In this document: one piece after another, positions 1 through 53,985 of the stretch
Layout: each line of letters opens with the position of its first letter
Numbering within the stretch: the stretch's first letter is position 1
From: a virus
Virus record (IMG/VR): IMGVR_UViG_3300010370_000051
Coordinates: 1 to 53,985 of that record
Length of the DNA: 53,985 bases
Direction: 5' to 3' (one strand)
The notes under the pieces: model-generated
Databases searched by the model: none
What the model was told of the DNA's origin: nothing
What the model saw: the letters and a program-made list of their open reading frames with translations, nothing else
Made by a program: the position numbers and the translations under genes

Positions 1-991
1 GAGAGACCGTTTCGTTTTTGTTGGCTGGTCTGGACTTCTTCTTTTTCCCACTGCTTACCTTGCTCTTGGTGGTTGGCTTACTGGGACAACTTTCGTTACG
101 AGTTGGTATACTCACGGGCTTGCGAGTTCCTATCTTGAGGGTGCAAACTTTCTTACTGCAGCAGTTAGCACTCCAGCAGATTCTATGGGTCATTCTCTTC
201 TTCTTCTCTGGGGTCCTGAGGCTCAAGGGGATATCGTCCGTTGGTTCCAACTTGGGGGACTCTGGACTTTTGTGGCGCTCCACGGGGCTTTCAGCCTGAT
301 TGGATTTATGCTTCGCCAGTTTGAGATTGCCCGCCTTGTAGGCATTCGTCCATACAATGCAATCGCATTCTCTGGTCCTATCGCAGTATTCGTTTCTGTG
401 TTCCTGATGTATCCACTGGGTCAGTCCAGTTGGTTCTTCGCACCATCGTTTGGCGTTGCTGCAATCTTCAGGTTTCTTCTGTTTATCCAAGGATTTCATA
501 ATTATACGTTAAATCCGTTTCATATGATGGGCGTAGCAGGTATTCTTGGCGGTGCTTTATTGTGTGCCATTCACGGTGCTACCGTTGAGAATACTCTTTA
601 TGAAGACAGCGATCAATCAAACACTTTCAAGGCATTTGAACCGACTCAAGAGGAAGAGACGTACTCTATGGTTACGGCTAACAGATTCTGGTCTCAGATC
701 TTCGGTATTGCTTTTAGTAATAAGCGTTGGTTGCACTTCTTTATGCTTTTTGTCCCAGTTATGGGTCTCTGGACTTCTTCTATTGGTATCATCGGTCTTG
801 CTCTTAACCTCCGTGCATACGACTTTGTATCTCAGGAGATTAGAGCAGCAGAAGATCCCGAATTTGAAACATTTTACACAAAAAATATATTATTAAACGA
901 AGGCTTACGTGCTTGGATGGCTCCAGTAGATCAACCTCACGAGAACTTTGTGTTCCCAGAAGAGGTTCTTCCACGAGGCAATGCTTTGTGA
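1..991 (+). CDS. psbD: Photosystem II D2 protein, 5' end outside window
   Basis: The reading frame is open from base 2 and lacks its start, so only the C-terminal ~329 residues of a ~350-residue protein are present. D2 pairs with D1 in the photosystem II reaction centre in the thylakoid membrane; cyanophages express their own copy to keep host photosynthesis running during infection. Landmarks visible: RPYNAIAF with the redox tyrosine, GFHNYT, NPFHMM (chlorophyll-ligand His), AIHGAT and RWLHFF (the two non-haem iron His ligands), and the conserved end PRGNAL. Several hydrophobic helices are intact and there is no frameshift, so it looks functional. It is followed at once by a terminator. Identification is very safe; whether psbA lies upstream cannot be seen. 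Confidence 0.98.
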
Positions 992-997
992 TATAAT
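989..997 (+). promoter_or_regulatory. Extended -10 promoter candidate at the end of psbD
   Basis: TGATATAAT overlaps the psbD stop codon and fits the TGnTATAAT extended -10 form. No good -35 box is seen. Transcription would begin around 1004, inside the 5' arm of the terminator that follows, so this promoter would serve the small genes from 1025 on. The same arrangement occurs after gp32. Confidence 0.5.
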
Positions 998-998
998 T

Positions 999-1024
999 AG
1001 AGGGTGTAACAACCCTCTTTTTTT
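999..1024 (+). terminator. Rho-independent terminator of psbD
   Basis: AGAGGGT (999-1005) and ACCCTCT (1012-1018) form a 7-bp stem with a 6-nt loop, followed directly by a run of T (1018-1024). It lies just after the psbD stop. Confidence 0.9.
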
Positions 1025-1147
1025 ATGTCTCATAATCCTCAGCACGAACCTATGGAGCCCTGGGTAATTTGGGCAGGTGTAGCAATGATGGGATTTACAG
1101 TTATTGTATTTGTAACATTTACTCTTAGTGTAATCTATTGGGGTTAA
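1025..1147 (+). CDS. Small single-span membrane protein (40 aa)
   Basis: A 40-codon ORF starts directly after the terminator T-tract. The first ~12 residues are polar (MSHNPQHEPMEP), then one hydrophobic span runs to the C-terminus, ending TFTLSVIYWG. The end resembles the C-terminal half of PetN, the ~29-residue cytochrome b6f subunit, whose typical end reads SFSIAMVVWG: most positions are conservative matches. That match is from memory and short, so the call stays a membrane peptide of unknown role. Its place right behind psbD makes a thylakoid role conceivable. No clear Shine-Dalgarno sequence is seen. Confidence 0.65.
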   Translation: MSHNPQHEPMEPWVIWAGVAMMGFTVIVFVTFTLSVIYWG

Positions 1148-1171
1148 ATAGTTGCAGAAGCACTCACAAAA

Positions 1172-1246
1172 ATGCTCCTCATACTCTTCCTTTTCCAACT
1201 GTTTGGAGTTTTTCTTTTTATAATGTCCGTTATTCAAGATTTATGA
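1172..1246 (+). CDS. Possible 24-aa hydrophobic micro-peptide
   Basis: A 24-codon ORF (starts MLLILFLFQL, ends MSVIQDL) is almost entirely hydrophobic, enough for one membrane span. Its stop overlaps the next start in an ATGA arrangement at 1243-1246, the usual sign of translational coupling, and it lies in the same frame as the preceding 40-aa gene. There is no Shine-Dalgarno sequence, and a random AT-rich stretch can encode such a peptide, so this is a weak call. Confidence 0.3.
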   Translation: MLLILFLFQLFGVFLFIMSVIQDL

Positions 1247-1383
1247 TATCGTCGGAAACACCATATAAACTCGCAGAAGTAATTCGTGATACCTGGCCCA
1301 ATCTTTACAGAAAACCACAAGTATCTTATAATAAGGAAAAGAAATTAAATGATGAACGAATATTGGATCGTAAAAGAAAATAA
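1243..1383 (+). CDS. Small hypothetical protein (46 aa)
   Basis: Unrecognised. From the ATG at 1243 the product is 46 aa, hydrophilic and basic, starting MISSETPYKLAEVIRDTWPN and ending in a Lys/Arg-rich tail. The open frame continues upstream to 1138, but that extension lies over the micro-peptide in another frame and has unusual composition, so the ATGA-coupled start is preferred. It overlaps the next gene by 35 bases. Confidence 0.5.
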   Translation: MISSETPYKLAEVIRDTWPNLYRKPQVSYNKEKKLNDERILDRKRK

Positions 1384-1603
1384 AACAGGTCGTGTTATTT
1401 GTCATTGTGCGGATATTAATGATGCACTTATGATGGTGTCTTTTGATCCTCATCATCGTTCATATAGTCGTCATCGTTTTATTGTGGATCAGGTGATTGA
1501 TATTACTTCAACAACTGATAAGCAACTTTCTGGACAGATTGGACTTCCTGCTGCACAAGACTTATACATTTCGGAAGGTCAAGGAGAACCTGTGGTTGTA
1601 TGA
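1349..1603 (+). CDS. Conserved-looking hypothetical protein (84 aa)
   Basis: Unrecognised small soluble protein, starting MMNEYWIVKENKTGRVICHC. The alternating hydrophobic pattern suggests a small alpha/beta fold; no catalytic motif or membrane segment is seen. An AAGGA sequence about 12 bases upstream can serve as ribosome binding site, and two adjacent ATG codons (1349 and 1352) are possible starts. Its stop overlaps the next start (ATGA at 1600), which supports it as a real gene in a small operon. Confidence 0.7.
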   Translation: MMNEYWIVKENKTGRVICHCADINDALMMVSFDPHHRSYSRHRFIVDQVIDITSTTDKQLSGQIGLPAAQDLYISEGQGEPVVV

Positions 1604-1803
1604 ATCATCGTAAACATAAGCAAGCAGAAAATCTAAAAAAGAAAGTGTACACTCCAGACGGATACATTAAAGATCCACCTGATGCAGTATGTCCTCATTG
1701 TGGTCAGAAAGGTAAGTCTTGTTCTTATGTAAATAGTGTAAGTCGTGCCTGGGCAAGAGATGCTTGTGCTAAAAAGAATTCAAAATCTTCTTCAGAGGGA
1801 TAA
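1600..1803 (+). CDS. Small Cys-rich basic protein (67 aa)
   Basis: Unrecognised. The protein is basic and contains CPHCGQKGKSC in the middle with another Cys later, like one half of a zinc ribbon, so it may bind zinc and possibly nucleic acid; this is inference from motif spacing. The start overlaps the previous stop in ATGA. A ~100-base gap follows that holds only the regulatory region of the HNH gene. Confidence 0.65.
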   Translation: MNHRKHKQAENLKKKVYTPDGYIKDPPDAVCPHCGQKGKSCSYVNSVSRAWARDACAKKNSKSSSEG

Positions 1804-1879
1804 AGATATAAGTTATTATGAGGAATTTCATTACATTTATATTACTCTGAAAGAACTTATTGAAGTTATAAAAACCAGA

Positions 1880-1910
1880 AATAAATAATCATAAGTCGCA
1901 GTAACTTATG
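1880..1910 (+). promoter_or_regulatory. Late promoter box followed by start-codon hairpin
   Basis: A late-type box AATAAATA (1880-1887) is followed by CATAAGT (1890-1896) and ACTTATG (1904-1910), a perfect 7-bp stem with a 7-nt loop. The 3' arm contains the ATG of the HNH gene. A late transcript would start near 1893, inside the 5' arm, and so could not form the hairpin; read-through early transcripts could. Confidence 0.6.
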
Positions 1911-2279
1911 GGACCTCTACACTCTCCAAAGGAATACTTGTTTCATTTACACGCAACAAGTTCTGGGGAGGCGAAACGAATGTGGAGGCAAAACATAAAA
2001 GAAGAGTGGGGACATCAATGTGCTTATTGTGGGTCAGAAGAGAACCTTACGATTGATCACATTCTTCCCCAATCAAAGGGTGGATTAGACGTTACAAAAA
2101 ATGTAGTCTGCTGCTGCCACCATTGTAACCAGTCCAAGGGGCACGAGCACTGGAAGTTGTGGTACGTTCAGCAAGATTTTTATAGTGAAGAAAGGTTTGA
2201 TAAGATAGAAAAGTGGATGAAACCAGACCCTCCAACTAATTTATTTTCTTATCGTCCAAGACGCAATAATGCATCTTGA
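1908..2279 (+). CDS. HNH endonuclease
   Basis: 123 aa. A ββα-metal HNH core lies at residues ~40-85: CAYCGSEENLTIDHILPQSK, then an Asn in DVTKNVV, then CCCHHCNQSKGH. Two CxxC-type pairs would hold a structural zinc and the central DH is catalytic in this family. The enzyme makes double-strand or single-strand cuts in DNA and is probably a free-standing homing endonuclease lying between psbD-linked genes and the fibre genes. The start ATG sits in a hairpin arm and no strong Shine-Dalgarno sequence is seen, consistent with tight control. A DNA-repair or restriction-like role cannot be excluded. Confidence 0.9.
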   Translation: MGPLHSPKEYLFHLHATSSGEAKRMWRQNIKEEWGHQCAYCGSEENLTIDHILPQSKGGLDVTKNVVCCCHHCNQSKGHEHWKLWYVQQDFYSEERFDKIEKWMKPDPPTNLFSYRPRRNNAS

Positions 2280-2286
2280 ATAAATA
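2279..2286 (+). promoter_or_regulatory. Late promoter box
   Basis: AATAAATA, overlapping the end of the HNH gene and about 50 bases before the first fibre gene; fits the T4-type late consensus TATAAATA with one change. Confidence 0.5.
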
Positions 2287-2335
2287 AATGAAAGACAGTA
2301 TATACTGTTTTTCTGGTAAATACCGAATATCATAA

Positions 2336-4681
2336 ATGGCAACTCCGATTCGGATAAAAAGGTCTGCCGTTCCTGGTAAGAGACCTACAGCAGATCAACT
2401 ATTAAGCGCAGAATTAGCTTACAACACGTATGATGGTGAGTTAACTGCTAAGAGAGAGCGTCCAGGAATCGGAACAGATATTATTCGTATCGGTGCAGGC
2501 GCAACAGTTACTAATGTTATCTATGTCACAAAAGACGGAAGCGACACAAACACAGGTCTCAAACTCGGAGACGCCAAAGCAACAATCGCAGGAGCAGTTG
2601 CAATCTCAACAGCAGGTTCCGTTATTAGAGTTAGTGCTGGATCTTATGTAGAAAACAATCCAATCTCATTACCCAATCAAGTCAGTATTGTTGGTGATAG
2701 TTTAAGAGAAGTCTCAGTTACTCCACAAAACCAAGGAGACCTCTTTTATGTTGGGAATGGAAACTATATTGCAGAAATGTCGTTTGTAGGATCTGCAAAT
2801 CCAGGTGCTATTTTTTCATTCAATCCTAATAAACCAGTTTATAATAATCAATCGCCTTATATTCAAAATTGTACTAACTTCATTCCAAATAGTATTGGGA
2901 TGAAAATTGATGGTCGATATTCTATTGGACCAACAAAATCGATGGTTCTTGACTCATATACTCAATATAATCAAGGTGGTATTGGAGTTTCAATTACCAA
3001 TGAAGGTTATGCTCAGTTAGTTTCACTCTTTACAATTTGCCCAGACACTGCAGTTTTTTGTGGAACTGGCGGTGCTTGTGACTTAACAAACTCCAATGCA
3101 TCATTTGGTAATTATGGTCTTGTTGCTGATGGTATTGGACCAAGAAAGTATACAGGTATTGTAACTCAAACTGCAGAAGCAAATAGTGATACATTTACTT
3201 TGGATTTAAATGTTTCTACATTAAACATTGTAAATGCATCTTATGATCATACTACAGGGTTATTAACTGCAACTACAAACAACCCACATAAATTTTCTGT
3301 GGGTATGGGAATAAGTCTTTCTGGTCTTGGATTTACTTGCCCATCTGGACCTGGAATTTTAACCTATCCAAGTGGAAACTATGGATATGTATTTGAAACT
3401 ATTACAGTTGCGCCCGGAAGATATGTTGATGCTTATAATTTAATTCAATTAAATAGGCAAGAAATAATTAATAGTTCTTATAATGCAATTTCTGCGGCAT
3501 ATCCATTATTTGTGAATCCAAATCCAGAAAAATGCAAACGGGATATTGGATATATTGTTGATGCCGTTTCAACTGATGTTAGAGATTTTACAAGTAGAAA
3601 CTCAATCGAAGCAACTAAAGCATACTTTAAACTTGACGGAACACTATTGACAAATGGTTTAGAAGGTGAAATTCCTCAAACAATAGTTGGGTTTACTTCT
3701 GCAAGAGAACTAATGAAACTTGCAGTTACAAATAATCTTACTAATAAAAATTTGTCTATTGTAGCAGATCCTTTAACTAATAATAATATAGATCCATCAT
3801 CTTGTGCGGATGTTCGTTCTTTTATTGATAATCTTGTTGGAATAATTACAACTAGACTGGGTACTGGAAATTTAAACACTAATCCATTACCGACAGTTTC
3901 TGCAGCAAGTACAACTTTTACAGCCTATGTTGGAACATCTACTTTGCCTCATACATACAATTATGGCGGGACTGCAAAAATTAATGTAACAAGACCTTTT
4001 GATGGGCAAGTTGTTTATTTTGATCGATTATTTTATAGTGTGAGTGGTATAAAAATAAATTCTGGGGGTTCTGGTTATTCAGGAACTGTTGAGATAACAA
4101 TTGATTCTCCAGAACCAGATTGGTCTATACCTGCAACTGCAGTTGCAGAAGTTAAAAATGGTTCTGTTATATCTGTAGAAATGATATCAAATGGTAGAGG
4201 ATATACTTCTACTCCAAAAGTTACTTTTAGTTCTCCTGATGTTGGAATTAATACTGCAACTGGTGATGCTATTTTACTTCCAACATATTATTCAATTTTA
4301 AGTTCTACTCCGATTTCTTCTGGCATTTCTACAATAACTGTAAATGAAAATGTTCCATATTCTATTGGAGTTGGAACAGAAACATATTTTTATAAGCAAA
4401 GTAGAGTTCTTGCATCAGGTCATTCCTTTGAATATATTGGTTCGGGAACAAATATTAATGCCGCTCTTCCTGCACAAGGAGGTGTTCCAATTCAAGATAA
4501 TGAGGTTGATATGAGAAATGGTGGTTTGGTTGTTTATACCAGTACAGATCAATCTGGTAATTTTAGAATAGGTGAAGGTGTTGCTATTAATCAGCAAACT
4601 GGAACTATTTCTGGAAGATTTTATTCAAAGAGTTTATTTTCAACAATGACTCCATTTATACTCGCACTCGGAGGAGAATAA
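2336..4681 (+). CDS. Virion structural protein, fibre-like with beta-helix
   Basis: 781 aa. The N-terminus (IKRSAVPGKRPTADQLLSAE, then LAYNTYDGEL) is a head-like module that I associate with cyanophage fibre proteins and that probably docks the protein to the virion. Residues ~60-350 have the turn-rich pattern of a right-handed beta-helix (pectate-lyase-like), starting at VIYVTKDGSDTNTG. Residues ~380-520 are more helical (RDIGYIVDAVSTDVRDF). The C-terminal part has NSGGSGYSG and GRGYTSTPKVTF, repeats of small beta modules. No catalytic residues can be named. It opens the fibre block and is followed closely by the 113-aa gene. Exact place in the virion is unknown. Confidence 0.8.
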   Translation: MATPIRIKRSAVPGKRPTADQLLSAELAYNTYDGELTAKRERPGIGTDIIRIGAGATVTNVIYVTKDGSDTNTGLKLGDAKATIAGAVAISTAGSVIRVSAGSYVENNPISLPNQVSIVGDSLREVSVTPQNQGDLFYVGNGNYIAEMSFVGSANPGAIFSFNPNKPVYNNQSPYIQNCTNFIPNSIGMKIDGRYSIGPTKSMVLDSYTQYNQGGIGVSITNEGYAQLVSLFTICPDTAVFCGTGGACDLTNSNASFGNYGLVADGIGPRKYTGIVTQTAEANSDTFTLDLNVSTLNIVNASYDHTTGLLTATTNNPHKFSVGMGISLSGLGFTCPSGPGILTYPSGNYGYVFETITVAPGRYVDAYNLIQLNRQEIINSSYNAISAAYPLFVNPNPEKCKRDIGYIVDAVSTDVRDFTSRNSIEATKAYFKLDGTLLTNGLEGEIPQTIVGFTSARELMKLAVTNNLTNKNLSIVADPLTNNNIDPSSCADVRSFIDNLVGIITTRLGTGNLNTNPLPTVSAASTTFTAYVGTSTLPHTYNYGGTAKINVTRPFDGQVVYFDRLFYSVSGIKINSGGSGYSGTVEITIDSPEPDWSIPATAVAEVKNGSVISVEMISNGRGYTSTPKVTFSSPDVGINTATGDAILLPTYYSILSSTPISSGISTITVNENVPYSIGVGTETYFYKQSRVLASGHSFEYIGSGTNINAALPAQGGVPIQDNEVDMRNGGLVVYTSTDQSGNFRIGEGVAINQQTGTISGRFYSKSLFSTMTPFILALGGE

Positions 4682-4684
4682 GAA

Positions 4685-5026
4685 ATGGCATTAGCACTTA
4701 ACGTATTTAAGACAGTTACAAAAGTTGCATCAACAAGTGCAGTTGGAATTTATACAGCACCTGTGGGATACACTGGAGTTGTTCTTTTAGCACAAGCGGC
4801 AAATATAGGAGGTAGTACTCAAACAATTTCCTTTTCTCATCAAAGAACAACTTCAGGAATTGCAGTTACTACGGAAATTTTGAAAAATTTTCCAATTTCT
4901 TCAAATGATACTGCAAATCTTTTAGCAGGCAAATTAGTTCTTGAATCTGGTGATGTTCTTGTATTATCTGCAAGCACTGGAACTGATATTAAATTTTTAG
5001 GAAGCATCTTGGAGACACTTAACTAA
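4685..5026 (+). CDS. Small structural protein, probably fibre-associated (113 aa)
   Basis: Unrecognised, lying 3 bases after the preceding structural gene and 1 base before the next, with GGAGAATAAGAA upstream as ribosome binding site. The sequence is rich in Thr, Ala, Val and Ser with alternating hydrophobic residues (GIYTAPVGYTGVVLLAQAAN), typical of a beta-sandwich. No signal peptide or membrane span. The tight spacing suggests it is made together with the fibres, perhaps as a small fibre subunit or connector. Confidence 0.75.
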   Translation: MALALNVFKTVTKVASTSAVGIYTAPVGYTGVVLLAQAANIGGSTQTISFSHQRTTSGIAVTTEILKNFPISSNDTANLLAGKLVLESGDVLVLSASTGTDIKFLGSILETLN

Positions 5027-5027
5027 A

Positions 5028-8000
5028 ATGACTAAGTACACTAGCGGCAGACAAAAAAATCTAAAAGTTGGTATAGTATCTTATAGTGAGAATTTAACTT
5101 CACTTGAAGTTGTTGGTGGTGCTATTTTTAGTGGTGAAAGCACTGGTGAACTTGTTAGAATTAGTCAAATTGGTACTGGACCTGCTTTTATTGTAGAAGA
5201 TAGTGCAAATCCTGATGTTACACCTTTTGTAGTTACTACAGAAGGTAAAGTCGCTATTGGTGTTGCTGCTGGTGGTATTAGTACTAGTTATAAGTTAGAA
5301 GTTGATGGTGGAGATATTAGATTTGTTAAAGGCGGTCAAGGTGACCTTATTATTTCGCATTCAAATTTAGTATCTAATGTTCGTGCTTCTGGTAATGTTC
5401 AACTCGGTTTGGGTGCAAATGGTGAAGATGCAATAAGAATTAATTTAAATAATAATGTTGGTATAGGAACCACAAATCCAACATCAAAACTTTACGTTGT
5501 TGGTGATGGTTACTTTACTGGTGTTGTTACAGCATTAAGTTTTTCTGGTAATGCTTCAAGTGCTACTTATGCTACATCAGCAGGTATAGCAACTTATGCT
5601 ACCACAGCAGGAATCGCAACTTATGCAACTTATGCGATTAATGCTGGAGTATCTACAAGTGTAATAGGTGGTATAGGTTCTATAGCACAATTGAATGTTT
5701 CTGGTCTATCTACATTTAACGCAATTTCTGTAGGTGGAACCACTGGTGTAAATGGACAATATTTAAAATCAACTGGCGATGGACTTGTATGGGCAAGTTT
5801 CACACCTTTAAGGAGTGTTTACAATTTTATTGCCGAAAATAGTCAAAAGCAATTTGATGTTGCTGGAATAAGCAGTGGATATGTTGATGTGTTTTTAAAT
5901 GGTATTCGTTTAGATGATATAAATTATTCTCTTGTAGGAACCGGAGTTAGTTTAACTGTAGGAACATTTACTAATGATGAAGTAACCATTATTTCATACA
6001 ACACCACTGGTGCTGGATCTGGTGGCGGAACTGGATCTGGTAGTGAATGGACAAGAGTTGGAAATGGAATTTATAATACGGGAAGAGTTTCAATTGGAAC
6101 TGATACTGTAGGATCAGGTTCAACTGTTTTATATGTTGTTGGAGATGCTAGAATCACTGGAATTTTATCTATAGGGCAAGGTACAGTTACAATTGATGGT
6201 AGTACTAATACATTAACAGTTCCAAATCTTGTAGTTACAAATAATACTAGTGGAATAAATCTTGCTTCTTATGCAACAACTGCTGGAATATCTACAAATT
6301 CAATTTATTCATTTTCTAGTGGTATAGCATCTTATGCTGATAATTCTGGTATTTCTACTTATTCAATCACTGCCGGAATATCTACAAATGTGATTGGCGG
6401 TATTGGATCTATAACGCAACTTAATGTATCAAATAATTCATATCTTATTGGTAATGTTGGTGTAGGAACTACAAACCCACTTCAAAATCTGGATATTCGC
6501 GGTAATTTAAGAATAACAGGAGCAATTTATGATGGTTTTGACAATGTTGGGTTATCTGGACAAATACTATCGTCTACTGGAACCAAAGTTCAGTGGATAA
6601 ATGTTAGTTCTGCAAATGTTGGGTCTGCAAATTCTATTGGAATTAATCTAGATTCTAGTAATTCGTCAAGGTACATTACATTTGTTGATAATACATCTGG
6701 AACAAATATTGTTAAAGTTGATAGTGATTTAATTTATAATCCAAATACTAATACACTTACTGCGTCAAATTTTGTAGGTTCTTTATCAGGAACAGCAACA
6801 ACAGCAACAAATCTTTATGATGCTGCAAATATTACTACTGGAACTATTAATAGTGCTAGATTAAGTGGAACTTATAATATTAATATTAATGGTAATGCTT
6901 CAAGTGCTACTTACGCAACATCAGCAGGAATTGCCACTTATGCTACATCAACAGGCATTGCTACTTACGCAACATCAGCAGGTATAAGCACTTATGCTAC
7001 ATCAGCAGGAATTGCTACTTATTCTAATAATGCTGGTATAGCAACATCAGTCATTGGTGGAATTGCATCTGTTACACAATTAAATGTTTCTGGAGTTTCT
7101 ACCTTAGGGTTTATTACTACAAGAAACTTATATTCTTCAGGAATTGTTACAGCATCTGCATTTTATGGTGATGGTACAAATCTTAGAGGTGTGCCTAGAT
7201 CTTATTATACAGAATATTCATCTTCTGCAAATGTATCTAACTCTGCATTAAGTATTTCTGGTATAAGTTCTTATTCCCAATTGGCAGTTATAAAAGGAAC
7301 TTACGCAAGTCAATTTAATGATTACTATGGTGGTTCAGTAGCACTTACACCTGATGGTAATACCTTAGTTATTGGTGCCTGGGACGATGAAATTTCTGGT
7401 TCTGCTGGTTATGGTGTTGTTTATGTTTATGATCGAAATTATGGTGGAGGATCTGATGTATATGGTGAAGTAGGAATACTAACTGGATTTTATGCTTCTC
7501 AGAGTGGAGATTTTTTTGGAATATCCGTATCAGTCAGTGCTGATGGTAATACAGTTGTTGTTGGAGCATCTGGTGATGAAACAACGGGTACGGATACAGG
7601 TGTTGTTTATGTATATGATAGAACTACTGAAAATACTTTTACTCAAGTTGGAATTCTTACAGGATCAGATTCAACCACTGGAGATCAATTTGGGGAGGGT
7701 CTTGCAATAAGTCCAAATGGAAGTTCAATTATTGTTGCTGCAGTAGGTAATGGTAGTCGTTTTTATCATTTTGTAAGATCTGGAAATACATTTGATCAAG
7801 TTGATCTTTATGCTTATGGTTCTTTTGCTGGTTACTCTTTAAACTTTAATGGAGATGGAAAATCATTTGTTGCAACCGACAACAACACAGTCATTTTATT
7901 TGAGTTAATTGATGGTTTTATTAACATAGTTGATTCTTATGTAGATGGTTCAACTTTATATTCTGCTGCAATTAGTGCTGATGGAAAAACTATAATTGCT

Positions 8001-8573
8001 GGTAATAATAATGGAGTTTCTGTTTTTGATAGAGTCGGCAATTCTTTAAGTAGAGTTGGAATTCTTACTGCGGTTGTTGATCCTACATCTTCTTATGGTG
8101 AATCTGCTGCAATTAGTGCCGATGGAAAAACTATTATCGTTGGTGCATATCAAGACAATGGTACAAAGGGTCGTGTATTTATATACAATCGTCAAGGAAA
8201 TGTCTTTAATCAAGTAGGAATAGTAACCGCAGGATCGAGAGCAAATGCTGGGGATTGGTTCGGATACTCATTAGCATTAAGTGCTGATGCTAAAACTCTT
8301 ATTGTTGGTGCTCCTGTTGATGAATTGACTGGTTCTACTGGATATGGATCTGTTTATATTTTTAATCAGACACAACAAACATATCTTTATTCTGGACCAA
8401 CAGGTAATATTGGTATAGGTTCAACATCACCAACAACAAAACTTGATGTTGTTGGTGATGCAAGAATTGGTATTAATACCTCTCAAGGTGTAATACTTAC
8501 CTCTGCAAATGGAACAAAATATCGTTTAATTGTAAGTGATGCTGGTACGTTAAGTACAGTTCTTGTTACCTAA
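5028..8573 (+). CDS. Tail fibre-like protein with YATSAG repeats and a beta-propeller
   Basis: 1181 aa. N-terminal half: beta-rich modules such as KLYVVGDGYFTG separated by runs of a short repeat of type YATSAGIAT (DNA 5545-5665, 6257-6400, 6890-7045), a pattern expected for a trimeric fibre shaft. Residues ~750-1120 hold seven copies of a unit with core SxADGKTIIVGA followed by VYVYDR and QVGILT: an FG-GAP-like seven-bladed propeller, usually a binding domain. The C-terminal ~55 residues repeat the KLDVVGDARIG module. Several DNA blocks are nearly identical to the next gene. Function: probably host recognition; which receptor is unknown. Confidence 0.85.
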   Translation: MTKYTSGRQKNLKVGIVSYSENLTSLEVVGGAIFSGESTGELVRISQIGTGPAFIVEDSANPDVTPFVVTTEGKVAIGVAAGGISTSYKLEVDGGDIRFVKGGQGDLIISHSNLVSNVRASGNVQLGLGANGEDAIRINLNNNVGIGTTNPTSKLYVVGDGYFTGVVTALSFSGNASSATYATSAGIATYATTAGIATYATYAINAGVSTSVIGGIGSIAQLNVSGLSTFNAISVGGTTGVNGQYLKSTGDGLVWASFTPLRSVYNFIAENSQKQFDVAGISSGYVDVFLNGIRLDDINYSLVGTGVSLTVGTFTNDEVTIISYNTTGAGSGGGTGSGSEWTRVGNGIYNTGRVSIGTDTVGSGSTVLYVVGDARITGILSIGQGTVTIDGSTNTLTVPNLVVTNNTSGINLASYATTAGISTNSIYSFSSGIASYADNSGISTYSITAGISTNVIGGIGSITQLNVSNNSYLIGNVGVGTTNPLQNLDIRGNLRITGAIYDGFDNVGLSGQILSSTGTKVQWINVSSANVGSANSIGINLDSSNSSRYITFVDNTSGTNIVKVDSDLIYNPNTNTLTASNFVGSLSGTATTATNLYDAANITTGTINSARLSGTYNININGNASSATYATSAGIATYATSTGIATYATSAGISTYATSAGIATYSNNAGIATSVIGGIASVTQLNVSGVSTLGFITTRNLYSSGIVTASAFYGDGTNLRGVPRSYYTEYSSSANVSNSALSISGISSYSQLAVIKGTYASQFNDYYGGSVALTPDGNTLVIGAWDDEISGSAGYGVVYVYDRNYGGGSDVYGEVGILTGFYASQSGDFFGISVSVSADGNTVVVGASGDETTGTDTGVVYVYDRTTENTFTQVGILTGSDSTTGDQFGEGLAISPNGSSIIVAAVGNGSRFYHFVRSGNTFDQVDLYAYGSFAGYSLNFNGDGKSFVATDNNTVILFELIDGFINIVDSYVDGSTLYSAAISADGKTIIAGNNNGVSVFDRVGNSLSRVGILTAVVDPTSSYGESAAISADGKTIIVGAYQDNGTKGRVFIYNRQGNVFNQVGIVTAGSRANAGDWFGYSLALSADAKTLIVGAPVDELTGSTGYGSVYIFNQTQQTYLYSGPTGNIGIGSTSPTTKLDVVGDARIGINTSQGVILTSANGTKYRLIVSDAGTLSTVLVT
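7276..8390 (+). repeat. Seven FG-GAP-like repeats (beta-propeller)
   Basis: Protein-level repeats with the cores TPDGNTLVIGA, SADGNTVVVGA, SPNGSSIIVAA, NGDGKSFVATD, SADGKTIIAGN, SADGKTIIVGA and SADAKTLIVGA, each followed by a V-x-V-Y/F-D-R strand in most copies. Seven units of ~50-55 aa fit one seven-bladed propeller. Confidence 0.75.
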
Positions 8574-8579
8574 ACTTCA

Positions 8580-8587
8580 AATAAATA
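8580..8587 (+). promoter_or_regulatory. Late promoter box
   Basis: AATAAATA followed by CC, 22 bases before the next fibre start; fits the T4-type late consensus. Confidence 0.55.
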
Positions 8588-8608
8588 CCTTTATAAAGCA
8601 GAAATAAA

Positions 8609-11600
8609 ATGTCTAATAGTAGGGAGATTTCTCAATTTTCATCGTTCATCTATGTAGATGATAAAAATAGAAATATTGGAATTGCAACAACTGCAACTCC
8701 CTATGTTGGTATAGGAACCACAAATCCAACATCAAAACTTTACGTTGTTGGTGATGGTTACTTTACTGGTGTTGTTACAGCATCAAATTTTTCTGGTAAT
8801 GTTTCAAGTGCTACTTATGCTACATCAGCAGGTATAGCAACAGCACTTCAGACCGCAAGAACTTTTGAAATTACTGGTGATATTGTTGCTTCGCCAATTA
8901 GTTTTGATGGAACTGGAAATGTATCTCTAGCAGCAACTATCCAACCAAATTCAGTTGCTCTTGGTTCTGATACGACTGGTGACTATGTTCAAACAGTATC
9001 TGGAACATTAAATCAGATCACGGTTACTGGTGGGACTGGTGAAGGTTCAACACCAACATTAAGTCTTCCAAATAATTTAGTTATTCCTCAGGACGCAATA
9101 GTTACAAGAGATCTTCAGGTTAATCGCAACCTAAACGTAACTGGAAATATTACAATTGGTGGTACAACAGCATTTATTAATGTTCAGGAATTAAGAGTTA
9201 CTGACCCAGATCTTGTTCTTGGATTTAGAACAGATGCTTTTGGTAATGATTCTTCTACAGATAATACAGCAAATCACGGTGGTATTGCAATTGCATCCAC
9301 TGAAGGAACCCCATTAACTCAATTATTCATTGCTGGAATTGAAACTACTCCATCCACATATAAGAAAATTATGTGGTTTAAGGCGGGTACTTTTGCTGGA
9401 CTTGGAACCGACGCTTGGTTAAGTAATTATGCTATTGGTATTGGTTCGACACAGTTCCCAGTGGGGACAAGACTCGCTGCCGGTTCTGTTCAATTTACTG
9501 AAAGAGATTTAGTAGTCGTTAGAAACATTAACGCTTCTGGTGTTGTAACGGCATCAAGTTTTTCTGGCAATGCTTCTAGTGCTACTTATGCTTCAGTAGC
9601 AGGAATCGCAACCTATGCCGTTACCGCTGGAGTCTCTACGTTCTCTGGTTATGCTAACGTTGCTGGCATTGCAACTTACGCAACCAATGCTGGATTAAGT
9701 ACTTATGCTACATCAGCAGGTATAAGCACTTATTCTAATAATGCTGGTATAGCAACCTATGCCGTTACCGCTGGAGTCTCTACGTTCTCTGGTTATGCTA
9801 ACGTTGCTGGCGTCTCTACGTTCTCTGGTTACGCTAACGTTGCTGGTGTCTCTACGTTCTCTGAATATGCTTCAGTAGCAGGAATCGCAACCTATGCCGT
9901 TACCGCTGGAGTTGCTACAAATGCACAAGGTCTCATAGGAACTCCAAATATTACTGTTGCAAATATTACTGCAGCAAGTCTAAATTCAAGTGGTATTGTT
10001 ACTGGTTCTTCTTTCCGACCAAGCACTGGTTATTATCAATCGGCAAATGGAACCAATGCTTTTTATGTATTTGATACTAGTGGTGATGTATCTTTTCAAG
10101 GAAAGATAGTTACAAATTATATAAGAAGTAATACCAATTTAAATCCAACTATTACAGTTTCGGATCTTGATTTACAGTTTGCAAGAAATGTTACTATTTC
10201 TGGTATTACAACTTCAACTGGTGGTTTTGTAGGAAACTTAACAGGAACAGCATCAACAGCATCATTTGCTACAACTGCTTATAATTTAACTGATGCTGCA
10301 AATATTACTACTGGAACTATTAATAGTGCTAGATTAAGTGGAACTTATAATATTAATATTAATGGTAATGCTTCAAGTGCTACTTACGCAACATCAGCAG
10401 GAATTGCTACTTATTCTAATAATGCTGGTATAGCAACATCAGTCATTGGTGGAATTGCATCTGTTACACAATTAAATGTTTCTGGAGTTTCAACATTTAA
10501 TTCAAATGTTGGTATTAAGACATTAAATGCTACATCGGCACTTTATGTCGTTGGTGATACTTATATAACTGGAATTTTAACAGCAAATAGAATTTTTAGT
10601 TCCATTTATGGAGAATTTACTGGTTCTTCTGTAACTAGTGATTCTCTTGTAGGAACTGCTTTATCTATTTCTGGTATTAGCACTCTTGGAATTACTAGTG
10701 CTACGAATCTAACCGCACAACAACTGAATGTAACCGGTCTTTCAACTTTTGCTGGAATTACCACAGTCACTGGAGAGACTTTATTCTCCAAGCAATTAAA
10801 CGTTTCTGGTGTTTCCACATTCAAAGGAAATGTAAATCTTGCTGATAATGCAAGTCTGTATCTTGGTGATGGAAATGATTTAAGAATTTTTCATAATGGA
10901 TCAAATAGTTTTATTTCGGAAGTTGGAACTGGAGGACTTTTTATTGATGCATCTAGTACCACCTATAGATCTGCATCACATACATTTAAAAATGGCGGTT
11001 CAACAGAAAACCTTGCAATCTTCACTGAAAATAGTTCAGTAGAACTTTATTATGACAACTCCAAAAAGTTTGAAACTTCTGGTGTTGGCGCAACCGTTTA
11101 TGGAACACTCGATACAACTCAACTAAACGTTTCTGGTTTTTCTACTTTTGTAGGAGTCTCAACATTCCAGTCATCTTTATTTGGTTCTCAAGCATCCTTT
11201 ACTGGTGTTGTAACAGCATCAAGTTTTTCTGGAAATGCTTCAAGTTCTACTTATTCAACATCGGCAGGAATTGCCACTTATGCTACATCGGCAGATATTG
11301 CTACTTATGCGACTAATGCAGGAATAGCAACAAATCTCAAAGGTGGTGCAGGTGGTTCTATACCTTATCAAACTGCAGCAGATACAACCACTTTCTTAGC
11401 AAATGGTATTTCTGGTTATATTTTACAGGCAAATGGTGGTACAAGCGCACCTTCTTGGGTTCCTGCAGCACCTGCATCTGCAATTACTGGACTTACAATA
11501 AGAGACGAAGGTACAATTGTTGGTACTGCAAATAGTGTTTCGCAACTTAATTTTGTTGGTGCAACTGTTACTGCGACTGCATCTGGTTCTATTTCTACAA

Positions 11601-11902
11601 TTACAGTTTCTGCTCCTGCTGGAATGGAAATTCGTGATGAAGGAACAATTGTTGGAAGTGCAATTACATCAATAAATATTGTCGGTGCAGGAATTACTGC
11701 AACAGCATCAGGTACTGCAACAACAATTACTTCATTGAGTCCAACTGGTGGTGGAACAGATGCTGTATTTTACTTGAATGATAATACTATAAACAATGCT
11801 TATACGATTCCTTCTGGAAAGAATGCTCTTTCAGTTGGACCACTTACAATTAATGCGACTGTCACAATTAGTGCGAATGCAAGTTGGGTTGTAATTTCCT
11901 AA
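8609..11902 (+). CDS. Tail fibre-like protein with YATSAG / VSTFSGYANVAG repeats
   Basis: 1097 aa. It shares modules with the preceding fibre gene: KLYVVGDGYFTG, DAANITTGTINSARLSG and TSVIGGIASVTQLNVSG, in places nearly identical at DNA level. Low-complexity runs of YATSAGIAT and a 12-residue unit VSTFSGYANVAG (DNA 9612-9900) are likely fibre shaft. Residues ~740-830 (LADNASLYLGDGNDLRIFHN) are of a type found in phage fibres, and two copies of IRDEGTIVG lie near the C-terminus. No intramolecular chaperone domain is seen at its end. It probably forms part of a long fibre or whisker; partner proteins cannot be named. Confidence 0.82.
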   Translation: MSNSREISQFSSFIYVDDKNRNIGIATTATPYVGIGTTNPTSKLYVVGDGYFTGVVTASNFSGNVSSATYATSAGIATALQTARTFEITGDIVASPISFDGTGNVSLAATIQPNSVALGSDTTGDYVQTVSGTLNQITVTGGTGEGSTPTLSLPNNLVIPQDAIVTRDLQVNRNLNVTGNITIGGTTAFINVQELRVTDPDLVLGFRTDAFGNDSSTDNTANHGGIAIASTEGTPLTQLFIAGIETTPSTYKKIMWFKAGTFAGLGTDAWLSNYAIGIGSTQFPVGTRLAAGSVQFTERDLVVVRNINASGVVTASSFSGNASSATYASVAGIATYAVTAGVSTFSGYANVAGIATYATNAGLSTYATSAGISTYSNNAGIATYAVTAGVSTFSGYANVAGVSTFSGYANVAGVSTFSEYASVAGIATYAVTAGVATNAQGLIGTPNITVANITAASLNSSGIVTGSSFRPSTGYYQSANGTNAFYVFDTSGDVSFQGKIVTNYIRSNTNLNPTITVSDLDLQFARNVTISGITTSTGGFVGNLTGTASTASFATTAYNLTDAANITTGTINSARLSGTYNININGNASSATYATSAGIATYSNNAGIATSVIGGIASVTQLNVSGVSTFNSNVGIKTLNATSALYVVGDTYITGILTANRIFSSIYGEFTGSSVTSDSLVGTALSISGISTLGITSATNLTAQQLNVTGLSTFAGITTVTGETLFSKQLNVSGVSTFKGNVNLADNASLYLGDGNDLRIFHNGSNSFISEVGTGGLFIDASSTTYRSASHTFKNGGSTENLAIFTENSSVELYYDNSKKFETSGVGATVYGTLDTTQLNVSGFSTFVGVSTFQSSLFGSQASFTGVVTASSFSGNASSSTYSTSAGIATYATSADIATYATNAGIATNLKGGAGGSIPYQTAADTTTFLANGISGYILQANGGTSAPSWVPAAPASAITGLTIRDEGTIVGTANSVSQLNFVGATVTATASGSISTITVSAPAGMEIRDEGTIVGSAITSINIVGAGITATASGTATTITSLSPTGGGTDAVFYLNDNTINNAYTIPSGKNALSVGPLTINATVTISANASWVVIS
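9612..9900 (+). repeat. 36-bp tandem repeats in fibre shaft
   Basis: The unit encoding VSTFSGYANVAG occurs singly near 9620-9665 and then three times in tandem from about 9773 to 9880, the last copy diverged. The flanking segment that starts AACCTATGCCGTTACCGC recurs around it. Codons in these copies differ from the neighbouring YATSAG runs, suggesting a separate recent amplification. Confidence 0.75.
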
Positions 11903-11905
11903 ATA
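11898..11905 (+). promoter_or_regulatory. Late promoter box
   Basis: CCTAAATA overlapping the end of the previous gene, 19 bases before the next fibre start; the CTAAATA form recurs throughout this window before structural genes. Confidence 0.55.
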
Positions 11906-11923
11906 CATAAAAAAGAATGTAGA

Positions 11924-14900
11924 ATGCCTGTAAATATAGGACCAAATAGTATTACTGGTATTACTCAAGTTAATAATCCAGATGATGCTGTAAATAAAAC
12001 TTATGTGGATAGTCGTGCAGGAGTTCCCACACTTGCAGGAAACGAGAATGAGTTTCTGTATAGTGACGGAATCAATGCGACTTGGGAACCAATAGGAGCA
12101 ACGCAGGAATACACTACTTTTGGTTCTTATACTTATACAGTACCACCACAAGCAAAAGAATTATTGATTGAGGCAACTGGTGCTGGTGGTGGTGGAGCAA
12201 GTGGAAATACTGATACTAGTTCTTATGAAACTGCAAGTATTTGGACTTTAAGAACTGGTTGTTTTTCTAATAATATTATTCGTTCTTTTATTTATTCAAC
12301 TTTTTATGTTTCTAGTGACAATGGTGGTAGAATTGGAACTTCAACAGATGCAATCACCTGGACTTTAAGAACTTCTGGTTTTGGTGGTACTACTATTTCT
12401 GGTCTTATTTATGCAAATAATACTTATCTTGCTGGTGGTAGTGGTGGAGTCTTAAACACCTCAACAGATGCAATTGCTTGGACTTTAAGAACTTCTGGTT
12501 TTGCTGTTATATACAATATTCTTGCTCTTACTTATGGAACTGTTTATGTTGCTAGTGGTAGTGGTGGAGTCTTAAACACCTCAACAGATACAATTACTTG
12601 GGAATTAAGAACTTCTGCAATTAGTTTAAGTAGTATTAATGCACTTACTTTTGGAAATAATCTTTATGTTATTGGTGCTGGGGGAACATTACAATCTTCA
12701 ACAGATGCAATTGTCTGGACTTTAAGAACTTCTGCTGGTTTTGGTGCTAATCAAATTAATGCACTTACTTATGCAAACAATATTTATGTTGCAGGTGATC
12801 AAAGTGGAATCTTAAACACCTCAACAGACACAATCACCTGGACTTTAAGAACTTCTGGTTTTGGTGTGGCTGGTATTCTTGCTCTTACTTATGCAAACAA
12901 TACTTATTTTGCAGGTGGTGCTAATGGAATCTTAAACACATCAACAGATGCTATTGCTTGGACTTTAAGGACTGCTGGTTTTGCTACTAATGGTATTTAT
13001 TCCCTTACTTATGCAAACAATACTTATGTTGCTGGTGGTGTTAGTGGAACTCTATCAGTATCACCCCACATACCACCAGGAATGACAGGAGGTTCTGGAG
13101 GTTCTGGAGCATCAGCATCCTGGAGTATTTCAAAAGACCAAATTATATCTTCTGGAATTACTGTGAATGTTTCAAGAGGTGGATTTGGTGGTCAATTAGT
13201 TCCTGTTCGTTGGATTTTAAGAACTGCTTCTTTTACTAATCAACCTATTACTTCACTTATCTTTGGAAATAATACTTATGTTGGTGGTGGTAGTGGTTTG
13301 GGAATATTAAACACCTCAACAAACGCAATCACCTGGACTTTAAGAACTGCTGGGTTTGGTGTTAATGGTATTAATGCTCTTATCTACTCAAATTTTTATG
13401 TTGCTGGTAGTACTGGTGGAGTCTTAAACACTTCAACAGATGCAATCACCTGGACTTTAAGAACTTCTGGTTTTGGTTCTAATAGTATTGGTGAACTTAC
13501 TTATGCTTTGGGACAAACAAATGCTTATGTTGCTGGTGGTGATAATGGAATCTTAAACACCTCAACAGATGCAATTACTTGGACTTTAAGAACTTCTGGT
13601 TTTGGTGTTAATGCTATTCGTGCCCTTACTTATGCAAATAATCTTTATGTTGCTGGTGGAGACGGGGGGTTAAGTACTTCAACAGACGCAATTTCTTGGG
13701 TTTTAAGAACTTCTGGTAATCTTCCTAGAATCATTACTTATGCAAATAATCTTTATGTTGCTGGTGGAAATGGTAGTACTGGAGTCTTAACTACCTCAAC
13801 AGACGCAATCATTTGGACTTTAAGAACTTCTGGTTTTGGTACTAGTAGTATTATTGCTCTTACTTATGCAAACAATACTTATGTTGCTGGTGGTGTTGGT
13901 GGAATTTTAAACACCTCAACAGACGCAATCACCTGGACTTTAAGAACTTCTAATACTACGCAACTTATTTACGCACTTATTAATACAAACAATGCTTATG
14001 TTGCTGGGTGTGCTGGTGCAACTTTACTCACATCAAACGTAACAGCAGAAAATGGTTCAAATACTACAATAACCTGGACTGGACCAAGCAGTAGAACTTA
14101 TACACTTTCAGTAAATGGTGGTGATGCAGGGTCAAACACTGGATTTTTATTAGGTGGTTCTGGTGGTACAATACCAACTACAGATAGCAATTATCTTCAA
14201 GCATCTGCTGGTCTTTCTGGTGTTGCTGGAAGAGTAGTACCAACAACAGGATTTTCACCTGCTACTGCATCAAGTTCTTTTCAATCAACTGCTGGTGGTT
14301 CTGGTGGTTATAGTAGTGCAAGTTCTCGTTCTGCATCTCTTGGTGGTTCTGGTGGAACCATTAATTATTATGGTTCAACCAACACTTTTACTAATATTGA
14401 GGTTAGTGGAAGAATTGCTAGTTCAATTTCTGGACTCTCTTATGGTAATGGTGGAAGTGGTGGTGGTGCTGTGAGTGATAATGCTCTTTATTGGACTTCA
14501 AGAACTTCTGGTTTTAGTACTGCTGTAATTAATGCTCTTACTTATGGAAACAATACTTATCTTGCTGGTGGTGCTAATGGAATTTTAAATACCTCAACAG
14601 ATGCAATTAGTTGGATTATAGGAACTTCTGGTACTGGTAGTACTATTAATGGGGTGGTATATGGAGACAATCTTTATGTTACAGTTGGTGCTGTTCCAAT
14701 AACCACTTCAACAGATTTAATTACTTGGGTTTTGAGAACTTCTGGTGTAGGTGCTCTTTCGATTTATGCTCTTACTTATTCAACTTTTTATGTTGCTGGT
14801 GGTCAAAGTGGAAGATTAATCACTTCAACAGATGCAATTGCCTGGACTTTAAGAACTGCTGGTTTTGTTTCTAATGCTTTATCACTCACCTATGCAAACA

Positions 14901-15454
14901 ATCTTTATATTGTCGGTGGTTCTGGTGGAATATTAAACACCTCAACAGATGCAATTACTTGGTCTTTAAGAACTACTATTGGTTTTAGTACTATTTACTC
15001 ACTAACCTATGCCAACAATACTTATGTTGCTGGTGGTGTTAGTGGTGCTAGTGTAGGAATATTAAACACCTCAACTGACACAATCACCTGGACATTAAGA
15101 ACTACCGGATATGGTTTTGGTAGTTTAATTAATGCATTAACTTATGCAAACAGTACTTATGTTGCTGGTGGTGGTAGTGGAAATGTATCTATTTCAACAG
15201 ACGCAATCACTTGGATTTTAAGAACTGCTGGTTTTAGTACTAATGCTATTAATGCCCTTACTTTTGGTAATAACCTGTATGTTGCTGGTGGTGTTAATGG
15301 TACTCTCACAACCTCCCCAACAATATCTGCAGGTTCAGGAGGTTCTGGAGTCAAAGGTGGTGGAGGTGGTGGAGGTGGTTATGAAGAAACCACAGACACT
15401 GCAGGTGCAGGTGGTGATGGTGGTGATGGTTATGTTCGTATCAGTTGGGCATAA
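11924..15454 (+). CDS. Gly-rich fibre scaffold carrying three seven-repeat propellers
   Basis: 1176 aa. N-terminal ~100 residues: short docking region with NPDDAVNKTYVDS, then YTVPPQAKELLIEATGAGGG, the start of a glycine-rich domain. This scaffold is interrupted three times by arrays of a ~40-aa repeat with consensus TSTDAITWTLRTSGFG then ALTYANNTYVAGG. By the W-T-L-R-T marker the arrays hold 7, 7 and 7 units, as expected for three seven-bladed propellers. The C-terminus is GVKGGGGGGGGYEE then GGDGGDGYVRISW, a poly-Gly end resembling Gly-rich adhesin tips. Probable role: receptor binding at fibre tips (inference). Two paralogues follow. No protease or chaperone domain is seen. Confidence 0.85.
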   Translation: MPVNIGPNSITGITQVNNPDDAVNKTYVDSRAGVPTLAGNENEFLYSDGINATWEPIGATQEYTTFGSYTYTVPPQAKELLIEATGAGGGGASGNTDTSSYETASIWTLRTGCFSNNIIRSFIYSTFYVSSDNGGRIGTSTDAITWTLRTSGFGGTTISGLIYANNTYLAGGSGGVLNTSTDAIAWTLRTSGFAVIYNILALTYGTVYVASGSGGVLNTSTDTITWELRTSAISLSSINALTFGNNLYVIGAGGTLQSSTDAIVWTLRTSAGFGANQINALTYANNIYVAGDQSGILNTSTDTITWTLRTSGFGVAGILALTYANNTYFAGGANGILNTSTDAIAWTLRTAGFATNGIYSLTYANNTYVAGGVSGTLSVSPHIPPGMTGGSGGSGASASWSISKDQIISSGITVNVSRGGFGGQLVPVRWILRTASFTNQPITSLIFGNNTYVGGGSGLGILNTSTNAITWTLRTAGFGVNGINALIYSNFYVAGSTGGVLNTSTDAITWTLRTSGFGSNSIGELTYALGQTNAYVAGGDNGILNTSTDAITWTLRTSGFGVNAIRALTYANNLYVAGGDGGLSTSTDAISWVLRTSGNLPRIITYANNLYVAGGNGSTGVLTTSTDAIIWTLRTSGFGTSSIIALTYANNTYVAGGVGGILNTSTDAITWTLRTSNTTQLIYALINTNNAYVAGCAGATLLTSNVTAENGSNTTITWTGPSSRTYTLSVNGGDAGSNTGFLLGGSGGTIPTTDSNYLQASAGLSGVAGRVVPTTGFSPATASSSFQSTAGGSGGYSSASSRSASLGGSGGTINYYGSTNTFTNIEVSGRIASSISGLSYGNGGSGGGAVSDNALYWTSRTSGFSTAVINALTYGNNTYLAGGANGILNTSTDAISWIIGTSGTGSTINGVVYGDNLYVTVGAVPITTSTDLITWVLRTSGVGALSIYALTYSTFYVAGGQSGRLITSTDAIAWTLRTAGFVSNALSLTYANNLYIVGGSGGILNTSTDAITWSLRTTIGFSTIYSLTYANNTYVAGGVSGASVGILNTSTDTITWTLRTTGYGFGSLINALTYANSTYVAGGGSGNVSISTDAITWILRTAGFSTNAINALTFGNNLYVAGGVNGTLTTSPTISAGSGGSGVKGGGGGGGGYEETTDTAGAGGDGGDGYVRISWA
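12242..13065 (+). repeat. Propeller array 1: seven WTLRT repeats
   Basis: Seven units of ~117-126 bp, inserted after GAGGGGASG in the scaffold. Units are highly alike at DNA level (CAACAGATGCAATCACCTGG recurs), and the most variable part is the segment after RTSG. Confidence 0.8.
13211..14040 (+). repeat. Propeller array 2: seven WTLRT repeats
   Basis: Seven units, inserted after the scaffold segment TVNVSRGGFGGQ and before NTTITWTGPSSRTYTL. Same unit length and consensus as array 1. Confidence 0.8.
14492..15320 (+). repeat. Propeller array 3: seven WTLRT repeats
   Basis: Seven units, inserted after YGNGGSGGGAVSDN and before GGSGVKGGGGGGGG. One unit has IIGT in place of TLRT, so counting uses the whole unit rather than the motif alone. 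Confidence 0.8.
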
Positions 15455-15466
15455 GGAGGACTAACA

Positions 15467-18136
15467 ATGCCAGTAGATCCAATTAAATTTTCAGAAAATA
15501 GTATTTCAGGACTTACAACAGCAACGGATTTCACTGATGTTCCGTATAAGTCTTATGTGGATTCTAATGTTTCTCCACTACCTTCACAGGTTGGTGCATC
15601 AGGTAAATTTCTTACCACAACAGATGGAACAACAAGAACTTGGGATTATGTTTCTAATTACCAAGAATTTACAACCACAGGAGAGCAAACATTTACGGTT
15701 CCAAGTCAGGCAAATCTTTTATACATTGAAGCAACTGGTGCTGGTGGTGGAGGAAGTGCAGGACAAAGTAATGCATTGAATGCCGTGACTTGGACTTTAA
15801 GAACTGCTCGTTTTAGTTCTAGCATCATTTATTCCTTTACTTATTCAACTTTTTATGTTGCAGGTAGTCAAAGTGGAATCTTAAACACCTCAACAAATGC
15901 AATTGTCTGGACTTTAAGAACTTCTGGTTTTGGTTCTGGTGGTACTATTCTTGCTCTTACTTATGCAAACAATACTTATATTGGTGGTGGTACTAGTGGA
16001 ACCTTAATCACTTCAACAGATGCAATTGCTTGGACTTTAAGAACTTTTGGATTGGGTACTACTCAAATTAATACTCTTACTTATGGAAACAATACTTATG
16101 TTGCTGGTACTAATACTGGAGATATAAACACTTCAACAGACGCAATCACTTGGGAATTGAGAACTGCTGGTTTTGGTGGTAATGGTATTTCTGCCCTTAC
16201 TTATGCAAACAATACTTATGTTGCTGGTCGTGTTAGTGGAATCTTAAACACCTCAACAGATGCAATTGCTTGGACTTTAAGAACTTCTGGTTTTGGTATT
16301 AATCAAATTGTTGCTCTTACTTATGGAAACAATCTTTACGTTGCTGGTGGTCAAACTGGAACATTAAACACCTCAACAGATGCAATCACCTGGACTTTAA
16401 GAACTTCTGGTTTTGGTTCTGGTGGTACTATTCTTCCTCTTACTTATGGAAACAATACTTATGTTGCTGGCGGAGATAGTGGAGTATTAAATACCTCAAC
16501 AGATGCAATCACCTGGACTTTAAGAACTTCTGGTTTTGGAACTAATATCATTTATGCTTTAACTTATGCAAACAATACTTATGTTGCTGGTGGTGCTAGT
16601 GGAATCTTAAATACCTCATACGCACAAGCATCAGGAGCAGGAGGTTCATCAGGTTCTTATACGTCTTGGTATATTCCAAAGAACATTGTTTCTTCTAATA
16701 TCACTGTCAATCCTGGTGTTGGTGGTACTGGTGCAACAACAGATGCAGGTACTGGTTCAGCAGGAGCAGGAACAACAATAACTTGGACTGGACCTGGAGG
16801 AACTTATACACTTACTGCAAATGGTGGAGGTGCTGGTGGAATAGCAGGAGCAGCACAATTAGTTACGCAGTCAAGTTCTTTTTATACCACTGCTGGACTT
16901 TCTGGAGCACCACAAACTCCAATTGATGGTGGATTTACAGCAACCGCACAAACCAACCAATTCCAACCAACGGGTGGTGGTAGTGGTGGTTTTACAACAA
17001 GTATTGGAGTTTCTGGTGGTAATGGTGGGTCTATCGTATCTTATGGAAATACTATTTTCTCTCTTGCAGGTTATGGTGATGGTAGTAATGGCAATAGTGC
17101 AACAGCAATCACCGCACTTCCTTATGGATTAGGTGGTGGTGGAGGTGGTGCGGTTGTTGATAATCCACCACCAAGTGCAACCTGGACTTTAAGAACTTCT
17201 GGTTTTAGTGGTAATTCAATTAATGCTCTTACTTATGCAAACAATACTTATGTTGCTGGTGGTGTTAATGGAGTATTAAACACTTCAACAGATGCAATTG
17301 CCTGGACTTTAAGAACTTCTGGTTTGGGTGGTAATTACATTTATGCACTTACTTATGGAACTGTTTATGTTGCTAGTGGTAGTGGTGGAGTCTTAAACAC
17401 TTCAACAGATGCAATCACCTGGACTTTAAGAACTTCTGGGACAACTGTTTCTGTTTATGGACTTACTTTTGGAAACAATACTTATGTTGCTGGTGGAAGT
17501 TTTGCTGGAATTCCAGAATTAACCACCTCAACAGATGCAATCACCTGGACTTTAAGAACTTCTGGTTCTACTAATACTATTTGGACACTTACTTATGCAA
17601 ACAATACTTATCTTGCTGGTGGTAATGCTGGAATCTTAAATACCTCAACAGACACAATCACCTGGACTTTAAGAACTGCTGGTTTTGGTGTTAATGCTAT
17701 TCGTGCTCTTACTTATGCAAACAATACTTATCTTGCTGGTGGTAATGCTGGAATCTTAAACACATCAACAGATGCAATTGCTTGGACTTTAAGAACTTCT
17801 GGGACAACTGTTTCTGTTTATGGACTTACTTTTGGAAACAATACTTATGTTGCTGGTGGTGCTAATGGAATCTTAAACACATCAACAGATGCAATCACCT
17901 GGACTTTAAGAACTTCTAATGTTGCAACTAATATTAATGCTCTTACCTACGCAAACAATACTTATATTGGTGGTACTAGTGGTGGAACCTTAATCACTTC
18001 AACAGCAACAGCAACTGCAGGTGCAGGAGGTTCTGGTGTTCGTGGAGGTGGTGGAGGTGGTGGTGCTTCTATTGGTTCTACTTTTGGTCGTGGTGGTAAT
18101 GGTGGTGATGGTTACGTGAAGATTACCTGGTGGTAA
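15467..18136 (+). CDS. Gly-rich fibre scaffold carrying two seven-repeat propellers
   Basis: 889 aa, paralogue of the preceding gene, with a strong AAGGAGG ribosome binding site. Same N-terminal plan (ATDFTDVPYKSYVDS, then FTVPSQANLLYIEATGAGGG), same scaffold segments (SWYIPKNIVSSNITVNPGVG, TITWTGPGGTYTLTANGG) and the same poly-Gly end finishing GGDGYVKITWW. Seven-repeat arrays occupy the first and third insertion sites, but the second site is empty: the scaffold runs from VNPGVGG straight into the ITWTGPGG segment. This empty site explains the shorter length (889 against 1176 aa, close to one propeller). Likely a receptor-binding fibre or tip protein. Confidence 0.85.
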   Translation: MPVDPIKFSENSISGLTTATDFTDVPYKSYVDSNVSPLPSQVGASGKFLTTTDGTTRTWDYVSNYQEFTTTGEQTFTVPSQANLLYIEATGAGGGGSAGQSNALNAVTWTLRTARFSSSIIYSFTYSTFYVAGSQSGILNTSTNAIVWTLRTSGFGSGGTILALTYANNTYIGGGTSGTLITSTDAIAWTLRTFGLGTTQINTLTYGNNTYVAGTNTGDINTSTDAITWELRTAGFGGNGISALTYANNTYVAGRVSGILNTSTDAIAWTLRTSGFGINQIVALTYGNNLYVAGGQTGTLNTSTDAITWTLRTSGFGSGGTILPLTYGNNTYVAGGDSGVLNTSTDAITWTLRTSGFGTNIIYALTYANNTYVAGGASGILNTSYAQASGAGGSSGSYTSWYIPKNIVSSNITVNPGVGGTGATTDAGTGSAGAGTTITWTGPGGTYTLTANGGGAGGIAGAAQLVTQSSSFYTTAGLSGAPQTPIDGGFTATAQTNQFQPTGGGSGGFTTSIGVSGGNGGSIVSYGNTIFSLAGYGDGSNGNSATAITALPYGLGGGGGGAVVDNPPPSATWTLRTSGFSGNSINALTYANNTYVAGGVNGVLNTSTDAIAWTLRTSGLGGNYIYALTYGTVYVASGSGGVLNTSTDAITWTLRTSGTTVSVYGLTFGNNTYVAGGSFAGIPELTTSTDAITWTLRTSGSTNTIWTLTYANNTYLAGGNAGILNTSTDTITWTLRTAGFGVNAIRALTYANNTYLAGGNAGILNTSTDAIAWTLRTSGTTVSVYGLTFGNNTYVAGGANGILNTSTDAITWTLRTSNVATNINALTYANNTYIGGTSGGTLITSTATATAGAGGSGVRGGGGGGGASIGSTFGRGGNGGDGYVKITWW
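15791..16617 (+). repeat. Propeller array 4: seven WTLRT repeats
   Basis: Seven units, inserted after GAGGGGSAGQS (first site). Units 2 and 6 both carry the variable loop GFGSGGTI, suggesting duplication or gene conversion of that blade. Confidence 0.8.
17183..18003 (+). repeat. Propeller array 5: seven WTLRT repeats
   Basis: Seven units, inserted after YGLGGGGGGAVVDN (third site). Two units share SGTTVSVYGLTFGNNTYVAG almost exactly, again pointing to blade duplication. Confidence 0.8.
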
Positions 18137-18142
18137 TAAATA
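18135..18142 (+). promoter_or_regulatory. Late promoter box
   Basis: AATAAATA directly around the stop of the preceding gene and 28 bases before the next fibre start, which also has an AAGGAAGG ribosome binding site. Confidence 0.55.
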
Positions 18143-18169
18143 TTAAAAAGGAAGGAATAAGAACATAAA

Positions 18170-21100
18170 ATGTCTCAAATACTCTCTGGAAGAATTACTG
18201 GTATTACAAGTACGACATCAGCAACTGATGCTTCAACGAAAGAATATGCCGACCAGTTTACAAGTCCAAGTACAACTGGAAATGCTGGTGGATTTTTGAG
18301 TGTTTATCCTGGTCTTTCTTATTGGGTGTTGAGAACTGCTGGGTTTGCTGTCAGTCAACAAATTTATTCACTCATTTATACAACTTTTTATGTTGCAGGT
18401 GGTTCTAATGGAGTCTTAAACACCTCAACAGATACAATCACCTGGACTTTAAGAACTGCTGGTTTTACTACTAATCCTTTTTACTCACTTACTTATGGAA
18501 ATAATACTTATGTTGGTTGCAGTAGTAATGGAGTTTTAATTTCATCTACAGATACAATCACTTGGACTTTAAGAACTTCTGGTATAACAAATACTATTAA
18601 TACTCTTACTTACTCAACTTTTTATATTGCAGGTGCTGATGCTGGAAGATTAATCACCTCAACAGATGCAATTGCTTGGTCTCAAAGAACTTCTGGATTT
18701 GGAAGTAATAATATTACTGCCTTTGTTTACTCAAATAATACTTATGTTGCTGGTGGTCAAACTGGAACATTAAACACCTCAACAGATGCAATTGTCTGGA
18801 CTTTTAGAACTTCTGGGACTGCTAATGCAATTATTTCTCTTACCTTTGGAAATAATACTTATGTTGCTGGTGGTGGTGCAGGAACTTTAATTACTTCAAC
18901 AGACACAATCACTTGGACTGTAAGAAGTTCTAATACTACTAATAATATTAATGCTCTTACCTATGCAAATAATACTTATGTTGCTGGTGGTGTTAGTGGA
19001 ACCTTAAGAACATCAACAGATACAATTACTTGGTCTTCTAGAACTTCTGGATTTAGTACTAATAATATTAGTGCTCTTACTTATGCAAACAATACTTATA
19101 TTGCTGGTGGTTCTGGTGGTACTCTAGCAATCTCCCAACCCAGAAGACAAAGTTGGAAACCAATAAACTCCACAACCACAACAACATTAGACAGAGCAAC
19201 ATACAAAGGTTCACAAGAATTCACAGCATCGGGAACCTTCTTTATTCCTCCAAGTGCAACACAGTTTTATATTGAAGCAATCGGTGCTGGTGGTGGAGGA
19301 GCATCAGGAAGATATACAGGTACTTTAGGTTCTGGTGGTGGTGGAGGTTCTGGTGCTTATAATGCCTGGTTAATTCGTCGTGGAGAACTTGGAAATGCTA
19401 CAACGATGACTGTAACCGTTGGTGCTGGTGGTCGTGGTGGAAACAATCGTGGTATGAGTACCAGTACTGATGGTATTAATTGGTTTACTGTTCCTGGTGG
19501 TTCTGGGTTTGGTACTAATTCAGTTAGTGCTCTTACTTATGGAACTGTTTATGTTGCTGGTGGTGCTAATGGAGTTTTAAATACCTCAACAGATACAAAT
19601 ACTTGGATTTTAAGAACTGCTGGTCTTGGTGGTTTTAGCATTTTTTCCCTTACTTATGGAAATAATACTTATATTGCTGGTAGTACTGGTGGAGTCTTAA
19701 ACACTTCAACAGATGCAATCACCTGGACTTTAAGAACTGCAGGTAATTTTATTGGTGATAATACTACAGCACTCACTTACGGAAACAATACTTATGTTGC
19801 TGGTGGTACTAGTGGAAAATTAAGCACCTCAACAGACGCAATCACTTGGACTTCCAGAACTGCTGGTTTTGGTGCTAATCAAATTAATGCACTCATCTTT
19901 GCAAACAATACTTATCTTGCTGGTGGTTCTACTATTGGTGCCTTTAACACTTCAACAGATGCAATCACCTGGACTTTAAGAACTTCTGGTTTTGGTTCTA
20001 ATGGTATTGTTGCTCTCACTTATGCAAACAATACTTATGTTGCTGGTGGTACTAGTGGAAAATTAAATACTTCAACGGATGGAATTGCTTGGACTTTAAG
20101 AACTTCTGGTTTTACTGTTACTATTAATGCCCTTACTTATGCAAATAATCTTTATATTGTTGGTAGTACTGGTGGAGTCTTAAACACTTCAACAGATGCA
20201 ATCACCTGGACTTTAAGAACCTCATTGTTCCAAGCACAAAGCATTATTGCTCTCACCTACGGAACTACCTTCGTTGCTGGTGGTGTTACTTCTGGTGCTG
20301 GTGCTGCTGGTGGTTCTACAACGGTCACCTGGACTGGAAATACTCCAACAGGTACTGCGACTTATACTTTAACTTCTTCTGCTGGTAGTGGTGCAAGTGA
20401 TACAACAACTTCTGGTGGTAATGGGGCTGGAAACGCAGGATTACTTTCTAATGCTCTCTATGTTACTTCTGGTCTTGTTGGTGCTACTGGTCGTTCTACT
20501 TATGGTTCCTCAAATGCAACACAAAACTCCAGATTCCAACCAACAGGTGGTGGAAGTGGAGCATATAATACCAGTACTGGTGGAAGTTCTACAATGTACT
20601 GGTATGGAAATACTTATACTGCAAGTGGTGGAAGTGATACTGGTGGTAATGGAAGTGGTGGTATTGATGGTTCTTATACTGGAAACATTGGAAGTGGTGG
20701 AGGTGGTGGAGGTGCTTTAAGTGAAGGACTTACGAGTTGGTATTTAAGAACTTCTGGTTTTGGTTCTACTAATATTCTTGCTCTTGCTTTTGGAAATAAT
20801 ACTTATGTTGCTGCTGGTGCTAATGGGGTTTTAAGTACTTCAACAAATGCAATCACCTGGACTTTAAGAACTGCTGGTCAGTTGTTTAATCTTGACCCTC
20901 TTTCTTATTTGAATAATGAATTCTTTATTGGTGGTGCTGGAACTTTAAGCACCTCAACAGACGCAATCACCTGGACTTTCAGAACTTCTGGTACTAATGC
21001 TACTTTTGGAGATTTCATCTATGCGAATAATCTTTATGTTGCATCATTTACGAGTGTTGGAACAGTAAGTACTTCAACAGATGCAGTTTGTTGGACTTTA

Positions 21101-21700
21101 AGAACTTCTGGGACAACTGTTTCTTTACCTTCTCTTACATATTCAACTTTTTACGTTGCTGGTGGTTTTAGTGGAGTAATTATTACTTCAACAGACGCAA
21201 TCACCTGGACTTTAAGAACTTCTGGAACATCAAATAATAGTTCATCTCTTACCTATGGAAATAATTTATATCTTGCTTCTGGTGGATTTAGTGGTGATTT
21301 AAGGTCTTCGACGGATACAATTACTTGGTCTTTAAGAACTTTTGGAAATGCTACTCCTATTATTAGTTCTCTTTTTTATTCAAATAATACTTATTTTGCT
21401 GGTACTAGTGGTGGTGAGATGAGAACTTCAACGGATGGGATTGTTTGGTTTGTAAGGACTTTATCTACTCTTCCTACTACTATCTATTCCATTATTTTTG
21501 GGAATAACAATTATGTTCTTGGTGGTGGTAATCCTATAGCATTATATTCAGCATCAGCAATCTCACAATCCGCAGCAGGAAACGGAGGCAACGGCACCAG
21601 AGGTGGTGGAGGTGGTGGAGGTGGATATGCAGCAGAAGGAAATCGTTTTGGATTAGGTGGAAATGGTGGAGATGGATATGTAAGAATTACCTGGTGGTAA
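18170..21700 (+). CDS. Gly-rich fibre scaffold carrying three seven-repeat propellers, different site use
   Basis: 1176 aa, third paralogue. Here one seven-repeat array comes before the scaffold start, directly after the short docking region (ATDASTKEYADQF); the first internal site after IEAIGAGGGGASG has no array and continues GRYTGTLGSGGGGGSGAY. Arrays then occupy the second site (after TVGAGGRGGNNRG) and the third site (after IGSGGGGGGALSEG). The end is again poly-Gly followed by GGNGGDGYVRITWW. The same eight-part plan with shifted array positions argues that propellers move as modules. Likely role as for its paralogues. It is the last fibre gene before the sugar-transfer operon. Confidence 0.85.
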   Translation: MSQILSGRITGITSTTSATDASTKEYADQFTSPSTTGNAGGFLSVYPGLSYWVLRTAGFAVSQQIYSLIYTTFYVAGGSNGVLNTSTDTITWTLRTAGFTTNPFYSLTYGNNTYVGCSSNGVLISSTDTITWTLRTSGITNTINTLTYSTFYIAGADAGRLITSTDAIAWSQRTSGFGSNNITAFVYSNNTYVAGGQTGTLNTSTDAIVWTFRTSGTANAIISLTFGNNTYVAGGGAGTLITSTDTITWTVRSSNTTNNINALTYANNTYVAGGVSGTLRTSTDTITWSSRTSGFSTNNISALTYANNTYIAGGSGGTLAISQPRRQSWKPINSTTTTTLDRATYKGSQEFTASGTFFIPPSATQFYIEAIGAGGGGASGRYTGTLGSGGGGGSGAYNAWLIRRGELGNATTMTVTVGAGGRGGNNRGMSTSTDGINWFTVPGGSGFGTNSVSALTYGTVYVAGGANGVLNTSTDTNTWILRTAGLGGFSIFSLTYGNNTYIAGSTGGVLNTSTDAITWTLRTAGNFIGDNTTALTYGNNTYVAGGTSGKLSTSTDAITWTSRTAGFGANQINALIFANNTYLAGGSTIGAFNTSTDAITWTLRTSGFGSNGIVALTYANNTYVAGGTSGKLNTSTDGIAWTLRTSGFTVTINALTYANNLYIVGSTGGVLNTSTDAITWTLRTSLFQAQSIIALTYGTTFVAGGVTSGAGAAGGSTTVTWTGNTPTGTATYTLTSSAGSGASDTTTSGGNGAGNAGLLSNALYVTSGLVGATGRSTYGSSNATQNSRFQPTGGGSGAYNTSTGGSSTMYWYGNTYTASGGSDTGGNGSGGIDGSYTGNIGSGGGGGGALSEGLTSWYLRTSGFGSTNILALAFGNNTYVAAGANGVLSTSTNAITWTLRTAGQLFNLDPLSYLNNEFFIGGAGTLSTSTDAITWTFRTSGTNATFGDFIYANNLYVASFTSVGTVSTSTDAVCWTLRTSGTTVSLPSLTYSTFYVAGGFSGVIITSTDAITWTLRTSGTSNNSSSLTYGNNLYLASGGFSGDLRSSTDTITWSLRTFGNATPIISSLFYSNNTYFAGTSGGEMRTSTDGIVWFVRTLSTLPTTIYSIIFGNNNYVLGGGNPIALYSASAISQSAAGNGGNGTRGGGGGGGGYAAEGNRFGLGGNGGDGYVRITWW
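18323..19140 (+). repeat. Propeller array 6: seven WTLRT repeats
   Basis: Seven units at the N-terminal side of the scaffold, a position not used in the two paralogues; ends before QPRRQSWKPINSTT. Confidence 0.8.
19454..20290 (+). repeat. Propeller array 7: seven repeats, shifted boundaries
   Basis: Seven units, but the array begins with STSTDGINW and ends with TYGTTFVAGG, whereas the others begin near WTLRT and end near LxTS. The unit is thus circularly shifted by about one strand relative to the insertion point. The first unit has WFTVPG in place of WTLRT. Confidence 0.75.
20738..21550 (+). repeat. Propeller array 8: seven WTLRT repeats, more diverged
   Basis: Seven units after GGGGGGALSEGLTS. 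The units are the most diverged of the eight arrays (for example DPLSYLNNEFFIGG and SIIFGNNNYVLGGG), suggesting it is older or under different selection. Confidence 0.75.
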
Positions 21701-21745
21701 AACTTGCCTAGATATGCTAGAATGATTTTAAAATGACTTTCTTGT

Positions 21746-22468
21746 ATGCCTCTAAATTATACAAATCAATCTTCAAGCACAACTCTTAAAGGTAAAACAA
21801 TTGCTTTTTGTCTTCCAGGATTAATGTATTCTGGAACCTTTATGACGCAATTCGTCAGACTTTTGTTTGACCTTAATCAGCAAGGAATTAATTTTTATAT
21901 CTCTCAACAATACAGTTCAATGGTGAATCACGCACGAACTGATTGTTTGCAGGCAGATAATTATGCAGGAACAATGCTGACTCCATTCAGGGGACAGGTT
22001 CCTTATGATTACATTATGTGGATTGATAGTGATATTATCTTCAAAACAGAAGACCTGATTGAACTTCTGCAAATGAATAAGGACATTGCGTCTGGTTGGT
22101 ATTGCCAATCAAATGGTGGTGCTCTCTCTAATCAAACAACGGTCGTTGAACGAATGGACGACCAGGAACTGTATCAAAAAGGTACAAATCGTTATGAGAC
22201 TGTTGAGGATATGGCACGAAGAGCAGAACCTTTTAAAGTAGATTATTGTGGCTTTGGTTGGATGCTGATTAAGAAAGGTGTTTATGAGAAAATTCCTTAT
22301 CCTTGGTTTGTTCCTAGAGTAATTCAACTCAAGAAACCAGACGGAACAATTCTTGAAGATGTCTGCTCTGAAGATATTTCAATGTGTCAGGACTTTAAAA
22401 AATATGGTTTTGATATTTGGGTTCATCCAAAAGTTCGTGTTGGTCATCAAAAAATGGTAATTCTGTAA
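21746..22468 (+). CDS. Glycosyltransferase-like protein (GT-A fold)
   Basis: 240 aa. The motif YDYIMWIDSDIIFKTEDLIE contains a DSD that matches the DxD metal/sugar-nucleotide site of GT-A glycosyltransferases, at residues ~88-107. A KTIAFCLPGLMYSG strand-turn lies near the N-terminus. It would move a sugar from a nucleotide donor in the cytoplasm; donor and acceptor are unknown. First gene of a seven-gene block with overlaps or gaps of a few bases. Paralogous in outline to the next gene. Adjacent fibres are very rich in Asn, Ser and Thr, so virion glycosylation is a reasonable inference. Confidence 0.75.
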   Translation: MPLNYTNQSSSTTLKGKTIAFCLPGLMYSGTFMTQFVRLLFDLNQQGINFYISQQYSSMVNHARTDCLQADNYAGTMLTPFRGQVPYDYIMWIDSDIIFKTEDLIELLQMNKDIASGWYCQSNGGALSNQTTVVERMDDQELYQKGTNRYETVEDMARRAEPFKVDYCGFGWMLIKKGVYEKIPYPWFVPRVIQLKKPDGTILEDVCSEDISMCQDFKKYGFDIWVHPKVRVGHQKMVIL

Positions 22469-22472
22469 AACT

Positions 22473-23168
22473 ATGTTAAACTATTCTAATTCTTCTCAAC
22501 AAGCAACACTACCACACTTCAATGTAGTCATCACAACTCCAGGACATTCAATGTGTGCTGATTATGTGAAGTGTCTTATGGCAACAATTCACACACTTCA
22601 GGCAAATAATATCTCCTGGATTTTTCAAAGTGAATATGCTTCTATTATTACAAATGCAAGAGAAGCAACTATTACAGGTAGTCGTAATTTAGAAGTCTTT
22701 AATTCTGCACCAGGAAAAGGACAATACACTTACGACAAACTGTTTATGATTGATAGTGATATTCTTTGGAATCCAGAACAGTTTTTAAGATTTTATTCTA
22801 GTGATAAGAGTGTAATTTCTGCTGTGTACTTTGAAGCACAAGGTGCTGATGCAATGATTCATCGCACAAAGGGTGATTTTAAACCAGTAAAGAGAGAAGA
22901 GATTCAACTTCTTCAGCAACTTGGTGAACCAATTGAAGTTTATGGAGTTGGTCTTGGTTTTATGTGTGTGAAATCTGGTGTATTCGAATCACTCAAAAGA
23001 CCTTGGTTTGGTCTAGGTAAAGTCATTCAAGAGGTTGATGGTGTAACTTATGAACTTCCATTAGGTGAAGATTTATACTTCTGCGAAAGGGTAGCAGAGC
23101 AGGGTCATAAAGTTTATGTTGATTCTCAAATTATTGTTGGTCATATGAAGAGTAATGTTGTATGTTGA
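22473..23168 (+). CDS. Glycosyltransferase-like protein (GT-A fold), paralogue
   Basis: 231 aa. Shares the plan of the preceding protein: FNVVITTPGHSMCADYVKCL near the N-terminus, SEYASIITNAREATITGS, and the DxD-containing YDKLFMIDSDILWNPEQF. C-terminal ELPLGEDLYFCERVAEQGHK matches the acceptor-side ED motif of many GT-A enzymes. It starts 4 bases after the preceding stop and ends 7 bases inside the next gene, so it belongs to the same transcript. Substrate unknown. Confidence 0.75.
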   Translation: MLNYSNSSQQATLPHFNVVITTPGHSMCADYVKCLMATIHTLQANNISWIFQSEYASIITNAREATITGSRNLEVFNSAPGKGQYTYDKLFMIDSDILWNPEQFLRFYSSDKSVISAVYFEAQGADAMIHRTKGDFKPVKREEIQLLQQLGEPIEVYGVGLGFMCVKSGVFESLKRPWFGLGKVIQEVDGVTYELPLGEDLYFCERVAEQGHKVYVDSQIIVGHMKSNVVC

Positions 23169-24583
23169 ACTATAAAAACGAAAAGAAAATCAAAAAATCC
23201 ATCACGGTCTTTTATCATCTCTATATTCCAGATACTAATAATATGTGGATTTGGTGGGTGGATGAACAGATGGGTCTTCTAAAATCATCTGGTCTTGCCG
23301 ATAAGGCAACCATTAATATGTGTATTACCTTGCCTCTTGGACTTTATAATTCTAAGACTGGGCATTCATATGACCAAATGGTGACTGGTTATATCAAAGA
23401 CCGTTTTCCATTTGTGAATATCATTGATATGAGAAATGTTGGGGAGCAACCAAATCTTTACGAAGGTCAAACTCTTGCAAAGATTTACGAGCATTGTCAA
23501 GAGGATGACGGATACGTTTTTTACTTCCATAACAAAGGTATGAGTTCTTATTCAACTCATATTCCTGGTGCAATTAAAGATTGGAGACACTATATGCAGT
23601 ACTACAATCTTGAAAAATGGGAAGATTGTATTGCAAAACTGAATGAAGGTTATGATTGCTGTGGCGTTGATTGGGTAGAACGACACGATATTAAACTTGA
23701 CTTTGTGGTTCAGCACTATGCTGGAAACTTCTGGTGGGCACGAAATGATTATATTCGCAAACTGAAACATCCTCTCAAGATTGAAGAGTATATGGATGTG
23801 GAAGCAATGATGAGAGAACTGCAAAACTATCGTTATTGTTTTGAACTTTGGATGGCAACTGGTATTCCAAAGCAACATTGTTTCCATTATCGTCGTCATC
23901 ATCAGTATGATAATCAAGGTCTTGAAAGATACTTCATCTATTATCCACGAGAAATGTATGATGAAAGTATGAAGAGTGATGAAGAAAAGAGACGATATAG
24001 TAAAATACATACTCTCACTGAAATTGGTTCGATGGGCAATTTCAATTGGAGAGACCATAGAAACTTTGCCGATTGGATAATTCGTCGCAAACAACCAGAA
24101 ACAGTCGTTGACCTAGGTGTTGATTATGGTTATTCAACGTTCTGCTTTGCCCTTCCAGAAGTCGGTCACATTTACGGAATTGATAGTTTTGAAGGTGATG
24201 AACACGCAGGAATTAGAAACACCTATGATTATGTTTTAGAGAAACAGAAAGAACTTGAACTGAATAATATTACCTTTATCAAAGGTTTCTTTGATGATGT
24301 TGTAAAAACCTGGACAAAACCAATTGACATTCTTCACATTGATGGACTGCATACATATGAAGCAGTTAAAAATGATTTTGAAAAATGGTCACCATTTCTC
24401 AAAGAAGATGGTATAATTCTAATGCACGATACAATGGTCGAAGGATTTGGAGTTAAAGATTTCTTTAAAGAAATTCAACTACCAAAAACAAACTTTAAAC
24501 ACTGTAATGGATTGGGTGTAGTTAGTAGAGATATAAATCTTATTAATGAAATTAATAAAAATTTTGAGGAGTTTATTAGATGA
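23162..24583 (+). CDS. Fusion: sugar-transfer-like domain plus class I methyltransferase
   Basis: 473 aa. Residues ~10-225 (ITVFYHLYIPDTNNMWIWWV, YVFYFHNKGMSSYS, HYAGNFWWARNDYIRKL) resemble polysaccharide-synthesis glycosyltransferase-like domains that lack a classic DxD. Residues ~310-460 are a Methyltransf_24-type fold: ETVVDLGVDYGYSTFCFA is the SAM-binding glycine loop (with VDYG rather than GxGxG), IYGIDSFEGDEHAG follows, and ILHIDGLHTYEAVKNDFEKW plus ILMHDT are the family's DGxH and HD motifs. It may both transfer a sugar and methylate it. Starts inside the end of the preceding gene; the next start overlaps its stop by 4 bases. Confidence 0.75.
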   Translation: MLNYKNEKKIKKSITVFYHLYIPDTNNMWIWWVDEQMGLLKSSGLADKATINMCITLPLGLYNSKTGHSYDQMVTGYIKDRFPFVNIIDMRNVGEQPNLYEGQTLAKIYEHCQEDDGYVFYFHNKGMSSYSTHIPGAIKDWRHYMQYYNLEKWEDCIAKLNEGYDCCGVDWVERHDIKLDFVVQHYAGNFWWARNDYIRKLKHPLKIEEYMDVEAMMRELQNYRYCFELWMATGIPKQHCFHYRRHHQYDNQGLERYFIYYPREMYDESMKSDEEKRRYSKIHTLTEIGSMGNFNWRDHRNFADWIIRRKQPETVVDLGVDYGYSTFCFALPEVGHIYGIDSFEGDEHAGIRNTYDYVLEKQKELELNNITFIKGFFDDVVKTWTKPIDILHIDGLHTYEAVKNDFEKWSPFLKEDGIILMHDTMVEGFGVKDFFKEIQLPKTNFKHCNGLGVVSRDINLINEINKNFEEFIR

Positions 24584-25425
24584 AGTTTAATCTTGTAAGA
24601 ATTGTTCCAGATAATGGATTTTATGTTCACGCACAAGTCTTTCACGAAATTGAAGCAGCAGTATTCTTTACTCTGCAACGAATGGGTTATGATGTAACGA
24701 ACAGTACAAATGACTTTGCACCAGACCGAAAGAATATTGTATTTGGAATGCATCACTGCCCTGTAGATGTAGTCAGACACGATATTCCAAAGGATACTAT
24801 CATCTACTCTCTGGAACAAATGAGAGAAGAACCAGAGTGTATGCGTTGGTGCCGCAAGTATCGTGGTCTTGAAGTGTGGGACTACTCAATGAGAAATGCT
24901 GATGTTCTTCGCAAAGCAGGTGTAGAAAACATCAAGCACTTCAAGATTGGTTACGTTCCAGAAATCACATACTTTGAAAGAAACCGACCAGAGAATAGAG
25001 ACATTGATATCTTATTTTATGGTTCCCCATCACCAAGACGGGTTCATATTATGGAACAGTTTGCAAACAATCCCAAACTGAATTTTGTTCACGTTCAAAG
25101 CACCTATGGTGATGAACGAGATGATTATATCAAGAGAGCAAAGTTGGTGATTAATCTGCATAACAATGATAATAAAATCTTTGAGATGGTAAGAGTATCT
25201 CATCTTATTCAAAATAAAGTACCTGTTCTTGCTGAAAGAAATCCTGATACTGACTTCCCTGATTATATGGAAGATGCAGTATTCACTTCAACTTATAATC
25301 GTTTTGTGGATACTGCATATAAACTTCTCAAGAAACCAGAAGAACTTGATGCACAGACAGAAAAAGGTCTTGAAATCTTTAAGAAATCTCCAATGGAAGA
25401 ATTCTTAAAGGAGGTTCTTGAATGA
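24580..25425 (+). CDS. Glycosyltransferase-like protein (GT-B type)
   Basis: 281 aa. ATGA overlap with the preceding gene. The second half has the layout of a C-terminal GT-B domain: DIDILFYGSPSPRRVHIMEQ, then AKLVINLHNNDNKIFEMVRV with the conserved Glu region, then NKVPVLAERNPDTDFPDY. The N-terminal part (HEIEAAVFFTLQRMGYDVTN) would form the acceptor side. Likely uses a nucleotide sugar; substrate unknown. The family match is to phage and cyanobacterial glycosyltransferases of the capsule or surface glycan type. Confidence 0.72.
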   Translation: MKFNLVRIVPDNGFYVHAQVFHEIEAAVFFTLQRMGYDVTNSTNDFAPDRKNIVFGMHHCPVDVVRHDIPKDTIIYSLEQMREEPECMRWCRKYRGLEVWDYSMRNADVLRKAGVENIKHFKIGYVPEITYFERNRPENRDIDILFYGSPSPRRVHIMEQFANNPKLNFVHVQSTYGDERDDYIKRAKLVINLHNNDNKIFEMVRVSHLIQNKVPVLAERNPDTDFPDYMEDAVFTSTYNRFVDTAYKLLKKPEELDAQTEKGLEIFKKSPMEEFLKEVLE

Positions 25426-27284
25426 AAGTTATAGATGGATTTTCATTCTTCAATGAATTTGATATTCTTAAATTAAGATTAGAATATCTACGAGATGTTG
25501 TGGATTACTTTATTATTAGTGAGTGTAATTATACACACTCTGGTAAGGAAAAACCATATTATCTCAATCAAATTATTAATGAGTTTGATGAGGAACTTCG
25601 TTCTAAGATTATCTCACTTCATTATGAACCAGACATTATCAATTATGATTTTTCAAACAAAACAAAGTGTGATTTTGAATCTGGATTTTGGAAACTAGAA
25701 AGAGGTCAAAGAAATTATATTCTAGAAGGTCTTAAGAACTTTTCACCCAATGACCTGTTTATGTTGAGTGATGCAGATGAGATTCCCCGCAAGGAATTGA
25801 TTCAACATCTCAGACAAAATGGTCTTCCAGAAAATAATCTTGCCCTTGCAAGATGTGATAATTTCTATTATAATTTCTTCACTTACGAAAACAGCACTTG
25901 GGGTGGAACTGTATTCACGAATGTTGAAACTGCATCCAAAACTGATGCTGACTTTTTGAGAGGTCGTTCTTATGAATTTCCTTTCTTTGATAATGCTGGA
26001 TGGCACTTCACATTCTTTGGTGGAATCAAACAGATTCAAGATAAGTTAAATTCTTATGCACACCAAGAGTTTAATAATGATGAAGTCAATAATCAACAAA
26101 GTATTCAAGATGCAGTTAAAAATCAAACAGATATTCTAAACAGAACGCACGAGAATAAAAAGTTTCACCGATATAATTTCATAAATTTCCCAGAAGATTT
26201 TAGAAATCTTATCACTCAAATATTTACAGAGGAGTTTTATACAATGCCAAACACAGATGAAGTCATTACAAAACCAGAATATTTGCATAACAATATGCCC
26301 CCTCTTCTGGAGGCAACTTTAAATCCTGATGGAGTCGGTGGCACAGAACTTATGGGTCGTGCTTGGCAGGACTTGGTTTTACCTGCTGCTCCAGACCTTG
26401 CTGATTGGCACTGGTGTGTTCTTCCAGGTGATAATACCTTGTCTCCAGATAGTTCAAATTTAGTCTGGATTCATATGCATCATATGGAAGATGGTCTTGA
26501 GACACTACTGGACAAACAGTTCTTAAAACACTTTAAGGCATTTGTATTCGTGTCTGAGTGGCAGTATGAAAGATTTATGGAAAGATTCCAACTGCCCGCA
26601 GAGAAGTGTTATGTTCTTAAAAATGCAACACAACCATTTGAACCTCATAAGAAACCAGAAGGAAACAAACTTAATTTGATGTTCCATTCAAACCCCATTC
26701 GTGGTCTTGATATTCTTCTGGAGGCACTTAAACTGATTCCAGAAGAAGACATTGAACTTCACGTCTTTCACGAGATTGACCCTGATGAAAGAATTAAACA
26801 GTATCATCAAGGACTACAAACCTATGAATATTCACACGTCAATGAACAAGAACAACAATTCCTTCGTTATTGTTTAAAACTTGCAAATGAAGACAAGAGG
26901 ATTGTTCGTCATACAAGAACAAATAACTCTAAGGTTCGTGAGCAACTGATGAATACTCACATCTTTGCTTACCCAACATACTTTATGGAAACATCTTGTA
27001 TTTCTATGATTGAAGCATTGTGTGCTGGTTGTTCTGTTCTTTCCAGTAATCTTGCTGCACTTCCTGAAACTAGTTTAGGTTTTGCACGTCAGTATGGATT
27101 CATTGCAGACCGTCAAAAACATATCGAACGGTTTGCAAGAGAACTGAAAAGAACGATTACTGAGTATCGTGAAGGTAAGTTTGATAATACCAAACAAGTT
27201 GAAGTGTGTAATCAGTATTATAGTTGGGAAACTAGAGTCAAAGATTGGGCACAGTTCTCAAAAGAACTTTGGAGGAAAGGTTAA
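25422..27284 (+). CDS. Double glycosyltransferase: GT17-like plus GT4-like
   Basis: 620 aa, ATGA overlap with the preceding gene and a GGAGG site. Residues 1-~285 match the GT17 (beta-1,4-N-acetylglucosaminyltransferase-like) pattern: VIDGFSFFNEFDILKLRLEY, FIISECNYTHSGKEKPYY and DLFMLSDADEIPRKE. Residues ~290-620 form a GT-B enzyme of GT4 type: LNPDGVGGTELMGRAWQDLV, LNLMFHSNPIRGLDILLEAL, then MIEALCAGCSVLSSNLAALP with the catalytic Glu region. Two transfer activities in one chain would add two sugars in sequence. Both halves look complete. Specific sugars cannot be told. Confidence 0.82.
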   Translation: MKVIDGFSFFNEFDILKLRLEYLRDVVDYFIISECNYTHSGKEKPYYLNQIINEFDEELRSKIISLHYEPDIINYDFSNKTKCDFESGFWKLERGQRNYILEGLKNFSPNDLFMLSDADEIPRKELIQHLRQNGLPENNLALARCDNFYYNFFTYENSTWGGTVFTNVETASKTDADFLRGRSYEFPFFDNAGWHFTFFGGIKQIQDKLNSYAHQEFNNDEVNNQQSIQDAVKNQTDILNRTHENKKFHRYNFINFPEDFRNLITQIFTEEFYTMPNTDEVITKPEYLHNNMPPLLEATLNPDGVGGTELMGRAWQDLVLPAAPDLADWHWCVLPGDNTLSPDSSNLVWIHMHHMEDGLETLLDKQFLKHFKAFVFVSEWQYERFMERFQLPAEKCYVLKNATQPFEPHKKPEGNKLNLMFHSNPIRGLDILLEALKLIPEEDIELHVFHEIDPDERIKQYHQGLQTYEYSHVNEQEQQFLRYCLKLANEDKRIVRHTRTNNSKVREQLMNTHIFAYPTYFMETSCISMIEALCAGCSVLSSNLAALPETSLGFARQYGFIADRQKHIERFARELKRTITEYREGKFDNTKQVEVCNQYYSWETRVKDWAQFSKELWRKG

Positions 27285-28370
27285 TTGTATGATTATCTAA
27301 TTGTTGGTGCTGGATTGTTCGGCGCAACATTTGCAAGACTTGCTAGAGATTCTGGTAAGTCTTGTTTAGTCATTGATAAGAGAACTCATATTGGTGGCAA
27401 TTGTTATACTGAAAACATTGAAGGTATTAATGTACATAAGTATGGTCCTCATATTTTTCATACAAATAATAAAGTCGTCTGGGATTTTGTAAATCGTTTT
27501 GCAGAATTTAATAACTTTATTCTCTCACCAAAAGCATTCTCAAAAGGTAAATTATATTCTTTACCTTTTAATATGAATACTTTTTATGAGATGTGGGGTG
27601 CTACAACTCCTTCTAAGGCAAAAGAAATTATAGAGAAACAAAGGTTTAAAGGTACTCCAACCAATCTTGAAGAGCAAGCATTGTCTCTTGTAGGACAAGA
27701 CATTTATCAAACTCTTATCAAAGGTTACACAGAAAAGCAATGGGGTAAAAAGGCAACTGAATTACCTTCTTTCATTATTAAAAGACTTCCATTAAGATTT
27801 ACTTTTGATAATAACTACTTCAATGATAAGTATCAAGGTATTCCGATTGGTGGTTATACTTTAATGATTCAAAAAATGCTTGATGGTATTGAAGTTAAAT
27901 TAGAAACAGATTATTTTTCTGACCGAGAGTGTTTTAATAGAATAGCAAATCAAGTTGTCTATACTGGTTGCATTGATGAGTTCTTTGATTATGAATTTGG
28001 AGAACTTGAATATCGTTCATTAAGATTTGAACATCAAGTTCAAGATACTGATAATTTTCAAGGCAATGCTGTGATTAATTATTGTGATCAAGAAATTGAA
28101 TATACGAGAATCATAGAACATAAACATTTTGAAAAGGTACAAACAGATAAAACTGTGATCACAAAAGAGTATCCGCAGAATTATCAAAAAGGATTAGTAC
28201 CTTATTATCCAATCAATGATTTGAGAAATCAAATGATTTATGAGAACTATAAAAATAAGTCATCATCTTTGACAAACTTTATATTTGGTAGTAGACTTGC
28301 TGAGTATAAGTATATGGATATGGACACGGTAATTAAGTCTGCGATGAATAAATTTGGAGATTCTAAATGA
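27285..28370 (+). CDS. glf: UDP-galactopyranose mutase
   Basis: 361 aa. Flavoenzyme that converts UDP-galactopyranose to UDP-galactofuranose, the donor for galactofuranose-containing glycans. The N-terminus YDYLIVGAGLFGATFARLAR is the FAD-binding GxGxxG fold, followed by DKRTHIGGNCYTE. HKYGPHIFHT and the YTEKQWGKKATELP region are hallmark segments of the family, and length is normal. The start is TTG, chosen because GGAGGAAAGG lies just upstream and the start directly follows the preceding stop. Its presence shows that this operon probably makes a galactofuranose-containing glycan. It overlaps the next gene by 4 bases. Confidence 0.93.
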   Translation: MYDYLIVGAGLFGATFARLARDSGKSCLVIDKRTHIGGNCYTENIEGINVHKYGPHIFHTNNKVVWDFVNRFAEFNNFILSPKAFSKGKLYSLPFNMNTFYEMWGATTPSKAKEIIEKQRFKGTPTNLEEQALSLVGQDIYQTLIKGYTEKQWGKKATELPSFIIKRLPLRFTFDNNYFNDKYQGIPIGGYTLMIQKMLDGIEVKLETDYFSDRECFNRIANQVVYTGCIDEFFDYEFGELEYRSLRFEHQVQDTDNFQGNAVINYCDQEIEYTRIIEHKHFEKVQTDKTVITKEYPQNYQKGLVPYYPINDLRNQMIYENYKNKSSSLTNFIFGSRLAEYKYMDMDTVIKSAMNKFGDSK

Positions 28371-29119
28371 AAAAGAAATGTGCTGTATTTACGACAGTTA
28401 AAAATGAAAGTATTTTTCTGCCGATTTGGTTGAGGCATTATCAACAATATTTTTCCAACGATGACATTTATATTCTAGATCACTTTTCTACAGATGGGTC
28501 TACGGCAAATCTTCCGGTAAATGTTCGTCTAGTTTCAAATGATTATGTAAACGATCACGAATGGTTGGTTAAAATCGCACAAGATTTTCAAAGGCAACTT
28601 CTTGAAAGTTATCAGTGTGTTGTATTTGCAGAGAGTGATGAAATCATTTACTCTCTTGAAAAACCATTGAATGAAACTTTGAATGATTTTATTCAAGGTG
28701 ATGAATTGTATACAACTTGTAGTGGGTATAGTGTCATTCAAGACACTCAGAATGAATCAGCACTTTCTTCTGGGGACCATATCTTTGAGAAAAGAAATGT
28801 CTGGTACAAAGATGCTGCAGAGGATAAAACTCTGATTAGTAAAGTTCCTCTTGAATGGAACTGGGGTTTTCATAGTTTGAAGGGTAGAAACAATAACTAT
28901 CATCGTGACTTGTATATTGCACATTTACATCGATTTGATTTTGAATCAATGGTAAAAAGGCATCAAGAAAGAACAAGCTTCCAACAGAAGAAAGATGGTG
29001 GTGGGCATCATTGGAAAACAGATCGAGATGATATTTTTGAAGTTTTTAGGCAAGTTGCATCGCAACCTTTCTTGATTACCGAACAGCATAAGGTCGCACT
29101 TAAACACTTAACTTATTGA
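28367..29119 (+). CDS. Glycosyltransferase family 2-like protein
   Basis: 250 aa. KKCAVFTTVKNESIFLPIWL and DDIYILDHFSTDGS are the N-terminal motifs of the Glyco_tranf_2_4 group; FAESDEIIYSLE carries the acidic metal site, and AHLHRFDFESMVKRHQERT is the typical C-terminal segment. A cytoplasmic sugar transferase of unknown donor and acceptor. It overlaps glf by ATGA and closes the sugar-transfer operon: a late box and a separate small gene follow. Confidence 0.8.
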   Translation: MKKKCAVFTTVKNESIFLPIWLRHYQQYFSNDDIYILDHFSTDGSTANLPVNVRLVSNDYVNDHEWLVKIAQDFQRQLLESYQCVVFAESDEIIYSLEKPLNETLNDFIQGDELYTTCSGYSVIQDTQNESALSSGDHIFEKRNVWYKDAAEDKTLISKVPLEWNWGFHSLKGRNNNYHRDLYIAHLHRFDFESMVKRHQERTSFQQKKDGGGHHWKTDRDDIFEVFRQVASQPFLITEQHKVALKHLTY

Positions 29120-29125
29120 TAAATA
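29118..29125 (+). promoter_or_regulatory. Late promoter box
   Basis: GATAAATA overlapping the stop of the preceding gene, 20 bases before the ATG of the coiled-coil gene. Confidence 0.5.
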
Positions 29126-29145
29126 AAGAAAAAACATTACGAATT

Positions 29146-29514
29146 ATGGCAACTGAAACGACAACTCTTACTTTGCCTCTGGCACACTTGCATTATTTGA
29201 CCGCAGATTCAAATAATCAAACTGGTTATACACTTGAAGAAGTTGATGCTCTAATTGCAGAGCACGGAAATGATTATGAGGTTGAAGCAACAATCACTCA
29301 TCCAGTTCCACCTCCATACACTGTAGAAGGTGATATTGCTGCTCACGAAGCAAGAATTGAAACTGATAGAAGTATGCTTACACAATTTCAAGAGACACTT
29401 CAAGATCTTGAAGAGGGGTCTGAAGAGCACACTCGTGCCCAAGAGCAAATTGAAGCAGTAGAAGCAGACATTGTTGCTTGTGAAGAGTATATTGCAAGTC
29501 TCAAAGCATCTTGA
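29146..29514 (+). CDS. Hypothetical protein with C-terminal coiled coil
   Basis: 122 aa from ATG 29146 (MATETTTLTLPL); an upstream TTG at 29116 would add 10 residues but has no ribosome binding site and would remove the late promoter from the leader. The N-terminal ~55 residues include HPVPPPYTVEGD; residues ~60-120 are heptad-like and acidic (TQFQETLQDLEEGSEEHTRA), predicted helical coiled coil. Cyanophages often carry such small proteins near fibres; a structural or chaperone role is possible but not shown. Confidence 0.7.
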   Translation: MATETTTLTLPLAHLHYLTADSNNQTGYTLEEVDALIAEHGNDYEVEATITHPVPPPYTVEGDIAAHEARIETDRSMLTQFQETLQDLEEGSEEHTRAQEQIEAVEADIVACEEYIASLKAS

Positions 29515-29539
29515 CACCTAACTCAAAACACCTTATAAT
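29511..29539 (+). promoter_or_regulatory. Consensus sigma-70 promoter
   Basis: TTGACA (29511-29516) and TATAAT (29534-29539) with 17-bp spacing: both boxes perfect. It overlaps the end of the preceding gene and points into a gene-free stretch that ends in a terminator. Confidence 0.88.
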
Positions 29540-29545
29540 ATTTAA

Positions 29546-29646
29546 GTCTTTCATATCCTCGTATCTTTGGGAATGAAGACCCTCTTCAGTGGTGTGGAGA
29601 GGTGAGTTGGTGGTAACTAAGGAGGGTTTTATACCCTCCTTTTTTC
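29546..29646 (+). ncRNA. Candidate ~100-nt small RNA
   Basis: The segment between a perfect promoter and a strong terminator has no convincing ORF (only a 10-codon one, MKTLFSGVER, without a good ribosome binding site). It can fold into a first hairpin, CCTCTTC (29581-29587) with GGAGAGG (29596-29602), 7 bp with one G-U and an 8-nt loop, then a single-stranded segment TGAGTTGGTGGTAACT, then the terminator hairpin. This is the layout of a trans-acting or antisense small RNA. Target unknown. Alternatively the promoter could drive the following endonuclease by read-through. Confidence 0.6.
29619..29646 (+). terminator. Rho-independent terminator
   Basis: AAGGAGGGT (29619-29627) and ACCCTCCTT (29633-29641) form a 9-bp stem with a 5-nt loop, followed by six or seven T. 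Confidence 0.9.
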
Positions 29647-29678
29647 TCTTATAAATTACTATAAATCTTGATGATCCA

Positions 29679-30317
29679 ATGAGCCTAGTAGCAAGTAAAT
29701 CTAAAAGAAGATTAATTTATGGGTTTGGTATAAATGATGCTGACTATGTAATAAAACCTCTTGTAAATGGGAAGAGAAAAAGTTGTCCTTATTATAAAAG
29801 GTGGGAATCATTACTTACAAGATGTTATTCAAAAAAATCTTTAGAATTACATCCTGCTTATGTTGGTTGTTCTGTATCTGATGAATGGAAGTATTTTTCT
29901 GATTTTAAATTATGGATGGAAAAACAAGATTGGGAAGGAAAACATTTAGATAAAGATATATTGCATCCAGGAAATAAAATATATGCTCCAGATAAGTGTA
30001 TATTTGTTCCGAGTTACATTAATTTACTAATGACTAAATGTGATAAGAAAAGAGGAAAGTACCCTTTAGGTGTTTATTATTGTAAAAGCAGTAAAGGTTT
30101 TCATTCCTATTTTAGTAATGAAGGAAAAGTCCTACATTTGGGATTTTATAATGATCCGTTTGAAGCTCATAAAAAATATCAATTAGAAAAATCTAGATAT
30201 ATAAAAGAAATCGCTGATAAACAATCTGACTATAGGATTAGAAATGCCCTCATTCGTATTTCTAATGGTATAATAGAAGATTATGATAATGGTGTAGAAA
30301 CAATTAATTATCGTTAA
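29679..30317 (+). CDS. Putative homing endonuclease-like protein
   Basis: 212 aa. The segment YYKRWESLLTRCYSKKSLEL then GCSVSDEWKYFSDFKLWMEK then HLDKDILHPGNKIYAPDKC is a pattern I associate with phage HNH/AP2-type free-standing endonucleases; the KRGKYPLGVYYCKSSKGFHS segment with YLGFYNDPFEAHKKY is an AP2-like DNA-binding domain. Catalytic residues are not certain. It stands alone between a terminator and the glutaredoxin gene. Sequences TATAAATTA and TATAAATC upstream could be weak late boxes. Confidence 0.72.
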   Translation: MSLVASKSKRRLIYGFGINDADYVIKPLVNGKRKSCPYYKRWESLLTRCYSKKSLELHPAYVGCSVSDEWKYFSDFKLWMEKQDWEGKHLDKDILHPGNKIYAPDKCIFVPSYINLLMTKCDKKRGKYPLGVYYCKSSKGFHSYFSNEGKVLHLGFYNDPFEAHKKYQLEKSRYIKEIADKQSDYRIRNALIRISNGIIEDYDNGVETINYR

Positions 30318-30327
30318 GGAGAATAAA

Positions 30328-30570
30328 ATGAACTTTACTGTATACAGCAAAAATGGGTGTAATTATTGCTATAAGGTCAAGCAAGTATTGGAATTGACAG
30401 GAAGTAACTTTGTGGTTTATAATCTAGATGAGCATTTTACCAGAGATGAGTTTTATGCTGAGTTTGGTAAGGGTGCTACTTTTCCACAAGTTATTTGTAA
30501 TGATAAAAAATTAGGAGGATCAGTTGACACAATCAAATTCCTCAAAGAACAACAAGTCATCAGGTCCTGA
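30328..30570 (+). CDS. nrdC: Glutaredoxin
   Basis: 80 aa thiol-disulphide oxidoreductase. The redox site CNYC lies at residues ~11-14 (NGCNYCYKVKQVLE), GATFPQVIC gives the cis-Pro loop, and KLGGSVDTIKFL is the GG motif of the glutathione-binding site. In T4-like phages this class reduces ribonucleotide reductase for dNTP synthesis; that pairing fits with thyX nearby, although nrdA/B are not in the window. A clear AAGGAG site precedes the ATG. The 3' end is overlapped by the next gene by 47 bases. Confidence 0.92.
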   Translation: MNFTVYSKNGCNYCYKVKQVLELTGSNFVVYNLDEHFTRDEFYAEFGKGATFPQVICNDKKLGGSVDTIKFLKEQQVIRS

Positions 30571-30775
30571 CCTAAATAAAAACAAGAACCACAAAAATCG
30601 TGGTGTTGAACTTATTCTTAATGGAGGTAAAAGAAAGCAAACTCAACCATTCCACATCATCTTTGAGAAGATGGTTTGCTTTCTAAATCGGGAAGTAACC
30701 GTCTATTTCGAATTTTCCTTTAAGTCAAGGAAAAGAAAAGTAGTTTCCCGGAGAAAAAGAAATGTTAGCAACTAG
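30524..30775 (+). CDS. Conserved-looking basic hypothetical protein (83 aa)
   Basis: Starts at TTG 30524, chosen because AGGAGG (30513-30518) stands 5 bases upstream; this start lies inside the glutaredoxin gene in another frame. The first ~25 residues are polar and Asn/Lys-rich, then VELILNGGKRKQTQPFHIIF and MVCFLNREVTVYFEFSF suggest a small beta fold, ending in a very basic tail. Function unknown; the charge would suit nucleic acid binding. Its end overlaps the next gene by 14 bases. Confidence 0.65.
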   Translation: MTQSNSSKNNKSSGPDLNKNKNHKNRGVELILNGGKRKQTQPFHIIFEKMVCFLNREVTVYFEFSFKSRKRKVVSRRKRNVSN

Positions 30776-30992
30776 TTTAGTTTTCGGTTGTTTTTTAACT
30801 GTATTGTTTCTTATAGTGGGACTTGTAACAGGTTGGGTGGCGCGAGAATATATGCTGAACTATCAGGATCGTCCAAAACTTCACCCAGAATTTTTTGATA
30901 GTAAAGGTAATGTAATTCCTGATGAAGTCTTAGCAATCAGTTTTAATCCTGATTACTTTGATGACTATGAAGATGAGGATGAAGAAGAATAA
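30762..30992 (+). CDS. Single-pass membrane protein, acidic tail (76 aa)
   Basis: Residues ~3-27 (SLVFGCFLTVLFLIVGLVTG) form one membrane helix followed by WVAREYML; the rest is soluble and finishes in a strongly acidic run (DDYEDEDEEE). A Gly/Arg residue after the helix suggests the tail stays in the cytoplasm. Overlaps the preceding basic gene in another frame. Role unknown; the type is common in cyanophages. Confidence 0.75.
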   Translation: MLATSLVFGCFLTVLFLIVGLVTGWVAREYMLNYQDRPKLHPEFFDSKGNVIPDEVLAISFNPDYFDDYEDEDEEE

Positions 30993-30999
30993 CTAAATA
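30992..30999 (+). promoter_or_regulatory. Late promoter box
   Basis: ACTAAATA just after the preceding stop; a TATAAT lies a few bases further on (31003-31008), so early and late starts may both serve the next gene. Confidence 0.5.
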
Positions 31000-31029
31000 T
31001 ACTATAATCATTTTAGATTTTGAATTGAT

Positions 31030-31650
31030 ATGACAACAACAAAACAAAAAAAGACAGCAACAAGTACACAAGCAAAGGTAGTTCAGGCAAAGAAACCTGC
31101 CCCTGCTCCAGTTGTAGATAATCTTCCAAACAATCCTTTCATTTTTGAAGTATTGGATCTTGTTTCGCGTCAAAGGTCTAATGCTAAAAAAGTAGAAGTT
31201 CTTAAAAAGTACGAAGACCTTTCACTTAAAGCAATTTTGATTTGGAACTTTGATGAGACTGTAATTTCAATGCTTCCCGATGGAGAAGTACCATACTCTG
31301 CATTTGAAGATCAGACTGTAAGTAATGGTAATCTCTCTACAAAAATTACTAATGAAGTTCGTAGAATGCACGAAACTGGATCCTTCTCTCTAGGTTCTAG
31401 TGATAAGCAAGGTCATACAACAATTCGTAAAGAATATAAAAACTTTTATCATTTCATCAAAGGTGGTAATGATGGATTGAATAATATTCGTAGAGAATCG
31501 ATGTTTATTAATTTGCTCCAAGGTCTTCATCCACTTGAGGCAGAAATTATTTGTCTTGTGAAAGATAAAAAACTCACAGATAAGTATAAGTTGACTAAAG
31601 AAATTGTTTCCGAAGCTTACCCTGACATCACTTGGGGAGGACGTTCGTGA
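31030..31650 (+). CDS. Cyanophage protein of the DUF6433 type
   Basis: 206 aa. After a Lys/Ala/Pro-rich lead (KKPAPAPVV), the domain starts NPFIFEVLDLVSRQRSNAKK and contains VEVLKKYEDLSLKAILIWNF, YKNFYHFIKGGNDGLNNIRR and FINLLQGLHPLEAEIICLVK. I recognise this as a protein found in nearly every T4-like cyanophage, of unknown function; the family name is from memory. It is soluble and mostly helical. Its stop overlaps the next start as GTGA. Confidence 0.8.
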   Translation: MTTTKQKKTATSTQAKVVQAKKPAPAPVVDNLPNNPFIFEVLDLVSRQRSNAKKVEVLKKYEDLSLKAILIWNFDETVISMLPDGEVPYSAFEDQTVSNGNLSTKITNEVRRMHETGSFSLGSSDKQGHTTIRKEYKNFYHFIKGGNDGLNNIRRESMFINLLQGLHPLEAEIICLVKDKKLTDKYKLTKEIVSEAYPDITWGGRS

Positions 31651-31985
31651 GTCAAGTTGTTGATAAAGTACAAAAAAATCATATGGACCACTGGACATCA
31701 TCAGAAAAAGAAACTTGTAAATCACGCTACGGTTGTGAGATTATGATTGAAAATGGTTCGTATACAGATGTTCGTACTAAAGATGCACCTAATGACGCTT
31801 ATATCATTCAATATGTTGTGGATGATAAACTCTGCTATGACTTAACTAGGGGTTCTAGAGTAAAATTGTTTGATATGTATTGGGATAAGTTTCGTGAAAA
31901 TCTTAAAAGCATTGAGTTTGGATATGGTAGAGTTAATCCAAAACTCTGGGGTTATAAGACACCAGAAAAGAAAAAGCGAAAGTGA
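31647..31985 (+). CDS. Conserved-looking hypothetical protein (112 aa)
   Basis: The start is taken as GTG 31647, which overlaps the preceding stop (GTGA) and has GGGGAGG 6-12 bases upstream; the alternative TTG 31632 would lie on that ribosome binding site. The sequence MDHWTSSEKETCKSRYGCEI then DAYIIQYVVDDKLCYDLTRG and FDMYWDKFRENLKSIEFGYG is soluble alpha/beta with a basic end. I do not know the function. A ~130-base gap follows with a late box and nothing else evident. Confidence 0.72.
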   Translation: MSQVVDKVQKNHMDHWTSSEKETCKSRYGCEIMIENGSYTDVRTKDAPNDAYIIQYVVDDKLCYDLTRGSRVKLFDMYWDKFRENLKSIEFGYGRVNPKLWGYKTPEKKKRK

Positions 31986-32071
31986 TTTTCCAGATTGAGG
32001 GAAATTTTTCCGGCAAAATTTTTTTATATAAAGGTTTCCTAAAATTGTATCAGGAAATACACACAAAACTC

Positions 32072-32079
32072 CCTAAATA
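32072..32079 (+). promoter_or_regulatory. Late promoter box
   Basis: CCTAAATA followed by CC, 41 bases before the small secreted-protein gene. A TATAAT at 32095-32100 may be a second, early start. Confidence 0.5.
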
Positions 32080-32119
32080 CCAGTGAATAGAGGTATAATA
32101 GTCCTCTAACGTTCATCCT

Positions 32120-32326
32120 ATGACTAAGGCACTTTTGCTCTTGGCATGGGTTCCACTTCTTTCTATTTCTACGCCCCAACTTGCTGAAACCAATAAAGTT
32201 GCAATAAGTTGTGACGCAGCGTGGGAACTAATGGACATTGTTAAAAACGACAATGTAGTAGATCAAAGAAGAGAAGACCGACTGCTATTAGAACTCCGAA
32301 AGGATGTTGTGAGACTTAAGTGCTAA
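32120..32326 (+). CDS. Small exported protein, Cys-containing (68 aa)
   Basis: An N-terminal signal peptide is visible (MTKALLLLAWVPLLSISTPQ, likely cut after PQLAE or nearby). The mature part, ISCDAAWELMDIVKNDNVVD to VVRLKC, is helical with one Cys near each end that could form a disulphide in the periplasm. No Shine-Dalgarno sequence precedes the ATG, which lies inside the riboswitch-like element. The mature domain aligns loosely with the next ORF (C, A, L, D, LxxE and final C positions), so the two may be tandem paralogues. Function unknown. Confidence 0.7.
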   Translation: MTKALLLLAWVPLLSISTPQLAETNKVAISCDAAWELMDIVKNDNVVDQRREDRLLLELRKDVVRLKC

Positions 32327-32373
32327 AACTGAATAGGACGGAAGTAAGCCGACTCGGAACGGATCGTTCATCT

Positions 32374-32526
32374 ATGGAAGCACTCATTTTAACTTGCTTA
32401 CAAGCACAGTTAATTGCTGGTAGAGTTCATAAACAAGAACTATCGCCGCAAGCGAAGAATGATTTAATTTGGGAGATTAAACAAGTCTCACCAAAAGAGT
32501 GTAAAATAGACGCAAAAGCCGACTGA
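32374..32526 (+). CDS. Small Cys-containing protein (50 aa), possible paralogue
   Basis: The ATG at 32374 is preferred over GTG 32320 because the upstream stretch is the conserved RNA element and its translation looks like chance sequence. The product begins MEALILTCLQAQLIAGRVHK, so the hydrophobic start is short, then DLIWEIKQVSPKECKIDAKA. Two Cys about 35 residues apart match the preceding protein. No Shine-Dalgarno sequence. Function unknown. Confidence 0.6.
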   Translation: MEALILTCLQAQLIAGRVHKQELSPQAKNDLIWEIKQVSPKECKIDAKAD

Positions 32527-32566
32527 AGGAACGCTCTTTAACCTAAACCATTAAGGAGAAAACCTA

Positions 32567-32704
32567 ATGTCTAAAGTAGTATATCGAGGCGTTGAATACG
32601 ATACGCAAAAGCGTTTAGAGTATCAACAGCAGATGATGCAACAACCTCAACAATACAACGAAACCTATCGTGGTGTTAAGTTTGTAAAGGAGGGGCACAA
32701 ATGA
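32567..32704 (+). CDS. DUF4278-like small protein (45 aa)
   Basis: Product MSKVVYRGVEYDTQKRLEYQ followed by a Gln/Met-rich stretch and TYRGVKFVKEGHK. The twice-used YRGVxY/F motif is the mark of the cyanobacterial DUF4278 peptides (family name from memory). AAGGAG lies 10-15 bases before the ATG. It sits just downstream of the riboswitch-like element and is thus a candidate for control by it. Its stop overlaps the next start (ATGA). Confidence 0.75.
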   Translation: MSKVVYRGVEYDTQKRLEYQQQMMQQPQQYNETYRGVKFVKEGHK

Positions 32705-32802
32705 ACACTTACTTCGTTCGTTACCTCAAGAAAAAGGCAAAGAAGGAACAACTCCTTCACAATGCACAACTGAATATGGCAAAGCAACCACAAGTTGCTT
32801 GA
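32701..32802 (+). CDS. Very small basic protein (33 aa)
   Basis: MNTYFVRYLKKKAKKEQLLH then NAQLNMAKQPQVA; basic and probably helical. AAGGAGGGG stands 6 bases upstream inside the preceding gene and the start overlaps its stop (ATGA), which is strong evidence of translation for so small an ORF. A terminator follows. Function unknown. Confidence 0.7.
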   Translation: MNTYFVRYLKKKAKKEQLLHNAQLNMAKQPQVA

Positions 32803-32805
32803 AGT

Positions 32806-32834
32806 AAAGGAGGGGTTGATCCCCTCCTTTTTTT
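32806..32834 (+). terminator. Rho-independent terminator
   Basis: AAAGGAGGGG (32806-32815) and CCCCTCCTTT (32821-32830) make a 10-bp stem with a TTGAT loop and an extended T-tract. Closes the small-gene operon. Confidence 0.93.
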
Positions 32835-32865
32835 ATGTTATGATATCTTCAGTGAAAAGTATTCT

Positions 32866-33039
32866 ATGGACAGAGACAAACTAAAACTAATTGTCCGTAA
32901 TCTTGAACTCCTGATTGATAATCTGAAAGCAGAAGTCTATTCTGATGTATCTGCTTACAAATATACAGAACCAGATGTCAAAAAAAGACCAATTTTAGAT
33001 TACGATGAAATTTTTGAGGATTCTGATTTAGATGACTAG
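32866..33039 (+). CDS. Small acidic hypothetical protein (57 aa)
   Basis: MDRDKLKLIVRNLELLIDNL then KAEVYSDVSAYKYTEP and an acidic end (DEIFEDSDLDD). The first half is an amphipathic helix. It overlaps the next small ORF by 8 bases, giving a run 57-aa gene, 55-aa gene, thyX with all junctions overlapping. Function unknown; such peptides often sit before thyX in cyanophages as far as I recall. Confidence 0.68.
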   Translation: MDRDKLKLIVRNLELLIDNLKAEVYSDVSAYKYTEPDVKKRPILDYDEIFEDSDLDD

Positions 33040-33199
33040 TAGAGCAAGAAAATTGATTAAGTTGCTTGAGAAACTTGTAAAGCAAGAGCACCTTTATACT
33101 GAAGAAAAAATCATAGAAATGAAACAACAACTGCGAGCATTAAAAGAAGAACTCGCACAACTGGAAGCAAAAACATCAAAAGGATTTGGAAAGAAATGA
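33032..33199 (+). CDS. Small basic coiled-coil protein (55 aa)
   Basis: MTSRARKLIKLLEKLVKQEH then EEKIIEMKQQLRALKEELAQ; nearly all helical with heptad spacing, basic N-terminus. Its stop overlaps the thyX start (ATGA), so it is translationally coupled with thyX. Function unknown; a coiled-coil partner or regulator is possible. Confidence 0.7.
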   Translation: MTSRARKLIKLLEKLVKQEHLYTEEKIIEMKQQLRALKEELAQLEAKTSKGFGKK

Positions 33200-33846
33200 C
33201 TGTAAAACTTATTTCGGTAACTCCCGATGCAGAAAAAACAATGGCGTTTATTGCGCGAGTTAGTAACCCTGCGAATCAAGACAACGAAAACTATGCCAAG
33301 TTGCTTGCTTATTGTATTAAGCATAATCATTGGTCTGTGTTTGAGCAGTCTTCTATGACGCTTGAGATTGAGACGACTCGTGGTATTGCGGCACAGATTC
33401 TGAGGCACCGCAGTTTCACATTCCAAGAGTTTTCTCAACGGTATGCAGATAGTTCTTTGATTTCTGAATATATTCCCGTTCCCGATCTTCGCCGTCAAGA
33501 CACTAAAAATCGTCAGAACTCGATTGATGATATTGGTGAGTATGAGAAACTCGGTCTTCAGAGTAAAATTCAAGAGCATTTTGCACACTCTATGAACCTC
33601 TACAAAGAACTTCTTGCTCACGGGGTGGCAAAGGAGTGTGCTCGGTTTGTACTGCCCTTAGCGACCCCTACGCGCATTTATATGACGGGTTCTTGCCGTT
33701 CGTGGATAACCTACATTGCTCTCCGTGAAAAGTCAGGAACTCAGCGGGAGCATATGGATATCGCAAAAGCGTGTAAAGCAGTTTTTGCTGAACAGTTTCC
33801 AATTTGTTATGAAGCACTTGGTGGTGAAGCAGAGTGGGTTATCTAA
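33196..33846 (+). CDS. thyX: Flavin-dependent thymidylate synthase
   Basis: 216 aa. Makes dTMP from dUMP with methylene-tetrahydrofolate, FAD and NADPH, supplying dTTP for phage DNA. The signature RHRSFTFQEFSQRYAD (family motif RHRxxSxxExSxR, with F-T in the middle here) is at residues ~75-90; HWSVFEQSSMTLEIETTRGI and LPLATPTRIYMTGSCRSW are the other flavin/dUMP segments. Length is normal and the frame intact. ATGA overlap with the preceding small gene; late box follows. Confidence 0.97.
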   Translation: MTVKLISVTPDAEKTMAFIARVSNPANQDNENYAKLLAYCIKHNHWSVFEQSSMTLEIETTRGIAAQILRHRSFTFQEFSQRYADSSLISEYIPVPDLRRQDTKNRQNSIDDIGEYEKLGLQSKIQEHFAHSMNLYKELLAHGVAKECARFVLPLATPTRIYMTGSCRSWITYIALREKSGTQREHMDIAKACKAVFAEQFPICYEALGGEAEWVI

Positions 33847-33849
33847 ATA
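33842..33849 (+). promoter_or_regulatory. Late promoter box
   Basis: TCTAAATA overlapping the thyX stop, 24 bases before the next gene. Confidence 0.5.
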
Positions 33850-33872
33850 AAAATTAAACAGGAGGTATAAAC

Positions 33873-34112
33873 TTGCCAACTTATAGATTTGAAAATACTG
33901 AAACTGGTGAAATTTTTGAGAAGTGGATGCTTATGGCAGAAAAAGAACCATACTTAAAAGAAAATCCTAATCTTAAACCACTTATTCCAACACAAATGAA
34001 TGTTGGGGAAGTGGGTGATTGGAGAAATAAATTAACTTCAAAACATCCTTCGTGGAACACTGTATTAGAAAAAGCCAGCAGAGCTCCAGGTTCAACTGTA
34101 AAAAAACTATAA
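33873..34112 (+). CDS. Small conserved-looking protein (79 aa)
   Basis: TTG start at 33873, chosen because GGAGG (33861-33865) is 7 bases upstream. The start MPTYRFENTETGEIFEKWML resembles the first strands of FmdB-like regulatory zinc-ribbon proteins, but the cysteines are absent. The remainder (EKEPYLKENPNLKPLIPTQM, then HPSWNTVLEKASRAPGSTVK) is polar. Cyanophages commonly carry this protein near phoH; function unknown. Confidence 0.72.
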   Translation: MPTYRFENTETGEIFEKWMLMAEKEPYLKENPNLKPLIPTQMNVGEVGDWRNKLTSKHPSWNTVLEKASRAPGSTVKKL

Positions 34113-34155
34113 ACCAGGTTATAATATAAATAGTTATAGCATTCCAACCTAGTTT
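34111..34155 (+). promoter_or_regulatory. Hairpin enclosing fused early/late promoter, before HNH gene
   Basis: AAACCAGGTT (34111-34120) can pair with AACCTAGTTT (34146-34155), 9 of 10 positions, the 3' arm ending immediately before the ATG. The loop holds TATAATATAAATA (34120-34132), an early -10 fused with a late box. The late start would fall near 34138, after the 5' arm, freeing the ribosome site only in late transcripts. Confidence 0.6.
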
Positions 34156-34755
34156 ATGCCTAGACCTTATATAAAACATCCAGAAATAAAAGTTGGAGAT
34201 AAATTTTATTATCTTGAAGTTATATCTCCACCTTTTTATGAAACTTATCCAAGTGGTAAAAAAAGGAAAAAAATTCTGTGTAAATGTATTTGTGGAAAAG
34301 AAAAAGTTTTTAGATACGATAGTTTTGTATGTAAAAACGAATTAGATCGAGCAAAAAGTTGTGGGTGTAAGCATACTTATAGAAATAATTTTAATGCTCA
34401 AAAAAGAAGAAAACCTGAAAGTGTTTATAGATACATTTATGAGCAATATAAATCGGGAGCAAAAACTAGAAATATAGAATTTAATTTATCAAAAGAAGAT
34501 TATCTTGAAATTGTTAAAAAAGATTGTTATTACTGTGGATCCAATCCAGAACTAAAACAACCCCATAGGGGTAAAAATTATTATGTTGGTGTTCCTGTTC
34601 CTTACAATGGAATTGATAGAATAGATAGTAGTGTGGGATACGAAAAAGAAAATTGTGTTCCTTGCTGTAAAAAATGTAATTATATGAAAAGTGATATGAA
34701 TGTTTCTTCATTTATGGAACATATTTTAAAAATAGCAAATCATCAAAAACTCTAA
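34156..34755 (+). CDS. HNH homing endonuclease
   Basis: 199 aa. N-terminal zinc-finger-like part with CKCICGKEKVFRYDSF and SCGCKHTYRNNF (CxC/CxCG pairs) probably binds DNA; the HNH nuclease core is at residues ~115-185: DCYYCGSNPEL, YNGIDRIDSSVGYEKENCVP and CCKKCNYMKSDM, where the usual first His is replaced by D-R in a GIDRID motif seen in this subgroup. Lies between the small gene after thyX and phoH, a conserved cyanophage neighbourhood, as expected of a mobile free-standing endonuclease. Composition is more AT-rich than phoH. Confidence 0.9.
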   Translation: MPRPYIKHPEIKVGDKFYYLEVISPPFYETYPSGKKRKKILCKCICGKEKVFRYDSFVCKNELDRAKSCGCKHTYRNNFNAQKRRKPESVYRYIYEQYKSGAKTRNIEFNLSKEDYLEIVKKDCYYCGSNPELKQPHRGKNYYVGVPVPYNGIDRIDSSVGYEKENCVPCCKKCNYMKSDMNVSSFMEHILKIANHQKL

Positions 34756-34756
34756 T

Positions 34757-35509
34757 ATGTCTAGAAGAAAAAGAGCAGATCAACCAATTGGCGTTGGTCT
34801 TACCACTCGTCAGATGAAGCGCAGAAAACCACTAAGTTCTGAATATCTGATTGATATCGATCCACTCACAGAAAATCAGAAACGACTGTTTGAATCCTAT
34901 GCTGCTCAAAAGCATTTAGTTGCTTATGGGTGTGCTGGAACTGGTAAAACTTTTATTACTCTTTATAATGCTATAAAAGAAGTTTTAGATGAAAGATCTC
35001 CATATGAAAGAATTTATCTGGTTCGTTCTTTAGTAGCAACTAGAGAAATTGGATTTCTACCAGGAACTTATGAGGATAAATCTGACATTTATCAGATTCC
35101 TTATAAGAATATGGTGAAGTATATGTTCCAACTTTCAAGTGATGCTGAGTTTGAAATGCTTTATGGAAATCTCAAGTCACAAGAAACTATTAAGTTCTGG
35201 AGCACTTCATTTCTTCGTGGAACAACTCTTGATAATGCGATTGTTATTGTTGATGAATTTCAAAACTGTACTGCACACGAATTAGACTCCATCATCACTC
35301 GTATTGGTGAAAATTCTAAAATTATGTTCTGCGGTGATGCTTCACAGTCAGATTTGCAGAAAACAAATGAGCGTAATGGTATTGTAGATTTTATGACTAT
35401 CTTGCGTAAAATGCCATCTTTTGATATAATTGAGTTTGGTGTAGATGATATTGTTCGTTCTGGACTTGTTAAAGAGTACATCATTGCAAAAATGGAATCT
35501 GGTTTTTAA
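34757..35509 (+). CDS. phoH: PhoH-family ATPase
   Basis: 250 aa. Walker A GCAGTGKT at residues ~56-63, Walker B AIVIVDEFQN at ~162-171, and the arginine-rich VRSLVATREIGFLPGTYEDK between them, with GDASQSD as sensor. PhoH-like P-loop proteins are nearly universal in cyanophages; linked to phosphate stress by name, with the true function likely RNA/helicase-related and unsettled. Starts 1 base after the HNH stop; overlaps the exonuclease start by one base. Confidence 0.95.
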   Translation: MSRRKRADQPIGVGLTTRQMKRRKPLSSEYLIDIDPLTENQKRLFESYAAQKHLVAYGCAGTGKTFITLYNAIKEVLDERSPYERIYLVRSLVATREIGFLPGTYEDKSDIYQIPYKNMVKYMFQLSSDAEFEMLYGNLKSQETIKFWSTSFLRGTTLDNAIVIVDEFQNCTAHELDSIITRIGENSKIMFCGDASQSDLQKTNERNGIVDFMTILRKMPSFDIIEFGVDDIVRSGLVKEYIIAKMESGF

Positions 35510-36186
35510 TGTTTAATCATATTGATATTGAACTCCCTCAGTTGGAGCGTGAAACCATCGATGGTGTAAGGTACTATAAAGTTCCTGATGAAGAAGAACT
35601 TCTCCGACTGGTCTCCATCACTTCGGTGACCAGTCATTTTAATAAAGATATCTTTATTAATTGGCGTAAAAAAGTCGGTGAAGAAGAAGCAGAGCGTGTT
35701 ACAAAAGCGGCAACAAGTCGTGGAACTGATATGCACTCTCTTGTAGAGAACTATCTTTATAATAAGAACTTGCCGACTGTTGCGCCGATTGCGGATTTTC
35801 TTTTTAAGATTGCGAAAATGGAACTGAATAAAATCAATAATATTCATTGTTTGGAAGGTGCATTGTATAGTAAACAACTTGGTGTTGCTGGAACAACGGA
35901 TTGTATTGGAGAGCACGATGGTGAACTTGCTGTAATTGATTTTAAGTCTTCAAAAAAACCTAAACCAAGAGAGTGGATTACGCATTACTTTGTTCAAGCA
36001 ATGTTTTATGGTATGGCGTATTATGAAATGACTGGAACACCTATTAAAAAACTAGTCATTATTATGGCGTGTGAAAATGGAGAATGTGTTCTTTATGAGG
36101 AAAGAGATTTAAAAAAATATATGAAACTTGTAGTTCAATATATTAAAAAGTTTGTAAATGACCGTCTTGAACTTATGTCTAAATAA
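35509..36186 (+). CDS. PD-(D/E)XK exonuclease
   Basis: 225 aa. Nuclease core in the second half: GVAGTTDCIGEHDGELAVID then FKSSKKPKPREWITHYFVQA gives D...D-x-K with the conserved Gln/Tyr helix (YFVQAMFYGMAYYEM), as in RecB-like/MGME1-type nucleases. TSRGTDMHSLVENYL is the preceding helix with the conserved G-x-xxH. Probably processes DNA ends in recombination or degrades host DNA. Starts one base into the phoH end, so cotranscribed. The GIY-YIG leader element begins right after its stop. Confidence 0.88.
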   Translation: MFNHIDIELPQLERETIDGVRYYKVPDEEELLRLVSITSVTSHFNKDIFINWRKKVGEEEAERVTKAATSRGTDMHSLVENYLYNKNLPTVAPIADFLFKIAKMELNKINNIHCLEGALYSKQLGVAGTTDCIGEHDGELAVIDFKSSKKPKPREWITHYFVQAMFYGMAYYEMTGTPIKKLVIIMACENGECVLYEERDLKKYMKLVVQYIKKFVNDRLELMSK

Positions 36187-36190
36187 GAGT

Positions 36191-36272
36191 GCCTGTCTGG
36201 GTCGCACTTTTCAGGTGGGGAGTATTTTTGCTCCCCTTATAAATACTATTGCGACCCCGATAGAGTAGAGAT
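36191..36272 (+). promoter_or_regulatory. Pseudoknot-like leader RNA with internal late promoter (copy 1)
   Basis: CCTG (36192-36195) pairs with CAGG (36212-36215); GGGTCGC (36199-36205), inside that loop, pairs with GCGACCC (36251-36257): a pseudoknot. A GGGGAG/CTCCCC hairpin (36217-36222, 36231-36236) lies between, then the late box TATAAATA (36238-36245). The late start is expected near 36251, the first base of the 3' arm. Copy 2 at 38199-38272 keeps the pairing with changed bases. Confidence 0.75.
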
Positions 36273-36926
36273 ATGAAAAAATATTTTTATGTTTATTATT
36301 CTTATGAAGAATTTGGAAGAGGATATATTGGAAGCAGAATTTGTAAATGTCTTCCAGAAGAAGATATAAAATATTTTGGTTCTTATAAAGATAAAACTTT
36401 TAATCCTACTGAAAAAATAATCTTAAAAAGTGATTATGCTACACGGGAAGAGGCATATGCTGATGAAATTATATTGCATCAATATTATAAAGTAGTAGAA
36501 AATCCACACTTTGTTAATAGAGCATATCAAACTTCTACGGGATTTTCAACATATGGGAAAAATCATACAGAAGAACATAAAAAACATTTAAGTAAATTAC
36601 TTAAAGGTAGAAAACTTTATACAAATAAACCTCACCCCTTTTTAGGAAAAAAACATACTGAAGAATGGAAATTAAATCAAAGTGATAGGATGAAAAATAA
36701 TAATCCTATGAAAAAACCAGAAATTTCTATGAAACAATCACTAAAAATGAAAGGAAAAATTCCTTGGAATAAGGGGATAAGTGATTTAAGTATAACTGGA
36801 GAAAAAAATCCAAGAGCAAAGAAAATTATTTTTAATGGTGAAACTTTTGGATGTATAAAAGATGCTATTGAAAAAACAGGTATATCACGTCATATGATTA
36901 AAAAATCTTGCACTTTCATTGACTAA
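36273..36926 (+). CDS. GIY-YIG homing endonuclease with NUMOD3/NUMOD1 motifs
   Basis: 217 aa. Nuclease domain: YFYVYYSYEEFGRGYIGSR holds the YVY...YIG pair, followed by YFGSYKDKTFNPTEKIIL with the catalytic Arg/Glu region to residue ~90. Then NUMOD3-type DNA-binding repeats (HTEEHKKHLSKLLKGRK, HTEEWKLNQSDRMKNN) and a NUMOD1-like helix-turn-helix (GCIKDAIEKTGISRHMIKKS). The end comes soon after that motif, so a few terminal residues may be lost. It sits between exo and gp33, a conserved T4-like order, as a free-standing mobile gene. Close paralogue at 38284. Confidence 0.9.
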   Translation: MKKYFYVYYSYEEFGRGYIGSRICKCLPEEDIKYFGSYKDKTFNPTEKIILKSDYATREEAYADEIILHQYYKVVENPHFVNRAYQTSTGFSTYGKNHTEEHKKHLSKLLKGRKLYTNKPHPFLGKKHTEEWKLNQSDRMKNNNPMKKPEISMKQSLKMKGKIPWNKGISDLSITGEKNPRAKKIIFNGETFGCIKDAIEKTGISRHMIKKSCTFID

Positions 36927-36941
36927 TATATTATTTTAAGA

Positions 36942-36952
36942 TATAATAAATA
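36942..36952 (+). promoter_or_regulatory. Fused early -10 and late box before gp33
   Basis: TATAATAAATA: TATAAT (36942-36947) overlapping AATAAATA (36945-36952). The gp33 start follows 16-17 bases later. Confidence 0.5.
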
Positions 36953-36968
36953 CCATATTGTGAAAATT

Positions 36969-37274
36969 ATGAGCAATCCGTTAGAAAATCTTCTAGAATT
37001 CAAAATAGAATATATGGAACCAAATAAAGAACTAGAACAAGCCATCGAGAATAAGTTTCTAACGCCTTCCAAGTTTGCTCTGGAAATCGAAAAGATTGTT
37101 GCAGAGGAAAACTTTAACTATATTGATGCAATCGTTCACTATTGCGAAATCAATAGTCTTGAGGTAGAATCAGTAACAAAACTCATTTCAAAACCATTGA
37201 AAGAGCGATTAAAGTGGGACGCAACCCGTCTTAACTTTATGAAAAAAACTTCGAGAGCACGACTTCCGCTATGA
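36969..37274 (+). CDS. 33: Late-promoter transcription accessory protein gp33
   Basis: 101 aa from ATG 36969 (GTG 36960 would add three residues). T4 gp33 bridges RNA polymerase and the sliding clamp so that sigma factor gp55 can use late promoters. The region FALEIEKIVAEENFNYIDAI then HYCEINSLEVESVTKLISKP matches the gp33 core, where T4 has SYLEATTAFLEENSIPETQF in the equivalent place. The gene directly precedes gp59; in T4 genes 59 and 33 are also neighbours. Consistent with the many TATAAATA boxes in this window. ATGA overlap with gp59. Confidence 0.88.
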   Translation: MSNPLENLLEFKIEYMEPNKELEQAIENKFLTPSKFALEIEKIVAEENFNYIDAIVHYCEINSLEVESVTKLISKPLKERLKWDATRLNFMKKTSRARLPL

Positions 37275-37861
37275 GTCCTTTTGAGACATATCAAACTTAT
37301 CTTTCGATGAAAAGTCATTTTACAAATAGTAAATATGACTTTTTTAAGTATGGAGGCAAATCTAGAGCAACGGTCACTTCATTTAACAAACGTAAGGACA
37401 AATACTGGTTCGAAAAGAGTTCTAGAAAATATAACGATAAAGAAATAGTAGATTTTTTACTTGCAAACTTTGTAGCATCTGATAACCCACAAAACTTATG
37501 GATTGGAGAAATTATCAATTCTGGCGAAAGAACTTACGCAGATTGGATGCGAAGACAACAGAGTTTGACTTACTTGTTCAAGGAGCAAAGCAACGAATTG
37601 TTCTCGGAGACAAAATTAGAGGATGCACTGAGTTGTTCCAGAGGTCATCCACCAGTCCTCAAAAGGTTTCTAAGCGGGAAATTATCGCTAGAAACCTTCG
37701 TAATCTACGACAAAATCTTTTCTTTTTCAAAGGATTTTGATAAGAAACTGCTGGACCCAGTGTGGGAAACCGTAAGTTTGAAAATTAAAAAATATAATCC
37801 GTTTCTAAATATTGACGTATTCCAATTTAAAAAAATTTTACGGGACATTATAAATGAGTAG
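37271..37861 (+). CDS. 59: Helicase loader gp59
   Basis: 196 aa. In T4, gp59 loads the replicative helicase gp41 onto gp32-coated fork DNA. The N-terminus ETYQTYLSMKSHFTNSKYDF then FFKYGGKSRATV and KRKDKYWFEKSSRKYNDKEI follow the T4 protein segment by segment (T4 has YKLYLMIKQHMNGKYDVIKY and KRRDKYFFQKLSEKYKLKEL). The C-terminal LSGKLSLETFVIYDKIFSF is also conserved. ATGA overlap with gp33 and an 8-base overlap with the next gene. Grouping with gp33 and gp32 agrees with T4. Confidence 0.92.
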   Translation: MSPFETYQTYLSMKSHFTNSKYDFFKYGGKSRATVTSFNKRKDKYWFEKSSRKYNDKEIVDFLLANFVASDNPQNLWIGEIINSGERTYADWMRRQQSLTYLFKEQSNELFSETKLEDALSCSRGHPPVLKRFLSGKLSLETFVIYDKIFSFSKDFDKKLLDPVWETVSLKIKKYNPFLNIDVFQFKKILRDIINE

Positions 37862-38186
37862 CTTTTTTGATTCCGATATTATTCAAGAAGAACTGAAAGA
37901 AATCAATAAGTTGCAAGAGGAGATTTACGGAAGTATTCTCACTTTTGGTGCGATGAACCGTGAAACAAAACTGGAACACATTGAAAAACTACAAGTGCTC
38001 CTTGAAAAGCAACGTGTAATGTATACACGTCTGTCTCTTTCTGATGACCCCGAAGCGGTTGAGATGAAAGAGAACCTTCGCAAATCAGTTGCCCTGATGG
38101 GATTCCCACCAGAGACTGATATGAGCATCCTGTTCAGCAGTATGGACAAGACAATCGAATCTCTCAAGCGATACGTTGACCGCTGA
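37854..38186 (+). CDS. DUF1825 family protein
   Basis: 110 aa. SSFFDSDIIQEELKEINKLQ, LEKQRVMYTRLSLSDDPEAV and MGFPPETDMSILFSSMDKTI are the three conserved blocks of DUF1825, a family of cyanobacteria and their phages (family name from memory). All helical, soluble. Function unknown; its fixed place with gp59 and gp32 suggests a role in replication. Overlaps gp59 by 8 bases. The second GIY-YIG leader follows. Confidence 0.85.
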   Translation: MSSFFDSDIIQEELKEINKLQEEIYGSILTFGAMNRETKLEHIEKLQVLLEKQRVMYTRLSLSDDPEAVEMKENLRKSVALMGFPPETDMSILFSSMDKTIESLKRYVDR

Positions 38187-38283
38187 TAAATACTTGTGCC
38201 TGATCGGGTGACACTTTTCAGGTAGAAAAGGGCACCGATGCCCTTTTCTTGTATAAATACTTATGTCACCCGATTAGAGAAGA
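38185..38283 (+). promoter_or_regulatory. Pseudoknot-like leader RNA with internal late promoter (copy 2)
   Basis: A late box GATAAATA (38185-38192) overlaps the preceding stop. Then CCTG (38199-38202) with CAGG (38219-38222), CGGGTGAC (38205-38212) with GTCACCCG (38265-38272), and a perfect 10-bp hairpin AGAAAAGGGC / GCCCTTTTCT (38224-38233, 38240-38249). Late box TATAAATA (38252-38259) predicts a start near 38265, again the first base of the 3' arm. Same design as copy 1, different stem bases. Confidence 0.75.
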
Positions 38284-38979
38284 ATGAAGAAGTATTTTTA
38301 TGTGTATTATTCTTATGAGGAATACGGAAGAGGTTATATTGGTAGTAGAGTCTGTGATTGTCTTCCAGAAAATGATGTAAAATATTTTGGTTCTTATAGA
38401 GATAAATCTTTTAAACCAAATCAAAAAATTATTCTAGAAGTATTTGATAATGTGGAAAAGGCACTTGAAGCAGAATGTGTTCTTCATAATTTCTATGAGG
38501 TAGATAAAAATCCTCATTTTGCTAATAAGGCAAAACAAACTTCTAAAAAGTTTTATCATTGTTCATTTGGTGAAGAAAATCCTTCAAAGAGAGACAATGT
38601 TAGAGAAAAAATTAGGTTAGGAAAACTTGGAGAAAATAATCCAGCAAAAAGACCAGAAGTTAGAGAAAAACTTTCTGTTGCTCGTAAGAAAAGAATAACA
38701 ACCGAAGAAACAAAAAGAAAAATGAGTGAAGCACATAAAGGAAGACCTTCACCAAAAGGAATGTTAGGTAAAAAACTTACTGAAGAACAAAAGCAAATAA
38801 TGAGAGAAAAAAGGGAAAAATTTAATAATAAAAATTGGTTATTAAAAGACCCTGAAGGAAAAATTCATACCACAAATAATTTAAAATATTTTTGTAATTT
38901 AAATAATTTAACTGATTCTGCTATGCATCGTGTAATTTCTGGTAAAAGAAAACACCATAAAGGTTGGACCAGGGCTTGA
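38284..38979 (+). CDS. GIY-YIG homing endonuclease, paralogue
   Basis: 231 aa. YFYVYYSYEEYGRGYIGSR and YFGSYRDKSFKPNQKIILEV form the nuclease domain, about as in the 36273 gene. The middle is a long run of NUMOD3-type repeats (GEENPSKRDNVREKIRLGKL, GENNPAKRPEVREKLSVARK, TEETKRKMSEAHKGRPSPKG, TEEQKQIMREKREKF). The C-terminus (LKYFCNLNNLTDSAMHRVIS) is a helix-turn-helix recognition part different from its paralogue, so target sites probably differ. It lies between DUF1825 and gp32; the gp32 promoter overlaps its last codons. Confidence 0.92.
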   Translation: MKKYFYVYYSYEEYGRGYIGSRVCDCLPENDVKYFGSYRDKSFKPNQKIILEVFDNVEKALEAECVLHNFYEVDKNPHFANKAKQTSKKFYHCSFGEENPSKRDNVREKIRLGKLGENNPAKRPEVREKLSVARKKRITTEETKRKMSEAHKGRPSPKGMLGKKLTEEQKQIMREKREKFNNKNWLLKDPEGKIHTTNNLKYFCNLNNLTDSAMHRVISGKRKHHKGWTRA

Positions 38980-39004
38980 CATCCCTTTATAGATCTTCTA
39001 TAAT
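38976..39004 (+). promoter_or_regulatory. Consensus sigma-70 promoter of gp32
   Basis: TTGACA (38976-38981) and TATAAT (38999-39004), 17-bp spacing, both perfect. The -35 box overlaps the stop of the GIY-YIG gene. Start of transcription near 39011, leaving a ~47-nt leader before gp32 rich in CCAAA repeats. Confidence 0.9.
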
Positions 39005-39057
39005 AAAGTTGTCGCAAAACCAAATCCGACAAATCCAATTTATCCAAAGTAATCCAA

Positions 39058-39984
39058 ATGTCATTCCAAGACCTTAAAAAACAATCCAAACTCGGCAATC
39101 TTACTGCTAAACTTGTTAAAGAAGTTGAAAAGATGAGTAGCAGTAGTTCTTCTTCCGATGAACGTTTCTGGAAATTAGAGTGTGATAAAGCAAATAATGG
39201 ATTCGCTGTAATTCGTTTCCTCCCTGCTCCGAACGGTGAGGACCTGCCGTTTGTAAAGATTTATTCTCACGCTTTTCAGGGAGTATCTGGTTGGTATATT
39301 GAAAACAGTTTAACTACTCTGGGTCAGAAGGATCCTGTGTCCGAACTGAACTCTGAACTGTGGAACAACGGTACTGATGCTGGTAAAGAACTGGCACGTA
39401 AGCAGAAGCGCAAACTGACTTATGTGTCTAACATCTACGTGGTGAAGGATCCTGCCAACCCCGAGAACGAAGGTAAAGTCTTCCTGTTCAAGTACGGTAA
39501 AAAGATCTTCGACAAATTGACTGCTGCAATGCAACCAGAGTTTGAAGATGAGGAAGCAATCGATCCGTTTGACTTCTGGCAAGGTGCCAACTTCAAACTG
39601 AAGGCAAAGAACGTTGCTGGTTATCGTAACTATGATTCTAGTGAGTTTGCTAAACAAGGTGCTCTGCTGGACGATGATGACGCTATGGAAGCAGTGTGGA
39701 AGAAGCAGTATTCTCTTGCCGAACTCGTTGCTGCTGATCAGTTCAAGTCCTATGATGAACTGAAGAAGCGTCTTGACTATGTGCTTGGCACCAAAGGCAC
39801 TCCCCGTTATCAGGACCCTGAAGATCTGGATGAAGACAACACCCGTGGTTCTACTCGTGAACTTACTGAAGACCTCCGTGAAGAACTATCTTCTCTGAAA
39901 CCCACTCGCCGTGCTGCTGCGGTTGAGGAAGATGAGGACGATGTGGACGACACTTTGTCATATTTCGCAAAATTGGCAGAATAA
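39058..39984 (+). CDS. 32: Single-stranded DNA-binding protein gp32
   Basis: 308 aa. Coats single-stranded DNA in replication, recombination and repair. Order: basic N-terminal cooperativity part (QSKLGNLTAKLVKEVEKM), Ser-rich linker, OB-fold core (FWKLECDKANNGFAVIRFLP, SHAFQGVSGWYIENSLTTLG, KVFLFKYGKKIFDKLTAAMQ, IDPFDFWQGANFKLKAKNVA), then an acidic C-terminal tail (VEEDEDDVDDTLSYF) that contacts partner proteins. The zinc ligands of T4 gp32 around GWYIETC...SCPVC are missing: the matching stretch here reads GWYIENSLTTLGQKDPVSE. Codon use is richer in G/C than its neighbours, as for a highly expressed gene. Strong promoter before, terminator after. Confidence 0.96.
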   Translation: MSFQDLKKQSKLGNLTAKLVKEVEKMSSSSSSSDERFWKLECDKANNGFAVIRFLPAPNGEDLPFVKIYSHAFQGVSGWYIENSLTTLGQKDPVSELNSELWNNGTDAGKELARKQKRKLTYVSNIYVVKDPANPENEGKVFLFKYGKKIFDKLTAAMQPEFEDEEAIDPFDFWQGANFKLKAKNVAGYRNYDSSEFAKQGALLDDDDAMEAVWKKQYSLAELVAADQFKSYDELKKRLDYVLGTKGTPRYQDPEDLDEDNTRGSTRELTEDLREELSSLKPTRRAAAVEEDEDDVDDTLSYFAKLAE

Positions 39985-39990
39985 AATCTG

Positions 39991-39999
39991 TGCTATAAT
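39991..39999 (+). promoter_or_regulatory. Extended -10 promoter candidate after gp32
   Basis: TGCTATAAT fits TGnTATAAT. Start of transcription would be near 40006, inside the 5' arm of the terminator hairpin, so new transcripts would escape that terminator and read the Mom-like gene. Confidence 0.5.
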
Positions 40000-40027
40000 A
40001 AGGGGAGATGAGACCTCCCCTTTTTTT
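40000..40027 (+). terminator. Rho-independent terminator of gp32
   Basis: AAGGGGAG (40000-40007) and CTCCCCTT (40015-40022) make an 8-bp stem with a 7-nt loop, followed by a T-tract to 40027, right before the next ATG. Confidence 0.9.
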
Positions 40028-40618
40028 ATGAAATCTGATTATTATATTGATAAGATTTCTAAAAAACAAGCAGAAGAACTACTCCTAGAATACCACTATC
40101 TTAAAGATATTTCTAAAGGATTCAAATCGGGAAAAAATTACGGTTTGTTTAAGAAAAATGATTTTAGTCCTTTGAATATCGGTGGTCTTCTGGGAGTTTG
40201 TATTTTTACAAATTTACCAGTCCCAGAATTAGCACAAGGAGCATTTGGATTAGAACGAAATGAGCAAGAAGGACTCTTTGAACTTTCAAGACTTTGCATA
40301 CATCCTGACACCCAACAAACAGAGTATAATATCACTTCTTGGTTCGTTTCAAGAGCGATTAAACAGTTACGAAAGGATACTAAAGTCAAAGCAATCATCT
40401 CTTACGCTGATAACGATTTCCATACTGGTACAATCTACCGTGCTTGTAATTTTAAATATTGCGGACTCACAGACCCAAAGAAAGATTTCTACTATGCAGA
40501 CGGAACTAAACACTCTAGAGGCAAAATTAAAGGTGCTGCAGGAGAATGGAAAGAACGTTCCCGCAAACACCGATATGTAATGGTTTTTGATAAGAACTTA
40601 GAACTCTTATGGGTTTGA
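40028..40618 (+). CDS. Mom-like DNA modification / GNAT-type protein
   Basis: 196 aa from ATG 40028; the longer open frame back to 39911 runs over gp32 and the terminator and is rejected. Pattern of the phage Mu Mom family: ELLLEYHYLKDISKGFKSGK near the start, IGGLLGVCIFTNLPVPEL, then LFELSRLCIHPDTQQTEYNI, SWFVSRAIKQLRK, VKAIISYADNDFHTGTIYRA and FKYCGL. Mom adds a carbamoylmethyl-type group to adenine and protects phage DNA from restriction; GNAT fold. Whether this protein does the same chemistry is inference. Its 3' end overlaps the convergent gp53 gene by 12 bases. Confidence 0.8.
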   Translation: MKSDYYIDKISKKQAEELLLEYHYLKDISKGFKSGKNYGLFKKNDFSPLNIGGLLGVCIFTNLPVPELAQGAFGLERNEQEGLFELSRLCIHPDTQQTEYNITSWFVSRAIKQLRKDTKVKAIISYADNDFHTGTIYRACNFKYCGLTDPKKDFYYADGTKHSRGKIKGAAGEWKERSRKHRYVMVFDKNLELLWV

Positions 40619-41254
40619 TGCTTTAGTATTCTCAGTTTTAATTAATCTATTATCCACATATTGCGATGACTCAGCATATGTCATCGCTTTTCTTGTATCG
40701 AGAAGTACTTGTTGTAAGTACCTTGGTTTTAAAACATAAATTGAACGCTTGTCTTCATTTTTTGCAACTTCATATTCATAGTTAGAAATACCGACTACTG
40801 GATTTAATGTTTCTGTTGGAGTATTTGGATCTGGAATTGTAAACCCAGAATCAACTACTTTTCCAGCAGGAAGAATTAATCTATCTCTAGAATCTTTGAC
40901 TTCTGTGGTTTCATAGTGATGAATTTGATTTAAATCATTTCCATACTTTTCATAAGAATAGTCGTAAATATCTTTACTTGACAATGGCCACTCATCTCTA
41001 ATGTGTGTGATTCCAGCACTTACAATTACAACCCAGTCATATTGAGAACTACCATAGAGTTCTTCTGCAACAGTCTCTGGGCGAGCGCCATCAACAATCT
41101 GATACTTATCAAAAATTGTAAAGACGTTATGTAAATCATCACGAAGTTTAACTCTACGAAAAAGGTTTTTTACAGTCAAATATTGATCTGATGATTTGCT
41201 ATCAGACAAAAATGATTGATATTCTAGATTTGGTAGTTCTCTAAAGTAAGACAT
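40607..41254 (-). CDS. 53: Baseplate wedge protein gp53
   Basis: 215 aa, minus strand. Wedge subunit that lets six wedges join around the hub in T4 baseplate assembly. Conserved start SYFRELPNLEYQSFLSDSKS, then VKNLFRRVKLRDDLHNVFTI and TVAEELYGSSQYDWVVIVSA with DEWPLSSKDIYDYSYEKYG, which I recognise as gp53 of cyanophages (LysM-like second half, YVLKPRYLQQV). It is the last gene of a four-gene minus operon gp4, unknown, gp48, gp53 and shares one base with gp48. Confidence 0.9.
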   Translation of the reverse strand: MSYFRELPNLEYQSFLSDSKSSDQYLTVKNLFRRVKLRDDLHNVFTIFDKYQIVDGARPETVAEELYGSSQYDWVVIVSAGITHIRDEWPLSSKDIYDYSYEKYGNDLNQIHHYETTEVKDSRDRLILPAGKVVDSGFTIPDPNTPTETLNPVVGISNYEYEVAKNEDKRSIYVLKPRYLQQVLLDTRKAMTYAESSQYVDNRLIKTENTKASNP

Positions 41255-42162
41255 TAGAATCCAACTCCTTCTGCTCCGATATCAGATTCGTAATCCTCAG
41301 CATAAATTGGCGTGAGTTCTTGAAAGGATAACCCCAATTGAATATTGACTGGTGCCCCATCAGAATATGTTGCATAAACTCCACCTGGTGCATAATCAAC
41401 TGACATACCTAGAAGAGCACATATTTTAAATTTATTCAAATATGGGTGTGGTTTAGATCCACACATATATTGAATTCTAAAAACTTCAGGTGCTTGTAAA
41501 AATAATCCTGCTGCATTTTGACCTGCTTTTCCTCTTTTAGCAGCACTATGAGATTTGAATTTTCTAATAATTTCTTTAACTGCAAGGGCTTCATCTTGAG
41601 AACGTGGAGTTATATCAAATCCAAAGGAAAAACCATCTCTAAGATTAACACCACTAAAAACAAGTTCTATATTTGAGTTTGCTACTACACCTGCATACCT
41701 TGATGGAATATTGCTATCAGATTTTCCTAAAATTGCATTTGCTGCCATTGAAATAGCAAGTGCTTGACCATACTTTTGAGCAGTTCCAGACATTGCTGCT
41801 CCAAAATATTTGTCAGTTGTTAATTTAACTTTTTCTTTAAAATCGTCAACTGATTTTGTGTTAAGAAGACCAGCACCACCAGCGACAACCGCAGCTTGAA
41901 TTGGATTTAAAGAACTTGGTCCCCATTGCACCTTATTACTATCCGCTACACTGTCAGGTATTGGGAGAATAATAGTTCCTAATATATTCGTAATATCTCC
42001 AGCAATCGCTGCTGTGATTTTATCGCTCGCTGATGGTAATGATAAAGTGTCTCCCTCAGGTACAACTCCAGGCGGAGTATACTTAACAATATCTATTTTT
42101 AAATAATCATCAGAGGATTCAAGTTTTGATAATGGATACCTATAGTTAAACGGTGCTGCCAT
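41254..42162 (-). CDS. 48: Baseplate tail tube cap gp48
   Basis: 302 aa, minus strand. Sits on the baseplate hub where tube polymerisation begins. N-terminus FNYRYPLSKLESSDDYLKID then KYTPPG is typical of cyanophage gp48; the middle is Ala/Gly-rich with helices (QALAISMAANAILG), and the C-terminal half (NIELVFSGVNLRDGFSFGFD, ALAVKEIIRKFKSHSAAKRG) has a tail-tube-like beta fold that ends INIQLGLSFQELTPIYAED. ACTAAATA lies 15 bases upstream on the minus strand. Confidence 0.88.
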   Translation of the reverse strand: MAAPFNYRYPLSKLESSDDYLKIDIVKYTPPGVVPEGDTLSLPSASDKITAAIAGDITNILGTIILPIPDSVADSNKVQWGPSSLNPIQAAVVAGGAGLLNTKSVDDFKEKVKLTTDKYFGAAMSGTAQKYGQALAISMAANAILGKSDSNIPSRYAGVVANSNIELVFSGVNLRDGFSFGFDITPRSQDEALAVKEIIRKFKSHSAAKRGKAGQNAAGLFLQAPEVFRIQYMCGSKPHPYLNKFKICALLGMSVDYAPGGVYATYSDGAPVNIQLGLSFQELTPIYAEDYESDIGAEGVGF

Positions 42163-42175
42163 TTATGTTTTTTAA

Positions 42176-42553
42176 TTATTTAGTTCTAATATTGCTAAAT
42201 GGTAGTCTTCTTAGATCGGCAATTTCTTGTTGATAAACTTCATAAAAACCTCCAGCAACTTCATCCCAGGTGTATTGTCTGGATTCTCCCCAGTGAAAAT
42301 TAATACCTTTAAAACCCCACTTATAAACATCAGTTACAGCAACTAGTGGATTTTGATCATATCTTACACCAGGAGTTTTTGCATTATAGACAAAGACATA
42401 ATACTTACCAACAACTGGAGGAGTTCTAGTTTCTGTTAAAACACTCCTTAGTTTAGTCATCAAGTCATCAGAAGTTTCTATGCCCAATAAATTTTTTACT
42501 AATGGAGCAATGCGATTTACTTTTCCTCTTTGTTGAAGTGTCTTTCTAGGCAT
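42176..42553 (-). CDS. Hypothetical protein in baseplate operon (125 aa)
   Basis: Minus strand, between gp4 and gp48. Basic start (MPRKTLQQRGKVNRIAPLVK), then DDLMTKLRSVLTETRTPPVV, YYVFVYNAKTPGVRYDQNPL and FHWGESRQYTWDEVAGGFYE. I know it only as a protein with a fixed place in cyanophage genomes; a structural or packaging-related role is likely from context. Shares one base with gp4, so cotranslated. Confidence 0.75.
   Translation of the reverse strand: MPRKTLQQRGKVNRIAPLVKNLLGIETSDDLMTKLRSVLTETRTPPVVGKYYVFVYNAKTPGVRYDQNPLVAVTDVYKWGFKGINFHWGESRQYTWDEVAGGFYEVYQQEIADLRRLPFSNIRTK
42177..42184 (-). promoter_or_regulatory. Late promoter box (minus strand)
   Basis: On the minus strand this reads ACTAAATA, 15 bases before the gp48 start and overlapping the end of the preceding 125-aa gene. 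Confidence 0.5.
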
Positions 42554-42990
42554 TACCGAATACCAAGTTCGTTTTCTGTGAGCACTTTGAATTCATATCC
42601 TCTATCAGCACACCACTCTTTTGCTGCTTCCCATTTTGATTGATTTTTAGCATATTCATAAACCTCAGCAATATATTTCTTCGTTTGTCTTTGAGGTTTT
42701 TGTGGTGGTGCAGTTTGTTTTGATGGTTTAATTTCAATCATATATTTCTTGATTGAACCATTCGCTTCTTTGACTTTAATTAGAAAATCAGGAAAATAAC
42801 GGTGTATTTTACCATCTATTGGAGAACGGTAAGGAATACATTTTTCTTCTGATGCCCACTCAATGATATTTTCATTTAAGTCGCAATAAACACAAAACTT
42901 ACGCTCCCATAAAGAACGATAGATGATATTTGTTGGATCACCCTTGTACTTTTCTGGAAAGGATGGTTTATATTTTCCTTTATATGACAT
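42553..42990 (-). CDS. 4: Head completion protein gp4 (PD-(D/E)XK fold)
   Basis: 145 aa, minus strand. In T4, gp4 (also called gp50/65) acts late in head completion before tail joining. The nuclease-type core is visible: IIYRSLWERKFCVYCDLNEN, then RYFPDFLIKVKEANGSIKKY and MIEIKPSKQT, giving PD...ExK. The start MSYKGKYKPSFPEKYKGDPT is the usual one. First gene of the minus operon, with its own late box at 43022-43029. Confidence 0.9.
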   Translation of the reverse strand: MSYKGKYKPSFPEKYKGDPTNIIYRSLWERKFCVYCDLNENIIEWASEEKCIPYRSPIDGKIHRYFPDFLIKVKEANGSIKKYMIEIKPSKQTAPPQKPQRQTKKYIAEVYEYAKNQSKWEAAKEWCADRGYEFKVLTENELGIR

Positions 42991-42998
42991 CTAAATAC
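42991..42998 (+). promoter_or_regulatory. Late promoter box, plus strand, divergent pair
   Basis: CTAAATAC right next to the gp4 start codon; expected start near 43004 for the plus-strand tail module beginning at 43031. Confidence 0.6.
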
Positions 42999-43021
42999 TT
43001 ATACTATAAAACTCATATAAG

Positions 43022-43029
43022 GTATTTAG
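43022..43029 (-). promoter_or_regulatory. Late promoter box, minus strand, divergent pair
   Basis: The plus-strand GGTATTTAG reads CTAAATACC on the minus strand; expected start near 43016, ~26 bases before gp4. The two divergent boxes cross, so each promoter lies in the other's transcribed leader. Confidence 0.6.
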
Positions 43030-43030
43030 A

Positions 43031-43861
43031 GTGGCAGTAAGATCCCGTAGAATATCTGATATCAAACCATTATTTACAAATCTTGCTCAAACCTCTCATT
43101 ATCAAGTAAGATTTGGAGGATTACCTACACCTTTAATATCTTATTTAAGTCGCAGAGGGGTTAATTCTTTTTTCATTAATGAGAATGCTGGACTTCTTTG
43201 TTATGCTGCATCTTTACCTACAGCATCTTTTGCCACTAAATCCGTTGATGGCAACTTTATGGGAATACAGGAAAAGTTTGCCAAAGCAAGAGTGTACTCT
43301 GAGATTGGATTAGACTTTTATGTGGATAAAAATTATTATAATCTAAAATTCTTAGAGCACTGGATGGAGTTCATTGCAAGTGGATCTCATAACCCAATTG
43401 ACAATAGTTCTGCCGGTGCGGTAAGTCAGAGAAATGCAAACTATTTTATAAGAATGCAGTATCCTGAATATTATAAGTGTAACTCTACTACTATTACTAA
43501 ATTTGATAGAGATTATAATGCAGAAATTGAATATACTTTTATAGGTTTATGGCCAGTATCTTTAAGTGCTCCATCAATTTCATATGTACAGTCTGATATA
43601 CTAAAAGTATCGGCATCTTTTCAGTATGATAGGTATATTGCTGGACGTGCATTGAGTAACAATTCATTTGGTGGTAACTTTAATAATATTGATTCAACAT
43701 CTCCATTAGCAGCACCTCAAAACGCTGAGCAACAACAATTAATTCCAGTTCGTGGAAGTAGTGGTGTTGTTTTTAGAAATGCTAATCAAACACAAGCAGA
43801 AGCAACAGTTACAAATTCATTTACTGATTCTCGTGGTCGTCCAGTAGTTAACGGATACTAA
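43031..43861 (+). CDS. 54: Baseplate tail-tube initiator, gp54-like
   Basis: 276 aa, GTG start. Tube-like fold: FTNLAQTSHYQVRFGGLPTP, LLCYAASLPTASFATKSVDG, then FMGIQEKFAKARVYSEIGLD and FYVDKNYYNLKFLEHWMEFI, which follow the tail-tube/gp54 pattern (T4 gp54 has LGYEMDKFHNAP... then a DxxNYRAMQDWVNAV helix). C-terminal ~60 residues are Asn/Gln/Ser-rich. In T4, gp54 with gp48 starts tube growth. First gene of the plus-strand tail module. Confidence 0.8.
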   Translation: MAVRSRRISDIKPLFTNLAQTSHYQVRFGGLPTPLISYLSRRGVNSFFINENAGLLCYAASLPTASFATKSVDGNFMGIQEKFAKARVYSEIGLDFYVDKNYYNLKFLEHWMEFIASGSHNPIDNSSAGAVSQRNANYFIRMQYPEYYKCNSTTITKFDRDYNAEIEYTFIGLWPVSLSAPSISYVQSDILKVSASFQYDRYIAGRALSNNSFGGNFNNIDSTSPLAAPQNAEQQQLIPVRGSSGVVFRNANQTQAEATVTNSFTDSRGRPVVNGY

Positions 43862-43868
43862 CTAAATA
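43861..43868 (+). promoter_or_regulatory. Late promoter box
   Basis: ACTAAATA, overlapping the stop of the preceding gene, 28 bases before the gp26-like start. Confidence 0.5.
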
Positions 43869-43896
43869 TTTTTAACTGAAGTTTTTACAGGTTATT

Positions 43897-44616
43897 ATGC
43901 CTTTACCAAAAATTGTTACACCAACGTATGAGTTGGAAATTCCTTCATTAAATAAAACAATCAAATATCGACCTTTTCTAGTTAAAGAAGAAAAGATTTT
44001 AATTATTGCAATGGAGAGTGAAGATCCAAAACAAATTGCAGAAGCAGTTAAAACAGTAATCGGAAACTGTATTCTGACTAGAGGAATTAAAATTGAGCAA
44101 TTATCTACATTTGATATTGAATACTTGTTCTTAAATATTCGTGGAAAATCTGTAGGGGAAGAGGTAGAAGTTCTCATAACTTGTCCAGATGACGGAGTAA
44201 CACAAGTTCCTGTAGCAATCAGTTTAGACGAAATTAGAGTACAAGTAAAACCAGAGCATACTAGAGATATTAAACTTGATGATCAACTTACATTGAGAAT
44301 GAAGTATCCTTCAATGCAAGAATTTGTCAAGAATAATTTTTCAAGTGAAACTGATATGAGTGTCGATGATACATTTGGTATGATTTCTTCTTGTGTAGAG
44401 CAAATTTATAGTGAAGAGGAGTCTTGGGCATCTTCTGATGTAACTAAAAAAGAGTTAAATGAATTCCTAGAACAGTTGAGTTCAAAACAATTTAAAAAGA
44501 TTGAAAAATTCTTTGAGACAATGCCAAAACTCACACACACTGTAACTGTAAAAAATCCAAATACAGGTGTTGAAAATGAAATTCTTTTGGAGGGTTTAGC
44601 ATCTTTTTTCGGCTAG
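43897..44616 (+). CDS. 26: Baseplate hub assembly protein gp26-like; candidate tail assembly chaperone
   Basis: 239 aa. Matches the T4_baseplate (gp26/gp51) type of cyanophage proteins: LPKIVTPTYELEIPSLNKTI, YRPFLVKEEKILIIAMESED, then TFDIEYLFLNIRGKSVGEEV and CPDDGVTQVPVAISLDEI. The position, directly before two tape-measure-like genes, is where other tailed phages keep the G/GT chaperone pair. The last codons read TCT TTT TTC GGC TAG with a GGAGGG upstream, so a -1 slip would extend the protein by the following 57-codon ORF. The unshifted form would be the main product. Confidence 0.82.
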   Translation: MPLPKIVTPTYELEIPSLNKTIKYRPFLVKEEKILIIAMESEDPKQIAEAVKTVIGNCILTRGIKIEQLSTFDIEYLFLNIRGKSVGEEVEVLITCPDDGVTQVPVAISLDEIRVQVKPEHTRDIKLDDQLTLRMKYPSMQEFVKNNFSSETDMSVDDTFGMISSCVEQIYSEEESWASSDVTKKELNEFLEQLSSKQFKKIEKFFETMPKLTHTVTVKNPNTGVENEILLEGLASFFG

Positions 44617-44640
44617 GAATGGCGCACGTTGATCTTGCGT
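44589..44640 (+). promoter_or_regulatory. Putative programmed -1 ribosomal frameshift site
   Basis: GGAGGG (44589-44594) acts as an internal Shine-Dalgarno 9 nt before T TTT TTC (44604-44610), which is in the zero frame of the gp26-like gene two codons before its stop. A short stem GCGCA/TGCGT (44622-44626, 44636-44640) follows. The -1 frame runs CGG CTA GGA ATG straight into the next ORF. Confidence 0.6.
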
Positions 44641-44792
44641 CATATTATAAAACAAATTTTGCCCTCATTCAGCATCATAAATACTCTTTGAATGAACTAG
44701 AAAATATGATCCCTTGGGAAAGGGAAATCTATATTGGACTCCTTCATCAATACATTGAAGAAGAAAACTTAAAGAATTCATCTAATGGCTAA
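44619..44792 (+). CDS. Small ORF (57 aa), likely -1 frameshift extension of gp26-like gene
   Basis: MAHVDLASYYKTNFALIQHH then KYSLNELENMIPWEREIYIG and LLHQYIEEENLKNS. The SxxELExMxPxEREIYxxLL pattern is typical of the second part of phage tail assembly chaperones and of the C-terminal small hub-assembly proteins in T4-like phages. It can start at ATG 44619, 2 bases after the preceding stop, but no Shine-Dalgarno sequence is properly spaced for this ATG; the in-frame -1 slip is an equally good or better way to make it. It overlaps the next gene by 8 bases. Confidence 0.75.
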   Translation: MAHVDLASYYKTNFALIQHHKYSLNELENMIPWEREIYIGLLHQYIEEENLKNSSNG

Positions 44793-46038
44793 CGGAAATA
44801 CCTCATCACTTGTAGGTCTCCAAGATCAATTAAATACTGTGCGTTCAGAAGTTTTTACGATCAATTCTGGACTTCAGAATATAGCGGGATTAATTCAAAC
44901 TGATAGTTTTCTTGATCAACAAAAACTACGTGATGAAAGAGAGCAACAAAGATTATTAAATGAAAGAGAAATAAGACTTGGACAAGAAGAGCAGTTACAA
45001 CAGAGAGTTTCTGTATCTTTAGTCCAACCTATAGTTAAACTTGAAAATAAAATAACTCCCGTATTTGAAAGAATTACAAGTGTTCTTAAATATTTGTTTG
45101 TTGGTTTTCTTGGAAAAAATGTACTAGGTATTGTAAAATTTGGTGCTGACAAAAGCATTAAAGCGATTAATTTAATTGGAAGCACTATTAGAAATGCTTT
45201 TGGACTTATTGGATCTGGATTTTCACTATTGAAAAGTGGATTTTCTTCAGTAATTAATGGAGTTCAATCAATTACTTCAAAAATTGCAAAAAATGCAGTT
45301 AGATTAGTATCATCACCATTTAAAGCAATTTCTGATATTTTTAAAAATTTATTTAAAGTTGGTGGAGGTCGAACCGCCGCGACGGCTGGCGGTGTTGTCG
45401 GTGAGGCAACCTTAGAATCTGGATTTTTAAACATTCTTAAAAATGTTGGTAAAGTAGGTACAAGTGTTGTAAGTGGATTTTCTCTAGCACAAAATCTTAA
45501 AGAAGGTGATATTCCTGGAGCGGCATTTAATGCAGCATCAATAATTCCTTCACCTATACAATTTCCAGCAGCGGTAGCAGGTCTTGGATATGAAACTCTT
45601 ACTGGTGGTGGAATTGATATGAGAAAAATGTTATCTAGTGGTAAAGAAGCATCACAAAAATTTAATTTCAATATCAGTCAGTTAAATCCATTGAATATTG
45701 ATTTTTCTAAAATGGGTGAAAAGATTTTTGGATCTGAAACTGCAAATCTTGATGCACCAGCAAGAGAAGTCCAAGGTAACGTAGAAACGCCAAAAGCAAC
45801 TCCAAAACCAGTTAAATTAGAAACAATACCACAACAACCAATTAGGCAAACTCCCACAATTGGAACGTTACCAGAACCACCTCCTGATGTTGTATATTTG
45901 CAGAATAATCAACAAAATTCTACTTCAGTTGCTTCTGGGGAATCACGTACCATTACAGATGTTCCTTTAATACCATCATCAAATCCTGATAACTTCTATG
46001 CATTATATGCTCAAGTTAGCTATAATGTGGTAACGTAA
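44785..46038 (+). CDS. Virion protein, tape-measure-like N-terminal part
   Basis: 417 aa. N-terminal ~90 residues are coiled coil (REQQRLLNEREIRLGQEEQL), then amphipathic/hydrophobic segments (ITSVLKYLFVGFLGKNVLGI, NAFGLIGSGFSLLKSGFSSV) as in tape measure proteins, a short anomalous GC-rich stretch encoding RTAATAGGVVGE, then IPGAAFNAASIIPSPIQFPA and a Pro-rich C-terminus (TPKPVKLETIPQQP). Likely packed inside the tail tube or part of the hub. Followed 1 base later by the hydrolase gene; together they occupy the place of gene 29 in T4. The tape-measure role is inference. Confidence 0.65.
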   Translation: MANGNTSSLVGLQDQLNTVRSEVFTINSGLQNIAGLIQTDSFLDQQKLRDEREQQRLLNEREIRLGQEEQLQQRVSVSLVQPIVKLENKITPVFERITSVLKYLFVGFLGKNVLGIVKFGADKSIKAINLIGSTIRNAFGLIGSGFSLLKSGFSSVINGVQSITSKIAKNAVRLVSSPFKAISDIFKNLFKVGGGRTAATAGGVVGEATLESGFLNILKNVGKVGTSVVSGFSLAQNLKEGDIPGAAFNAASIIPSPIQFPAAVAGLGYETLTGGGIDMRKMLSSGKEASQKFNFNISQLNPLNIDFSKMGEKIFGSETANLDAPAREVQGNVETPKATPKPVKLETIPQQPIRQTPTIGTLPEPPPDVVYLQNNQQNSTSVASGESRTITDVPLIPSSNPDNFYALYAQVSYNVVT

Positions 46039-46039
46039 G

Positions 46040-48112
46040 ATGGCAATATCATCTGGAATTTCAATCAAAACAATATCAGACTCTGTTTCAAGAACAAGAG
46101 GTGTAGCATCGCAAACTGGTAAAACCACAATTAAAATTTCTAATTTTTTAAACAAAAATATAAGTACTAAAAGAAATTTATTTTCTGATATTAAGACTTT
46201 AAAAAATAGAAGAATTGAAAGAGAAAAGAGAAATGTTCTAATTGATAGAATGTCGGCACCTATTCTTGCAGTTAGACCAAAAGGTGCTAGAGCATTATCT
46301 GCTTCTGATTCCGGTACAAGTGTTGTAAACCGTCTTCTTGGATTTCTTGGTTACTTAACTGCAGGATGGGCATTATCAAACTTACCCACTTGGATTGGAT
46401 TAGGTGAACAATTTATAACTAGAATTACAGAGGCAACGTCTATTTTAAGTGGATATGGCGATGAATTGATGAGAGTAATGTCTAATGTTGGTAATGTTTT
46501 TACATCAGCTTTACAAAATATATCTACATTTGATTTTTCTGATAGTTCATTTCTTATCAGAAGCTCATTACAAGATTTAAAACTTTCTATTGATACTCTA
46601 GGTGATGGTATTAATCAAGCATTCCAGGTTTTAATTCAACCATTTGAAGCCATTGAAAAAATTCCTGATGCTTACAAACAACTTCCTTCAATAATACCAG
46701 GATTAGACAAACCAGAAGAACCAAGTCCTTCTGGAGGTGGTAATAATCAAGCTAGATCTTCTGTTGGGTCAAAAGAACAAAGAGCTGCATTGGATGCAAT
46801 TTCTTTCGCTGAAGGGACCAGTGGCAAAAATGGATATAGCACTTGGGCTGGATATCAAAAACATGGTCCTGATGATCTCACTGGTTTAACTATTAGACAA
46901 ATACATGATTTGCAAACTAGTTTTATTCGATCTGGTAAAGTTAAAAAAACTGGATCTGCGGTTGTAGGAAGATATCAGTTCTTGACTCCATATAATCAAG
47001 CAAAAGCGGCTGGATTAAATCCGGAAACTGATAAATTTAGTCCTGCTAATCAAGATAAAATGGCAATTCATATTATGAATCAATATGGTATTAGTGATAA
47101 TTTATTAAAAAAGGAGGGAATAAGTGCAAAAGTTTCTGCAATGCTTGGTCAACAATGGGCATCTTTTCCTGGTTCTCCATTTGGACAACCAACAAAACCT
47201 CTTAAATCTATCCAACAAGCATATCAAAAATCTTTAGATTCACAACGAGTAACATCAACTCCATCACCTGCAAATACCTTAGCAAATCTTGGATCTCCTG
47301 CCGCAGCAATTCAAAGTTTCTTTACAGGTCAAAAACCTGCAGCAACACCAGCAGGTCAAAGAAGATTAGCAGTAGGTGATGTATTCACAAAATCACTTGG
47401 AAAAGGTGTTGATTACATTGAAGTTACAAGTCTTGTTGGAGACGGTAGAGGTCACGGAGGAATTGACATTGCAGCACCATCTGGAACTTATATTTCTTTA
47501 AGAGCGGACTGTGAAGTTGTAGCACAAGGACGATATGGTGATTATGGAATATTAATCGATGTTTGGATTGCAAGTTTAGGGATTCAATTAAGAATGGCGC
47601 ACTTGAGTTCTGTATTAATTAAATCCGGTAAGATACCTGCAGGAACTTCTTTTGCTAGAGTTGGAGCAACCGGAAGAGTTAGTGGACCACATATTCACCT
47701 TGAATATGATACTAAAAAGGGAACTCGTGGTGGAGGTGCAGTCAATGATGATCCAAATTATGCTGCTAAATTAGATCAATATGTTAGATTGTTATATCTT
47801 ACAAGTAAACCAGTTGGTCGTGCATTTTCTGGAACTACCCCATTAGTCCCAGGAGCACCATCTCTTCCTACTCAACAATCACCAGACGTTGATATACAAT
47901 CAACAACTGCACTAGAAGCATTGCTTGATAGTCTGTCTCAAGAAAGAGAGGGTAGAAAAATTGTTGTAGTCGATGATAGACAACCATCTAATAGTACGAT
48001 GATGATTCCTTCTGGCAATAGTGATATAGTAAGTGACATAGGAATTGACCAATCTTCTATATTAAATACCTTTATCAAAAACAGATTTCTCTTAGATTTA
48101 AGTTACGTCTAA
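46040..48112 (+). CDS. Tail protein with lysozyme-like and M23 peptidase-like domains
   Basis: 690 aa. Residues 1-~230: basic start, then a hydrophobic segment (LLGFLGYLTAGWALSNLPTW) and helices, tape-measure-like. Residues ~245-390: muramidase/transglycosylase-like, from ALDAISFAEGTSGKNGYSTW (catalytic Glu in FAEGT) through VVGRYQFLTPYNQAKAAGLN. Residues ~450-590: M23 metallopeptidase, with GHGGIDIAAPSG (HxxxD), LRMAHLSSV and GPHIHLEYD (HxH), the zinc ligands of an active enzyme. Both would cut peptidoglycan during DNA injection. The gp5-like protein in this phage has no lysozyme domain, so this protein probably supplies it. Confidence 0.82.
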   Translation: MAISSGISIKTISDSVSRTRGVASQTGKTTIKISNFLNKNISTKRNLFSDIKTLKNRRIEREKRNVLIDRMSAPILAVRPKGARALSASDSGTSVVNRLLGFLGYLTAGWALSNLPTWIGLGEQFITRITEATSILSGYGDELMRVMSNVGNVFTSALQNISTFDFSDSSFLIRSSLQDLKLSIDTLGDGINQAFQVLIQPFEAIEKIPDAYKQLPSIIPGLDKPEEPSPSGGGNNQARSSVGSKEQRAALDAISFAEGTSGKNGYSTWAGYQKHGPDDLTGLTIRQIHDLQTSFIRSGKVKKTGSAVVGRYQFLTPYNQAKAAGLNPETDKFSPANQDKMAIHIMNQYGISDNLLKKEGISAKVSAMLGQQWASFPGSPFGQPTKPLKSIQQAYQKSLDSQRVTSTPSPANTLANLGSPAAAIQSFFTGQKPAATPAGQRRLAVGDVFTKSLGKGVDYIEVTSLVGDGRGHGGIDIAAPSGTYISLRADCEVVAQGRYGDYGILIDVWIASLGIQLRMAHLSSVLIKSGKIPAGTSFARVGATGRVSGPHIHLEYDTKKGTRGGGAVNDDPNYAAKLDQYVRLLYLTSKPVGRAFSGTTPLVPGAPSLPTQQSPDVDIQSTTALEALLDSLSQEREGRKIVVVDDRQPSNSTMMIPSGNSDIVSDIGIDQSSILNTFIKNRFLLDLSYV

Positions 48113-49458
48113 TGTCAATTACCCAGTCAATATTTGAAGAGATTACAATTGAATCCGCAGATAGACGGAGAGTAGTAGATATTACCTCTGGATCTGTGAT
48201 GATTGATTATTATGAGGATGTCTTTTCTCCCACAATCACTGCAAAGATAAGAGTAGTCAATACTGGTGGTACAATTGCTCCACCAGATAGTAAAGATACA
48301 CAAAAACAATCACTTTATGATGGTCTTCCCATAAGAGGTGGAGAAAGAGTTTCGATAAAAATTGCTCCAAATTCAAAAACCAATCCTGGATTAGATTTTT
48401 CTACAGATCCAAAAAAATATTTGTATGTTTCAAGTATTACTGATGTTATTTCAGAAAATAACAGAGAAAGTTTTACCTTACACTTGGTTTCAAGAGAAGC
48501 GATTACAAATGAAACTAGTCGTGTAATGAAAAAATATTCACCATCATTATCAATCGATCGATCTGTTAATTTAATTTTGAACGATGTTTTGAAAGCAAAT
48601 GTGATTGGTACAATTGATAGAACTTCAAATCGTTATGGTTTTATTGGTAATATGAGAAAACCATTCACAGTTTTAACTTGGTTGGCATCCAAATCTGTAC
48701 CATATGACTCCGGAAGTGGGAGCACTAGTGCAGGGTTTTTCTTCTATCAAACACAAGATGGATTTCAGTTTCGTGCTATTGATAATTTAAGTGATAAAGA
48801 AAAAAACAAACCAAAAGCAGTTTACATCTATAGTGAAGCAACTGAGGCATATGATGCTGAAAATAAGAGACAAAATAACAATTTCAAAATTCTAAGTTAC
48901 AAGACAGAAAAAAATCAAAATTTAATTGAAAAACTAAGACTGGGAACATATGCAAGTACCAGAATGTTCTTTAATCCATCAACTCATACATTTTCAAATC
49001 CTCAACAAGGAGTTTATAAATCAAGCAATTATCAAGGAAAAACAAAAACATTAGGTAAAGAGAAAAAAATAAGTCTTCCAACAGTATCTCAAGGATCTAG
49101 TCAAACTTTAGCAGATATTCCTTCGAGAATTATCACAGCAGTTTATGATATAGGAACTCTAGACCCAGGAGTAAGCACACAAATTAACTCAAATCAAATG
49201 GAGTATCAATCGCAATCTTTGTTGCGATATAATACTTTGTTTACTCAAACTCTAAGTTTGATGGTGCCATCAAATACAAACTTAAGAGCAGGTGATATTA
49301 TTGAGTGCCAATTTCCAAAGATTACAAGAGGTGATGCAAGAGAATATGATGACACTCAAAAAGGTGGTCTATATATGATTAAAGAAGTATGTCATCACTT
49401 TGATACAAGAAACTCTTACACATCACTTAAATTAATCAGAGACACATTCGGAAGTTAA
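48112..49458 (+). CDS. 27: Baseplate central hub gp27-like
   Basis: 448 aa. In T4 a gp27 trimer forms the ring that holds the gp5 spike. N-terminus SIFEEITIESADRRRVVDIT then MIDYYEDVFSPTITAKIRVV is the first tube-like domain; KYLYVSSITDVISENNRESF and LHLVSREAITNETSRVMKKY belong to the second; LMVPSNTNLRAGDIIECQFP and GGLYMIKEVCHHFDTRNSYT to the C-terminal part. Length slightly above T4 gp27. Starts at TAATG with the preceding stop and lies immediately before the gp5-like gene as expected. Confidence 0.85.
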   Translation: MSITQSIFEEITIESADRRRVVDITSGSVMIDYYEDVFSPTITAKIRVVNTGGTIAPPDSKDTQKQSLYDGLPIRGGERVSIKIAPNSKTNPGLDFSTDPKKYLYVSSITDVISENNRESFTLHLVSREAITNETSRVMKKYSPSLSIDRSVNLILNDVLKANVIGTIDRTSNRYGFIGNMRKPFTVLTWLASKSVPYDSGSGSTSAGFFFYQTQDGFQFRAIDNLSDKEKNKPKAVYIYSEATEAYDAENKRQNNNFKILSYKTEKNQNLIEKLRLGTYASTRMFFNPSTHTFSNPQQGVYKSSNYQGKTKTLGKEKKISLPTVSQGSSQTLADIPSRIITAVYDIGTLDPGVSTQINSNQMEYQSQSLLRYNTLFTQTLSLMVPSNTNLRAGDIIECQFPKITRGDAREYDDTQKGGLYMIKEVCHHFDTRNSYTSLKLIRDTFGS

Positions 49459-49465
49459 AAATAAA

Positions 49466-51535
49466 ATGTTCGATCAATCTTTACTTCAGAGCAATTTTAT
49501 AGGAAGAGATGGATTCCGTTGGTGGATAGGGCAGGTTCCCCCATTATCAAAAAGAGATGAGGGTCTTAAAAAACAAGTTTCTGAAGGAAAAGGATGGGGA
49601 TATAGACATAAAGTTAGAATTATTGGTTATCATCCTTATAGTGAGGCAGATCTTTCTAATGAGGAATTGCCTTGGGCACAAGTAATGTTGCCCACAACAG
49701 CAGGAACAGGAGCACAAAATTATGCAGTTAATCCAAAGATAAGTCCTGGTGATGTTGTTATTGGATTTTTTCTAGATGGTGATAATGCTCAAGTTCCAAT
49801 TATTATGGGAGCATTGGGCAATACCTCTCAAATCACAACACTCTCTCAAGGGTACGCTTCTCCATTTATTCCATTTACTGGATACACTGATAATATTAAA
49901 AAACCAAATGGGAGATTAATACCAGACCAAACAAGTGAATCCAACATTAATTCAAATCCATCTCCAGTAATAAAACCCTCAGATAAGACAACACAAAATC
50001 AAGTTTCAGCTTCACCACATATACTTGGAAGAGAAGTTACATTTGCTGATACTTGTGAAGATACATCGATTAAAACAATCAAGTCTGAAATTAATAACCT
50101 TTTGAAAGATATTCAAGATGCAAAAAATAAAGTAAGTGAATATAAACAAAAAGCAGATGCTGTTGTAGATATTATTGTAGCAAGTATTGAATGGCAAGTT
50201 GGTCAGATGATAGATGGTTTGTTTATTTTTTTATGTGGTGATGATACTGCAACTCCACCAAAACCTGGATTAATCACAGAAGGTTTAGATAAATTATATA
50301 AAACTGTATTTGGGTCAACATTAGCAGCAACTGGAAATCCTGGTATAGCACATCAAGCTGGTGTTGCTGCTGTTGAACCTTTTGTTCCTGCTGTTAAGAC
50401 TTTAGAAGAAGCAATTTCCTGTGTCACCGCACAGGTAATTAATGGTCTTAAGGCATTAGTTAAAGCTTTGCTTCGATCTTTACTCGATAATGTTAAAAAC
50501 TTCGTATCTTGTGCTGCAGAACAATTTGTTGGTGCTCTTTTAAATTCTGTTGTTGATGCAATTGCCACTGGTCTTTCTAGTGCTTTAGATGGTGTTGCAA
50601 GTATTTTAGGAACAGCGTTAGACGTTGCTGATTTCCTTCGTAGTACAAATGATTTGATTAAATCAATTGGTGGTCTTTTTGATTGTAATCAAAATCAAAA
50701 CAAGTGTTCAGGTCTTGTAAAAGAATATGTAATTGGACAAGGTCCAAAATCTAGTATTAATGCAATATCTTCATTTGAAAATATTTACAATAATGTCAAT
50801 AATATGGTTGAACAAGCTGGAAATATCGCTGGTCAAGTTCAAGGTTATATTGGAAGTTTTGAAAATATTACTCAAACTCTAGATATTTTTAATCCAGAAC
50901 AAGCACTTCAAAGTGCTTTAAGTGGATTAGAAGGTTGTTATGCAGGTTTTCCAACATCTTGTGGACCACCAGTCGTAAATATATTTGGAGGCGGTGGTAG
51001 TGGTGCTACAGCGGTTCCTATTTTTGGTTCAATTGTTAATAATCGATTAATTAACAATGTTAATCGAACGGCTAGTATTATTGGTACAACTGTTACAAAT
51101 GGTGGTTCTGGTTATACATTCCCACCATTTGTAGAATTTGTCGATAACTGTGGACTGGGATATGGGGCAATCGGTCGTGCTTTGATTAATGATCAAGGAC
51201 AAGTTACTTCAATTTATATGGTTTCGCCAGGAGAAAATTATCCTGTTGGTGAAGTAAATTCTAATACAGTAACAGATGTTTATGTTGATTCCCCTGGATA
51301 TGATTATTCGAATGGAGACACTGCTACAGATAATTTTGGAAATGAATATGCCTTATCAATTGATAATGGTGCCATCATTTCTGCGACACCAATAAATAGA
51401 ATTGAGGTCACTGATGAAGTGACAATCAATATTAATTCAGAAACTGGTACCGGTGCGATTTTAAAACCGATCCTAGGTCTCACATCAAATGTTCCAGAAG
51501 GAAAAATTCAAAAACAAGTAGATTGTATCATATAA
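49466..51535 (+). CDS. 5: Baseplate hub/spike gp5-like, OB-fold
   Basis: 689 aa. The N-terminal OB domain is clear: IGRDGFRWWIGQVPPLSKRD, YRHKVRIIGYHPYSEADLSN, ELPWAQVMLPTTAGTGAQNY and PGDVVIGFFLDGDNAQVPII then MGALGNTSQI. Where T4 gp5 has a lysozyme, this protein has long helical regions with paired cysteines (TCEDTSIKTIKSEINNLLKD, SCVTAQVINGLKALVKALLR, LFDCNQNQNKCSGLV) and a C-terminal beta part (NGGSGYTFPPFVEFVDNCGL, SPGYDYSNGDTATDN). The true spike needle seems to be in the next gene. Located after gp27. Confidence 0.85.
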   Translation: MFDQSLLQSNFIGRDGFRWWIGQVPPLSKRDEGLKKQVSEGKGWGYRHKVRIIGYHPYSEADLSNEELPWAQVMLPTTAGTGAQNYAVNPKISPGDVVIGFFLDGDNAQVPIIMGALGNTSQITTLSQGYASPFIPFTGYTDNIKKPNGRLIPDQTSESNINSNPSPVIKPSDKTTQNQVSASPHILGREVTFADTCEDTSIKTIKSEINNLLKDIQDAKNKVSEYKQKADAVVDIIVASIEWQVGQMIDGLFIFLCGDDTATPPKPGLITEGLDKLYKTVFGSTLAATGNPGIAHQAGVAAVEPFVPAVKTLEEAISCVTAQVINGLKALVKALLRSLLDNVKNFVSCAAEQFVGALLNSVVDAIATGLSSALDGVASILGTALDVADFLRSTNDLIKSIGGLFDCNQNQNKCSGLVKEYVIGQGPKSSINAISSFENIYNNVNNMVEQAGNIAGQVQGYIGSFENITQTLDIFNPEQALQSALSGLEGCYAGFPTSCGPPVVNIFGGGGSGATAVPIFGSIVNNRLINNVNRTASIIGTTVTNGGSGYTFPPFVEFVDNCGLGYGAIGRALINDQGQVTSIYMVSPGENYPVGEVNSNTVTDVYVDSPGYDYSNGDTATDNFGNEYALSIDNGAIISATPINRIEVTDEVTININSETGTGAILKPILGLTSNVPEGKIQKQVDCII

Positions 51536-51536
51536 A

Positions 51537-52082
51537 ATGGCAGTAAATTACGAAGCTAGAGATATTTTCAGTCTAGGACCAAAATTCAGAATTACAACAA
51601 ATGATTTTCAAGTTGGTTCTGATGGAAAATCAGTATATTCACTGTATTCGTATAATGATGGTAATGATGTTAATTTAATGTCATTTAGTGAAAGTGGTGC
51701 GTTTAGAATATTAAACGATCGAACGATTGAAATTGTTGCTGGAGGAAAGTCTTCTGGTAAAAGTGTAGATATTGTAATTGTTGGAAGAAATGGAGATGTT
51801 ACAATCACTGCCCAAAGTAATGGTGCTGTCCGTATCAAGGGCAAGAGTGTGATGATTGAAGCAGTAGAAGACTTAGATTTAAAAGCAGGAAGAAATATTA
51901 CGGCATCTTGTGGATCTGGAAGAATATTAATGAAGGCAAATAAAATCGATCAAAAAGCATTAACAGGAAATGCAATAGAAAATACCTTTGGTGTTCGCTG
52001 TTTTTCTAAAGTTCCCGTTGGAGCAGAATATATTAGAGATGTGTTCATTGGTAATACAGATGTCACTATAGGTATAGCATAA
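51537..52082 (+). CDS. Spike-like beta-helix protein (181 aa)
   Basis: Begins one base after the gp5-like stop. Residues ~75-150 have the short regular strands of a gp5C/VgrG-type trimeric beta-helix (SVDIVIVGRNGDVTITAQSN, GAVRIKGKSVMIEAVEDLDL, KAGRNITASCGSGRILMKAN). The likely reading is that the membrane-puncturing needle, fused to gp5 in T4, is a separate protein here. No PAAR-type metal tip is seen (no clustered His/Cys at the end). Confidence 0.65.
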   Translation: MAVNYEARDIFSLGPKFRITTNDFQVGSDGKSVYSLYSYNDGNDVNLMSFSESGAFRILNDRTIEIVAGGKSSGKSVDIVIVGRNGDVTITAQSNGAVRIKGKSVMIEAVEDLDLKAGRNITASCGSGRILMKANKIDQKALTGNAIENTFGVRCFSKVPVGAEYIRDVFIGNTDVTIGIA

Positions 52083-52765
52083 TGTCTGTCATTAATCTAT
52101 TCAACTTTTTAAGTTCTACAATTAATCAAAGACCTACAATTGGGTCTATCAAATATTATCACGATAATACAGTTTTTAATCAATCTGTGTTGACAGCAGG
52201 TGAACATATAGTTTGTGGGGACTCTCTAACACTTGGGGAAAAGGGAATTTGTGGCAACTTGTTTATGCTCAAAAATCCACTTGATAAAAAACCATATTTA
52301 CCTAATATTATTGGAACTGGTGGAAAAATTATAAACTTTTCTGGTGCTTATCTTTTTGGCGGTATCAGTTTTACAACTAGACACTTAATTGTCGCTGGTA
52401 CAACAAATCTAATTGGGAAAATTTTTGTCAATGGAAAAAATCTTGATGCAGAACTTGCACTCGGAAAAGCATTACCATCGTCTGACGAAAGACTGAAAGA
52501 AAATATACATACAATTCAAGATCCTTTAAAGAAAGTATCTGCTCTTCGTGGTGTAACTTTTGATTTTAAAAAAAGTAAGCAAAAACAAATTGGTGTTATT
52601 GCTCAAGAAGTTGAACAGATCATTCCAGAAGTTGTCGGAGAAAATCCAGATGGTTACAAAGGTGTTCAATATGGAAACTTGGTCGGTCTTTTAATTGAAG
52701 CAATTAAAGAACAACAAAAACAAATTGAAGAATTAAAGGAGAAAATAAATGAGATTTCTAAATGA
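52082..52765 (+). CDS. Tail protein with intramolecular chaperone (peptidase S74) domain
   Basis: 227 aa. Residues ~130-225 form the S74 auto-processing chaperone: SSDERLKENIHTIQDPLKKV (cleavage normally just before the SDERLK serine), then LRGVTFDFKKSKQKQIGVIA and QEVEQIIPEVVGENPDGYKG, VQYGNLVGLLIEAIKEQQKQ and a final coiled coil. It helps a trimeric fibre fold and cuts itself off. The N-terminal ~125 residues (HIVCGDSLTLGEKGICGNLF) are a small beta-rich fibre. Overlaps the next gene by 17 bases. Confidence 0.88.
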   Translation: MSVINLFNFLSSTINQRPTIGSIKYYHDNTVFNQSVLTAGEHIVCGDSLTLGEKGICGNLFMLKNPLDKKPYLPNIIGTGGKIINFSGAYLFGGISFTTRHLIVAGTTNLIGKIFVNGKNLDAELALGKALPSSDERLKENIHTIQDPLKKVSALRGVTFDFKKSKQKQIGVIAQEVEQIIPEVVGENPDGYKGVQYGNLVGLLIEAIKEQQKQIEELKEKINEISK

Positions 52766-53441
52766 TATTCTAGAACAAAAAGTAGTTTCAAATAACAGTG
52801 CAATAGAAACTTTAAATGATAACAAAGTTGAAACTCAAGAAGTTATTGACTTATTCACATCTCCTTGTACAAATGTAGATACAAGAATAGTTTCGATCAC
52901 TGCACAGATCAATACTCTTAAGCAGGAGATTGTTACTTTATCCACCAATGCATATGCCGTAGGTTGTGGAACCACAGCGGGTGTAACAACAATATATCCT
53001 GATGTGGTAAGAGTTTATAGTGAAAATGTTTCTAATTCTACTTATGACGGTGACAGTCCTTTTAGTACATCAAATACTACTTTAAGTTCTTCTAACGTTG
53101 GTCTTGGGACATATTTGGTTTATACTGCAAGTGATAGTTCTCAAACAGGAATAGGAAGTTTATATGGAGATTTATCATCTTGCTATAGAAATCTAATCAT
53201 ACCTCCTTTGTGTAATACATCAGTGTGCGTATCACACGCTTCATCAATTACTTCAAAGCAAAGTCAGATTGTATCATTGCAAAGTCAATTATCAGATTTG
53301 GTAACAAGTTCAAATCAAATCAAAACTGAGAGACGAGAATATGAAATTGAAAGATATGCTCATAACTCTACAGTTCGTGTTTTGGGAGAAGAAAACACTA
53401 GATTGTATGGATCAATTCAAACAATCAGAAATTATCCTTAA
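52749..53441 (+). CDS. Coiled-coil structural protein (230 aa)
   Basis: Starts inside the preceding gene. N-terminal coiled coil (FLNDILEQKVVSNNSAIETL), cysteine-containing TSPCTNVDTRIVSITAQINT, a Ser/Thr-rich beta middle (FSTSNTTLSSSNVGLGTYLV), then a second coiled coil (SSITSKQSQIVSLQSQLSDL). Looks like a trimeric fibre or whisker-type virion protein; not recognised by family. It ends the tail module; an early-type promoter for the next gene starts 6 bases after its stop. Confidence 0.7.
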   Translation: MRFLNDILEQKVVSNNSAIETLNDNKVETQEVIDLFTSPCTNVDTRIVSITAQINTLKQEIVTLSTNAYAVGCGTTAGVTTIYPDVVRVYSENVSNSTYDGDSPFSTSNTTLSSSNVGLGTYLVYTASDSSQTGIGSLYGDLSSCYRNLIIPPLCNTSVCVSHASSITSKQSQIVSLQSQLSDLVTSSNQIKTERREYEIERYAHNSTVRVLGEENTRLYGSIQTIRNYP

Positions 53442-53447
53442 GACCCC

Positions 53448-53476
53448 TTGACGCCAGGCGCTCTACGCCCTATAAT
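53448..53476 (+). promoter_or_regulatory. Near-consensus sigma-70 promoter
   Basis: TTGACG (53448-53453) and TATAAT (53471-53476) with 17-bp spacing; start near 53483. The segment between the boxes is GC-rich. Serves the 66-aa gene. Confidence 0.88.
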
Positions 53477-53502
53477 ATGGGGGTAATCAACGAAACGCCC
53501 CA

Positions 53503-53703
53503 ATGAGCACCGCACAAGAGACTGTCCAAGGTATTGTGATTGATGTCTGCACCCGTACCTTTCTGCTTCTCAGCGACCAAGGCAGTGAGCGCCTGGTAGA
53601 GTGTGATACTGTCGAAGAATTTATGAATGTGTTGGAAGTTGTGACTGCACAACTGGACCCCGAGCAAATCGAGTATGCTGACCTTGCAGTTCGTGGCGAG
53701 TGA
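53503..53703 (+). CDS. Small early hypothetical protein (66 aa)
   Basis: MSTAQETVQGIVIDVCTRTF then LLLSDQGSERLVECDTVEEF and NVLEVVTAQLDPEQIEYADL. Acidic, soluble alpha/beta. GC content and codon use are higher than in the tail genes. Follows a strong host-type promoter, so it is probably expressed early. Function unknown; the type is common near tRNA genes in cyanophages as far as I recall. Confidence 0.75.
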   Translation: MSTAQETVQGIVIDVCTRTFLLLSDQGSERLVECDTVEEFMNVLEVVTAQLDPEQIEYADLAVRGE

Positions 53704-53706
53704 TGC

Positions 53707-53719
53707 TATAATATAAATA
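53707..53719 (+). promoter_or_regulatory. Fused early -10 and late promoter
   Basis: TATAATATAAATA, the same 13-base string as before the HNH gene at 34156; preceded by TG at 53704-53705 (extended -10). Start points for both kinds of polymerase would lie a few bases apart, ~15 bases before the next ATG. Confidence 0.55.
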
Positions 53720-53734
53720 TCGACAACGAAACGA

Positions 53735-53905
53735 ATGGAAGTTTTCACAGTGGAAGAGTTTCAAGAGAGATTTGATGAACTGATGGAGCGTGTTGAAAAC
53801 GGAGAGCATTTAGGTATAATTAACGAAAATGGGCAGGCAGCAGTTATGATGCCTGCGGATGATGACCTCATACGAATACACACAGAGCATAACGAGGCAT
53901 CATAG
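53735..53905 (+). CDS. Phd/YefM antitoxin-like protein (56 aa)
   Basis: MEVFTVEEFQERFDELMERV then ENGEHLGIINENGQAAVMMP matches the N-terminal DNA-binding half of Phd/YefM antitoxins (VxExxxxFxxxxxxVxxG, then IxxxGxxxAVMxP). The C-terminal toxin-binding part is very short. No toxin gene follows: the next feature is a tRNA. It could repress transcription or neutralise a host toxin in trans; both are inference. Confidence 0.75.
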   Translation: MEVFTVEEFQERFDELMERVENGEHLGIINENGQAAVMMPADDDLIRIHTEHNEAS

Positions 53906-53916
53906 TTCATTGTCTA

Positions 53917-53985
53917 GGTTCTGTCGCCTATTGGTTAAGGCCGACACCTTATAAGTGTCTGAACGGAGTTCAATTCTCCGCAGAA
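53917..53985 (+). tRNA. tRNA-Ile(UAU), 3' end cut by window
   Basis: Acceptor GGTTCTG (53917-53923) would pair with CAGAA at 53981-53985 plus two bases outside. D arm GCC/GGC with TTGGTTAA loop, anticodon stem GACAC/GTGTC around CTTATAA with anticodon TAT at 53950-53952, T arm CGGAG-TTCAATT-CTCCG. It would read AUA, a rare codon in many hosts but frequent in AT-rich phage genes. Confidence 0.85.

Follow-up and report, generated by a model that had tools for sequence, protein, structure and literature searches.

Probable seven-bladed propeller modules, putative receptor-binding heads, inserted in a glycine-rich domain of cyanophage fibres and probably nested in relatives

Three adjacent fibre genes of a T4-like cyanomyovirus contain eight blocks of seven repeated units, and each block interrupts, or in one case precedes, a glycine-rich host domain that the three genes have in common. 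We consider it very likely that the blocks are closed seven-bladed beta-propellers, inserted in loops at the fibre tip, where they would serve as receptor-binding heads. In relatives of the phage this architecture is probably recursive, with propellers both in the fibre-tip loops and in the loops of other propellers, so that a depth of four and up to 49 blades per array are reached, while nearly every ring has seven blades and the inserts occupy blades 1 to 5, mostly alternate ones.

Eight Blocks of Seven Units in Three Fibre Genes

The window, i.e., the whole stretch of DNA that was analysed, is a virus record of 53,985 bases, assigned to a T4-like cyanomyovirus by its gene content: psbA, PhoH, a single-strand binding protein, and the baseplate genes of a contractile tail. 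The three genes, here called A, B, and C, lie directly 3' of genes that match tail-fibre PHROGs, and baseplate and tail genes are found elsewhere in the window. None of the PHROG matches labels A, B, or C as a fibre, and their identity as fibre genes follows from this context together with the Gly_rich_2 host domain. The blocks are called propellers in the list, in anticipation of the evidence for their fold, and all features are on the plus strand.

5028 to 8573, +: further tail-fibre gene (context), with FG-GAP_2 repeats near its C-terminus; PHROG and Pfam matches
8609 to 11902, +: upstream tail-fibre gene (context); PHROG tail fiber and baseplate wedge matches
11924 to 15454, +: fibre gene A, 1176 aa, Gly_rich_2 host domain and three putative propellers
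12242 to 13075, +: putative propeller A-P1, 7 blades, host loop site 1, after GAGGGGASG
13211 to 14050, +: putative propeller A-P2, 7 blades, host loop site 2
14492 to 15328, +: putative propeller A-P3, 7 blades, host loop site 3, between GGSGGGA and GGSGVKGGGGGGGG
15467 to 18136, +: fibre gene B, 889 aa, Gly_rich_2 host domain and two putative propellers
15791 to 16621, +: putative propeller B-P1, 7 blades, host loop site 1
17183 to 18016, +: putative propeller B-P2, 7 blades, host loop site 3
18170 to 21700, +: fibre gene C, 1176 aa, Gly_rich_2 host domain and three putative propellers
18323 to 19147, +: putative propeller C-P1, 7 blades, linker ahead of the host domain (site 0)
19481 to 20308, +: putative propeller C-P2, 7 blades, host loop site 2
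20738 to 21562, +: putative propeller C-P3, 7 blades, host loop site 3

There are 56 units of about 40 residues, 21 in A, 14 in B, and 21 in C (7, 7, 7 / 7, 7 / 7, 7, 7). All eight blocks are 275–280 residues long, and they take up 71%, 62%, and 70% of proteins A, B, and C, respectively. A preliminary description of this DNA had proposed eight blocks, each with seven such units, in three genes; the count is recovered in eight blocks out of eight, and TRF finds the same arrays. The placement of the eight blocks stands as well, with corrected spans: the seventh begins at 19481 rather than at 19454. Since an independently assembled contig of the same phage (IMGVR_UViG_3300010354_000250) shows 1 difference in 11,000 bases, the count of seven is no accident of assembly.

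The neighbourhood has features of its own. The FG-GAP_2 repeats of the gene at 5028–8573 extend over 7305–8385 (Pfam E 5e-26), seven units were counted there by eye, and this may be a ninth propeller, of another family, adjoining the eight. Directly after the three fibre genes, at 21746–23168, come two glycosyltransferase-like genes, both phrog_1574. Near the beginning of the window (185–2279), the psbA (D1) reading frame starts at profile position 89 and is followed by an HNH endonuclease reading frame at 1908; it looks like a psbA that either harbours an intron-type element or is truncated where the contig ends. A search of window positions 1–5000 with Rfam found no known family.

The Blocks Are Insertions in One Host Domain

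When the blocks are excised, the remaining host proteins of A, B, and C can be aligned from end to end, and every one of them matches Gly_rich_2 (PF21722) without a break, with 27.7, 29.8, and 40.2 bits, respectively, at a gathering cut-off of 24.3 bits. When the blocks are left in, Gly_rich_2 scores for C only. From this follows that the blocks interrupt one domain, i.e., that they are inserted in a single, continuous Gly_rich_2 host. The preliminary description had seen propellers in fibre genes, but had missed their placement as inserts in a glycine-rich domain.

There are four insertion sites: the linker before the domain (used in C), loop 1 (A and B), loop 2 (A and C), and loop 3 (A, B, and C). 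The three paralogues thus occupy differing subsets of the same sites, and every loop site adjoins glycine-rich stretches. A module may also be present in one phage and absent in another: the site-3 propeller B-P2 is cleanly missing from gene B of five relatives (L006, L008, L014, L027, and L036). When the host-domain profile was compared with solved structures, the sole match, a weak one, was phage tail protein gp33 ("tail wing brush", 9d93, E 0.0013).

Fold and Sequence of the Units

A profile built from 18 blocks, taken from this phage, other phages, and bacteria, matches the photosystem II assembly factor Ycf48, with an E value of 3.6e-10 for 8am5 and values near 1e-8 for 2xbg, 5ojp, 5oj5, and 5ojr. 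It also matches the designed WD40 propellers Ika8 and Tako8 (7.7e-12 for Ika8), and an earlier profile of the blocks matches Ika8 at 1.9e-20. Ycf48 folds as a propeller with seven blades. On these sequence grounds we hold with high confidence that the blocks are seven-bladed beta-propellers, and the closed fold suggested in the preliminary description is supported both by the match to Ycf48 and by the count of seven across relatives. The blade turn has the consensus STDAITW, which retains the Ser, Asp, and Trp of SxDxGxTW but is one residue shorter and has no Gly; the turn is therefore Asp-box-like and lies outside the strict Asp-box motif.

The mean identity between units is 56% for protein and 70.7% for DNA (41–93%), so that the original impression of units nearly identical at the DNA level was overstated. 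Variation is concentrated in two hot spots, of which only the loop after RTSG had been noticed, the second being the GGxxG loop. From the fold, these loops are predicted to join strands 4–1 and 2–3, and to open on the same face of the ring. Synonymous codons are position-specific: the Leu of WTLRT is TTA in 43 of 46 cases and the Leu of ALTY is CTT in 40 of 48, which points to one recent DNA ancestor. A Mantel test for shuffling of loops inside blades gave a mixed result, with r 0.35 within the blade, and swapping of loops is accordingly not claimed.

Units are equally alike across blocks and genes as inside a block: blade identity is 56.6% within a propeller, 56.2% between propellers, and 57.3% for the same index in different blocks, so that the index carries almost no signal, and only 8 of the 56 units have their nearest neighbour in their own block. 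From this follows that the blocks are not simple duplicates of a single block of seven units. The simplest reading is that the eight rings have all exchanged blades with one another, while a rule holds each of them at seven.

Other Readings of the Blocks

Consider the case in which seven is a relic of copying, so that one block of seven units was duplicated whole and no ring had to close. The position-specific codons, which suggest a recent DNA ancestor for all 56 units, and the presence or absence of whole modules at the loop sites both agree with such a history. The almost identical figures for same-index and arbitrary pairs and the scarcity of nearest neighbours inside a block do not, and at 56% identity the positional order has been lost while seven has been kept, diverged phages and nested modules included; we find a copying relic unlikely. 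An active role as glycosidase heads, which cut a host polysaccharide rather than bind it, would fit the weak matches of five of the eight blocks to NCBIfam glycosyl_F510_1955 (best E 2.4e-7). Still, strong conservation falls on the Trp, Arg, Ser, Thr, Asp, and Gly that repeat in every blade, and an informal look revealed no one-off conserved cluster of acidic residues or arginines of the kind that an active site needs, which leaves enzymes a little less likely still.

Least likely of the three is an open beta-solenoid, or a similar stalk, in which no ring is formed. AlphaFold models of full-length proteins are of low confidence, both for gene B of the window (pLDDT 36, pTM 0.31) and for a nested relative (pLDDT 45, pTM 0.52). 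The latter, low-confidence model has long strands, and Foldseek returns nothing significant for it, the matches being to non-propeller folds of S-layer, autotransporter, and leucine-rich type, as a solenoid would have it. This model lies, however, far under usable confidence, the profile matches are to Ycf48 and WD40-type propellers, and an open form gives no reason why there should be seven units or why a module with adjacent ends should be inserted in loops.

Seven Units in Relatives

Genes A and C, the array of L014, and the blocks served as queries against viral contigs, and many related fibres were collected in this way. Seven units were found, in many sequence contexts, by automatic parsing in 112 of 123 complete outer arrays and in 52 of 54 nested arrays. 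The length-based bracket parser is confounded by blades with a GNGLL insert and by tryptophans in loops and in the host domain, so the remainder was checked by hand, and a few arrays of more distant families, e.g., L043 and L144, could not be parsed. Upon inspection, most deviations are due to missed first blades, loop tryptophans, or truncated contigs, and four look real: five units in L015 and in a nested array of L021, and six units in L023 and in a nested array of L008. Seven is a strong rule, but not an absolute one: the constancy of block size expected from the window is nearly always borne out in relatives and seems to fail in these four arrays.

Related repeats also occur in other settings. 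A second phage family (L118–L139, e.g., L135 from 6755 onward) has the repeat WTTRTSNFGNTxIxSVAYGNNLWVAGG in arrays of seven (L135) or, in tandem, fourteen units (L122); a Gly-rich host was not seen there. In the Actinomycetia phage DSL-LC01 (L044, 8479–9351), i.e., in an actinobacterial phage, a stand-alone gene of seven units is annotated as a photosystem II assembly factor, and it is likelier to be a free propeller adhesin.

Probable Nesting of Propellers in Relatives

The eight blocks of the window have no propellers nested in them, and nesting is confined to relatives. The preliminary description missed it; the comparison of blocks among relatives that it proposed does support seven. The long arrays of relatives have short units, mostly of 31–35 residues, which end before the Asp-turn, and long units of 53–66 residues, which end in a linker and a second last strand. 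To see what this may mean, let short units be opening and long units closing brackets. The brackets then balance, and almost every ring obtains seven blades. In this notation L006 and L009 read P1(P2,P3), L005 reads P1(P2(P3,P4)), and the gene C array of L014 reads P1(P2(P3(P4,P5),P6)), while L099, parsed by hand, reads P1(P2(P3,P4,P5,P6)) and gene C of L008 and L029 has 49 blades in seven rings. The chance of obtaining only sevens under random balanced bracketing is 1.3e-6 for L014, 8e-8 for gene C of L008, and 3.4e-4 for each of L005 and L028, the latter an array of 14 blades at 7276–9969. These statistics are partly post hoc, since the thresholds for the brackets were chosen after the first examples had been viewed; partial safeguards are the existence of three unit-length groups and the separate signatures in blade alignment and blade length.

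The signature in alignment appears when inserts are removed, for the outer blades then pair index by index across phages. To exemplify, blade 3 of L006, which is filled, and blade 3 of L005 and L021, which is empty, align at 72–77%, and such pairs of filled and empty sites support nesting. The signature in length is that the blade following an insert is longer (median 44 versus 40, p 3e-14). A global alignment of nested with plain gene B smears the nested insert, and was excluded from the evidence for nesting. Taken together, we judge it likely that propellers are nested inside the blades of other propellers in these relatives.

An arrangement of ordinary tandem propellers, following each other in sequence order, would produce totals that are multiples of seven just as nesting does, and tandem arrays do exist, as the fourteen units of L122 demonstrate. 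When the long arrays are cut sequentially, however, the linkers are scattered over remainders 1 to 6 modulo 7, whereas the bracket reading gives seven per ring at the low chance values above, and neither the one-to-one match of outer blades after removal of inserts, with blade 3 filled in L006 and empty in L005 and L021, nor the longer blade after an insert is expected from tandem order. We regard it as very unlikely that the long arrays are of this kind.

Inserts are carried by blades 1 to 4 in the automatic parse and up to blade 5 in L099, usually by blades 1 and 3 or by blades 2 and 4; a single insert parsed in blade 6 stems from a broken frame in L008. A frame break splits the giant gene C of L008 and of L011 midway through an outer blade, with 1714 aa before and at least 2644 aa after it, where L014 and L041 are unbroken. 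In L099, from 2894 onward, four seven-blade propellers sit in the consecutive blades 2, 3, 4, and 5 of one propeller, in contrast to the usual spacing with one empty blade between inserts. The usual site of insertion is the strand 2–3 hairpin, and in the third gene C array of L008 one insert, in the blade with WTVRSTALNIQTLTAVNGG, is apparently in the first hairpin, between strands 1 and 2.

Discussion

We propose that each block is a closed, Asp-box-like seven-bladed propeller related to Ycf48, which as a module with its N and C ends side by side would have entered a loop between glycine-rich stretches, with one extra propeller of gene C placed in the linker before the Gly_rich_2 domain. The fibre may assemble as a trimer, with the propellers as heads on its tip, and they probably bind a host receptor. 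The number of blades would be fixed because the ring must close, while the two hypervariable loops of each blade, after RTSG and at GGxxG, are free to vary and could thereby change the bound target. Such receptor-binding modules have most likely spread by recombination: new propellers would arise when blades recombine with one another and when whole modules are transferred into loops, those of other propellers among them, which would yield the nested arrays of relatives.

The preservation of seven blades amid reshuffling of sequence separates the constraint of the fold from that of the sequence, and makes these arrays a natural experiment on blade number. If the nesting is true, it is the deepest recursive domain insertion known to us, and it could allow a phage to widen its receptor repertoire with the fibre scaffold unchanged. 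The route of insertion can be tested directly, since close relatives offer both filled and empty sites. Where a stand-alone phage gene is annotated as a photosystem II assembly factor, it may instead encode an adhesin.

Among open-licence papers we found neither a published precedent for nested propellers nor the combination of fibre-loop propellers, a near-fixed seven, and recursive insertion; amplification of propellers from single blades and glycine-rich fibre tips are known already. With the Ycf48 (PSII_BNR) and Asp-box group, the phage blocks share the profile match and a Ser-x-Asp...Trp turn in each blade, and with Ycf48 the blade count of seven. They differ in their STDxxTW turn, one residue shorter than that of the group, and, from Ycf48, in being far more repetitive, inserted in fibres, and without link to photosystem assembly. 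The integrin I domain is likewise inserted in a propeller loop, and DDB1 likewise has several propellers in one chain. In DDB1 one propeller interrupts another, which would be a precedent at a single level; what sets the relatives apart from both is that propellers have probably entered other propellers repeatedly and recursively, down to a depth of four and under a seven-blade rule.

Highly repetitive propellers amplified from single blades, including Asp-box members and a few viral ones, have been described (Pereira and Lupas 2022, PMC9218822). The common codon fingerprint suggests such amplification also here, but the mean blade identity within a phage propeller is below the >60% criterion of that paper, and its families form a continuum of blade numbers, whereas seven is nearly fixed in the phage blocks. 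Phage fibres and nesting are absent from the paper ("phage" has 0 occurrences). In the solved fibre of myocyanophage Pam3, gp24, a glycine-rich domain has loops along the fibre axis, and the variable tips are proposed to bind receptors (PMC9608196). No sequence match of our host domain to Pam3 gp24 was found, and its resemblance to the glycine-rich domain of Pam3 is proposed as an analogy. Pam3 gp24 and the S16-type gp38 adhesins have glycine-rich loops, as the phage fibres have, and variable distal tips as the proposed receptor binders; here, in contrast, the loops would bear whole propellers of 277 residues instead of short variable tips.
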